From the IMG/VR virus record IMGVR_UViG_3300022074_000121, positions 1 through 39,842 of that record: DNA of 39,842 bases, one strand, 5' to 3'. This document shows, piece by piece, positions 1 to 39,842 of the stretch (positions are counted from its first letter, which is position 1; each line of letters begins with the position of its first letter). This DNA comes from a virus. The notes beneath the pieces were generated by a model. It did no database searches. It was not told the origin of the DNA and saw only the letters and a program-made list of their open reading frames with translations. The translations under genes were made by a program, and so were the position numbers.

Positions 1-14
1 TATTCAAACGGCTT

Positions 15-37
15 AAAATGCTCCCGTGGAGCAAAAA
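15..37 (-). terminator. Probable intrinsic terminator of the nuclease gene
   Basis: TGCTCC (19-24) and GGAGCA (28-33) form a perfect 6-bp stem with a 3-nt loop. Read on the minus strand the hairpin is followed by TTTT. It lies just past the stop codon of the minus-strand gene that ends at 43. The U-run is short, so strength is uncertain. Confidence 0.6.
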
Positions 38-42
38 TGTCT

Positions 43-522
43 CTACTCATAAGATTTATCTAATTCGGCAATTTTTATATTAAAACAGTCACTTCTGAAA
101 GTAAAGTTATTACTCTCATCTTTATCGCCTTTCTTGTATTCAGTTGCCTCTTGAAAGAAATCCTTTTTAGATTTCACCCCAAGAAACCAACCTACAGAGT
201 AGTCGTTCTTGACACGAACGAAAGCATACACATCACAATCTTGAATTCTTGTGCTTGTAGCTATAGAACAATCGTATTCTTCCAATGGCTTTACGGAAGT
301 GCGTTTTGTTTTGGCATCAACCTTGGTTCCATCATCCAACACAAGATCGTAATCATAAGTGTTTTCGACTTTTCCACCCATAACTTTTTGGGCGATAAAT
401 TCTCCAATGAAACCAGCAAGATTTCCCTGACCTCTTGTTATGCTTTTGTGAAGCTTGCCCATTTCAACTGCCTTTTTTCTAGCAGCACAGAGCATATCGT
501 CAGTAATTTCTACTTGAATCAT
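43..522 (-). CDS. Putative PD-(D/E)XK-type endonuclease-like protein
   Basis: 159 aa. The central block has a Gly-rich helix ending in a Glu (GFIGEFIAQ, residues about 37-45), then YDYDLVL and VDAKTKR (about 57-74). This E...D...(D)xK order, with Asp followed by Ala-Lys, is the usual core of the PD-(D/E)XK nuclease fold and is seen in many small phage proteins of unknown specificity. A DNA-cleaving role is an inference from the motif. The gene has its own promoter 8 nt before the ATG and a hairpin after its stop, and it sits between two copies of a 15-bp repeat, so it looks like a self-contained cassette. It could instead be a catalytically dead relative. Confidence 0.6.
   Translation of the reverse strand: MIQVEITDDMLCAARKKAVEMGKLHKSITRGQGNLAGFIGEFIAQKVMGGKVENTYDYDLVLDDGTKVDAKTKRTSVKPLEEYDCSIATSTRIQDCDVYAFVRVKNDYSVGWFLGVKSKKDFFQEATEYKKGDKDESNNFTFRSDCFNIKIAELDKSYE
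57..71. repeat. 15-bp direct repeat, copy 1
   Basis: TATCTAATTCGGCAA, identical to 629-643. This copy lies inside the last codons of the nuclease gene; the other lies upstream of its promoter. Confidence 0.7.
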
Positions 523-530
523 GTAGTAGA

Positions 531-559
531 ATCTTACACGGATAATCTAAATAAGTCAA
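531..559 (-). promoter_or_regulatory. Sigma-70-type promoter, leaderless nuclease gene
   Basis: On the minus strand TTGACT (554-559) is followed after 17 bp by TAAGAT (531-536), and the ATG at 522 starts 8 nt later. Transcription would begin at or next to the A of the start codon, so the mRNA should have no leader. The rest of the 523-654 interval is AT-rich and holds only a weak CCGG-flanked inverted repeat near 590-624. Confidence 0.65.
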
Positions 560-628
560 GGTAAAAAAGAAGAAAATGGAACTATTATACCGGATGGTAT
601 TATCTGAACCAAAATCACCACCGGACTG

Positions 629-643
629 TATCTAATTCGGCAA
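629..643. repeat. 15-bp direct repeat, copy 2
   Basis: TATCTAATTCGGCAA, identical to 57-71. The two copies bracket the nuclease coding region and its promoter. Confidence 0.7.
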
Positions 644-654
644 ACAAATACTTT

Positions 655-1659
655 CTATTTATGCTTTTTGAAGGCGGCGTAATGGTTCCAAGGTGCGTTG
701 CCGCAGGTGAACCTCGTAGTCTGCTTTTGTGACTCAAAATGATTTTTAATTGTCTCGTATTCCGTTTCACACGAAAATCTCATAAAATCAAATTCGTTAT
801 TGTTCAAGCGATTTTTTTGTTTATTAATCTCAGCTAATAATTGATCATTAACAAGCAATTCTTCAATACAAATATTGAAGTCGCCTAAATTATCAGAAAC
901 TCCACCATTGTTTACAGGAAGTGTCAAAACTGGAACTTTTCGAAAAATTGATTCTAAAGTAACCACGTTAAAGCTTTCGTTTAATAATGTAAATTGACAC
1001 AAGGCGATAGCCTTTGAGAAAGCAGCGTCCTTGTCCTCGTCTTCTAAGTTTACTTTAAATTGAAAATTATTCAATTCATCATCTAATTTTTGCAAATCTC
1101 TCTCTAATTTTTCTGAGTTATTTCTGCTACCACCATAAGCAACAAAGTTATAACTTGGGTTTTTGATTGCCATTTTGATAAATTGGCTAAGACCCTTAGC
1201 ATACGGACCCCACGCCAAACTGCTACACCACATAAAATATTTGGGATCTGAATCTAAAGAACAGAATTCTTCAGAATTAAATCCATGAGGTGCAGTAAAT
1301 GCTTTTTGATTATCAACAAAATTTTTACACAATTCAAAATGAGAGGGGCTAAGAAAACGTGCTGAAACAGTATTTGAAGTAAAAATTAATTCATCAGGCT
1401 GATCGTGACCAGAACAATAAGTGTTACATGTATTAATATTTAACTTCGATAGTCTTCGACAAACTTCATTATCTAAGTTGTAACCAAGAACAAATTCCGA
1501 TGAATTGATTTTATCAATATCATCGTAAGAATAAAGATTATTTAATTTGTCAGATCGTAGTAAATACCTGTAAAACGCTTGAAACCTTTTTTGAACTCCA
1601 CCAGCAATAGGTGGGTTGTCGATGGAATCTATATCCTTATAAAGTAAAGACAAACGCAT
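655..1659 (-). CDS. GT-B (GT4-like) glycosyltransferase
   Basis: 334 aa. The C-terminal half carries NESFNVVTLESIFRKVPVLT (about residues 227-246), which fits the E-x7-E type sugar-nucleotide motif of family GT4 retaining glycosyltransferases. An N-terminal Rossmann-like half begins at the first residues with IAGGVQKR. It would transfer a sugar from a nucleotide donor; donor and acceptor cannot be read from the sequence. The gene is transcribed away from dut, and its upstream region holds two GC-rich hairpins. The start is the ATG at 1659; no Shine-Dalgarno sequence is visible. It is one of at least six glycosyltransferase-type genes in the window. Confidence 0.75.
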   Translation of the reverse strand: MRLSLLYKDIDSIDNPPIAGGVQKRFQAFYRYLLRSDKLNNLYSYDDIDKINSSEFVLGYNLDNEVCRRLSKLNINTCNTYCSGHDQPDELIFTSNTVSARFLSPSHFELCKNFVDNQKAFTAPHGFNSEEFCSLDSDPKYFMWCSSLAWGPYAKGLSQFIKMAIKNPSYNFVAYGGSRNNSEKLERDLQKLDDELNNFQFKVNLEDEDKDAAFSKAIALCQFTLLNESFNVVTLESIFRKVPVLTLPVNNGGVSDNLGDFNICIEELLVNDQLLAEINKQKNRLNNNEFDFMRFSCETEYETIKNHFESQKQTTRFTCGNAPWNHYAAFKKHK

Positions 1660-1683
1660 TATATTAATATTCTTCTTTTTTCC

Positions 1684-1776
1684 AGAGCCTATCCGTTTAG
1701 TTTGGTTTTCGATTTAGGCTCTTAGTGCCGCCGCTCTGCGAGGTTCAAAGATAAGCCTCGCGGCTCATTCCGTTTT
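1684..1776. other. GC-rich structured intergenic region (two hairpins)
   Basis: The gap between the divergent genes (1660-1878) holds AGAGCCTA (1684-1691) pairing with TAGGCTCT (1715-1722), and GCGAGG (1738-1743) pairing with CCTCGC (1756-1761). The second hairpin can be extended by GCC/GGC and is followed by TTTTT at 1772-1776 on the plus strand. GAGCC at 1685-1689 could also pair with GGCTC at 1762-1766, which gives an alternative fold. It could be a plus-strand small RNA or terminator, or a structured leader of the minus-strand glycosyltransferase. No protein was found in it. Confidence 0.45.
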
Positions 1777-1843
1777 TATTATAAAAATCCATCAACCTAA
1801 AAACAACCAAAAAGTGAAAAAAGTTAAAATCCTGATTTTTTAG

Positions 1844-1871
1844 TTGATTTTTTGAATCTTTCACTTATACT
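1844..1871 (+). promoter_or_regulatory. Sigma-70-type promoter, leaderless dut
   Basis: TTGATT (1844-1849), 16-bp spacer, TATACT (1866-1871), then 7 nt to the ATG at 1879. The predicted transcription start coincides with the start codon. Confidence 0.7.
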
Positions 1872-1878
1872 CAGTGGT

Positions 1879-2343
1879 ATGTTCGTAGAAGTTATCAATA
1901 AACAGAATATTCTGCCTAAGAATCATGGTGATTTAGGTTATGATCTTATCGCTTCGTCTGATCCAGTGTTCGATTACGAAAATCAATTTATAGAATATTC
2001 TACAGGAGTCAGGTTAGCACCGTTTGCAGATACAGTTCACGGATTGATTTTTCCTCGTTCAAGTATTTCTAATAAATGGTTAACGCTTGCTAACGGAGTT
2101 GGGGTTATAGATTCTTCTTATAGAGGAGAAATAAAATTAAGATTTCGCTATATTTGGCCGATGCATAAGATGACAGAGTATTCTATTATTGAATCCGGTA
2201 AGATTTATAAAAAAGGAGATAAGATTGGTCAACTAGTTTGGTTTCCAGAGCAAATACTTAGCAACTATGTTGAGGTTGACAAATTTAGTGATTGTAAAGA
2301 ATCGCAAAGAGGCGAAGGTGGGTTTGGGTCTACAGGAGAATAA
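1879..2343 (+). CDS. dut: dUTP diphosphatase (dUTPase)
   Basis: 154 aa, the usual length of a trimeric dUTPase. It hydrolyses dUTP to dUMP and pyrophosphate, which keeps uracil out of phage DNA and supplies dTMP synthesis. All five motifs are present: GDLGYDLIAS, PRSSISNKWLTLANGVGVID (motifs 2 and 3), YRGEIKLRF, KGDKIGQLVW and the P-loop-like RGEGGFGSTG near the C-terminus. A TTG at 1852 would add nine residues, but that stretch holds the -10 box, so the ATG at 1879 is the better start. It begins a plus-strand operon with the nucleotide kinase and sigma-like factor downstream. Confidence 0.93.
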   Translation: MFVEVINKQNILPKNHGDLGYDLIASSDPVFDYENQFIEYSTGVRLAPFADTVHGLIFPRSSISNKWLTLANGVGVIDSSYRGEIKLRFRYIWPMHKMTEYSIIESGKIYKKGDKIGQLVWFPEQILSNYVEVDKFSDCKESQRGEGGFGSTGE

Positions 2344-2345
2344 TT

Positions 2346-2975
2346 ATGGATGATAAAATCTATGTAGCTTTCACCGGCTTTGCTCGTTCTGGAAAGGATT
2401 CTTTTTGTCTTGAGTTTCAGAGACAAGTAGAAGATTTTTGTCCTAACTTCACAGTAAGCATCGTGTCTTTTGCTGACCGCATACGCCAAGAGGTTGGACA
2501 GTTTGTGAAAGAGCAATTTGGAATATCAGCTTGGACAGAAGAGGACTCTGAAAAAGAAATCATCAGACATTTTTTACGAGGTTATGGAATGTCAAAGAGA
2601 ACTAAGGATAATCTCTACTTTGTAAAAAAGCTTCAAGAAAGAATAGATAATTTAGATAGTTTATATTCTTCGCTGGATGTTGTTGTCATATCTGATTTAA
2701 GATTCGCTCAGTTTGATCAAGATGAACTATCTTGGTTTCACAGTAAACCAAAAAATCTTCATATTCATATCTGTAGATACAAAAAAGATTCAGATGGAAA
2801 TCTTCAAAAAGTAAAAGCTCCCAACGAAGACGAAGCTGCGAATGAAGATAAGCTAGAGAAAGGAGCAGATTTGGTTATCAATCTACCTTGGGAAGACGAT
2901 TTAGATGAATTTAATAATGTAGTAAGAGAAAAATCCTCTCAAATCCTTAGAGAAAATATGAATTTATTTATATGA
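2346..2975 (+). CDS. Deoxynucleoside monophosphate kinase-like P-loop protein
   Basis: 209 aa. A Walker A motif, GFARSGKDS, lies at residues about 11-19, and VVVISDLRFAQ (about 112-122) resembles the Walker B/DxRF segment of T4 gp1-type dNMP kinases. Such enzymes phosphorylate dNMPs to dNDPs for phage DNA synthesis. Substrate range cannot be read here. The gene follows dut by 2 nt, with GGAG about 8 nt before the ATG as a weak ribosome site, and overlaps the next gene by ATGA. Its place between dut and the sigma-like gene supports a role in nucleotide metabolism. Another P-loop kinase specificity remains possible. Confidence 0.75.
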   Translation: MDDKIYVAFTGFARSGKDSFCLEFQRQVEDFCPNFTVSIVSFADRIRQEVGQFVKEQFGISAWTEEDSEKEIIRHFLRGYGMSKRTKDNLYFVKKLQERIDNLDSLYSSLDVVVISDLRFAQFDQDELSWFHSKPKNLHIHICRYKKDSDGNLQKVKAPNEDEAANEDKLEKGADLVINLPWEDDLDEFNNVVREKSSQILRENMNLFI

Positions 2976-3559
2976 TTAGAATAGAAGATTTACAATTGGT
3001 GAGAGAGGTAAAGGAGACAAAAAGCGAAGATGCCTTGCTTGAGCTTGTCGAAAGGCACTCAGGTCTTTTCTATAAAACAATTTCAAAAAACTTGCCATTT
3101 TCAAAAAACTCTTGGGACGTTGATGAGTTAGTCCAAAGAAAAGAACATTTGTTTTACGAGGCTATTGAAACGTTTGATCCAGATAGGAACATTAAGTTTC
3201 ACACTTGGCTGGCAAACAAAACTAAGTATCTTTGTCTAAGTCAAAGGTCTAAATTAAGAGACGAACCAGACTTTTGTGAGTTTGATGAGGGGTTTGGTGG
3301 AGAAACGTATCTTTCTCCAGATGCCTATCTTTCAAAAAAAGAAGAGGTAGAGAGAATTTTATTTTTAGCCTCTAAGAGATGCACCCCAAAAGCACTTGAG
3401 ATTTTTGAGAAAAAATATTTTGGTGGGGATAACAGGGCTGGTTTGTCCTTTACTGAAATTGCAAAGGAAATGGAGATTAGCCCCCAAGCGGTTCAAGCTA
3501 GTCATGCTAAAACATTGAAAGTAATCAAAAAAGCTATAATAAATGAAAGTATTATTTGA
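2972..3559 (+). CDS. Sigma-70 family RNA polymerase sigma-like factor
   Basis: 195 aa. Residues about 50-98 look like region 2, with FDPDRNIKFHTWLANKTKYL as the core helix that would contact the -10 element and core polymerase. Residues about 158-190 form a region-4-type helix-turn-helix (LSFTEIAKEMEISPQAVQAS). There is no region 1.1 or clear region 3, as in compact phage or ECF-like factors. It likely redirects host RNA polymerase to a class of phage promoters, perhaps late genes. The promoters visible in this window are ordinary TTGACA/TATAAT types, so its own recognition sequence is not obvious. It overlaps the kinase gene by 4 nt and the next gene by 17 nt. Confidence 0.8.
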   Translation: MIRIEDLQLVREVKETKSEDALLELVERHSGLFYKTISKNLPFSKNSWDVDELVQRKEHLFYEAIETFDPDRNIKFHTWLANKTKYLCLSQRSKLRDEPDFCEFDEGFGGETYLSPDAYLSKKEEVERILFLASKRCTPKALEIFEKKYFGGDNRAGLSFTEIAKEMEISPQAVQASHAKTLKVIKKAIINESII

Positions 3560-4631
3560 CGGTCCAATCAACAACCTATCTTTGGGGAATGTTTCTGTAA
3601 ATTTCCTTAGAGAATTACTAAAAAAAGACTCGGTTTCAGCTATTTTTCCAGTTGGAGAAAAGGGGGATTTTGAATGCTTTGATTCTTTAGATCAATCAGT
3701 CAGAAATCAGATAACATCCCTTTCACATGGTCGTTTTAAATTTTTTGATCACAATTTGCCAACTATTAAGTGCTGGCATATTAATGGTTCTGAAAAAAAG
3801 CTCACAAATAACCAGTATCTATATACTTTTTACGAAGTAGACTCTCCTACAGTAGAAGAATGTAACATTCTAAAAAATCAGAATTGGACTTTCTTTTCTT
3901 CTTCAGAAGCCGCTGACTCATTTAAGAAAATGGGTTTAGAGAACTGCTCTTATTTGCCTCTTGGTTTTGATCCTGACTTCTACAAAAAAGATTTAGAAAA
4001 TGTTAAAGGAAAGCCAATTCAGTTTGGATTGATTGGTAAATTTGAGAAAAGAAAAAACACAGAACGAATTATAAAACTATGGCTTGAAAAGTTCGGTAAC
4101 AATCCAGACTATCAACTTAACTGCCTAGTAAATAACCCCTTCTTTCAAAAAGAGGTATATCAAAATTTGATAGGTAATATTCTTGGAGGCAACAACTGGA
4201 ATAATATTAATTTTTTGCCTCATTTGTCAAAAAACTCTCAGGTAAATGACTTGATGAATTTCATTGATATTGATTTAAGCGGTCTATCAAATGGCGAAGG
4301 ATGGGGATTGCCAGCGTTTAACGCCACCGCTTTGGGCAAGTGGAGTGTAGTCTCTAATTGTTCTTCTCATAAAGATTGGGCCACAGAACAAAACTCTATT
4401 TTGGTAGAAGTTGAAGGAAAACAAGAATGCTACGATGAAGTGTTTTTCAAGAAGGGACACCCCTTCAATCAAGGAAGTTATTATAAAATTTCTGATGAAG
4501 CGATTATCGACGGGATGGAAAGAGCGTTGAAAAAAGTAGACGAGAATAATATAATTGGAGAGAAACTTAGAGAAGATTTTACTTACGAAAAAACTGTAAG
4601 TGGGATTCTGCAAAAAATAGAAGAATCTTAA
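3543..4631 (+). CDS. GT-B (GT4-like) glycosyltransferase
   Basis: 362 aa. LIGKFEKRKN (about residues 163-172) matches the start of the C-terminal Rossmann domain of GT4 enzymes, and LSNGEGWGLPAFNATALGKW (about 247-266) is the donor-binding motif with the conserved Glu before GWG. The protein would transfer a sugar from a nucleotide donor. It overlaps the sigma-like gene by 17 nt, so the two are probably translated from one transcript. There is no signal peptide or membrane segment, which suggests a cytoplasmic enzyme. Acceptor unknown. Confidence 0.8.
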   Translation: MKVLFDGPINNLSLGNVSVNFLRELLKKDSVSAIFPVGEKGDFECFDSLDQSVRNQITSLSHGRFKFFDHNLPTIKCWHINGSEKKLTNNQYLYTFYEVDSPTVEECNILKNQNWTFFSSSEAADSFKKMGLENCSYLPLGFDPDFYKKDLENVKGKPIQFGLIGKFEKRKNTERIIKLWLEKFGNNPDYQLNCLVNNPFFQKEVYQNLIGNILGGNNWNNINFLPHLSKNSQVNDLMNFIDIDLSGLSNGEGWGLPAFNATALGKWSVVSNCSSHKDWATEQNSILVEVEGKQECYDEVFFKKGHPFNQGSYYKISDEAIIDGMERALKKVDENNIIGEKLREDFTYEKTVSGILQKIEES

Positions 4632-4632
4632 T

Positions 4633-5076
4633 ATGCCAATTTACGTTTACAAAAATGAAGAAACAGGTGATTTCTACGAAGTTCTTCAAAAGATGACAGA
4701 TGATCATGTTTTCTTTGATCCAGAGACAGGTGTTGAATGCAAAAGGGTTTTTACTGTTCCCAATGCCAGTGTAGATTCTTTTTCAAATATAAATCCTTTT
4801 GATATTAAGGAAGCTACTCAAAAAACTGCGGGATTTAAAGGAAGCGTAGGCGATCTTTGGGATATATCTAAAGACCTGTCTCAAAAAAGAGAAGATAAGT
4901 TAGGTCACGAAGACCCTCAGAAACGCAAAGTATTCAATGAATACCAAAAAAAGCGTGGAGTAAAACATTTTTACGACAAACAATCCGTAAGAAGGGTTGG
5001 TGGCATAGCTTCTGTGGATTATAATGCTCCTACTCCTAATGTAAAGCTAGACAAGGGCGGTAACACTAAGGATTAA
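4633..5076 (+). CDS. FmdB-like small phage protein
   Basis: 147 aa. The N-terminus MPIYVYKNEETGDFYEVLQK matches the start of FmdB-family proteins (MPxYxYxCxxCG...FE), but the zinc-ribbon cysteines are replaced, leaving one Cys in the first 45 residues. The rest is charged and rich in Lys and Asp, without a recognisable domain. Such proteins are common in phage genomes and their role is not established. It starts 1 nt after the preceding stop, so it is in the same operon. Confidence 0.6.
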   Translation: MPIYVYKNEETGDFYEVLQKMTDDHVFFDPETGVECKRVFTVPNASVDSFSNINPFDIKEATQKTAGFKGSVGDLWDISKDLSQKREDKLGHEDPQKRKVFNEYQKKRGVKHFYDKQSVRRVGGIASVDYNAPTPNVKLDKGGNTKD

Positions 5077-5088
5077 AATTGTTTATTA

Positions 5089-5367
5089 ATGGATTATTAC
5101 TTAAAAAGAACCGAAAATCCATTAATTTTAAAAGATTTAAAAAGACAAGGGGTAGAAGTAAACAAGGGAAAGGAAATAACATGTCGATGCGAAAAGACAT
5201 TTCCAATCCAAGACATGTATAGATGCCTTTATTGTGGGGTTTATTTCTGTTTAGAGTGTGCAGAAAAGCATTTCGGTCAAAGTAGAGAGGATTATGATAA
5301 TCCTCCAGCCCACGTAGAATCAAATGCTATTCTAGCCCATCCACCTCCGTCTCCAGTGCAAACATAG
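5089..5367 (+). CDS. Small zinc-finger protein
   Basis: 92 aa. Cysteines and a histidine occur as CxC, then CLYCGVYFCLECAEKHF (about residues 45-61), a C-x2-C-x4-C-x2-C-x3-H arrangement typical of a treble-clef or RING-like zinc site. Function unknown; such proteins often bind nucleic acid or a protein partner. Its last 76 nt overlap the end of the minus-strand fibre gene, tail to tail. The C-terminal Pro-rich stretch is entirely within that overlap, so an earlier end in the ancestor is possible. Confidence 0.6.
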   Translation: MDYYLKRTENPLILKDLKRQGVEVNKGKEITCRCEKTFPIQDMYRCLYCGVYFCLECAEKHFGQSREDYDNPPAHVESNAILAHPPPSPVQT

Positions 5368-6329
5368 AAATATTGTTGATCAAAAGATAATTGACCGCTG
5401 ATACCAGTAGAGTTAAAATTACTTGGAATAAATCTTCCGCTTTCTATTACTAAAGTTTTTGCAGAAACAAAATCTCCATCAAATACGTCAGTCAATGAGC
5501 CGCTAACAGAATTTATATATTCGATAGCTGCTTCTCCTGTATTTTCAACTGATACAATCGCAGCTATTCCGGTAGCTCTAATGTCTGTTGCTATTCTCAC
5601 ACCTGTTGCTTCAAAAGTGGAATTCATAACTCCACTTAAACCTGTAGTGAGATTTAATAGATGACCACTTGCGTTTTTTAAATCCTGTAAATTCTGCAAA
5701 GGAGAACCTGTATGAAATGCAGTCCCGCTAATATTGATATCTCCTTCAAAAATGCCAGTAGAACTTCCTTTAACTGTAAAGTTCCCATCGTTCTCAACGT
5801 CTCCGGTTAAATAAACAGAGCCGTTTACAGAAAGATCATTTAATATAAAAGCCCCACTAGAAAAATCAATAGTTAGCGCATCATTAGTTACAGAATCTTT
5901 GCTTCTAGTTGTATTACCATCTGCAATAACAACTGACCCGTCTTTTTCATTTGTGACATTAGATCCAAATAAAACAGCGGAAAAATTTGAACCACTTACT
6001 ATGTTACCTTGTCCACCTATAATCGTATTGTTCGCGCCATGTAGGTCAGAATCAATAGAGTTAACTAAAAGGTTGTTCGTGCCACTTACAGTGGAATTAA
6101 AAGAATTCACTATAAAGCTTTGCGCGTTTTCTTGAAAAATATTTGAACCATCTACCGATAAAATCTGTGAAGAATTTACAGTTAAGGAGCCAGTTATATC
6201 GAAGTCTCCAGTTAGATTTTCCAGTAAATGACAATTAAAAAAGTCAACGCCCTCTTCAAAAGATAGGTTGCCACTAGGAGTATTTAACGCATACGGATTG
6301 TATTGACGAGGATCGAGTTTATTTATCAT
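5292..6329 (-). CDS. Fibre-like virion protein with beta-roll repeats
   Basis: 345 aa, low in Cys and rich in Asn, Ser, Gly and Thr. The first two thirds hold short hydrophobic-Asn/Gly units such as NNTIIGGQGNIVSG and DITGSLTVN, the pattern of trimeric YadA-type or beta-helical phage fibres. The C-terminus ends YVCTGDGGGWARIAFDS, a common ending of phage fibre proteins. It resembles the large fibre at 27517 in its N-terminal ITGSLTVN/NITG style. It is on the minus strand among early genes, away from other structural genes. Likely a host-contact or tail accessory protein; exact location in the virion unknown. Confidence 0.65.
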   Translation of the reverse strand: MINKLDPRQYNPYALNTPSGNLSFEEGVDFFNCHLLENLTGDFDITGSLTVNSSQILSVDGSNIFQENAQSFIVNSFNSTVSGTNNLLVNSIDSDLHGANNTIIGGQGNIVSGSNFSAVLFGSNVTNEKDGSVVIADGNTTRSKDSVTNDALTIDFSSGAFILNDLSVNGSVYLTGDVENDGNFTVKGSSTGIFEGDINISGTAFHTGSPLQNLQDLKNASGHLLNLTTGLSGVMNSTFEATGVRIATDIRATGIAAIVSVENTGEAAIEYINSVSGSLTDVFDGDFVSAKTLVIESGRFIPSNFNSTGISGQLSFDQQYFYVCTGDGGGWARIAFDSTWAGGLS

Positions 6330-6356
6330 TGTTTTTTCTAAAAAATTCCTTATACT
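6329..6356 (+). promoter_or_regulatory. Probable promoter for the SSB-like gene
   Basis: TTGTTT (6329-6334), 16-bp spacer, TATACT (6351-6356). The ATG of the SSB-like gene is at 6378, giving a leader of roughly 14 nt without a Shine-Dalgarno sequence. A second possible -10, TATTAT at 6367-6372, lies 5 nt before the ATG but has no good -35. Confidence 0.45.
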
Positions 6357-6377
6357 CTTTTAGAGATATTATCAGTT

Positions 6378-6986
6378 ATGAATTACACTATTTTTTCACC
6401 AAATAAGAAAAATTCGGGAGGACTAGCTAGTTTTCGTGTATCCAAGCAGAAAAATAAGAAGGATATGTGGGAAGAAAGGCTTTTTGTAGAAGTTGTCCCG
6501 CAAAAAGAATGGGCTGGCAGTCCACAGAAAACTGGATATAATCCAGCTAATAAAAAATGTATTATGATCTCTCCTTCAGAAGCGGGAGATATTTTGCATA
6601 CCCTTGATACTAAGATTCCTTTCGAATCTTATCACAAAAACGGAGAAAGCGGAACTTGGATCAAAGCTGGTTCATTTGCTGGAACCCGAAAATTTCGCGG
6701 AAGAGACGGACAGGAGGAGACTCACACGATTGATAGATTTGCTTTTTCCGTTTCCTGTCCTAACCCTAAGTTTTATGTTGGCGTAGCTTTGAACCCTGCC
6801 GAAGCTTATTGTCTAAGAGTTTTTCTAGAAAACTATATCAAGGGCGCAATGGGCCTAGAAGGTGCTGAGTTGGCTAAAAAATTCAAGCAAGACCAGAAAA
6901 AGAAGGACGGAGAACACGAATCTAAACCCGCTAAATCTGAACCCGAAGCAGAATTAGAGGAAGAGGACGCTGGTATCCCGTTTTAG
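6378..6986 (+). CDS. ssb: Single-stranded DNA-binding protein-like
   Basis: 202 aa. It ends in a long Lys/Glu-rich linker and an acidic tail, EEEDAGIPF, closely matching the DDDIPF tip that bacterial SSB uses to recruit partner proteins. The first 155 residues form a mixed beta domain with basic and aromatic residues (FRVSKQKNKKDMWEERLFVE) compatible with an OB-like ssDNA-binding fold, though no strong family match is visible by eye. It would coat ssDNA at the fork and in recombination, and it lies upstream of the UvsX, helicase and polymerase genes. The tail is the main evidence; the fold is inferred. Confidence 0.65.
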   Translation: MNYTIFSPNKKNSGGLASFRVSKQKNKKDMWEERLFVEVVPQKEWAGSPQKTGYNPANKKCIMISPSEAGDILHTLDTKIPFESYHKNGESGTWIKAGSFAGTRKFRGRDGQEETHTIDRFAFSVSCPNPKFYVGVALNPAEAYCLRVFLENYIKGAMGLEGAELAKKFKQDQKKKDGEHESKPAKSEPEAELEEEDAGIPF

Positions 6987-7015
6987 TAATAATAGATTTG
7001 TAAAACTCTGAGTCT

Positions 7016-8905
7016 ATGCACAAAGTTTTATTCATATCTAATTTTTCAAAAGCGGTCACTGGATTCGGAAAGAACATGAAAAATGTTCTTCGCCGTCTCC
7101 ATGAAGATCCCGATATTGAAGTTGTCGAAGCGGCTAACGGCGTTCGTTTTGGAGCAGACCTAAGAACGCCTTGGACATCTTATGGGACGTTTCCAATCAA
7201 GCCATCTACACTTCAAGAAATCAATTCAGACCCGTATAAAAAGAGATTAGCTGAATATGGCAATTATACTATTGATGAAATCATCGAGAAAGAAAAACCA
7301 GATGTAGTAGTAGGCATTGAAGACATTTGGGCTTTTGATTGGGCAAAAAAGCCTTGGATTGGCAAGATAGGTAGTGTCATTTGGACTACTTTGGACAGTT
7401 TGCCGATTCTAGATCAAGCTTATACGGTAGCTCCATTGGTTGATAAGTTTTTAGTTTGGGCATCGTTTGCAGAGGAAGAGATGAATAAAAAAGGCTTTGG
7501 TGTAGAGACTCTACATGGAGCAGTTGACTATTCTTCTTTTCATAGATTGCCAGATCAAGAGAGGCAAAAATTAAGAGCAGATCATGGTTTAGAAAATTCT
7601 TTTGTTACTGGATTTGTTTTTAAAAATCAGCTTAGAAAGTCTGTGCCTAATTTACTTGAAGGTTTTAAGCAGTTCAAAGAAAAGTGTTCTCCAGAAGATA
7701 ATCCAAAGCTGCTTTTACATACAGATTGGAAGGTAGACCAAAATACTTGGGATATTGTAAAATACGTTGAAGAAAAGGGTATTGATAAGAATGATATTCT
7801 AGCTACTTATATTTGCCCTAAATGCAAAAACTTTTCTATAAGACCTTATAACGGCGAAAATCAAACTTGCGATCACTGTGGAACAAAAGATTCTATGGTA
7901 ACAAAGAGCAACGCATTCGGGGTTACAGAAGAGCAGTTAAACAGCATCTATAATATTATGGATGTTTATTGTCACCCGTTTACTAGCGGAGGTCAAGAGC
8001 TTCCAATTCAAGAAGCTAAAGCTGCGGGTCTGATCACGCTTGTCACGGAATATTCTTGCGGTTTAGACTCTTGTTATGAAAAGGATGGAGGCATACCTTT
8101 GAAGTGGGTTGAATACAGAGAGCCTATGACAAGATTTATCAAGGCGACAACTCTTCCAGAGTCCATTTGTGAAAATCTTATTAGGGTAAAGGACATGCCA
8201 CAAGACGAAAAGGACTCATTGGTTAGCAAAGCCCAAAAGTGCATTAAAGATAGATTTGATGCCGACAAAACAGTGGCTAGACTTAAAGAGATTATTCAAA
8301 GTTTTCCAAAGACAGATTGGGATTTTAATTTCGAAGAAAAGCTGGCGAATACTGACATTGAAGTTTCTTTTGACACGAATGATGGTGTTGATTCAAAAGA
8401 TTGGCTTATAGATGTTTATGAGAGAATGTTTGATAAAAAGTTAAACAATTTGTCTATAGAAATTGTAAAAGGCGTTGAAATTATTAGAGAAAAGGGAAGG
8501 GGATTTGTTTATGAATATTTAAGAAGACACGCTTTACAAAAAAATCAGAGAATAGATCAAAAACCAAAGGATATTACAGAACATTTCGAGGGAGAAGATG
8601 AGAAAAGAATTGTAGTCGTAATGCCAGAAAGCGCGGGTGATGTATTGATGATGAATTCATTAATGCAAGGATTGAAAGAGAAGTATCCAGAGTATAATAT
8701 TTATTTTGTTACCAATCCGGTATTCTTTCCCATGATAGAAGACAGTCCTCATATACATAAGCTGCTACCATTCAAAAAAGAGATGGAGAACCTTCTTCTT
8801 TTAGAGGGGCAAGGAGATCATAAAGGATATTTTGATATTGCTTTTCTGCCGTTTGTAGGAACGCAAAAATATCTTAATTATATGCACAACGGTCTTGATA
8901 GATAA
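7016..8905 (+). CDS. Multidomain glycosyltransferase: GT4 plus GT9 N-terminal half
   Basis: 629 aa. Residues 1 to about 440 are a GT4-type GT-B enzyme; the donor motif is SGGQELPIQEAKAAG near 324-338. Between the two Rossmann lobes sits a zinc-ribbon insert with Cys 267, 270, 285 and 288. Residues about 465-515 (WLIDVYERMFDKK...) resemble a DUF4214-like helical segment. From about 537 a second enzyme begins: KRIVVVMPESAGDVLMMNSL is the N-terminal lobe start of GT9 heptosyltransferases. The GT9 lobe ends abruptly at the stop; its second lobe is the next gene in another frame. Likely a glycan-building enzyme; donor and acceptor unknown. Confidence 0.75.
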   Translation: MHKVLFISNFSKAVTGFGKNMKNVLRRLHEDPDIEVVEAANGVRFGADLRTPWTSYGTFPIKPSTLQEINSDPYKKRLAEYGNYTIDEIIEKEKPDVVVGIEDIWAFDWAKKPWIGKIGSVIWTTLDSLPILDQAYTVAPLVDKFLVWASFAEEEMNKKGFGVETLHGAVDYSSFHRLPDQERQKLRADHGLENSFVTGFVFKNQLRKSVPNLLEGFKQFKEKCSPEDNPKLLLHTDWKVDQNTWDIVKYVEEKGIDKNDILATYICPKCKNFSIRPYNGENQTCDHCGTKDSMVTKSNAFGVTEEQLNSIYNIMDVYCHPFTSGGQELPIQEAKAAGLITLVTEYSCGLDSCYEKDGGIPLKWVEYREPMTRFIKATTLPESICENLIRVKDMPQDEKDSLVSKAQKCIKDRFDADKTVARLKEIIQSFPKTDWDFNFEEKLANTDIEVSFDTNDGVDSKDWLIDVYERMFDKKLNNLSIEIVKGVEIIREKGRGFVYEYLRRHALQKNQRIDQKPKDITEHFEGEDEKRIVVVMPESAGDVLMMNSLMQGLKEKYPEYNIYFVTNPVFFPMIEDSPHIHKLLPFKKEMENLLLLEGQGDHKGYFDIAFLPFVGTQKYLNYMHNGLDR

Positions 8906-8907
8906 AC

Positions 8908-10074
8908 ATGGCACATTTAGCAGAAGTATATAGGAGAGATTTAAATGTAGAGGCTAACAAGCCTGTGCTTAGACCTCATTTTTTTCCGATAGGAGATGAA
9001 AAATATATTACTATTCATAACAGTAATAAAGTCCCAACAAAAAATTATTCTTATTGGAATGACGTAGTAAAAATTCTAAAAGTAGAATTTGATAAAAGGG
9101 ATGTTAAAATATTTCAGATAGGAACACAAGAAGACCCACTTATAGAAGGGGTTGATGCGTTTTTTAATAACACAACCTTCAAACAGAGTTGTTATATAAT
9201 TCAAAACGCCATGTGCCATGTAGGTATAGACTCTGGACCCGTTCACATTGCTTCCGCTTTAGATATTCCTACTGTCAGTATATACGCTCATACTTATGCT
9301 GCCTCTTGTAAACCTTTGTGGAACGAAGGAAAAGCCTCAATAATTGAATCGGATAGAGGCGGCAAGAAGCCCTCTTTTTCAAATTACGAAGACCCCAAGA
9401 TGATTAATCTTATTAATCCAGAGGAGATTGCTAATGAGTGCTTTAAAAGATTGAATTATAATAAGTATAAAACACAAGAAACTGTATTTATAGGAGAAGA
9501 ATATACCAATAAGATAATTGACATAATCCCATCTTCAATGCCTACAAGACCGTCTATAGACGGCGCAGAGGTAAGAATTAGAATGGATATTGTTCACAAC
9601 GAACAAAATATGTCCAACCTTTTAAAATTGGCTACTAGACCTTGTGAGATTATTACTACCAAAGAAATAAATACACAAGCACTTGAATTTTTTAAATCAA
9701 AAATTTCAAAAGTAGTTTATTTTGCCGAAGAGTTTTCTGACTCTTTCTTAGAGTATCTTAGAGTCTCAGGAATACAGTTTGAATTAAACTGTCTCTCTAA
9801 AGAAAAGCTATCAGAACAAAGAAATAAATTTTTTAATTATGACATTGTATATTTAAATCCAGAAGAAGAGGCCGAGAAACTAAGAGATAGGGAGTTAAAA
9901 CTTTTACAAGAAAAAGCTAAGGTTAGTTCTGGAAAATATTATTTAGTAGGAGATCAAATTTGTATGACTTTAGGCAATGATCATAATGAGTTAAAGTTTT
10001 GGCTAGATGCGCCTCACTTTAGAATTTACTTACCTAAAGACGTTGAGGAAAGAAAATTAACAGGAATGGGATAA
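8908..10074 (+). CDS. GT9 heptosyltransferase-like C-terminal half with extra domain
   Basis: 388 aa. Residues about 95-125 contain HVGIDSGPVHIASALDIPTV, the hallmark C-terminal lobe motif of ADP-heptose:LPS heptosyltransferases (family GT9). The N-terminal lobe is missing here and is supplied by the end of the previous gene. The ATG comes 2 nt after that gene's TAA, in the -1 frame relative to it, so coupled re-initiation could make two chains that assemble, or a 1-nt deletion split a single gene. Residues from about 185 on form an additional domain that I do not recognise. Confidence 0.7.
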   Translation: MAHLAEVYRRDLNVEANKPVLRPHFFPIGDEKYITIHNSNKVPTKNYSYWNDVVKILKVEFDKRDVKIFQIGTQEDPLIEGVDAFFNNTTFKQSCYIIQNAMCHVGIDSGPVHIASALDIPTVSIYAHTYAASCKPLWNEGKASIIESDRGGKKPSFSNYEDPKMINLINPEEIANECFKRLNYNKYKTQETVFIGEEYTNKIIDIIPSSMPTRPSIDGAEVRIRMDIVHNEQNMSNLLKLATRPCEIITTKEINTQALEFFKSKISKVVYFAEEFSDSFLEYLRVSGIQFELNCLSKEKLSEQRNKFFNYDIVYLNPEEEAEKLRDRELKLLQEKAKVSSGKYYLVGDQICMTLGNDHNELKFWLDAPHFRIYLPKDVEERKLTGMG

Positions 10075-10080
10075 GTAAAA

Positions 10081-10188
10081 TTGAAATTTAAAATAGCACA
10101 GATGCTCATAGATTATTATGACATAGAAGAGGAAGAGGCTATGTTAATGGCTCAAGATATTTTAAAACTTATAAAAGAAGAAGTATGA
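10081..10188 (+). CDS. Small acidic-helical ORF, coupled to next gene
   Basis: 35 aa from a TTG at 10081, or 28 aa from the ATG at 10102. The sequence is an amphipathic, acidic helix (IDYYDIEEEEAMLMAQDILK). Its stop overlaps the next start as ATGA (10185-10188), the same junction used by real genes here, which is the main support. Function unknown. Confidence 0.45.
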   Translation: MKFKIAQMLIDYYDIEEEEAMLMAQDILKLIKEEV

Positions 10189-11072
10189 GTAAGATTTACC
10201 TTTGTGGAATAACAAACCCAAACGAATATAAAAATATTGAACAATTAACTGATCCAATTTGGGAACATATTGATGGGTTGATATTTGGATATGATTCTAA
10301 TTTTTCTGCTTCGTTTTTGACTAATCATAAAAATGATGCATGTTTCAATTTGCTTGAAGAAAGAAGTGGTGAAGGCGCTATCATTACAAGACCTTGGACA
10401 AATGATCACGATCTTCAAATGAATACGTTTCTTCGCGAAGGTCCGATGAAAGCTGGCGATTGGTTCGTTATAAGAGATTCTTTAGAGAGATTTAATCCAG
10501 AATGGGCAAAAGAGCTTCCAAATATACTCCGTTCTTTTGAAATGCAAGGAATTCGATCTATATACAATTATGGAAAAGGTTTTGCTTTCAAGTGGAACGA
10601 TTCTATGGTTTTTCATAGTTCACCTCACTGGGGGATTCAAGGCGCACAAATGAACGCAATTGATTTAAAAGATACATATAATCAAGATAAAAAAGAACAC
10701 ACATGGAGGATACGCAATGGAGAAGAGGGCGGTAGACCTATTGACCATAAAATAGACCATGAAGCTAAATATGTTTGGTGCTATGGTAGGTCGAATCATC
10801 TTATGTTAGGTCTTGAAGACTCTATTCAAGAATACGAAAGAGCAGAATTAATAAGATTGCATGTTCGTGATGTTGCACTAACAAGAGGATTCGAATATAC
10901 GCTCTCTTCTCTAAAAGATTTTATGTTATGGTGCGAAGAAACAGATTTAGATAATTTTAAAGCTTGGATTAATAGTCACAAGGTTTGGAAAAATTTTTAT
11001 CGTTATAGAGTAAATAAGACTGAAACATTTGAAGAAATACAAAGGACAGAGGATACTTGGCGTTATGAGTGA
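10185..11072 (+). CDS. Conserved protein of unknown function, possibly GT-A-like
   Basis: 295 aa. Its beginning, KIYLCGITNPNEYKNIEQLT, and the segment EGPMKAGDWFVIRDSLERFN (about residues 87-106) resemble the layout of GT-A fold glycosyltransferases, where an acidic motif follows about 90 residues in, but no clear DxD is present. Several His and Trp residues cluster at 145-200 (SSPHWGIQGAQ, DHKIDHEAKYVWCYGRSNH). It lies between GT9 and GT90-like genes, which supports a glycan role. The assignment is weak; it could be another kind of enzyme. Confidence 0.45.
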   Translation: MSKIYLCGITNPNEYKNIEQLTDPIWEHIDGLIFGYDSNFSASFLTNHKNDACFNLLEERSGEGAIITRPWTNDHDLQMNTFLREGPMKAGDWFVIRDSLERFNPEWAKELPNILRSFEMQGIRSIYNYGKGFAFKWNDSMVFHSSPHWGIQGAQMNAIDLKDTYNQDKKEHTWRIRNGEEGGRPIDHKIDHEAKYVWCYGRSNHLMLGLEDSIQEYERAELIRLHVRDVALTRGFEYTLSSLKDFMLWCEETDLDNFKAWINSHKVWKNFYRYRVNKTETFEEIQRTEDTWRYE

Positions 11073-12027
11073 GATATCTGTTAGTGAAAGAATTAAATTC
11101 TATATTGGCAAGGCTTGGACAAACCAAGAGCCTCCAAATATTCATTTTTCACTTTTTGATAATCCATTTAAAATTGATGAGCAAAGCCCTTCGCGTTTTC
11201 ATTACGACGAAGATATTGTTCGCTATTATCAACTATCTGAAAACAAAAGTCTTTGGTTCTGCTGCGGTGATCAACCATATATAGGAACAAATTATCCAGT
11301 TTTGGTAAAAACAAGGGACACATTCAATAAACAGTCTACAGGAATCATTGCGAACTTAAACAAAAAGCGTCACTGGACGATGCACCCTTCTTCTGATATA
11401 ATTTGGGAAGATAAAAAAAGCAATGTATTTTGGAGAGGTGCTGATACAGGTCACAACATGCACTTTAATGAACGCATTAATTTTGTTGAAAAGTATTTTA
11501 ATGTTTACGATGTAGCGTTTTCAGATTATTCACAAAATATAAAAACACATAGCCCTTTGTATAAAAAAGAATGGTTAAAAGGCTTTTCTGGAGTTACTGA
11601 ATTTCTTGAATATAAATATTTACCAGTAATTGACGGAAATGATAAGTCAAGTAGTCTGAATTGGATTCTCGCTTCAAACTCAGTTCCAATTATGCCATCT
11701 CCAAGATATCATTCGTGGCTTTGCGAACATCTTTTGCAACCATATACTCACTATGTGCCTGTTAAAAGAGACTTTTCAAATCTTGGCAAAGTGCTAGATT
11801 GGTGCTTGAATAACGATTCAAAGTGTAAAGAGATTGCTAAAAACGGCAAAAACTTTATGATGAATTTCTCAGATAAAGATCAAGAGTCTTACATAGAAAA
11901 AGAAATAATTAATAGAATAGAAGAATTTCAAAAAAATAATAATTGGGCAGAGGTTACTAAAAAAGGAAAAATTACAGGAGTCACAGGACAAGATGATGTT
12001 TTTCCAGCATACGAACAAACAAGATAA
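11065..12027 (+). CDS. GT90/CAP10-like glycosyltransferase
   Basis: 320 aa from the ATG at 11065, which overlaps the preceding stop by 8 nt; an upstream ATG at 11029 would run 44 nt into the neighbour and is less likely. The core NVFWRGADTGHN, EYKYLPVIDGNDKSSSLNWI, LASNSVPIMP and HYVPVKRDFSNL follows the order of family GT90 (CAP10, LPS-modifying and protein O-glucosyltransferase-like) enzymes. Such enzymes add xylose, glucose or related sugars. The last residues, KITGVTGQDDVFPAYEQTR, copy the first motif of the next gene (ITGVTGQD), so the natural C-terminus may have been altered by recombination. Confidence 0.72.
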   Translation: MSEISVSERIKFYIGKAWTNQEPPNIHFSLFDNPFKIDEQSPSRFHYDEDIVRYYQLSENKSLWFCCGDQPYIGTNYPVLVKTRDTFNKQSTGIIANLNKKRHWTMHPSSDIIWEDKKSNVFWRGADTGHNMHFNERINFVEKYFNVYDVAFSDYSQNIKTHSPLYKKEWLKGFSGVTEFLEYKYLPVIDGNDKSSSLNWILASNSVPIMPSPRYHSWLCEHLLQPYTHYVPVKRDFSNLGKVLDWCLNNDSKCKEIAKNGKNFMMNFSDKDQESYIEKEIINRIEEFQKNNNWAEVTKKGKITGVTGQDDVFPAYEQTR

Positions 12028-12112
12028 TATTTCTTCAAATTATCCTGTTGACAGATTGGGTGAACCCAACTATAATGGTCGAAAAGATTACATATTAGAT
12101 TGGTGGAAATGA
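11996..12112 (+). CDS. Small ORF coupled to gmd
   Basis: 38 aa. It starts inside the end of the GT90-like gene in the +2 frame and ends with TGA overlapping the gmd ATG (12109-12112), a coupling junction. The C-terminal part, YPVDRLGEPNYNGRKDYILD, has good codon character and aromatic content and looks like protein rather than spacer. It has no recognisable domain. It may be a displaced C-terminus of the preceding enzyme or an independent small protein. Confidence 0.4.
   Translation: MFFQHTNKQDNISSNYPVDRLGEPNYNGRKDYILDWWK
12048..12076 (+). promoter_or_regulatory. Perfect consensus sigma-70 promoter upstream of gmd
   Basis: TTGACA (12048-12053), 17-bp spacer, TATAAT (12071-12076), an exact consensus. 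The ATG of gmd lies 32 nt past the -10, giving a leader of about 25 nt. It falls inside the 38-aa ORF, so it may be a genuine internal promoter for gmd and the recombination/replication genes or a coincidence of coding sequence. Confidence 0.55.
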
Positions 12113-13158
12113 AGAAAGTTTTGATTACAGGGGTAACAGGTCAAGATGGTTCGTTGATGGCAGACTATCTTTTGAATAATACTGATAATATAGTTGTTGG
12201 CGGCATTCGACGCTTGAGCGTTAAGAATCATAAGAATATCGAACATCTTGCAGATAATGATAGATTCAAACTTATTGACCTTGATGTAGCAGATCAAATT
12301 AACGTAGAAAACGTTATACAAGAAGAAAAGCCTGATTATTTTATTAACTTCGCTGCAAATTCTTTTGTAGGTAATAGTTGGGATATGCCAGTTAATCATA
12401 TGATGACTAACGCTATGGCTGTATTATATCAGTTAGATGCAATTAGAAAGTATGTGCCTGATTGCAGATATTACAACGCTGGATCTAGTGAGCAATTTGG
12501 TGATGTAGATTACTCGCCTCAAGATATAGAACATCCATTCAAACCCCGTTCTCCATATGGGGTTTCTAAATGCGCGGCTCATCATTTGATAAAAGTCTGG
12601 AGGGAGAGTTACAATATTTATGCGGTTCAAGGCATACTTTTTAATCACGAAGGAGTTCGTCGTGGAGAAGAGTTTGTAACCCGTAAAATATCCAAAGCTG
12701 TAGCAGACATATCTAAAGCTTTAGAAAAGGGATATCCAATCAAAAGATTAGAGCTTGGAAATCTCGATGCAAAACGGGATTGGTCTGATGCAGAGGATTT
12801 TATGGACGGTGTTTGGAAAATGTTAAATCAGAACCAAACAAACGGTTTGCCAAAGGATTATGTTTTGGCCTCTGGACAAACAAATACTATTCGATCTTTC
12901 GTAGAAGAAGCTTTTTGGGCTGCGGGTATAAAATATTGTTCTTGGCGTGGAGAAGGTATTGAGGAAACTTATTGTCTTACTAAAGACGATGGTGAAGAAA
13001 TGATTGTGGTCAGCATAAATCCAAAATTTTACAGACCAGCAGAGGTAGAATTACTACTTGGAAATTCTATGCCAGCAAGAAAAGAATTAGATTGGCAACC
13101 AAAAACACACTTTAAAAATTTAGTTCGTAAAATGGTAGAAAGCGATCTAAATGGCTAA
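12109..13158 (+). CDS. gmd: GDP-mannose 4,6-dehydratase
   Basis: 349 aa, normal family length. It converts GDP-D-mannose to GDP-4-keto-6-deoxymannose with bound NADP, the first step to GDP-fucose, GDP-rhamnose or GDP-perosamine. The Rossmann GxxGxxG appears as ITGVTGQDGSL at the N-terminus. The catalytic set is present: GSSEQFG near residue 125, the Tyr-Lys pair in SPYGVSK, LFNHEGVRRGEEFVTRKI in place of the family LFNHESPRRGExFVTRKI, GNLDAKRDW and RPAEVELLLGN. A TTG upstream at 12100 is possible, but the ATG at 12109 overlaps the preceding TGA and is preferred. No GDP-sugar epimerase/reductase or aminotransferase is seen here, so the final sugar depends on host or other phage genes. Confidence 0.92.
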   Translation: MKKVLITGVTGQDGSLMADYLLNNTDNIVVGGIRRLSVKNHKNIEHLADNDRFKLIDLDVADQINVENVIQEEKPDYFINFAANSFVGNSWDMPVNHMMTNAMAVLYQLDAIRKYVPDCRYYNAGSSEQFGDVDYSPQDIEHPFKPRSPYGVSKCAAHHLIKVWRESYNIYAVQGILFNHEGVRRGEEFVTRKISKAVADISKALEKGYPIKRLELGNLDAKRDWSDAEDFMDGVWKMLNQNQTNGLPKDYVLASGQTNTIRSFVEEAFWAAGIKYCSWRGEGIEETYCLTKDDGEEMIVVSINPKFYRPAEVELLLGNSMPARKELDWQPKTHFKNLVRKMVESDLNG

Positions 13159-13486
13159 AGAACCTACGTATTTCCAAGAGAGAAGAGACTTCATTGCCCG
13201 TATGCTTGCGGAGCAACCCAAGGGCGCATACGCTAGGGAGATGAAGTTTACAAAAGAAATCTTTTCTTCTTACAATATTGATTTTCTCAAAGTGGTTTCA
13301 CCGCCTTTTGAGCTTAATTCTTTGGCTTATTTGATAAGTCAGGATGGAAAGAAATATCTTTCATTACAAGAGAAGATTTGGCTTTACAAGCCAGAAAAAC
13401 ACCTTATAATAGAGCAAGAGGATAAAGTTGGGGAAGATTGGAACGGTAAAAGAAAGAAAGGATTCAGAGAGTTTTTAAATGAGTAA
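13151..13486 (+). CDS. Conserved hypothetical protein, recombination-gene neighbour
   Basis: 111 aa, no recognised domain. It is basic and aromatic-rich (FQERRDFIARMLAEQPKG near the start). It overlaps gmd by 8 nt and uvsX by 8 nt, so it is made with both. A position immediately upstream of a UvsX-like recombinase would suit a helicase-loader or mediator role, but no sequence feature supports that. Confidence 0.6.
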   Translation: MAKEPTYFQERRDFIARMLAEQPKGAYAREMKFTKEIFSSYNIDFLKVVSPPFELNSLAYLISQDGKKYLSLQEKIWLYKPEKHLIIEQEDKVGEDWNGKRKKGFREFLNE

Positions 13487-14609
13487 GGTAAAAGAAGCAG
13501 AAGTTGGCCTATCTAAAGATCAGGAGTTTACAGAAAAGTATTTTAATTCTAACAAAGAATTACATACAAACTTTGAAGAGTTTAGAGGCGACTATAAAAT
13601 TTCAACAGGTTCTAAGATTTTTGATCTAGCTGTTGATGGTGGACTGCAATCTGGATTGGTTCGTTTTGTAGGCCCAACAGAAGGGGGTAAAACATCTGAG
13701 GCTCTTGAGATTCAAGCAAATTATCTTGAATCTTTGGAAAACTCCAAAGGTATATTTGTCTTGGCAGAAGGGCGGCTTTCAGATAAGATGAAAGAAAGGA
13801 GTCGATCAACATTCGTTTATCATCCGAAAGATTGGGTAAACGGAACAGTTTTGGTTTTTGAGTGCAATATTTATGAAACTGTTTTTGATTGGCTGCGTGA
13901 GTTAGTTACCAAACATTCTGATAAGACTCGCTATTGTATTATCATTGACAGCATGGATGGGCTTCTACCAGAAGCAGCTTTAAAAAAGTCAACTTCAGAT
14001 GCAGCTAAGATTGCTGCCGGTGCAGTTATGACGGGCGACTTTCTTAGAAGGACAAATGGTTACATGGCTAAACGTGGACACTTGTGCATTATGATGGGAC
14101 AAGTTCGTGCTGAGATCAAAGGCCAATATGAAGCTAAAGATAAAAACAAATTAGGGGGAGCGTCTGGAGGTAATGCTGCGGTTCACTATCCAGATTGGGT
14201 TTTTGAATTTCAGCGACCAAGACCTACAGAAAAAATTCTGCCCAAAGGAGCGGGAGAAGGCGAGTTGACTCTTGCTAAAAAACCGATAGGCCAATTAGCA
14301 AAAGTAAAAATCTGGAAGTCAACAAATGAAACTTCTATGATTGTGATCCAGTATCCTGTTAAGTTTGGAAGAGTAGGGAGGTCTTCAGTATGGGTGGAGA
14401 GGGAAATCGTAGACCTACTTCTTCAGTGGGGGTTCTTTGAAAAGAAAGGTTCTTGGTTTTCTTCTAGTGAAGAGTTAACTAAGAGTTTAGAACTAGAGGA
14501 ACCGATAAAGCTTCAAGGCATTGAATCTATTTATGAGCTTTTAGAGAAGGACTCAGAGCTAACAGATAAGCTCAATGAGTTCTGCGACAATAACATTTTA
14601 AATGTATGA
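13479..14609 (+). CDS. uvsX: UvsX/RecA-like recombinase
   Basis: 376 aa. Walker A is GPTEGGKT at residues 65-72 and Walker B is YCIIIDSMDGLLP near 148-160, followed by the RecA-like MMGQVRAEIKGQ (about 205-216). It would form ATP-dependent filaments on ssDNA for strand exchange, recombination-dependent replication and repair. Its length fits T4 UvsX (about 390) and RecA. It acts with the SSB-like protein and the nucleases nearby. The stop overlaps the next start by ATGA. No classic RecA N-terminal helix is evident, which fits phage UvsX-type proteins better. Confidence 0.85.
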   Translation: MSKVKEAEVGLSKDQEFTEKYFNSNKELHTNFEEFRGDYKISTGSKIFDLAVDGGLQSGLVRFVGPTEGGKTSEALEIQANYLESLENSKGIFVLAEGRLSDKMKERSRSTFVYHPKDWVNGTVLVFECNIYETVFDWLRELVTKHSDKTRYCIIIDSMDGLLPEAALKKSTSDAAKIAAGAVMTGDFLRRTNGYMAKRGHLCIMMGQVRAEIKGQYEAKDKNKLGGASGGNAAVHYPDWVFEFQRPRPTEKILPKGAGEGELTLAKKPIGQLAKVKIWKSTNETSMIVIQYPVKFGRVGRSSVWVEREIVDLLLQWGFFEKKGSWFSSSEELTKSLELEEPIKLQGIESIYELLEKDSELTDKLNEFCDNNILNV

Positions 14610-15007
14610 CTTTTAAAAGCTTGGCTGGTCGAGAGGTTAAAGTCAAAAAAAGTTATGTCTATAAAATAGATTGGCAAGGCAAATCTCTTTCAAAACTACA
14701 GAGGTCTGTAAAGAAAGAGCTTGCAAAATATTGGGAAGCTGATATAGTTTATGAAGAGTTTCCTGTAGCTGGCACAAGATTGAATTTTGATTTTTATAAT
14801 GCTACAAAAAATATTGTATTAGAGGTGGATGGACACCAGCATTATAGATATAATAAATTCTTTCATGGTCAAAACAGGTTCAACTTTTTGCAGCAACTCA
14901 AAAGAGATAACGATAAAGAAAAATTTTGTGACCTTAACGGGATCAAATTACATAGGGTAAGAGAGGGAGAAGACTACAAACAGGTCTTGTCTGAATTAGA
15001 TTTATGA
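14606..15007 (+). CDS. Vsr/DUF559-like PD-(D/E)XK nuclease
   Basis: 133 aa. RLNFDFYNATKNIVLEVDGH (about residues 58-77) gives the D...ExDGxxH core shared by Vsr-like and DUF559 nucleases, followed by the RDNDKEKFCDLNGIKLHRV block that packs on the active site. It would nick or cut DNA, with a specificity that is not readable. It is locked by 4-nt overlaps between uvsX and the next gene. A role in recombination, mismatch processing or branched-DNA cleavage is inferred from context. Confidence 0.75.
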   Translation: MTFKSLAGREVKVKKSYVYKIDWQGKSLSKLQRSVKKELAKYWEADIVYEEFPVAGTRLNFDFYNATKNIVLEVDGHQHYRYNKFFHGQNRFNFLQQLKRDNDKEKFCDLNGIKLHRVREGEDYKQVLSELDL

Positions 15008-15291
15008 AAGACGATATTGATAATATCCAGAATGAAGCAAACACTATTCCAGAGGTGCAGCTTACAAAATTGTTCGACAGAACAGGAAGCAATTATGGAG
15101 GCAACAAAGGCTTTATTCTTTTTTATATCAATGAACAAGGCAACCCATTTGCAGTTATGAAGTTTGAAAATAATGCTGTAAGATTCGCCTTGGAAAAATC
15201 AGTTGATATGTTTAAACTTTCTATGGAACAATCAGAGTGGATGGGTAGTATTGGAATTGACGTTGACGAGGAAGGAGACTCTAACAAATGA
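15004..15291 (+). CDS. Hypothetical protein between nuclease and helicase
   Basis: 95 aa, acidic at both ends. The middle is a compact alternating beta/helix stretch (GFILFYINEQGNPFAVMKFE). No known family recognised. ATGA overlaps on both sides tie it to the nuclease and the helicase, so co-translation is very likely. Confidence 0.6.
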   Translation: MKDDIDNIQNEANTIPEVQLTKLFDRTGSNYGGNKGFILFYINEQGNPFAVMKFENNAVRFALEKSVDMFKLSMEQSEWMGSIGIDVDEEGDSNK

Positions 15292-16826
15292 TAAAAAGTT
15301 TTGAATTAGAAAAGAAAGTAATCTCTGGCATATTGCAGCATCAAGAGGTTTGGGGTCAGGTTTCTAACATTTTAACTGACGAGGACTTTTATTTTGAGGA
15401 CTCAAAAGTAAACGTTACCATTTTTAGAATGCTTAAATCTGCACTAGACAATGCAGAATCTATTGACGAAACGATTTTAATTTATCGTGTCAAACAGTTA
15501 GGGATGACCTTTCCTGACTCCATTGACATCACTGATTACATCCAGAATCTTACCTTTATGAAGGTAACAGCAGATAACTTTTTATCTTCTGTCAGAGAGT
15601 TGAAGAAAGTATCCATTAGGAGAGAGGGTTTCAATATCGCTGAAAAACTTCAGAAATATGTAAAGAAAGCAGACCCATCAATGCCATACAATCAACTGGT
15701 TGACGGTATGGATAAAATTTACAACGATGGAGTATCAGCTTTTGAAATGGGTGATGAAAAGCTTGTCAATCTAGCCGACATTGCAGAAGAGATTGTCGAG
15801 GACAGGGGAGACAATCCTCCAGAAGAAGTCGGTCTTATGGGACCATATCAGACACTAAATAAAATTTACGGGTCTTTGGTCAGAGCGGGAAATATTACCT
15901 GTGTAGCAGCAAGGGCGAAAGTTGGAAAAACATCTCTGTTGATAGATATGTTATTGAAAATCTCATATGAACATGGAGTTCCGATTTTGCACTTCGACAA
16001 TGGAGAGATGAGCGAAGAAGAGCTTGTTTTCCGCATGGTTTCTGGAGCTTCTGGAATCCCTGTTCATTTACTTGAAAGCGGCAAGTGGAGGCATACCGCT
16101 TATAGAGATTGGACAGCACAAGAAGTCGTAGAGCGGGTTCGCAATGTTTGGGATAAAATGAAGAAGATCAAAATTCTTTACCACAATGTTGCCGGTATGA
16201 GTTCCGACGAAATGTGTTCGCTTCTCAAGAGATATTACTACAGTGATGTGGGCAGGGGTAATCCTTTAATCTTTTCTTTTGATTACTTGAAAACAGATTT
16301 TGGAAATCTTGATAAAGGTGCTGGTTGGGCTTTTGTGGGTAAGACTCTGCATGATTTCAAACAGCTTATTAGTAGAGAATTAAAATTCGATGGCAATCCT
16401 TGTGTTGCTATGGTGACTTCTGTTCAAACAAACAGATTAGGGATCACAAATAATAGGGACTCTGATTCTATTGTTGAAGATGAATCTGTCATTGGATTGT
16501 CAGACAACATTATTCAGTTTGTCTCTCATCTTTTCCTTCTTAGAAAGAAAACAATAGATGAAAGGGTGACAGAAGGCGACCACTTTGGCACTCATAAACT
16601 AATTTGCTTGGCTGCTAGACACTTGGGAGAGGATGCCTTTGGACACTTAGAGCCTGTGGAAGATATAGAAGGTAATAACAGAAATAACTTTGTGAACTTA
16701 GAGTTTTCTAACTTCAATGTAGAGGACAGGGGCGATCTAAGAGATATTGTCAGAAATGCGAGGGGCGAAGACATCTCTGTAAATGACGAAGCACAAGACA
16801 ACGGATTGCCAGAAGGTTTTGATTAG
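15288..16826 (+). CDS. dnaB: Replicative DNA helicase, DnaB family
   Basis: 512 aa, near the normal length of about 450-500. The N-terminal all-helical domain (residues 1-150, starting SFELEKKVISGIL) matches the primase-interacting DnaB-N. The C-terminal RecA-like motor has Walker A ARAKVGKT (208-215), the LHFDNGEMSEEELVFRMVS segment (motif H1a region), and FSFDYLKTD as the Walker B-like strand. The hexamer would unwind the fork 5'-3' using ATP. It precedes the primase gene by 11 nt. The tail from about 490 is acidic and unlike host DnaB. Confidence 0.88.
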   Translation: MIKSFELEKKVISGILQHQEVWGQVSNILTDEDFYFEDSKVNVTIFRMLKSALDNAESIDETILIYRVKQLGMTFPDSIDITDYIQNLTFMKVTADNFLSSVRELKKVSIRREGFNIAEKLQKYVKKADPSMPYNQLVDGMDKIYNDGVSAFEMGDEKLVNLADIAEEIVEDRGDNPPEEVGLMGPYQTLNKIYGSLVRAGNITCVAARAKVGKTSLLIDMLLKISYEHGVPILHFDNGEMSEEELVFRMVSGASGIPVHLLESGKWRHTAYRDWTAQEVVERVRNVWDKMKKIKILYHNVAGMSSDEMCSLLKRYYYSDVGRGNPLIFSFDYLKTDFGNLDKGAGWAFVGKTLHDFKQLISRELKFDGNPCVAMVTSVQTNRLGITNNRDSDSIVEDESVIGLSDNIIQFVSHLFLLRKKTIDERVTEGDHFGTHKLICLAARHLGEDAFGHLEPVEDIEGNNRNNFVNLEFSNFNVEDRGDLRDIVRNARGEDISVNDEAQDNGLPEGFD

Positions 16827-16837
16827 AATTTTAATTT

Positions 16838-17872
16838 ATGATTGATAGAGCTTCTATTTTAAGAGAAATAGGATACAACCTTGAAGATAGAGGCACTTAT
16901 TGGCAAACCAGTGCAATCTTTAGGGATGGAGATAATAAAACCGCTCTAAGGATTTACAAAGACTCTGGAGTATGGAGCGATTTTGTAGAAGGCAACAAGC
17001 CTTTGCCATTTGAAATACTGCTTAAAAAAACTTTAAATACAAATGATGTCTCTAAATATTTAAGTGGCTCTACTTCATTCACAACAAATAACAAAAAGGA
17101 ATTTTTGAAAGAAGAAAAAACATTCCCAAACTCAAGTCTGCAAAAACTCTTGCCAGATTACTCTTTTTATACAAAAAGAGGTATTTCCGTCGATGTTCTA
17201 AAAGAATATAAATCAGGTCTTGCAAGTAGCGGGAAGTTTTATCAGAGGGTCGTTTTTCCCATCCACAGAGAAGATGGGCGTATTCATGGGTTTTCCGGTA
17301 GATTGGGTTACGAAGCACCAGAGGACGATGCTAGACCAAAGTGGCTTCATTATGGCAAAAGTGCAGATTGGTTCTACCCTTTCTTTTCTTTAGAAGGCGT
17401 TGCAGATCAAATCATAAAGGATGATTCAATTTTCGTCATCGAAAGCATTGGTGATTCTTTGGCTATGACCCAAGAGGGCATGAGAAACCATATGGTCGCT
17501 TTCACAAATGTTCTAAATACAAGACAAGTATCCCGTCTAGCGACTTTAAATACTAATATTATATTAGCGTTCAATAACGACGAGGGACAAAACAGGGGCT
17601 TTGATGGAGCTTTGTCTTCATGCTTGAAGCTCATGGATCAAGTAGATTTGGAGAAAATTTGGTTCTACCCACCTCCAGCAGAAGATTTTGGAGAAATAAT
17701 TAAAAATGGCGGTAATTTAACAGAATACAAAGAAAACTTGAATTTAAATTCAGATTTTCACAAAGATTGCATAAAGAGGTTGATAGATTATGCGCCTAAC
17801 GCTAAGATACCTAAAGTCTTACGCGCTAAAGTTCCTAAATTGAAAGAACAATGGAATTTTTTGTATCAATGA
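16838..17872 (+). CDS. dnaG: DnaG-like TOPRIM primase lacking zinc cysteines
   Basis: 344 aa. YQRVVFPIHREDGRIHGFSG (about residues 134-153) is the RNA polymerase basic-domain motif of DnaG. The TOPRIM domain follows: FVIESIGDSLAM (about 196-207) keeps the catalytic Glu and Asp, and IILAFNNDEGQ (about 234-244) takes the place of the DxD strand but has Asn where the first Asp is usual. The N-terminal segment aligns with the zinc-binding domain region yet has no Cys. It should make RNA primers for the polymerase, with template recognition changed from host DnaG. No SD is visible before the ATG. Confidence 0.72.
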   Translation: MIDRASILREIGYNLEDRGTYWQTSAIFRDGDNKTALRIYKDSGVWSDFVEGNKPLPFEILLKKTLNTNDVSKYLSGSTSFTTNNKKEFLKEEKTFPNSSLQKLLPDYSFYTKRGISVDVLKEYKSGLASSGKFYQRVVFPIHREDGRIHGFSGRLGYEAPEDDARPKWLHYGKSADWFYPFFSLEGVADQIIKDDSIFVIESIGDSLAMTQEGMRNHMVAFTNVLNTRQVSRLATLNTNIILAFNNDEGQNRGFDGALSSCLKLMDQVDLEKIWFYPPPAEDFGEIIKNGGNLTEYKENLNLNSDFHKDCIKRLIDYAPNAKIPKVLRAKVPKLKEQWNFLYQ

Positions 17873-17877
17873 AGGAG
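17872..17877 (+). promoter_or_regulatory. Strong Shine-Dalgarno sequence
   Basis: AAGGAG, 5 nt before the ATG at 17883. It is the clearest ribosome-binding site in the window; most other genes lack one. Confidence 0.75.
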
Positions 17878-17882
17878 TTTTT

Positions 17883-19076
17883 ATGAGTAAACCTATTAAG
17901 GCTTTATCTGCAAGTAGAATAAAAACTTTGGATTCGTGTAGTTGGATTTATTGGTGCAACTATCATTTAAAACTTCCAGATCAGCAGAACAGCGGGTCTA
18001 TCATGGGAAGTGCGCTGCACAATGTTTATGAGTGTTTGGGCAACCCTAGACACAAAAAGTTATATAAGCAGTTAGTAAAGGGGCAATGTATGGAATCATG
18101 CCCCGTTGTGCATAGATACCTTTCTTCTTATATTACAAGCAGAGGCTTAACATTAGAAGAGTTCGGCCCAATCTTGGACAAGATGTTGATTGAAGGAATC
18201 AACTATGACTTTTTCGGAGAGCAAAAATTAAACGCAAAGCCAAGCGAATCTTTTTCTGAAATAGATTTCAATATTGAAAAAGTAGAAGGAGATATCTCTT
18301 ATCGAATCAGAGGCTTTATTGACAAATTGTTCTTGTTCAAAGACAAGAAAGAGTCAATTATTCGTGACTTCAAAAGCTCTAAAAGAAAATTTGAGGGTAA
18401 AGAGTTTATTGATAATGTTCAAGACTTGATGTATAGACTTGCTCAGTGGCATTTGTATCCAGAATATCTGGTCAAGAGAATGGAGTTTGTGTTTATGCAA
18501 TACGACTGTTCGGGCGAGGAATACGGTAGGACAGAAGAAGAGGAGAAGAAAAGGTTAAAAGAAAAAGGAAGCTCTCTTGATATTGATTACAGCGATGCTG
18601 GTGTGATTATTACGCCAGATGTATCGGCGGCAGAGCTAAAGGGCTTCGAATATTACCTTACTGACGTTCAAAGGGTCGTTGATAATTTTAATGAAGATTT
18701 AGCAAGGGACAACTTTGCAAAAGACAAAGGCTACCCCGACAAATATTACGGGTTCTCAGGTCAACTTATCTGTGGTAGAGCAGATTCGCCTACACATAAG
18801 AAAAAAGATGGTTCTATTATGTGGGGTTGTCAGTATAAATTTGCCAAATTTTATTGGGTTCTCTTAGACAAAGATAATTGTGTTGTGAAAACCGCAAACA
18901 TCAAAAGAGAATTACCCAAACCGTTGAAAGGGCAGAAGGTAGAAAGGCGACTGTATGAAGGATGCCCACGTTATAATTTCTTAGATTACAACAAAAATTT
19001 TATTAGCAAAGCACAAAACAAAGGCTTCGAAGTAGAAGCAAAGAAACCACTTGACCATACAGAGGATTTGTGGTAG
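17883..19076 (+). CDS. RecB/Cas4-like PD-(D/E)XK nuclease
   Basis: 397 aa. It opens with LSASRIKTLDSCSWIYWCN, the N-terminal motif of the RecB-type nuclease family (Q/S-x-S...C), then GSIMGSALHNVYE (residues about 39-51). The active site is RGFIDKLFLF (about 141-150) followed by SIIRDFKSSKR, giving GxxD and DxK. It would be a 5'-3' or 3'-5' DNA exonuclease that processes ends for recombination. Extra Cys at N-terminal CSWIYWC and in the last third (ICGRAD, GCQYKF, GCPRY) could bind an iron-sulfur cluster as in Cas4/AddB, but spacing is not canonical. The start follows an AAGGAG site. Confidence 0.78.
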   Translation: MSKPIKALSASRIKTLDSCSWIYWCNYHLKLPDQQNSGSIMGSALHNVYECLGNPRHKKLYKQLVKGQCMESCPVVHRYLSSYITSRGLTLEEFGPILDKMLIEGINYDFFGEQKLNAKPSESFSEIDFNIEKVEGDISYRIRGFIDKLFLFKDKKESIIRDFKSSKRKFEGKEFIDNVQDLMYRLAQWHLYPEYLVKRMEFVFMQYDCSGEEYGRTEEEEKKRLKEKGSSLDIDYSDAGVIITPDVSAAELKGFEYYLTDVQRVVDNFNEDLARDNFAKDKGYPDKYYGFSGQLICGRADSPTHKKKDGSIMWGCQYKFAKFYWVLLDKDNCVVKTANIKRELPKPLKGQKVERRLYEGCPRYNFLDYNKNFISKAQNKGFEVEAKKPLDHTEDLW

Positions 19077-19086
19077 TATCCCCTAA

Positions 19087-19764
19087 ATGATCCCTTTATT
19101 TAAATCACATTTTTCAATGGACGGGCGTTCAAGTTTATCTATAGAAGACATTTTCGAGATTGGTGAAGATTTAGATGAAATCGTTCTTGTAGAAGATACT
19201 ATGGCTGGTTTTAGAAAAGCCAAGCAAAAGTCTCTTGAATTAGAGAAGCCATTGCGCTTCGGGCTGAGAATAGAAAGCAAATTATGCGGAGACTCTAGCA
19301 AGCTCGTCTTCTTCGCAAAGAATAATCAAGGCATTGATACTTTACGAAGAATTTACACAAATGCTTTTACAGGAGAAGACAAAGTATTCAAGATTGGAGA
19401 AGTTCGTTTAGATGGAGTCCAAGTTGCAGTTCCTTTCTATGACTCGTTTATACATAGGAGCTTACATAATTTTGGTGATTTTGGCCTAAATTTACCTGAT
19501 GATACTGTTTTCTTTGAAGAAAATAATAAACATCCCTTTGACTATCAAATTTCAAAGGCTATAAAAAAATGGACAGATAAAGCTGTGCCAGTAAAGTCTA
19601 TCCTTTACAAAAATAAGGACGATTTCTCTTCTTTTCAGTGGTATAAGTCTGTCTGCAACAGAAGGCAAGGTAAGGCTCCAGAATTTCACAATCCTAATCT
19701 AGAAGATTTTTGTAGTGATGAATTTTGTTGGGAAAGTTATCAAAAACAAAATAAGATATGCTAA
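19087..19764 (+). CDS. DNA polymerase III alpha PHP-domain protein, degenerate
   Basis: 225 aa. Its start, LFKSHFSMDGRSSLSIEDIF, aligns with the PHP domain opening of bacterial DnaE (HxHSEYSLLDG...I.DLV), and its end, HNPNLEDFCSDEFCWESY, aligns with the last PHP helix (HFCSxEEM). Metal ligands are largely lost: the HxH is KSH, the TDHG loop reads VEDTM, and GCE reads GLR. It is probably a structural PHP domain with no phosphoesterase activity. It is followed, in order, by the exonuclease and the catalytic polymerase genes and overlaps the exonuclease by 7 nt. It likely binds back to the polymerase to form an alpha-like complex. Confidence 0.75.
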   Translation: MIPLFKSHFSMDGRSSLSIEDIFEIGEDLDEIVLVEDTMAGFRKAKQKSLELEKPLRFGLRIESKLCGDSSKLVFFAKNNQGIDTLRRIYTNAFTGEDKVFKIGEVRLDGVQVAVPFYDSFIHRSLHNFGDFGLNLPDDTVFFEENNKHPFDYQISKAIKKWTDKAVPVKSILYKNKDDFSSFQWYKSVCNRRQGKAPEFHNPNLEDFCSDEFCWESYQKQNKIC

Positions 19765-20378
19765 AGTTTGATCAACTGTATTTTCTTTTCGATACCGAAA
19801 CTGAAGGATTAAATCACAAGTCTTCACGACCTTGGGAAGTATCTTTTGTCATCGGTAAGGGTAATTACATAGTCGAGAAAAAACAGATTTACATTGATTG
19901 GCCTGACTTGGAGTTATCTAGCAAGATCAAAAAACTTACCGGCTTCGATCAAAGTAAATACGATAGAGAAAAAATCCCCCCAAAAGAAGCTTTTGAAATA
20001 CTTAAAAAGTATTTATATAATAAAAAGTATATGATAGTAGGCCAAAACATCATAGGGTTTGATGTATATATTCTTGCTATTCTTTCTGAGCTATGTGGAG
20101 AACCAATAACCGATTTTTCTTTTATGGATAGACTGCTTGACACTCGTTGTCTTTCCACCGCTCACAAAGAAGGCTTGGAGAAACCTAGAAATGGAGACTT
20201 GCTTAGTTGGCAATATAAGTTAAGAAACGATAGAACTCTAAAAGCCAAAGTTAGCCAAGGGGTTATGTTAAAATATTTTGGTATTGAACACGATCCTACC
20301 AAGCTCCATGATGGACTCTATGATAGCGAAAAATGTTGGGAGTTGTTTAAGTGTCTTAGAAAAGCCTTAGAATTATAA
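19758..20378 (+). CDS. dnaQ: DnaQ-like 3'-5' proofreading exonuclease
   Basis: 206 aa. Exo I is FDTETEG (Asp12, Glu14), Exo II is VGQNIIGFDVYIL (about 95-107) with NxxxFD, and Exo III is HDGLYDSEK (about 184-192), giving a complete DEDDh set. It would remove misincorporated bases for the polymerase encoded next. It lacks the clamp-binding QLxLF-type motif seen in E. coli epsilon, so it may contact the PHP or palm directly. Its location between the PHP gene and the catalytic gene is unusual and mirrors PolC, where the exonuclease sits within PHP. Confidence 0.85.
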   Translation: MLKFDQLYFLFDTETEGLNHKSSRPWEVSFVIGKGNYIVEKKQIYIDWPDLELSSKIKKLTGFDQSKYDREKIPPKEAFEILKKYLYNKKYMIVGQNIIGFDVYILAILSELCGEPITDFSFMDRLLDTRCLSTAHKEGLEKPRNGDLLSWQYKLRNDRTLKAKVSQGVMLKYFGIEHDPTKLHDGLYDSEKCWELFKCLRKALEL

Positions 20379-20382
20379 ATAC

Positions 20383-22914
20383 ATGTTTGATGATTTTAAA
20401 ATATACGATGATTGTGAACCCGCTGGTCTTGAGCTTCCCACGATCCAGCTAGAACCAGATTTGCTTTCCGATCTACAACTTACAAAAGAATGTGGATCAA
20501 AAGAAGTCTTGTCAGCTTTGTCAGAAAAAGGTTTTAACGATAGAGGGATCAGCGACCTCCCCAATAAACAGGAATATAGGGATAGACTTGAGTATGAGCT
20601 AAATACTTTTGAAGAGCTTGGCTTTACAGATTACATTCTTTTGAATTGGGAGGTTATTGGAAGAGCTAGAGAAAGCGGATACCCCGTGGGCGACGGGCGT
20701 GGCAGTGGAGCCGGTAGCCTTGTTCTTTTTCTTTTGGGCGTAACCAACCAAGATCCAATAGAACACAATCTATTCTTTGAAAGATTTGTTTCTAAAAACA
20801 GAGCTAAAAAAATTACAGATAAACACGGCAAAGAGTTTCTTGTTGGCTCTCTGGCTCCAGACGTTGATTCAGATATTTCTCACGACACTAGAGGCAAAGT
20901 TGTCGAGTTTATTGAAAAAAAACACAAGGGTCGAACTTCTAAAATCCTTACATTCAATACTTTTTCATCTAAGCTCTGTATCAAAGAAGCGGCAAAATAT
21001 TTTTATTCTATTGACGAAGAAGAGGCTACTAAGATTAGTGATATGATACCAAAAGAACATGGTATTGTCATGTCTCTAAAAAAAGCCCGTGAAGAAAGCG
21101 AGCCTTTTGACAATTGGTGTTCAGATCATCCGAAGGCTATCAAAGCTGCATTGAAGATAGAAGGCTTAAATAAAAACACAGGTGTTCACCCATCTGGCAT
21201 AGCAATTTGTTCGCAAGCGATTGATAATGTTGTCCCATTGCAAAGAACTAAGGATGGCGATCTTGTTTCTGGCTACGACATGAATGATGTAGCCGACTTG
21301 ATGGTTAAGTTTGATATCTTAGGCTTGAGAACTTTATCTATTGCCGATAGAACTTGTAAGAAAATAGGTATTAGCTTTGACGATATTGATCCTAACGACC
21401 CATTTATTTATCAAGTATTGCAAGATTTCAATCATCCTTGTGGACTGTTTCAAATCTCTGCTGACACAAACTTTGAAGTAGCAAGAAAAGTTAAGCCAAT
21501 GAATCTGCAAGAGTTGTCAGATGTTGTGGCGTTAGCGCGACCGGCTGCATTGCAATTTGTAGATGATTACATCCAACAAAAACTCTTACCAGAGAAGCTT
21601 GGTTATAATGACCAACTAGATGAAATTTTAGCTTCGTCAAAAAATGTTATGCTCTACCAAGAGCAGACAATGAAAGCCTGTCACGAAGTTTTTGGGATGA
21701 GCTTGGATGATGCAGAAACGCTAAGACGCGACATTGGTAAAAAGAAAGTAGAAGAAATACCGAAGTGGCAGAACAGAATTTTTGAAGCCGCAGAGAAAAA
21801 TGGAATCAGCGAAGAGGCCGCACAATACTTTTGGGACGTTGTTGAAGCGGGTGCTTCATATCAGTTCAACCTATCTCACAGTATTTGTTATGGCGCACTC
21901 GCAGCCAAGACTGTTTGGTTAAAATACAAATATCCTCAAGAATTCTTTACGTCTATTCTAGAAATTTCTGAATTTGAACAAGACCCGCTGGAAGTGGTTG
22001 CAGAAGTTAACAGGGAACTTCCTTCTTTTAATATTAGATTACTGCCGCCCAACTTAGAGCAGTCTTCTATCGACTTTACGATTGAAGATGGGAATATTCG
22101 TTATGGTCTTAAATCAATAAAAGGCGTTTCTGATAATACCAAAAAAGCATTGGAAGAATTTGTAACTTTAGAACCTAAGAACAAATACGATGTATTCGCT
22201 TACGCAAGGCAGTGTGGGATTAACATAGGTGTTCTTAGCTCTTTAATCTACGCTGGCGCTTTAGGAGATGACAACAGGGCTAAGAAAGCTTTAGAGGCAC
22301 AAGCATATAATAAGCTAACAGAAGCGCAGCAGAGGAACTTGTATAAGCTAGGCGAAAAGTATAAGTATGATCTGCTCTTTTCTATTAAAGATGTAGTAGA
22401 AAAAGAAACAAAGGGCGACAATAATCGTGTGATAATGTCGCAAAAGAACTTCGATAACTTCAAGAAAAAGTTTGAGCCTTACAAAGAGCTTTACATTTTA
22501 AATAGGAAACAAGGTAGGCTTTCTTTGTGGTGGTTTGAAAAAGAATTGTTAGGTTATAGCTTTTCATTCAACCTAATAGATTGTTTTAATCAGTCTGGTG
22601 ACTTGATTAACGTAGAAGAGTTTAAGAGTGAAACTCCAGATAGTTGGCGTATGGTTTGTCAGGTAGACGATTTTTTTATTAAAATCAGCCAAAATGGTAA
22701 TAGATACATGAGGATGTCTTTATCCGACGATAGCGCAAAGGTTGATATGATTTTTTGTGACTCTCCTAGAGAAGAAAAGTTGACAAACTTCTTAAATCAG
22801 CATAAAATAGATAAGAAGGATATTGTTGTGATCCAAGGTAGCGGGAAATGGATAAGTAGAATAAACCCTATTGATGCCAAAGTCTATACAAAGACACGAC
22901 AGCTAAAAGGATAG
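20383..22914 (+). CDS. dnaE: DNA polymerase III alpha catalytic subunit without PHP
   Basis: 843 aa. This is a C-family replicative polymerase. GDGRGSGAGS (103-112) is the palm motif GPGRGSAAGS; PDVDSDI (159-165) holds the two catalytic aspartates (D160, D162), and ARPAALQFVDDY carries the third. Further markers are NTGVHPSGIAI, GLFQIS, MLYQEQTMKACHEVFG, RRDIGKKK and YQFNLSHSICYGALAAKTVW. The PHP domain is absent and encoded at 19087. The C-terminal third has a short HhH-like region and an OB-like segment (MVCQVDDFFIKI..MRMSL). It would be the phage replicase. At 843 aa it is shorter than host alpha (about 1160), consistent with the missing PHP. Confidence 0.9.
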   Translation: MFDDFKIYDDCEPAGLELPTIQLEPDLLSDLQLTKECGSKEVLSALSEKGFNDRGISDLPNKQEYRDRLEYELNTFEELGFTDYILLNWEVIGRARESGYPVGDGRGSGAGSLVLFLLGVTNQDPIEHNLFFERFVSKNRAKKITDKHGKEFLVGSLAPDVDSDISHDTRGKVVEFIEKKHKGRTSKILTFNTFSSKLCIKEAAKYFYSIDEEEATKISDMIPKEHGIVMSLKKAREESEPFDNWCSDHPKAIKAALKIEGLNKNTGVHPSGIAICSQAIDNVVPLQRTKDGDLVSGYDMNDVADLMVKFDILGLRTLSIADRTCKKIGISFDDIDPNDPFIYQVLQDFNHPCGLFQISADTNFEVARKVKPMNLQELSDVVALARPAALQFVDDYIQQKLLPEKLGYNDQLDEILASSKNVMLYQEQTMKACHEVFGMSLDDAETLRRDIGKKKVEEIPKWQNRIFEAAEKNGISEEAAQYFWDVVEAGASYQFNLSHSICYGALAAKTVWLKYKYPQEFFTSILEISEFEQDPLEVVAEVNRELPSFNIRLLPPNLEQSSIDFTIEDGNIRYGLKSIKGVSDNTKKALEEFVTLEPKNKYDVFAYARQCGINIGVLSSLIYAGALGDDNRAKKALEAQAYNKLTEAQQRNLYKLGEKYKYDLLFSIKDVVEKETKGDNNRVIMSQKNFDNFKKKFEPYKELYILNRKQGRLSLWWFEKELLGYSFSFNLIDCFNQSGDLINVEEFKSETPDSWRMVCQVDDFFIKISQNGNRYMRMSLSDDSAKVDMIFCDSPREEKLTNFLNQHKIDKKDIVVIQGSGKWISRINPIDAKVYTKTRQLKG

Positions 22915-22915
22915 T

Positions 22916-25012
22916 ATGCAGAACTCAAAAGACTTAGATCATGTTCTAAATCGTTGCTCAGAAAGAGCTAAAGTTTTGAATAGACCATATGTTTGTCTAG
23001 ACATACTTTTCAATGAATTAATAAATAGCAGATGTGCTTCTGTTGAATCTATTTTTCGGGCCTTGGGCTTGGACGTTTTGGAGATAGCTTTAGTTTCTGT
23101 ATTGTATTGTGCAGAGAAGAAGACTTCCAAAAACCCTTCTGGAAAATTTAACAGTGACTGTAAAGATTTGTTTGACCGTATGGAAGAACTTAGGGTCGAA
23201 TTAGAGCAAGAAGATAATACTCCAGAATTACTTTTATTAGCTTTTTTCTGTTTCGACAAAAAAAGCAATGTCATTAAATTCTTCGAAGAAGCTGGATTAA
23301 ATTTCGAGACAGCAAGATCGCAAACACAGTCTTTCATAACGGATTGTCCATTTATAAAAACAAACTTTTTTGATCATAAAGAGCTTTCTGATTTAGAGAT
23401 AGAAGAAAGCGAGGAAGAAAAAGAAGAAAAAAGTATTCTCGATCCGCTGAAGCCTAATCCGATTTTGGATAAAGTGGCAACTAATTTAAATCAAAAGGCT
23501 TTCGTAGGAGAGTTTGATTCTTTGATACCGTTTGAGGAAAAAATCAATGAGGTCATAGTGACTTTATGTAGACAGAAAAAACCTAATGCAATTCTTGTAG
23601 GTGCTGCTGGTGGAGGTAAAACCAGCATTGTAGAATCTCTGGCGAAACAGATTATGGACAAAGAGGTTCCAGAGATATTAGAAGATATGGTTATCTTTGA
23701 GCTACAATTGTCTAGTATTGTTGCAGGGACAAAATACAGGGGAGAATTTGAAGGAAAACTAGAAGCTTTCTTAAAAGAAGTTACAAAGTATGACAACGTA
23801 ATTATTTTTATTGATGAGATACATACTTTAGTTGGTGCTGGTGGAACTGGAACACAAAACGATCTAGATGCGTCTAATATTCTAAAGCCGATGCTGGCAA
23901 GAGGTGATATTAAATGCATTGGTGCTACCACCCATTACGAATATGAACAAAAAATCAAAACTGATCCAGCTTTGGACAGGCGTTTTGAGAAAGTTGTTGT
24001 GGTTCCACCTACAAGATCAAGGGTAGAGAAAATTCTTCCTGATTTGATATCTTTTTACACAAAATTTCACAAGGTAAAATATACAGATATTTTTACTACA
24101 AAAGTTTTAGACTATTGCGATAAGTTTTTACCTAACAGGGTATATCCTGATAAGCTGATTGATGCTTTAGATCATTGTGCGGCATCTGCTAAAATAAAAG
24201 GTGCAAAATCGGTATCACAGCCTGAGCTAAAAGCTTTTTTTGGCAAGAAGCGCGGTATCATTTCAGATACAGACACTATCAATGACTTGATCAAAGATTT
24301 GAATGAAAATCTCATAGGTCACACTGAGGATTTTAAAACCTTTAAGAACTCGCTGCGTAGCCTATCGTCAAGACCGTCAGAATTCAAGAATGCACACCCA
24401 CCATTCTTTCTTTTTTATGGTTCGGGCCAAACTGGAAAGACATCTTTGATTAATATTATAGAACAGTATGCGAAAGGGCAAGATGTAGCCACATTCAGAA
24501 CCAATGGAAGAAACTTGACAGAAACTCAATGGGTGACTGGATTTCACGACAAGGCTTATTCTATTAGTCAAAATGTAGCATTATTGAATGTTTCCTTGGT
24601 TCTGATTGATGATTTCGACAAAGCTGCTGTAAAAGCGCAAGAAGCGGTGTTGCAAATCGCAAGAGAAAATGAAATCACAATGACTAATGGGGATACTGTT
24701 GATTTTTCCAATACTATCTTCATCTTAACGACAGGTCAAAAATCTAAACCCAAACATCTTGGCTTTAGTGAAGGCGGCGAAAATGAAGCTCTGCCAATTT
24801 TAGACGATGCCTTGAAAAATTTCTGCTTTGAACAAATTAATTTAAAGACCATTTCAAAGCGAGATTTGAAGACTTTGCTAACAAAAAGATTAAAAATATC
24901 CCCATTTATTAAGGATTTTGATAAAGTCAATGAAATAATCAAAGATAATTTTGATAAAAAAGATTTTATTCGTGTTTCTAAAAAAGAACTAGAAAAAATT
25001 ATTTTTAAATAG
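22916..25012 (+). CDS. ClpA/ClpB-like double AAA+ protein
   Basis: 698 aa. A Clp-N-like repeat region (1-140) is followed by an acidic linker, then D1 with Walker A GAAGGGKT (229-236), pore loop GTKYRGEFEG, Walker B VIIFIDEIHTLVGAGG and arginine-finger region DPALDRRFEKV. D2 has Walker A GSGQTGKT (502-509) and Walker B LVLIDDFDKA (561-570), but the usual GYVG pore loop is replaced by TEEQWVTG-like residues (NLTETQWVTG). No IGL-type ClpP loop is seen. It could remodel protein complexes; its place 1 nt after the polymerase gene suggests replisome or virion-assembly work. Whether it partners a protease is unknown. Confidence 0.8.
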   Translation: MQNSKDLDHVLNRCSERAKVLNRPYVCLDILFNELINSRCASVESIFRALGLDVLEIALVSVLYCAEKKTSKNPSGKFNSDCKDLFDRMEELRVELEQEDNTPELLLLAFFCFDKKSNVIKFFEEAGLNFETARSQTQSFITDCPFIKTNFFDHKELSDLEIEESEEEKEEKSILDPLKPNPILDKVATNLNQKAFVGEFDSLIPFEEKINEVIVTLCRQKKPNAILVGAAGGGKTSIVESLAKQIMDKEVPEILEDMVIFELQLSSIVAGTKYRGEFEGKLEAFLKEVTKYDNVIIFIDEIHTLVGAGGTGTQNDLDASNILKPMLARGDIKCIGATTHYEYEQKIKTDPALDRRFEKVVVVPPTRSRVEKILPDLISFYTKFHKVKYTDIFTTKVLDYCDKFLPNRVYPDKLIDALDHCAASAKIKGAKSVSQPELKAFFGKKRGIISDTDTINDLIKDLNENLIGHTEDFKTFKNSLRSLSSRPSEFKNAHPPFFLFYGSGQTGKTSLINIIEQYAKGQDVATFRTNGRNLTETQWVTGFHDKAYSISQNVALLNVSLVLIDDFDKAAVKAQEAVLQIARENEITMTNGDTVDFSNTIFILTTGQKSKPKHLGFSEGGENEALPILDDALKNFCFEQINLKTISKRDLKTLLTKRLKISPFIKDFDKVNEIIKDNFDKKDFIRVSKKELEKIIFK

Positions 25013-25027
25013 ATTACCGTGTAAAAT
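24999..25027 (+). promoter_or_regulatory. Possible promoter, near-leaderless membrane gene
   Basis: TTATTT (24999-25004, weak -35), 17-bp spacer, TAAAAT (25022-25027), then 7 nt to the ATG at 25035. The spacing matches the stronger leaderless promoters, but the -35 is poor. Confidence 0.4.
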
Positions 25028-25034
25028 CTGATAC

Positions 25035-25667
25035 ATGGTTTCAAAAAAAGAGGACAAAGGGCTAAAATCTTGGAAAGCTATTTTTCTCGCTATTTCACTC
25101 GCTATAATTTCTAGTGGAATTGTTCCCGCTTTTATAGGTTTTCTTACTAGGGTTTATGAAATAGAGAAAAGCGTAGAACCTGTATCTCATGTAAATCTTA
25201 GAACCACTTCTCTCATTTATAATTCAATGGTTGAAATGGAAAGTTCAGTTGGAGCAGATAGCGTTGTTTTGCTCAAAGCACACAATTCTGGTAGCCCAAT
25301 TCCAAATAAATCTACTATTGTAGCAGAAGTTTTCGATGCCAACGAAACCTCTTCAGTCTTTGATCTTTGGCAGTCTCAGCCTTTAGACAGGCATTATGTG
25401 ACTTTATTAGAAGACTTGTTAGCTTCTAAGAGAACATCAGTAGTAACAGAAGAGATCGAAGGCTCTTCAATACTCAAAAACATTTACTTGAGTTCTGAAA
25501 TAATTAAATCAGATATTCGTTATCTTGGCGCAGATGAGGATAACATTTACTACTTATCCATTGGTTTTACCGAAGATACTGATTTCGATCCCAAATATGA
25601 AACTCTAACAAGGGCTGGAACAGAGAGAATAAAGGGATATATGAGAGACATGGGGGCATTCAAATGA
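25035..25667 (+). CDS. Membrane-anchored protein with possible GAF-like domain
   Basis: 210 aa. Residues about 14-37 (AIFLAISLAIISSGIVPAFI) form one transmembrane helix after a basic N-terminus, so the rest is probably periplasmic. The soluble part has a GAF-like outline: a long helix, then SVVLLKAHNSGSPIPNKSTI, and a beta-rich end. Proteins with a similar AHNGG-type segment occur in other phages with unknown roles. It overlaps the next membrane gene by ATGA. The GAF call is tentative. Confidence 0.5.
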   Translation: MVSKKEDKGLKSWKAIFLAISLAIISSGIVPAFIGFLTRVYEIEKSVEPVSHVNLRTTSLIYNSMVEMESSVGADSVVLLKAHNSGSPIPNKSTIVAEVFDANETSSVFDLWQSQPLDRHYVTLLEDLLASKRTSVVTEEIEGSSILKNIYLSSEIIKSDIRYLGADEDNIYYLSIGFTEDTDFDPKYETLTRAGTERIKGYMRDMGAFK

Positions 25668-25948
25668 CCTTACTAAGCTGCATACTTATGGCGTTACTTA
25701 GCTTTGTGGCGGCGAGTCAAGCGATTGCAGAGACTTACAAAAGAGATTCTTTCTTTAAGATATTTTTAATATGGAACCTTGCTTGTTTGGTATCTGTTCT
25801 TATGTCTTTTAAAATATACCAGAGGGTAAACGAAGATCCAGCTACTATATTGGACGTAGGATCAGAGTCGTTGTTTCTGACGTTGGCAATTTCATATTTG
25901 TATCACACTATTCTAGACAACTTCTGTAAAGACACAAAAAAAGGGTGA
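25664..25948 (+). CDS. Small membrane protein with about three TM helices
   Basis: 94 aa. Hydrophobic stretches at about 2-20, 31-52 and 67-85 predict three membrane helices with a charged C-terminus (CKDTKKG). Translationally coupled to the preceding membrane protein, so the two may act together. A holin-like role is possible but a better holin candidate is at 27237. Its last codons form part of a terminator stem. Confidence 0.55.
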   Translation: MTLLSCILMALLSFVAASQAIAETYKRDSFFKIFLIWNLACLVSVLMSFKIYQRVNEDPATILDVGSESLFLTLAISYLYHTILDNFCKDTKKG

Positions 25949-25971
25949 CGAATAACCGCCACCCTTTATTT
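25940..25971. terminator. Bidirectional intrinsic terminator
   Basis: AAAGGGTG (25940-25947) and CACCCTTT (25960-25967) make an 8-bp stem. On the minus strand the stem is followed by a long T-run (opposite 25934-25942), ideal for the gene ending at 25999; on the plus strand it is followed by ATTTTG. It separates two converging units. Confidence 0.8.
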
Positions 25972-25998
25972 TGTAACCTTCGTTTTATTATTTTTAAA

Positions 25999-26223
25999 TT
26001 ACTTAAAACGTAGAGTTTTGCCTCCAACTGACAGAGAGCCAATCGACGCTTTCGCAAATTTGCGGTGAACCCTTGCGTTTCGATCAAGGACGGTAATATA
26101 CTCGTTAGAGCAGCTTACAAGTTGAGCGTTGATAGTCTCTCCCTGCTTTGTGACGAGTCCGAAGAATCGGCCCTTCAGATTTGACAGACTATTGTCTAGA
26201 CGTTTATTTGATGTAGTATTCAT
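25999..26223 (-). CDS. Small Sm/SH3-like protein
   Basis: 74 aa, basic. After a short Asn/Arg-rich N-terminus, the stretch FFGLVTKQGETINAQLVSCS then NEYITVLD and KASIGSLSVGGKTLRFK has the strand pattern of a small five-stranded Sm-like or SH3-like barrel. An RNA- or DNA-binding role is possible but inferred. It is a single-gene minus-strand unit with a strong leaderless promoter and a bidirectional terminator. Confidence 0.6.
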   Translation of the reverse strand: MNTTSNKRLDNSLSNLKGRFFGLVTKQGETINAQLVSCSNEYITVLDRNARVHRKFAKASIGSLSVGGKTLRFK

Positions 26224-26231
26224 ACGGGATG

Positions 26232-26259
26232 ATTATATCGTATTTGTATCAAAAATCAA
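26232..26259 (-). promoter_or_regulatory. Sigma-70-type promoter, leaderless Sm-like gene
   Basis: On the minus strand TTGATT (26254-26259), 16-bp spacer, TATAAT (26232-26237), and 8 nt to the ATG at 26223. The predicted start of transcription is the start codon. Confidence 0.72.
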
Positions 26260-26294
26260 GTAATTTTTTCTTAAAAAAAAGATCAATTTTCCGG

Positions 26295-26322
26295 TTGTAG
26301 TTCTCAAAAAATGTGTCATAAT
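26295..26322 (+). promoter_or_regulatory. Promoter, leaderless small basic protein
   Basis: TTGTAG (26295-26300), 16-bp spacer, CATAAT (26317-26322), then 6 nt to the ATG at 26329. It is divergent from the promoter at 26232-26259. Confidence 0.55.
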
Positions 26323-26328
26323 AGGTTA

Positions 26329-26478
26329 ATGAGTGGAAATACCGCTAAACGAATTAGAAAGAAGGCAGGGCTAAATCGCCAATCAGAAAGCCCTGTCATA
26401 AGAAGGATTTATAGGCGTTTGAAAAAACAGTATAATAAACTTCCTTCAACAGAAAAAGCCAATTTTTTTAAAGTATGA
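26329..26478 (+). CDS. Small very basic protein
   Basis: 49 aa, with 14 Arg/Lys (TAKRIRKKAG, RRIYRRLKKQ). It starts 6 nt after a -10 box and ends in an ATGA overlap with the next gene, two independent signs of a real gene. The charge suggests nucleic-acid binding. No family recognised. Confidence 0.65.
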   Translation: MSGNTAKRIRKKAGLNRQSESPVIRRIYRRLKKQYNKLPSTEKANFFKV

Positions 26479-26729
26479 GTGATACAAACGACTGGAAAGA
26501 AAGAGAGGCGGGAGCATTTTGGTCCCGCGAAAAGAACGGTGGCGAAAAATACCTTACGGGGTATGTTGAAGTCAACGGAGAAAGAGTCCAACTTGTTGCA
26601 TTCCGCAATAAGTTCAAGCAAGATGGTGAGAATACTCCCGATCTTCGTGTTTATCTAGATAACCGCGATACGGAAGGCTCAAATTCATCGAGCGCAAAGA
26701 AGGTGCAAGAAGATCCACTTCCCATCTAA
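26475..26729 (+). CDS. DUF736-like small protein
   Basis: 84 aa. REAGAFWSREKNGGEKYLTG followed by VQLVAFRNKF and PDLRVYLDNR resembles the DUF736-type beta proteins of phages and plasmids (GxFxxxxDGFxG...APDYRVY). The C-terminus ends VQEDPLPI, a short acidic/hydrophobic tail. It may be a small ssDNA-associated protein, but no experiment-based role is known to me. Confidence 0.6.
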   Translation: MSDTNDWKEREAGAFWSREKNGGEKYLTGYVEVNGERVQLVAFRNKFKQDGENTPDLRVYLDNRDTEGSNSSSAKKVQEDPLPI

Positions 26730-26737
26730 TTCGGAAG

Positions 26738-26766
26738 GCGACCCCTTTTTCGGAGGGGGTCGCTTT
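26738..26766 (+). terminator. Intrinsic terminator
   Basis: GCGACCCC (26738-26745) pairs with GGGGTCGC (26756-26763), 8 bp with 10-nt loop, followed by TTTAAAA. It separates the DUF736-like gene from the lysis genes. The short U-tract may allow read-through. Confidence 0.75.
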
Positions 26767-26771
26767 AAAAT

Positions 26772-27047
26772 ATGAGTATTCTAAAGTTGATTCAAACTGT
26801 TTTAGGCTTAGTTACAGCCTACCTTGAGCTTAAAAATAGGTCACTTTCTTTTGATTTAGTTCGTGACTCTGAAAGCCGTCAAGACAACTTGATTCAACAA
26901 ATTGAATATTTAAGAGAAAAAGCAACAGAGGAGTCTACTTCTAAAGCTGATTTTCTAAGGGGTAGACTACAAAGAGAAAAGAAATATTATGAAGAAATTC
27001 TGGTTAGTAATGCTGCTGATGATGGCGGCGACACTGGTGGCTTGTAA
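26772..27047 (+). CDS. i-spanin (Rz)-like protein
   Basis: 91 aa. Residues 2-21 (SILKLIQTVLGLVTAYLELK) form an N-terminal membrane anchor, and the rest is a predicted coiled coil (about 28-78) rich in Glu/Lys/Arg. This is the architecture of the inner-membrane spanin that bridges the periplasm and fuses the two membranes at the last step of lysis. The downstream lipoprotein gene begins inside its 3' end in another frame, the classic Rz/Rz1 overlap. Sequence similarity among spanins is low, so the call rests on topology and position. Confidence 0.65.
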   Translation: MSILKLIQTVLGLVTAYLELKNRSLSFDLVRDSESRQDNLIQQIEYLREKATEESTSKADFLRGRLQREKKYYEEILVSNAADDGGDTGGL

Positions 27048-27213
27048 AACCAAGCAGCCTGATATTTTGAATCTAAATATTTATCAGCCTAGTATTTTAA
27101 AATTACAGGGCGGTAAATCTATCCAAACAGCTAATGGTATTTATACCCCGCAGCTAGATGAAATCTGGCACAGCGACAAGCGTTTTAGAGAATTAGAAAG
27201 AAGTTCCTATTAA
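26989..27213 (+). CDS. o-spanin (Rz1)-like lipoprotein
   Basis: 74 aa. A signal peptide MKKFWLVMLLMMAATLVAC ends at a lipobox with Cys19, so the mature protein is lipidated and probably sorted to the outer membrane. It overlaps the preceding i-spanin-like gene by 59 nt out of frame. It would pair with the i-spanin coiled coil in outer-membrane disruption. It has few prolines, unlike many Rz1 proteins, so an unrelated lipoprotein is possible. Confidence 0.65.
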   Translation: MKKFWLVMLLMMAATLVACKTKQPDILNLNIYQPSILKLQGGKSIQTANGIYTPQLDEIWHSDKRFRELERSSY

Positions 27214-27236
27214 AACAACTAAGTGTAATATTAGAT

Positions 27237-27419
27237 ATGACATGGTTAACTGAAAACTGGACAGATATTGTCAACGCAGTTACGGCTTTAGTAGCCGCTG
27301 CCGCAGCGGTAACAGCCCTTACACCATCGCCTAAAGACGATAATGTATTGAAGAAAATCCGTAACGTTCTTAACGTCATTGGTTTCAATGTTGGTAACGC
27401 CAAAAACCTAGAAGACTAA
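27237..27419 (+). CDS. Small holin-like membrane protein
   Basis: 60 aa. One hydrophobic, Ala-rich helix at about 11-29 (IVNAVTALVAAAAAVTAL) follows a short N-terminus, then TPSPKDDNVLKKIRNVLN and NVGNAKN. This ALTPxPKDD...NVGNAK layout recurs in small phage proteins annotated as holins or lysis-associated. It closes a spanin-spanin-holin cluster. The start has TAATAT 5 nt upstream but a weak -35. An endolysin gene was not seen in this window. Confidence 0.55.
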   Translation: MTWLTENWTDIVNAVTALVAAAAAVTALTPSPKDDNVLKKIRNVLNVIGFNVGNAKNLED

Positions 27420-27446
27420 TTTTAATTAAATAGTCCTTATACACAG

Positions 27447-27484
27447 AATCCGTTCGATTCTAAAGAATCGTGCGGATTTTTTTT
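27447..27484 (+). terminator. Strong intrinsic terminator
   Basis: AATCCG-TT-CGATTC (27447-27460) pairs with GAATCG-TG-CGGATT (27465-27478) with a TAAA loop, followed by T8. It ends the lysis operon; its T-run forms part of the -35 of the next promoter. Confidence 0.85.
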
Positions 27485-27511
27485 GTATATAGGTGTAATT
27501 CTACATAAAAT
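27483..27511 (+). promoter_or_regulatory. Promoter, leaderless fibre gene
   Basis: TTGTAT (27483-27488), 17-bp spacer, TAAAAT (27506-27511), 5 nt to the ATG at 27517. It overlaps the T-tract of the preceding terminator, so a new unit starts directly after the old one ends. Confidence 0.65.
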
Positions 27512-27516
27512 AAGAT

Positions 27517-29433
27517 ATGGCGGGTGGAGTTTACAATTTAGTCCTTGGAGCAGATGATATAAATGACGCTGTTTCTGGAGCCTTTCAAGCCCTTAGAAGC
27601 GATGAAGGATATACTGGTGATATTAATATTAATGGCACTGGCTCATTCGATCTTTTAAATACTCAGTTTTTAGCTGCGGCACAAAACATCAATGTTACTG
27701 GTCATTTAATAGTAAATGACAATATTACAGGGCTTGGAGAAGCGAACTTCAACGATTTTATTGCAACAGGAACCTCCTTATTGTCCAACGTGACAGGTAA
27801 TGCAAATTTTGATCAAATAACTGCCACAGGATCTACAGACCTTGCTTCTTTAATTAACGGAGTTAATATTGTTGGTGATGTAAGTCATAGCGGAAACTAT
27901 ACGAATACTGGTGGATTTGGATTGATTGGCTCTGTTAATATCACTGGTAACACCAATATCACTGGTGACGCAAGTATTAACGGAACTTTATTTGTAAATG
28001 GAACTGCGATAACAGGGGAAAATAATTTAAACATTACAATTACGGGTAATGGAACGGGTGGTCTTAACTTTTTTGAAGAAGAATATCAAGAAATTTCATC
28101 CAGCCGAGGGGCATCTTTGATACATAGCACAGGGGTCGGAGTGGAAGGAACTGTTGCAAATCCAACCAGTATTGATTTTTCGATAAACGCAAAGGGTAAT
28201 GGAGCATATGTCATTAACTCTCCCGATGTAGCAGGGCATAGAGCAGGGCTTGGGAATAAAGCCATTGATTTTCAACCAGAAAGAGATGATGGTGCATTAG
28301 TGCTTGAAAAAACTTATGCAACAAAGGGTATAACTGTAGGTTCAAACAATGTAAATTATTCAAAAGAAGGTGTTATAATAGGCAACAGAAATACACTTGA
28401 TATTGGAGATGACGGTGGGGCTGGAGACTATAGCACCTATGATTTTATAGGTAATTTCATTGGAGGAAGGCAGAATCATGTTGAAAACGGAAACGAAGTA
28501 AATGTTATAGGGGCAAATAACACTGGAACTGCGTTCAACTCGGCTGGTGGGGTATCTGATAGTAGTATCGTTGGTAGGTATAACTTGATTAGTGGAATTT
28601 CTACCTGCTCTATTAGTAATACATTTATTGGTGGTAATAATAACCAAATAACTGGAGACTCTGCTACGATCTATAACTCTAGTGCAATTGGTCGCGAAAA
28701 CACCGTATCAAGACATAACTCTACCGCCATTGGTTATGCAAATATTGTGTCCGGTCCTGATTCTACCGCTGTTGGTCGCGAAAATAACGTATCAGGCACT
28801 GACTCTGCCGCTGTTGGTCGCGAAAATAATGTGTCAAACACTGACAATATCGCTTTTGGTCATCGAAATACTGCGTCAGGCAGTCAATCTACCGCTATTG
28901 GTAGCGAAAATAATTCGTCAGGCAGTAAATCTACCGCTATTGGTGATGAAAATACTGCGTCAGGCAATAAATCTACCGCAATGGGAGTGGCTTCTTTAGC
29001 AAACAAATTTGGTCAAATATCTTTAAGCAATGGTAAATTTGATTCAATTGGAGACTCTCAAACATCAATATTTGTTTCTAGATGTTTAACAACCAATGAT
29101 GTTGAAACAGAGGTCTTCTTAGATAATTCCAGCGAGAGGATTACTGTCGCCAATAATTCTGCAATCGCATTCGAAACTTTAATTGTAGCAACACAATCGT
29201 CAAGCTCAAATTCTGCTGGATATAAAATCTCAGGAGTTATTTCCAACAACGGAGGAACAACTGCTTTAGTGGGTTCTATAACAAAAAGTGTTTTAGGAGA
29301 AAGCGTTGCTACTTGGGACGCGACAGTTGAGGCAGACGATACGAATGATGCCCTTGTTATAAAGGTTACAGGAACGGCGGGAAATGATATTAGATGGGTC
29401 GCAACAACGACTACTTCTGAGGTTGTTTTTTAA
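27517..29433 (+). CDS. Large trimeric fibre/adhesin with YadA-type head repeats
   Basis: 638 aa. The N-terminal 180 residues contain repeated NITG/GDINITG beta units (VNITGNTNITGDASINGTLF) typical of beta-helical fibre shafts. Residues about 385-492 hold 14-residue repeats with the pattern S-T-A-I-G-x-E-N-x-x-S-G, the YadA head (left-handed beta-roll) signature. The last 130 residues are a compact beta domain (VETEVFLDNSSERITVANNS), probably a receptor-binding or trimerisation end. It would be a homotrimer on the tail or baseplate that binds the host surface. Related in style to the minus-strand protein at 5292. Confidence 0.75.
   Translation: MAGGVYNLVLGADDINDAVSGAFQALRSDEGYTGDININGTGSFDLLNTQFLAAAQNINVTGHLIVNDNITGLGEANFNDFIATGTSLLSNVTGNANFDQITATGSTDLASLINGVNIVGDVSHSGNYTNTGGFGLIGSVNITGNTNITGDASINGTLFVNGTAITGENNLNITITGNGTGGLNFFEEEYQEISSSRGASLIHSTGVGVEGTVANPTSIDFSINAKGNGAYVINSPDVAGHRAGLGNKAIDFQPERDDGALVLEKTYATKGITVGSNNVNYSKEGVIIGNRNTLDIGDDGGAGDYSTYDFIGNFIGGRQNHVENGNEVNVIGANNTGTAFNSAGGVSDSSIVGRYNLISGISTCSISNTFIGGNNNQITGDSATIYNSSAIGRENTVSRHNSTAIGYANIVSGPDSTAVGRENNVSGTDSAAVGRENNVSNTDNIAFGHRNTASGSQSTAIGSENNSSGSKSTAIGDENTASGNKSTAMGVASLANKFGQISLSNGKFDSIGDSQTSIFVSRCLTTNDVETEVFLDNSSERITVANNSAIAFETLIVATQSSSSNSAGYKISGVISNNGGTTALVGSITKSVLGESVATWDATVEADDTNDALVIKVTGTAGNDIRWVATTTTSEVVF
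28678..28992 (+). repeat. Seven tandem 42-bp repeats encoding YadA-like head units
   Basis: Successive 42-nt units each encode about STAIGxENxxSGxx. The middle units share TCTACCGCT, TTGGT, GAAAAT and TCAGGCA at fixed spacing, whereas flanking units are more diverged. Recombination between units could change fibre length. Confidence 0.8.
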
Positions 29434-29450
29434 GGTTATTTCTGTATAAT
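29423..29450 (+). promoter_or_regulatory. Promoter, leaderless GT-sulfotransferase gene
   Basis: TTGTTT (29423-29428), 16-bp spacer, TATAAT (29445-29450), 6 nt to the ATG at 29457. It overlaps the stop codon of the fibre gene. Confidence 0.68.
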
Positions 29451-29456
29451 TAGTTG

Positions 29457-31364
29457 ATGAACTATGTTTTCTTGGGCGATTCGCCCACGTTAGAAACGGG
29501 CTTTGCCCGTGTTACTAAAAATATCATTCCCAATTTAAATCTTCCCAATAAACACTTTTGGGGCATAGGTTACAGGGGGTTGCCTCATAACTATGATTTT
29601 AATATTTATTCAGCAAATATAAATTCTAGTTGGCTCGCCCCTCAAAATACAGAAAGGTTTCAACAGTTCTTACTTGCACTTGAAGGGCCAATTGTGCTTT
29701 GGTGTATTCACGATGCATTTAGATTGGCGCAATTTAAAAGTGTGTTTGAGAAGGTAAAAGAAAAAAAAGAGCTTACCATTGTAGCTTATGTTCCGATTGA
29801 TTCTTATCTTGATCAAAAAGACGAACAGTTTATTTCTACTGTAGACGTTCCAGTAGCGTATACAGAGTTTGGAGCAGAAAATATTAGAAAATTTACAGAG
29901 AAAGAGGTAAAAGTGATTCCGCATGGCAACGATCCAGATTTTAGAAAAATAGAGGGCTTTGATAGAAGCAATTATTTCCCGCACTTTCAACAAGGTATGA
30001 AGCTGATGGGCGTGGTTAATTCAAATTCGCAAAGAAAGAACCTTTTCCGTTCTTTGGAGATATTTAGAGAACTTATTATCAGAGATGATTCTTGGAGATT
30101 ATATTTACATTGTGATCCGAATGGGTTTTTTAATTTAAAAAAGATTGCAGAAGAAATGGGTATTCAGCCGTTCATAATTTATGGCGACCCATATTTTCAG
30201 TCAGGCATCATTGGAGAGACGGGTTGCAGCAAAGAAGATTTGGTTAATATATATAACTGCTTTGATCTTTTTCTTTCCACATCTTACGGAGAAGGTTGGG
30301 GCTTGACCGCTACAGAGGCAGCAAGTTGCGGAGTTCCTTTGGCTCTTCACAGAACTACAGCACATGAGGAAATTTTCGATGACGATTCATGTATTTTCTT
30401 ACCTTCTCGTAGCAAGGCTTACTACGATGATAAAATTGTAGGAGACTTAGACCCGATTGAATCAGCAGAAATAATTCACAGAGAGTTTCAAACGAGAGAC
30501 TTAAAAAATCAAACAGAAAGAGCCAAAAAAATAGTCGATTCCTTTTCTTGGGATAAAATCAATGAAACTTGGGAAGATATACTTCTACAAGCGGGTGGTC
30601 TTAAAGTAACGACACCACATAAATATTTAGTTTCATCTGGTATGAGGGTTGGCTCTACGATGCTTGGAAGTTTAGTGGCAGACATTACAGGAAAACCAAA
30701 CTCTGATTATATTTTTGTAGATAAACTTGGGTTAGATAATTTCTTTAGATATTTCCACGACCTGTCTGCTAATAAATGGTATAAAAGCCATTCTATCTTA
30801 CCAAAAGAATTTAACAAGGTGTTGAGGAAATGTGATGGGTTGAAAATTTTAAATATTATTAGAAAGCCAGAAGATGCAATGGCTAGTAGATTTTATTTCG
30901 CATACAAACATTCTCCAGACAGGGGTTCTGATAGCGATATTTTAAGAGAAATAGAGAAATGGGGCGACGAGGGCAGAGAATTGTCAGAAAAAGATATTAT
31001 TTTGCGCTCTATTGAAGAGAAAGGCGCTGTTCACAGGTGGTATGAAGAGCTAATAGCTTTTAGAGAAGAGGTGAATAATGAAAGGGTTATCACCCTAGAC
31101 TATAACAAGTTGGTTTTTGGCGATGAAGAAGAAATAAGAAGACTTTTGGGCTTTTGTGGCTCATCAATCGACGTTGACTTAATCAAGAATTGGTTTGCTG
31201 CTAGTTTTGAAAAATCCCAAAGCGATGAGATCCGAAGCACTAACAGGTCTGGAGACTCTCTCTTCTTTAGAAAAGGAGCTAACTCAAACGGTTCTGACTT
31301 GTTTGATGAAAATATTATGGAAGAGCTAAAGAAAAGTGTAAATTTAGACAATGTTCATAGATAA
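29457..31364 (+). CDS. GT4 glycosyltransferase-sulfotransferase fusion
   Basis: 635 aa from the ATG at 29457 (a TTG one codon upstream is less likely). Residues 1 to about 375 are a GT4-type enzyme: GVVNSNSQRKN (about 185-195) opens the donor lobe and STSYGEGWGLTATEAASCG (about 274-292) carries the donor-binding Glu. Residues about 388-635 look like a PAPS-dependent sulfotransferase: VSSGMRVGSTML (392-403) is the 5'-phosphosulfate loop, NIIRKPEDAMASRFYF (466-481) is the 3'-phosphate-binding Arg/Ser motif, VITLDYNKLVF and a final FFRKGANSN match the end of the fold. It could add a sugar and sulfate to one glycan. I know of no standard phage enzyme with this pairing. Confidence 0.75.
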   Translation: MNYVFLGDSPTLETGFARVTKNIIPNLNLPNKHFWGIGYRGLPHNYDFNIYSANINSSWLAPQNTERFQQFLLALEGPIVLWCIHDAFRLAQFKSVFEKVKEKKELTIVAYVPIDSYLDQKDEQFISTVDVPVAYTEFGAENIRKFTEKEVKVIPHGNDPDFRKIEGFDRSNYFPHFQQGMKLMGVVNSNSQRKNLFRSLEIFRELIIRDDSWRLYLHCDPNGFFNLKKIAEEMGIQPFIIYGDPYFQSGIIGETGCSKEDLVNIYNCFDLFLSTSYGEGWGLTATEAASCGVPLALHRTTAHEEIFDDDSCIFLPSRSKAYYDDKIVGDLDPIESAEIIHREFQTRDLKNQTERAKKIVDSFSWDKINETWEDILLQAGGLKVTTPHKYLVSSGMRVGSTMLGSLVADITGKPNSDYIFVDKLGLDNFFRYFHDLSANKWYKSHSILPKEFNKVLRKCDGLKILNIIRKPEDAMASRFYFAYKHSPDRGSDSDILREIEKWGDEGRELSEKDIILRSIEEKGAVHRWYEELIAFREEVNNERVITLDYNKLVFGDEEEIRRLLGFCGSSIDVDLIKNWFAASFEKSQSDEIRSTNRSGDSLFFRKGANSNGSDLFDENIMEELKKSVNLDNVHR

Positions 31365-31992
31365 TAAAAAGTTTAACATTCTTAAAGTAAATAATTCTTT
31401 TCATATTGTAAATTCCTTAGAAAAGGAAGGGGAATATGCTTTAAACACCGGAGTAGTCTTTTCTTTTGAAGACGGAGGAGATCATCTTATTTCGGGAGAA
31501 TTTGATAATCTTAAAGGTGGTCGTTATATAGGCATTGGTCATACCACCACTGGATTAAATCCTACTGGAGCAGCTTTATTTAAGTCTAAGCAAAGAGCAA
31601 AAAAAAAGAAAGATGAGGAAACTTTTTGGACTTGGATTGAATTGAGAGACGATGAAGATGAAATTTTTGGAATTCAAAGTGACATTTTAGCTACAAGACG
31701 AGGCACATTATTCTCTGATGATTATGATACTGTCGCAATAATCGAAGAATATGAAAATGAACTTGTATTAAAGATTGCTCATAACGAAAGCAAAGAATCA
31801 GATGCAAGAATTGTAAAAATTTTTGAAGGCGAGGGTTTTGAAGGAGAAGATGTATTAACTTATATAGAACCAGAAGATCGCGAGGCGACTCCCGAATTTA
31901 ATGTCGAAAAACTTGATGACTACGAGCCATCAGAAGATAGTGTTACTTTGGCAATAATTGATAAACTAGAGTTTTTAATAACCGCACTCTGA
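31351..31992 (+). CDS. Hypothetical late-region protein
   Basis: 213 aa, acidic and beta-rich, with no recognised domain. A Gly/Thr stretch (GRYIGIGHTTTGLNPTGAAL) lies near 57-77 and the final 60 residues are very acidic. It overlaps the fusion enzyme by 14 nt, so it is co-translated. Possibly a virion or glycan-related accessory protein. Confidence 0.6.
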   Translation: MFIDNKKFNILKVNNSFHIVNSLEKEGEYALNTGVVFSFEDGGDHLISGEFDNLKGGRYIGIGHTTTGLNPTGAALFKSKQRAKKKKDEETFWTWIELRDDEDEIFGIQSDILATRRGTLFSDDYDTVAIIEEYENELVLKIAHNESKESDARIVKIFEGEGFEGEDVLTYIEPEDREATPEFNVEKLDDYEPSEDSVTLAIIDKLEFLITAL

Positions 31993-32016
31993 TAACCACA
32001 ATCTAGAAGTATAGTA

Positions 32017-32946
32017 ATGATCAGAAAACGAATGATAAGAAAAGGAGTGCCAGTCTATATAAGTGGACCGAACGCAATATCTTCAAGACAAGGTTCTACA
32101 GAAAATAGTGTTGTAAATGCTACCACCAGTGTATTGTCTACCGCTCCGACTGATAAGTTCGCTTTTGATAATAGAACTAAAAAGATTCCTAAAGGCGCAA
32201 CTGAAGTTTTTTTACATATTAAACTAAAACCAATTTCCTCTAGAATAGAAAAAATAGACATTATTGGGTTGGAAGAATTAAATGAACAAAGAGAAATTTC
32301 TGACGATTTGTTAAACATCTATTTACCATTATGTAAAGAGGACGATACTGGAATATATTCAAGATCGGAAATAAAAACAAATTTTTTATTTCTTCCAGAT
32401 AATTCAGATCGCGCGCTTTCTTTTTACTTTGACTCAGGTCAATTACATCATACGGCTTATATGGAAATAGTTACTAAGCGATCTGGATCTGAAGCCAAAT
32501 ATGATCAATCACTTAAAAAAAAGAACTTTATATCAGCTAAAGAAGGCGATTATTTATATTTGTTAGTAGAGGGAGATTTGTCTGGTGAGAAACCAGAAAT
32601 AGAAGGAATTCCATTTGATAAAATATTCGAATTAAAAAAATTAGAGTTTTTGCTTACACAAAAACCCGATAGTGTTGAGCTTGGAGTGCATCAACATGAA
32701 TATGATGACCTACCGCGAGAGGGATTTGAAGAAAGGAAAGGGTCATATCAAGCCGAGTTAAAAACAATATATCCATTGGGTTTTATAGAGAAAGGTAACT
32801 TTATTCATGCTAGGAAGCCTAGTAGTTTATCAATTTTTCCAAATCAATCAAGTTTTCGGTATTTTGCTCAACCGACAGACGATGATGATGGTTGTCCAGT
32901 TCCAAAATTCACAAATAGAGACGTTCATTTCATTTCAGTAAGGTAG
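32017..32946 (+). CDS. Hypothetical, probable virion-associated protein
   Basis: 309 aa. No family recognised. The first 40 residues are Ser/Thr/Asn-rich and the rest is mixed beta with paired hydrophobic strands (TEVFLHIKLKPIS, DYLYLLVEGDLSG). It sits in a plus-strand run after the fibre gene, which suggests a tail or fibre accessory role. Confidence 0.55.
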   Translation: MIRKRMIRKGVPVYISGPNAISSRQGSTENSVVNATTSVLSTAPTDKFAFDNRTKKIPKGATEVFLHIKLKPISSRIEKIDIIGLEELNEQREISDDLLNIYLPLCKEDDTGIYSRSEIKTNFLFLPDNSDRALSFYFDSGQLHHTAYMEIVTKRSGSEAKYDQSLKKKNFISAKEGDYLYLLVEGDLSGEKPEIEGIPFDKIFELKKLEFLLTQKPDSVELGVHQHEYDDLPREGFEERKGSYQAELKTIYPLGFIEKGNFIHARKPSSLSIFPNQSSFRYFAQPTDDDDGCPVPKFTNRDVHFISVR

Positions 32947-32953
32947 ACCGCAT

Positions 32954-34273
32954 ATGATCATAAGTTCAAATAAAGTAGCTTTTGTTAGAGAGCCTCCATT
33001 TACTGCTAGAATATCTAGCGATCAAGATGATTCAGACTCACGGGATGGATCAAGTGGAAGCGTTTCTTTTGCAAAAGGAAAAATATTTCAATGTTTCAAT
33101 AACGGCTACGAAGGTGAACAAAAGTCTAATGATCTTGAAAGAAAGGCTTTTACTAGGGGCGCAGCTTATCACTTTCCAAAAAATATCTCAGAATCTTTTG
33201 AGTGGCAGTTGGGCGATAAATTTTATCTGCGAACTGATAGCGAAGGCGAAAGTAGTGAGATAATAAAAATGTCCGCTCTTGATGATGACCAACAAGAAGG
33301 AGATATATTGATTTGGGAGATACGTGATGAAGATGGAACTACAAAAAACAGACAATATCTATCTGACAATGTTTATTTACAAGACAGAGAACAATATAGA
33401 CTAATCTCCTTTCATTCAACCTTGTTAGAAGAAAGTGAAGACGGGTCAAAACGTTTTCGTATGAACGGAGGATGGGTTAATGTATTTGACAAAGGACTTA
33501 GTAAATTTATCCCTTCTTTTGAATACAGATTAGAAAAAGATGAAGAACGTGTTTATTATGTGCAAATAGAGACTGAAATAACGGAAGAATCAAGATTAAA
33601 TGAACTTTCAGACGAACAATTGGTATATATAAAAGAATACAAAGTCACTGATATAACGATAATACATAGAGAAGAGGAAATTACCGACGAAGAGAAAACG
33701 GCAAATGAACCATATATAGGCCAAAGTTGTGCGGTAGATATTAATTCGGCACAAGCTCGAAACTTTGACGAAGAAAGAAAAAAAGGTAAACACTGGTATA
33801 AAATACCAGACTCAGGAAATGTTGATGTAAAGTTTGAAAGTGTTGATGTCAATGGAGTCATTTTAGCGGCCACGGCAAGAAAAGTAAGGCTAGGCCCAGA
33901 TAAAGACGATGATCTTATCACCACTAATTTTATTATAGGATCAAACCTTGGTGATGAAAAGCGGCCTAGTAATTGTGAATACCCTCCATCTCTTCCATTT
34001 GAAATTGAATTGCTTACAAGAGAAAAAGACGATGAGACGGGCGAAGTATCACAAGGCCCACCCGCTGTTATAACTGGAAGCATAAAGCATACAGGTCACG
34101 GAGTGTATGAAGAAAAAGAAATACCTGTCCCAAGTCTATTTTATCAGTTTGGTGCGGGAGGTATTATATTTTCACTAGCATCCCCCCCGTCTAACCCTTG
34201 TGGACAAGAACGATTTTTTATAACTAGACAAGAAACGCCAAGAACTTCATTTCTCACGATGAGAAGGGCTTAA
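32954..34273 (+). CDS. Hypothetical, probable structural protein
   Basis: 439 aa, acidic, no recognised family. It starts 7 nt after the preceding stop. Beta-rich segments alternate with Asp/Glu-rich loops, and a hydrophobic Gly-rich patch (FYQFGAGGIIFSLASPPSNP) lies near the C-terminus. Likely late and virion-associated by position. Its last 27 nt overlap the convergent minus-strand ORF at 34247. Confidence 0.55.
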   Translation: MIISSNKVAFVREPPFTARISSDQDDSDSRDGSSGSVSFAKGKIFQCFNNGYEGEQKSNDLERKAFTRGAAYHFPKNISESFEWQLGDKFYLRTDSEGESSEIIKMSALDDDQQEGDILIWEIRDEDGTTKNRQYLSDNVYLQDREQYRLISFHSTLLEESEDGSKRFRMNGGWVNVFDKGLSKFIPSFEYRLEKDEERVYYVQIETEITEESRLNELSDEQLVYIKEYKVTDITIIHREEEITDEEKTANEPYIGQSCAVDINSAQARNFDEERKKGKHWYKIPDSGNVDVKFESVDVNGVILAATARKVRLGPDKDDDLITTNFIIGSNLGDEKRPSNCEYPPSLPFEIELLTREKDDETGEVSQGPPAVITGSIKHTGHGVYEEKEIPVPSLFYQFGAGGIIFSLASPPSNPCGQERFFITRQETPRTSFLTMRRA

Positions 34274-34357
34274 CTTTTTTTTAAAGATCCTATCGTAATT
34301 TTTTCTATACTTATCGCCCTTTACTTTTCTAGGCTTATCACCTTTTCCCGCGCTCAT
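34247..34357 (-). CDS. Small conserved-type phage protein (GKGDKPR family)
   Basis: 36 aa, MSAGKGDKPRKVKGDKYRKN then YDRIFKKK. The pattern GKGDxPRxV...Y..NYDxIF is a familiar small protein in many phages, of unknown role. Its ATG overlaps the stop of the preceding minus-strand gene as ATGA. Confidence 0.65.
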   Translation of the reverse strand: MSAGKGDKPRKVKGDKYRKNYDRIFKKKLSPSHREK

Positions 34358-34626
34358 GCAGTCCATTCCCAATAAGTGCCAGAATCGTTAGTGTGGAGAG
34401 ACGGGAAATATCCGTCCTCCCTCAAATCTGTATAAGCCTCATACAAAGCATTCTTATCTTCTTTAAGCTTCTCTTCGCTCAAATAAGCCCTGCAAATCCA
34501 CGTAGGGTTCTCTGCATACTGGCTCTCATCAGAGCATCTAGAAACGCTCACACAACGAACAGAGCTATACTCTGCCATTTTGTTCTCTAGATTTTTTTCT
34601 ACAATCTTTTCTTCAATCAATTCCAT
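34354..34626 (-). CDS. Hypothetical small protein
   Basis: 90 aa. The N-terminus is a charged helix, then a compact part with Cys and Trp (SVSRCSD, NPTWICRAYLS, TYWEWTA at the end). No family recognised. It ends in an ATGA overlap with the 36-aa gene and follows the deoxyribosyltransferase-like gene by 4 nt. Confidence 0.55.
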   Translation of the reverse strand: MELIEEKIVEKNLENKMAEYSSVRCVSVSRCSDESQYAENPTWICRAYLSEEKLKEDKNALYEAYTDLREDGYFPSLHTNDSGTYWEWTA

Positions 34627-34630
34627 CTTA

Positions 34631-35170
34631 TTATCTAAATTCTGAGCGGAAAAATCTCCACCTATCTGAGTCTACTTTTATTTCGTTAGAGTTTATCTTT
34701 TTTAATTTTTCTACAATTTCTTCAACTGAATTATAAAAATAAGAAGGCTTTAGTAAGCCTGTTAGCCACAAGGGGGCTTCTTTGATTCCACCTTCAATAG
34801 CAACAAATATAGGCTTCTTAGCCTGATTAGCTACAACTATTTCGTGAGTAGTGCCGTAAGTTGGGATCTTTGGATTAATTACACAAATAATGAAGTCTGA
34901 TCTATCAACCATAGCCAAATCAAAAGCAATCACTTCCTTCATGTGGTCATGGACTTCTTTCAGATTTGATTCTCTTTGCGATTTTAAATACGCTTGTGTC
35001 TCAGGGTCTTCTTTGATCTGACTCTCAAAAGGTTTTTTGTAAGGATCAAAACAAGTAACCCCAAGAGGGCTTAGTTCTTTGGCGACTATCTCTCTCCATT
35101 TCGATCCGTCACCATATTCCATGTATCCTATCAAGTAGGATTTTGTTTTATCAAGCAAATTATTTTGCAT
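34631..35170 (-). CDS. Nucleoside 2-deoxyribosyltransferase-like protein
   Basis: 179 aa. YLIGYMEYGDGSKW at the start and AFDLAMVDRSDFIICVINPK...YGTTHEIVVANQAKKPI (about residues 88-130) fit the NDT fold, with the catalytic-type Glu in GTTHE. NDT enzymes cleave or exchange the base of deoxynucleosides; relatives act on dNMPs or other N-glycosides. In a phage it may alter nucleotide pools or counter NAD- or nucleotide-based defence, but both are inference. It overlaps the upstream lipoprotein gene by 11 nt. Confidence 0.7.
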   Translation of the reverse strand: MQNNLLDKTKSYLIGYMEYGDGSKWREIVAKELSPLGVTCFDPYKKPFESQIKEDPETQAYLKSQRESNLKEVHDHMKEVIAFDLAMVDRSDFIICVINPKIPTYGTTHEIVVANQAKKPIFVAIEGGIKEAPLWLTGLLKPSYFYNSVEEIVEKLKKINSNEIKVDSDRWRFFRSEFR

Positions 35171-35378
35171 AGTCCCAAGGATTGCCTTGCTGGTTATTGT
35201 TATACCAATCTATTATATACTTTTTTTCAAGTTTCAAAAGAGCCAATGCATATTCAGTAGAGCAAATAATAGAATATTTATCTCTGAATGCCATCTCCGC
35301 TTTGGAGAATGTAGAGCAACTTACCAAGAAGCTCAAGGAAAAAAGACAAAGTAGCTTTATCTTCATTTGCTTTGCCAT
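35160..35378 (-). CDS. Small lipoprotein
   Basis: 72 aa. A signal sequence IKLLCLFSLSFLVSCS ends at a lipobox Cys (about residue 21), giving a roughly 50-residue mature protein with aromatic, charged residues (YIIDWYNNNQQ). Possibly an envelope protein made by the phage, such as a superinfection-exclusion lipoprotein. That role is only a guess. Confidence 0.65.
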   Translation of the reverse strand: MAKQMKIKLLCLFSLSFLVSCSTFSKAEMAFRDKYSIICSTEYALALLKLEKKYIIDWYNNNQQGNPWDYAK

Positions 35379-35446
35379 AATGAGCTACTGAACATAACTA
35401 TAATCACTATAGAACCTAAAAATAGTATTTCCCAAAAGAAAGGCAT
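35363..35446 (-). CDS. Possible 27-aa membrane micropeptide
   Basis: 27 aa, nearly all one hydrophobic helix (PFFWEILFLGSIVIIVMFSS). It overlaps the start of the lipoprotein gene by 16 nt. Too short for codon statistics, so it is tentative. It could form a membrane partner of the lipoprotein. Confidence 0.4.
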   Translation of the reverse strand: MPFFWEILFLGSIVIIVMFSSSLWQSK

Positions 35447-35472
35447 AACAAAAATAATTAAAATTAAATACT

Positions 35473-35655
35473 TTACTTAGAATCTTTGATAGGCCAAACT
35501 CCATAATGTCCGAAAAATGGGTCTAGTTCTGTATTTAAAACAGCTTCAAGATTATGTTTACTAAGTATTTTATTGATTCTTTCTAATTCAATCTGATTCG
35601 GCTGAACCACATCAACAATTTCAGACATCAATGCTTGTAGCTCTTCTTCTTTCAT
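35473..35655 (-). CDS. Hypothetical small acidic-helical protein
   Basis: 60 aa. Residues 1-35 are helical and acidic (KEEELQALMSEIVDVV), with a short aromatic C-terminus (FFGHYGVWPIKDS). Start overlaps the stop of the XapX-like gene (ATGA). No family recognised. Confidence 0.55.
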   Translation of the reverse strand: MKEEELQALMSEIVDVVQPNQIELERINKILSKHNLEAVLNTELDPFFGHYGVWPIKDSK

Positions 35656-35798
35656 CTTTTAAATATAGTATATCCAATATACATTAACATTATAAGTAAA
35701 ATTCCCATCCAATGAGGGGGAACAGGTGGCACTAATTTAAACCAGCCACAAGCTGCCCCTATCAAAAAAGCCAATATTAAAGTAATTACTTCTTTCAA
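35652..35798 (-). CDS. XapX-like small membrane protein
   Basis: 48 aa from a TTG start overlapping the cupin stop codon (TTGA), and it ends in an ATGA overlap. Two hydrophobic helices flank FKLVPPVPPHWMGILLIML, which matches the XapX family signature (LVG..FGLLRVPxPAPPxLxGxLGI). XapX proteins are found in bacteria, with no established biochemical role. The two coupling junctions support expression. Confidence 0.65.
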   Translation of the reverse strand: MKEVITLILAFLIGAACGWFKLVPPVPPHWMGILLIMLMYIGYTIFKR

Positions 35799-36175
35799 TC
35801 TCCTTTCTCCGATCTATAAGAATCTTCGTCAAAATGTTGGGTAGAAAATTCAATAATATCAGTATCCGTAATCGCTTGGATTTGATGATAAAGACCTACA
35901 GGTATATGAAAAATACCACCCTCTTCTAAAATAACATGAGAAGAATCTTTTATGTCAGCAGATTCGCCATAGCGAACAACGACGCTGCCCTTAGAGATAA
36001 AAAAGGTTTCTTCTTTTAACTTATGACAGTGATAAGAAAACTTCCTACCTTTTACCATGTGCAATACTTTTCCGCAATACTCTGGTTTATTCACCAGCCA
36101 CTTCTCGTATCCCCAACCTTTAGGGACAAACGCATAGTCTTTTACGCCCAACGTTTTATGATTTACATCTTTCAT
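35795..36175 (-). CDS. Cupin-domain protein
   Basis: 126 aa. The first cupin motif is FSYHCHKLKEETFFISKG (about residues 46-63), with two His and a Glu as metal ligands; the second is GIFHIPVGLYHQIQA (about 87-101), giving the last His. Such small cupins include sugar isomerases and mannose-6-phosphate isomerase type II-like enzymes. KGWGYEKWL near the N-terminus resembles those. A nucleotide-sugar or sugar-phosphate role would fit gmd and the glycosyltransferases, but is unproven. First gene of the minus-strand accessory operon. Confidence 0.75.
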   Translation of the reverse strand: MKDVNHKTLGVKDYAFVPKGWGYEKWLVNKPEYCGKVLHMVKGRKFSYHCHKLKEETFFISKGSVVVRYGESADIKDSSHVILEEGGIFHIPVGLYHQIQAITDTDIIEFSTQHFDEDSYRSEKGD

Positions 36176-36216
36176 TTGATATTTTCATAAGACTTAATAA
36201 AAACACTCGCATATTA

Positions 36217-36245
36217 ATTTTAAATGATAAGTAATCAAAAGTCAA
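36217..36245 (-). promoter_or_regulatory. Promoter of the accessory minus-strand operon
   Basis: TTGACT (36240-36245), 17-bp spacer, TAAAAT (36217-36222) on the minus strand. The ATG of the cupin gene is about 40 nt downstream, so unlike many units here this one has a leader. Confidence 0.65.
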
Positions 36246-36250
36246 CTTTT

Positions 36251-36279
36251 TTCTTGTTTTTTTTTGACATATCTATTAT
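36251..36279 (+). promoter_or_regulatory. Possible promoter of the 97-aa protein gene
   Basis: TTCTTG (36251-36256), 17-bp spacer, TATTAT (36274-36279), 9 nt to the ATG at 36289. A TTGACA at 36264-36269 is also present but would put its -10 over the start codon. Confidence 0.4.
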
Positions 36280-36288
36280 CATTTTAAT

Positions 36289-36582
36289 ATGAAGTTAACT
36301 AACTGGAAAATCTCTAAAGCTATTTCATTGTTACCAGAAGAAGATCGTAAGATGGTCAAGGAAGAAATGGCTAGTCCAGATGGTATTAGTTCAGAGAATA
36401 TGTCTCGTATTCAAAAGATGGTAAACTCTCTTTCTACTAGTAAGGGAAAGAACAATGGTGCTTTTGGTAAGCGTGGATCAGATCGAAAATCCTTAGTTGC
36501 TTCTCGTAGAAAAGATTTTATTGAGAAACTGAAGAAGGCTCAAGAGGAATTTGAGTCAGAAAACAAGGACGTAGAAGAGTAA
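36289..36582 (+). CDS. Hypothetical small basic protein
   Basis: 97 aa. The N-terminal half is helical (SKAISLLPEEDRKMVKEEM), then a basic Ser/Gly-rich linker (STSKGKNNGAFGKRGSDRKS), then a helix ending in acidic residues. No family recognised. A core or scaffold-associated role is possible given the next gene. Confidence 0.6.
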   Translation: MKLTNWKISKAISLLPEEDRKMVKEEMASPDGISSENMSRIQKMVNSLSTSKGKNNGAFGKRGSDRKSLVASRRKDFIEKLKKAQEEFESENKDVEE

Positions 36583-36602
36583 AAATTTGCAAGTTTTTTT
36601 TT
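36581..36602 (+). repeat. A-tract/T-tract hairpin, copy 1
   Basis: A5, loop TTTGCAAG, T9, directly after the stop codon. The same arrangement occurs at 37529-37549. It may work as an all A-U terminator. Confidence 0.45.
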
Positions 36603-36659
36603 GGATTAGGCCAAATATAGCGGGGCTTTTTTGTGTTTTGATGTGTAATAAAAGAAGAC

Positions 36660-37526
36660 ATGGAGAAGAATCGTAAGCTCAACAAGCCATTTAGGACTCC
36701 TAGTGGACCAAAAAAATTTGCTGTGTATGTAAAAGATCCAGATACTAATAATATCAAGATCGTGCGCTTTGGCGATCCAAATATGGAGATCAAGAGGGAC
36801 GATCCTAAAAGAAGAAAAGCATTTAGGGATAGGCATAATTGCGATCAAAAGAAGGACAAGACTAAGCCTTCATACTGGTCATGTAAATTCTGGTCAGACA
36901 AAAGTGTTACTGAGCTTTTGAGCGGAGCTTCCAAAGTATATAATGTGGACTTAACCCAATGGGATGGAAGAACATTTTGGCCTAGAGAAGAAATCGAGCC
37001 AGCATTTGAAGGCGTTGAAGTGTCTGAGGCAGATGACTCACACGACTACCATCTAGAATTTACTTCTGAGATGATGTCTGAGCTACACAATAACGGCGAG
37101 TTAGAAGTAACTGTTCGCGAAGGCGGCAGGGACATGGTAATTAAATTTACTTACGATGCAAAGGCTTATTTTCACTACGACGAGGACGAAGCATATCATT
37201 GTGGAGATAAAGAAAGCAAAGCTGCCAAGATCAGCGCAAGAGTTGAAAAGTCTCTCAAAAAGAAAGTCAAAGAGCATAATGAAAAACATGGTGACAAAAA
37301 AGGAAAGCGCGTTACCTTGAGAATGCTTAAAGCTGTGTTTCGACGGGGCGTAGGTGCTTATAATACCAACCCTCAGAGCGTTCGACCAAACGTAAAAAGC
37401 TCTGATCAGTGGGCTATGGCGCGCGTTAATGTATTTCTGAAGGCTGTGAGAACCAACAAATTCAATTCTGGTAAGTTTGACACTGACCTTCTCCCCAAGG
37501 GACACCCCCTCAGTTCTAAGAAGTAA
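36660..37526 (+). CDS. DUF5872/DUF5824-like conserved phage protein
   Basis: 288 aa. Residues 15-78 contain FGDPNMEIKRDDPKRRKAFR and KPSYWSCKFWSD, the signature of a common phage protein (DUF5872-like) often near capsid genes. Residues about 213-288 (RVTLRMLKAVFRRGVGAYNT, WAMARVNVFLKAV, LPKGHPLS) match another recurring phage domain (DUF5824-like). Between them is an acidic linker. Both domains are of unknown function; the pairing is probably structural or DNA-associated. Confidence 0.65.
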   Translation: MEKNRKLNKPFRTPSGPKKFAVYVKDPDTNNIKIVRFGDPNMEIKRDDPKRRKAFRDRHNCDQKKDKTKPSYWSCKFWSDKSVTELLSGASKVYNVDLTQWDGRTFWPREEIEPAFEGVEVSEADDSHDYHLEFTSEMMSELHNNGELEVTVREGGRDMVIKFTYDAKAYFHYDEDEAYHCGDKESKAAKISARVEKSLKKKVKEHNEKHGDKKGKRVTLRMLKAVFRRGVGAYNTNPQSVRPNVKSSDQWAMARVNVFLKAVRTNKFNSGKFDTDLLPKGHPLSSKK

Positions 37527-37528
37527 TC

Positions 37529-37549
37529 AAAAAAGTCGCAAGTTTTTTT
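37529..37549 (+). repeat. A-tract/T-tract hairpin, copy 2
   Basis: A6, loop GTCGCAAG, T7, 2 nt after the stop codon. See copy at 36581-36602; both share GCAAG before the T-run. Confidence 0.45.
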
Positions 37550-37584
37550 CGAAAATTTGCAAATAAGGACTCTGATTTTTTTTG

Positions 37585-37603
37585 CAACAAATTTTTTTTG
37601 TTG
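37585..37603 (+). terminator. AT-rich hairpin in the 37527-37725 gap
   Basis: CAACAAA (37585-37591) pairs with TTTGTTG (37597-37603), followed by TTTAAAA. It lies in a 199-bp AT-rich stretch without a gene, between the DUF5872-like gene and the RuvB-like gene. The rest of that stretch is A/T tracts and GCAA repeats, then a promoter. Confidence 0.4.
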
Positions 37604-37687
37604 TTTAAAAGAAAATTTTAGTCTACCGACTTAATCGCACAATTATTTTTGTGTGTTAATAAAATTCATTTTTTATTCGCAAATGGC

Positions 37688-37716
37688 TTGACATTTAAAT
37701 TCATACATGGTAAGAT
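37688..37716 (+). promoter_or_regulatory. Sigma-70 promoter, leaderless RuvB-like gene
   Basis: TTGACA (37688-37693), 17-bp spacer, TAAGAT (37711-37716), 9 nt to the ATG at 37726. Confidence 0.72.
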
Positions 37717-37725
37717 GTTGCCGTT

Positions 37726-38673
37726 ATGATTGAAAATTATTTACCCGATATCATTGGGCAAGATAGTGTAAAACAGAAACTCGCCATGTATAAGCTCTCT
37801 TATCAGGGCGGCGACAAGCTTCCATTTCTACTCTTTACTGGTAGTAGGGGAAGCGGCAAAAGTAATCTTGCGCGTCAATTCCGCGAAACACTTGTAGACA
37901 AGAACGGAGACACACCTCCTATTCTTGAGGTCAACGCATCTGCTATTAGAAACGTCGATAGCTTCTACGATCAAATTTATAGCAAGTGGTATGAGCATAA
38001 GGCGACTCTGTTCATTGATGAATCTCATATGCTCATTGATAAGCTACAAGCAATCTTCTTAACAGCACTTGAAGTCAAAGATGATCCAGTGAGGAGAGTT
38101 ACATTTGAACACAAGGAGATGGGACAACAAGAATTTGTTTTTGATTTTAGAAAAATGTCAATCATCTTCGCTACTACAAATCAAGAGAAGATGGAAGCTC
38201 CGCTTGTTAATCGCTTTGAAAAGATTGCTTTGCAACCTTACACAGAACACGAATTACTTCAAATCTTTTTGAAGAATATAGGAGAGGTAAGGTTCTCACC
38301 TGAGTCGTTAACAAAGATTCTTGATGTTTTCCGAACTTGTCCACGCGATGTTGTAAAGCTCGCTAATAACGTTGTTTCTTTTACAAAGGCAATCGGCAAC
38401 AACTTTATCAACGAAGAAAAACTTGCTCGTTTTTGTAAAATGATGGGTCTTTACAAGTATGGTCTTTGCGAAGCGGAAATGCAAATCATTAAACTGCTTG
38501 GCGAAAGAGGAGCCTGTTCGTTGAACGCAATCGCGGCGGCGACAAGTTTCTCAAAGACAGTCGTTCAGCAAGACTATGAGTTCATGCTGCTGAATAAAGG
38601 TCTTATGGATATAGATGGCAAGCGAAGATTGACCAGTAAAGGCATGGAGTTGTTTGCTTCATCTTTCAAATAG
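37726..38673 (+). CDS. ruvB: RuvB-like AAA+ ATPase
   Basis: 315 aa. It follows the RuvB layout: DIIGQDSVKQKLAMYKLSY at the start, Walker A GSRGSGKS (about residues 40-47), Walker B ATLFIDESHML, sensor 1 MSIIFATTNQEKM, Arg-finger region NRFEKIAL, and a C-terminal winged helix (SLNAIAAATSFSKTVVQQDY, ending RRLTSKGMEL). RuvB drives Holliday-junction branch migration with RuvA; no RuvA or RuvC is seen here. It would support recombination-dependent replication with UvsX. A clamp-loader role is less likely because the C-terminal winged helix fits RuvB. Confidence 0.75.
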   Translation: MIENYLPDIIGQDSVKQKLAMYKLSYQGGDKLPFLLFTGSRGSGKSNLARQFRETLVDKNGDTPPILEVNASAIRNVDSFYDQIYSKWYEHKATLFIDESHMLIDKLQAIFLTALEVKDDPVRRVTFEHKEMGQQEFVFDFRKMSIIFATTNQEKMEAPLVNRFEKIALQPYTEHELLQIFLKNIGEVRFSPESLTKILDVFRTCPRDVVKLANNVVSFTKAIGNNFINEEKLARFCKMMGLYKYGLCEAEMQIIKLLGERGACSLNAIAAATSFSKTVVQQDYEFMLLNKGLMDIDGKRRLTSKGMELFASSFK

Positions 38674-38690
38674 TTTCTTCATAACAACTA

Positions 38691-38725
38691 CTGACAGGTG
38701 AAATCGAAAGAAAGTAACCTGTCAG
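38691..38725 (+). other. 9-bp inverted repeat after ruvB-like gene
   Basis: CTGACAGGT (38691-38699) and ACCTGTCAG (38717-38725) form a perfect 9-bp stem with a 17-nt loop. There is no long U-run after it, so it may be a weak terminator, an RNA-stability element or a binding site. Confidence 0.5.
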
Positions 38726-38735
38726 TTAAGTTTCT

Positions 38736-38784
38736 AATTAAAATACAAAATAGACTTGACTTTTCAATTAAAATACAATAAAAT
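38736..38784 (+). promoter_or_regulatory. Leaderless promoter with direct-repeat operator
   Basis: TTGACT (38756-38761), 17-bp spacer, TAAAAT (38779-38784), 5 nt to the ATG at 38790. AATTAAAATACAA occurs at 38736-38748 and again at 38766-38778, 30 bp apart; the second copy fills most of the spacer between -35 and -10. This placement suits a repressor or activator. Confidence 0.6.
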
Positions 38785-38789
38785 ACGGC

Positions 38790-38975
38790 ATGAAGTTCAA
38801 ATTCATTATTGAAGATACAGAAAACAAAACAGAGGACATGGTATGGTCAAATGACTTGTGCCTTGTGGTTGAAGAGATGAATGAGTTGTTGAAAGAAAAA
38901 GGACACATGGAGAACAACTACACAATCACATTCCTGAGTGACGAAGAATCCGCAACACTAAGCTACGCATACTAA
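38790..38975 (+). CDS. Hypothetical small protein
   Basis: 61 aa, acidic, starting 5 nt after a -10 box. The pattern KFKFIIEDTENKTEDMVWSN and a following helix gives a small alpha/beta outline. Stop overlaps the next start (TAATG). Function unknown. Confidence 0.55.
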   Translation: MKFKFIIEDTENKTEDMVWSNDLCLVVEEMNELLKEKGHMENNYTITFLSDEESATLSYAY

Positions 38976-39289
38976 TGGAAGATACAAACAAACCAAAGCG
39001 CGGTAGAGGTCGCCCTGCAAATAGCAACAGCTTCGTTGTTGTCAACCTTGACTACCTTTCTTCTTTAGAAGGGTTACAGAACATTCCAGTGAGTAAAAAA
39101 TGGCTAGAAAGTTGTGGTGTTGATACATCTAAGCTACCAGCAGTAAATACTCAAGGGCTAAATAACAAAAAACTAAATGGCAATAAAGCGATAAATCATC
39201 ACGCGCCGACTAACTTAGCAGAAGAAATTATTCCCGTTCAAGAAGTCAGCGAGGAAGATGACAAGATCGAGTTTACCCTAACAATTTAA
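38975..39289 (+). CDS. AT-hook-containing small protein
   Basis: 104 aa. An N-terminal KPKRGRGRPAN is an AT-hook, which binds the minor groove of AT-rich DNA. The remainder has a short helical region and an acidic C-terminus. Coupled to the preceding ORF. Possibly a DNA-binding regulator of the AT-rich phage genome. Confidence 0.65.
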   Translation: MEDTNKPKRGRGRPANSNSFVVVNLDYLSSLEGLQNIPVSKKWLESCGVDTSKLPAVNTQGLNNKKLNGNKAINHHAPTNLAEEIIPVQEVSEEDDKIEFTLTI

Positions 39290-39292
39290 AAC

Positions 39293-39592
39293 ATGGATTT
39301 AATTTTAGACAAAACGATACGCTATCGAACATACCGAAAAGATTTTGGTAATGGCATAATCTTTATTCAACACTTGGAGAACGTGACAATAAAGGACGAA
39401 TACTTCGCTCTAGCTGGCGACGTGTATCCAGATGGCACAATGCGCCCTTTTTGCCCAAAACTTTTTTATTCACCTTTACCAGAGGAAGAAGCAAAGAAAG
39501 AGTTGGGACTTGTTAAGCCAGAAACTTTTAAGTGGTTCGATAAGCTCTATTATATTGATGGAGATGGTCTAGTGGCAAAATTTAGCTTATAA
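39293..39592 (+). CDS. Hypothetical small protein
   Basis: 99 aa, beta-rich (GIIFIQHLENVTIKDEYFAL), with PDGTMRPFCPKLFY and KWFDKLYYIDGDG. No family recognised. Starts 3 nt after the preceding stop. Confidence 0.55.
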   Translation: MDLILDKTIRYRTYRKDFGNGIIFIQHLENVTIKDEYFALAGDVYPDGTMRPFCPKLFYSPLPEEEAKKELGLVKPETFKWFDKLYYIDGDGLVAKFSL

Positions 39593-39600
39593 ATAAAATT

Positions 39601-39842
39601 ATGTTTAATATTTCTATACAAAATATAGTCGAAGGGTGCGTTAACACAATCTTGGAGGAGAACGCGCAACTTTTACAATATGCTAAAGAAAATGAGCCTC
39701 TTACAAAAGGCGAGTCTATTGCAATAAATAAAAGATTAGATATGCTAGAAGAGGTTCTTGATGGAGTCAAGTTATTAGTTGAAGACTGCAAGCATGAGAA
39801 CCAGACCCTCTTTGAAGACAAAAATGAGGGAGATACAATTAG
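39601..39842 (+). CDS. Partial hypothetical protein, runs off the end
   Basis: About 80 codons are visible before the window ends. The protein is helical and acidic (IVEGCVNTILEENAQLLQYA, IAINKRLDMLEEVLDGVKLL), with heptad-like Leu spacing. Starts 8 nt after the preceding stop. Function unknown. Confidence 0.55.
   Translation, partial: MFNISIQNIVEGCVNTILEENAQLLQYAKENEPLTKGESIAINKRLDMLEEVLDGVKLLVEDCKHENQTLFEDKNEGDTI

Follow-up and report, generated by a model that had tools for sequence, protein, structure and literature searches.

The PHP domain is described as strictly conserved in bacterial replicases, where its integrity affects both the stability and the activity of Pol III; the degenerate PHP of E. 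coli supports both functions, and the role of an inactive PHP is still unclear (PMC3666897). In the same study, a trend was described by which loss of the PHP metal ligands accompanies the presence of a separate exonuclease (PMC3666897). A fragment comprising residues 1-270 of E. coli alpha is soluble, well behaved and fully able to bind the exonuclease, while the fragment 1-255 is insoluble (PMC3642679). In PolC, the exonuclease is inserted within the PHP domain, and in cyanobacteria two dnaE genes encode alpha, the halves of which are joined by a split intein (PMC3919608). Two arrangements with a divided alpha have been reported in phages: in jumbo phages, a minimal Pol III alpha is cut between the NTP-binding and the Mg/template-binding subdomains (PMC7824862), and phages of cluster EF carry two genes for alpha, which is normally expressed as one (PMC7302621, also mentioned in PMC13080520).

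Here we analyzed a virus record without taxonomy, in which a PHP gene, an exonuclease gene (EXO) and a PHP-less polymerase gene (POL) are consecutive, as an earlier note on this DNA had described with every coordinate right (Table 1). "The window" hereafter designates the whole stretch of DNA that was analyzed, 39.8 kb in length. The three genes belong to a replication module in which genes for a RecA/UvsX-like protein, a DnaB-like helicase, a primase and a PDDEXK nuclease are followed by PHP, EXO and POL and then by the gene for a ClpA-like AAA+ protein, and this module, from the RecA/UvsX-like to the ClpA-like gene, was found again in relatives of the window. Given that a large terminase was found in 7 of the 9 longer records of relatives that were searched, the members of the clade are tailed phages. 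The clade with the three-gene polymerase is large, and most of its phages are uncultured.

Table 1. Positions in the window of the three polymerase genes, of the domains of POL and of the neighboring genes.
Feature	Position	Strand	Remarks
DnaB-like helicase	15288-16826	+	conserved neighbor
Primase	16838-17872	+	conserved neighbor
PDDEXK nuclease	17883-19076	+	conserved neighbor
PHP gene	19087-19764	+	225 aa
EXO gene	19758-20378	+	206 aa; 7-nt overlap with PHP gene at 19758-19764
POL gene	20383-22914	+	843 aa; begins 4 nt past the end of EXO
Palm of POL (PF07733)	20509-21324	+	aspartates at residues 162, 164 and 311
Finger domain of POL (PF17657)	21355-21804	+	Pfam
HhH domain of POL (PF14579)	22033-22272	+	Pfam
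C-terminal OB-fold region of POL	22615-22872	+	OB-fold matches weak, boundary approximate
ClpA-like AAA+ protein	22916-25012	+	follows POL directly; conserved module member

The window PHP protein scores 12.6 bits against the Pfam PHP model, which is under the cut-off, and the homologous gene in four relatives exceeds it (up to 37.9 bits vs. a cut-off of 26.4). A sequence-only search with the window protein found nothing in the PDB, in PHROGs or among annotated phages, and hmmsearch with the PHP and EXO family models gave no match in fused alphas, so that the identity of PHP rests on profile-profile alignment, on structure and on the Pfam matches of the relatives. Using hhalign, we found that the PHP family matches the N-terminal domains of 12 DnaE-type alphas (10 fused polymerases and 2 free Krampusvirus PHP proteins) with an E value of 2.3e-10, as compared with 0.15 or worse for all of 20 column-shuffled controls, and with 0.4 and 0.5 for the neighbors POL and EXO, used as further controls. 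When the AlphaFold model of the window protein (pLDDT 76, pTM 0.77) was searched against PDB folds, the top 11 matches were DnaE alpha subunits (best E 3.5e-8, TM 0.65-0.70), with PolC and Mycobacterium tuberculosis DnaE ranking after them, and the best viral matches were also phage alphas. Judged from the profiles and from this model, the gene encodes a genuine, though degenerate, DnaE-type PHP domain, and the fold that the earlier note had proposed for it is indeed present. In a profile alignment, residues 6-217 of the protein correspond to residues 12-242 of E. coli alpha, which is essentially the entire domain. In the family, K-x-H/T/Q/N stands in place of the HxH metal motif, with loss of the first metal ligands, suggesting that the free-standing PHP is probably non-catalytic, as is the PHP of E. 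coli alpha, and no nuclease.

POL matches the Pfam models DNA_pol3_alpha (3e-59), fingers (6e-31) and HHH_6 (6e-11), and a sequence search of the PDB retrieved the alphas of Thermus aquaticus and E. coli with E values of ~1e-85 to 1e-75, vs. 2e-5 for PolC. The best match is T. aquaticus DnaE (5.5e-85), in an alignment that begins well within alpha; similarly, a profile alignment pairs POL residues 16-822 with residues 276-1055 of E. coli alpha (E 3e-112), leaving no PHP part. PHP thus ends at about residue 242 of E. coli alpha and POL begins at about residue 276, which places the break at the PHP/palm join, in agreement with the earlier proposal that the ends of the two proteins match the flanks of this join. 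The palm aspartates, which correspond to the catalytic triad of E. coli alpha, are kept among 96 POL sequences (D162 in 96/96, D164 in 91/96 with N in the other 5, and D311 in 96/96). A model of POL alone reached a pLDDT of 66 from a shallow alignment, with the palm worst, and its interfaces are not judgeable, so that it speaks neither for nor against a dependence of POL on PHP; a Foldseek search with this poor model, usable only for distinguishing DnaE from PolC, favors DnaE. From its alignments, we classify POL as a PHP-less, DnaE-type C-family polymerase whose catalytic residues are intact. It lacks the tau-binding C-terminal domain, the alignment stopping at residue 1055 of the 1160 of E. 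coli alpha. Such a domain is also missing in some bacterial DnaE proteins. By eye, no conserved QxxLF-like beta-clamp motif was seen between the HhH and OB regions of the POL family, and no phage beta clamp was found in the records of 10 relatives.

EXO matches the Pfam RNase_T model (2e-8) over residues 11-197 of its 206, and the DEDDh residues D12, E14, D102, H184 and D189 are conserved in 91-92 of 92 EXO sequences; with these residues intact, EXO should be an active DEDDh 3′-5′ exonuclease. In E. coli, the C-terminal tail of epsilon wraps the PHP and touches the clamp. EXO ends with its catalytic domain, without an epsilon-like tail binding the PHP of alpha and without a clamp motif, so that an epsilon-like tether is unavailable, which counts against assembly of the three proteins. 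The E. coli Pol III core otherwise resembles the phage proteins in having a DnaE-type core, a degenerate PHP and a separate DEDDh exonuclease, but its PHP and palm form one chain, its exonuclease is tailed, and its polymerase carries the tau-binding domain that POL lacks. When EXO was placed in a tree of bacterial DnaQ-like proteins, it clustered with the N-terminal exonuclease of Bacteroidota DnaE1 (UFBoot 93/SH-aLRT 89), a support slightly below the strong mark and obtained with limited sampling, and hhalign matches EXO to this domain with an E value of 1.8e-14. Within the sample, the closest relative of EXO is thus a fused domain, in an enzyme that differs from the phage proteins by being a single chain of Exo-PHP-Pol order. 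POL is not sister to Bacteroidota DnaE1 in the polymerase tree, and descent of POL from this enzyme was rejected.

The earlier note had seen in this locus an echo of PolC, in which a PHP, a DEDDh exonuclease and a polymerase also occur together. The gene order does recall PolC, and EXO is faintly similar to a PolC-type exonuclease (E 0.24), but POL is far nearer to DnaE, its domains follow the DnaE order with an OB fold at the C-terminus, and the N-terminal domain of PolC is absent. Moreover, PolC is a single chain of another core family with its exonuclease inside the PHP, whereas EXO lies outside an intact PHP. The echo did not hold, and derivation of the three genes from a dismantled PolC-like enzyme is so improbable that we regard it as refuted by the sequence.

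We then considered whether the split is real and conserved. Scans of viral contigs and bacterial genomes (3 MAG contigs) yielded 93 loci with distinct PHP sequences, window included, that contain all three genes in the same order, and these loci form 69 PHP clusters at 90% identity. No fused PHP-POL form, such as the earlier note had suggested looking for, was found among the 93 loci of the clade. If the split were an artifact of sequencing or assembly in a gene that is normally fused, a reading for which nothing speaks beyond the rarity of the arrangement, the error would have to recur in 92 further loci with distinct PHP sequences on many contigs; its probability is practically nil and we consider it refuted, and for the same reason the split is not due to chance. 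The co-occurrence may be due in part to the inheritance of the replication module as a unit, which counts against assembly. All three genes are still present in loci with insertions or rearrangements (L016, L017, L070, L071, L107 and L115): LAGLIDADG-type open frames lie between PHP and EXO in L016 and L115, and a transposase-like frame separates the genes in L070. A few loci thus have homing endonucleases or whole blocks of genes between the three polymerase genes.

The PHP relatives show strong divergence, being 33-57% identical to the protein of the window, and their dN/dS of 0.024-0.080, in the 9 pairs where it was computable, indicates strong purifying selection and hence a functional protein. 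That function might lie off the polymerase, if the free PHP had taken on another role, such as that of a regulator or an adaptor, with POL working PHP-less, with or without EXO. Such a reading would accommodate the divergence, the lost metal ligands and the location of the PHP gene kilobases away in L017 and L071; we nevertheless find it unlikely, since PHP is never absent from complete loci, is under this strong selection and still covers the residue range of the fused domain.

The three parts could also end up in one covalent chain, through programmed frameshifting, read-through or protein trans-splicing, given that the genes overlap or almost touch and that split inteins occur in the family, in L115. 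Yet, EXO does not keep a constant frame with respect to PHP (61, 25 and 7 of the 93 loci), which excludes a conserved frameshift fusion, and in L017 PHP lies 4.9 kb upstream of EXO, ahead of the helicase gene. The window proteins gave no match to a Pfam intein domain, whereas the intein of L115, which served as a positive control, is detected by Pfam. The locus thereby differs from the cyanobacterial split dnaE, to which it is alike in dividing alpha between genes, and covalent joining appears very improbable.

The split clade comes out as a single group in the polymerase tree (SH-aLRT 99, and 100 in a reduced set), and bacterial DnaE as well as most other sampled phage alphas are fused. The closest parallel is found in Krampusvirus (RikSengupta and JDawG, Microbacterium cluster EF), where a PHP gene of 344-345 aa adjoins a PHP-less polymerase gene of 751-766 aa. 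In contrast to our locus, no exonuclease lies between these genes, and the PHP is well conserved and retains the HxH motif. The cluster EF polymerases group with fused Pbunavirus-type alphas, and a common origin of the two splits, tested as a single clade, was rejected (p-AU 7.4e-5). The Krampusvirus split is thus of independent origin, so that phages have severed the connection between PHP and palm on two or more occasions, and its occurrence at the same place suggests that the halves can function unlinked. The jumbo-phage alpha likewise consists of separate polypeptides, but it comes without PHP or exonuclease and alongside a family B polymerase (PMC7824862). Pbunavirus and Wifcevirus have an exonuclease gene directly ahead of the fused polymerase gene; as an exonuclease beside a polymerase is therefore common, the distinguishing feature of our locus is the PHP on the other side of the exonuclease. 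The earlier idea of proofreading built in between PHP and palm accordingly stands for the gene order only.

Since the boundary of the E. coli 1-270 fragment lies close to the natural break described here, we propose a three-subunit DnaE-type replicase, with PHP as a separate subunit and a separate DEDDh proofreading exonuclease, a reading that we hold to be probable and in which the assembly itself is inferred. In this model, POL would carry out DNA synthesis, and the degenerate PHP would attach to the palm without a covalent link, through the same interface as in fused alphas, thereby keeping the palm stable. PHP would also act as a platform on which EXO docks and is held near the primer terminus, such that EXO could proofread POL and supply the editing that a dead PHP cannot. 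The overlap or near-contact of the genes would favor balanced co-expression. A dead PHP that is accompanied by an exonuclease on a chain of its own is in line with the reported trend of ligand loss (PMC3666897), which counts for the three-subunit reading. We also considered that PHP and EXO together may constitute a detachable editing module acting in trans, in which PHP would be an exchangeable adaptor bringing EXO to POL. This proposal is speculative and rather improbable; if true, proofreading and polymerase stability could be controlled or swapped without a change to the catalytic chain, and no such arrangement was found for a C-family replicase in the literature searched.

Taken together, these results define a conserved split variant of the C-family replicase and not a new kind of enzyme. 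The earlier note had called an alpha in several parts unusual; the cluster EF phages (PMC7302621) and the jumbo phages (PMC7824862) provide precedents for a split alpha, and it is the three-gene form that is undescribed in the literature searched. A domain regarded as a fixed part of these enzymes, PHP probably acts here as a subunit of its own. The interest of the locus lies in testing what PHP does: the natural separation of PHP and polymerase would permit PHP to be added or omitted, with a direct readout of stability, activity and exonuclease recruitment.

In L115, a locus of the split clade, POL is carried by two genes whose break lies at the palm motif GRG/SAAGS, and alpha there is therefore encoded by four genes. 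We found both IntN and IntC recognisable at this break, with sub-threshold Pfam scores for the Intein_splicing and Hint domains; judging from these sequences, POL is divided by a naturally split intein. Split inteins also appear, from the junction sequences (CLDPNTFVETDRG... / ...GNGIATSN SHAYSYAK), to interrupt the distant, PHP-bearing viral alphas of L019 and L025, the halves of which lie ~900 bp apart. The alpha of Cellulophaga phage phiST is broken inside the palm, into frames of 526 and 677 aa at which its GenBank record has no annotated CDS, and no obvious intein was found at this break.

Features of the window and of the compared loci
Locus	Feature	Coordinates	Remark
L115	two POL genes	9121-9753; 9829-12198	split by intein
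L019	apparently broken alpha	9734-12675	PHP domain present
L025	apparently broken alpha	9761-12693	PHP domain present
L049 (phiST)	two alpha frames	3912-5489; 5482-7512	overlapping
L016	LAGLIDADG-type homing-endonuclease-like frame, PHP/EXO gap	6486-7397	assigned by motif
L115	LAGLIDADG-type homing-endonuclease-like frame, PHP/EXO gap	7743-8540	assigned by motif
L070	TnpB/transposase-like frame, PHP/EXO gap	1262-2443	Bacteriovorax MAG contig
window	small homing-endonuclease-like protein	14606-15007	phrog_559, phrog_9084
window	YadA head repeat protein, 638 aa	27517-29433	repeats 3e-17
window	RuvB-like AAA+ protein	37726-38670	N- and C-terminal RuvB domains
window	three glycosyltransferase-like genes	3543-4628; 7016-8902; 29457-31361	
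window	nucleotide-sugar epimerase gene	12109-13155	

Three loci of the clade carry inserts between PHP and EXO, as listed in the table, and in the window a homing-endonuclease-like gene is flanked by RecA-like and DnaB-like genes. The window's RuvB-like protein may be an ATPase of the clamp-loader-like or the branch-migration type, and its YadA-repeat protein is possibly a tail fibre or adhesin. The clade contigs L068, L069 and L293 sit in Flavobacteriales MAG bins and L070 in a Bacteriovorax bin, a binning that hints weakly at these groups as hosts. Finally, the glycosyltransferase-like genes, together with the epimerase gene, suggest that the window phage modifies glycans.
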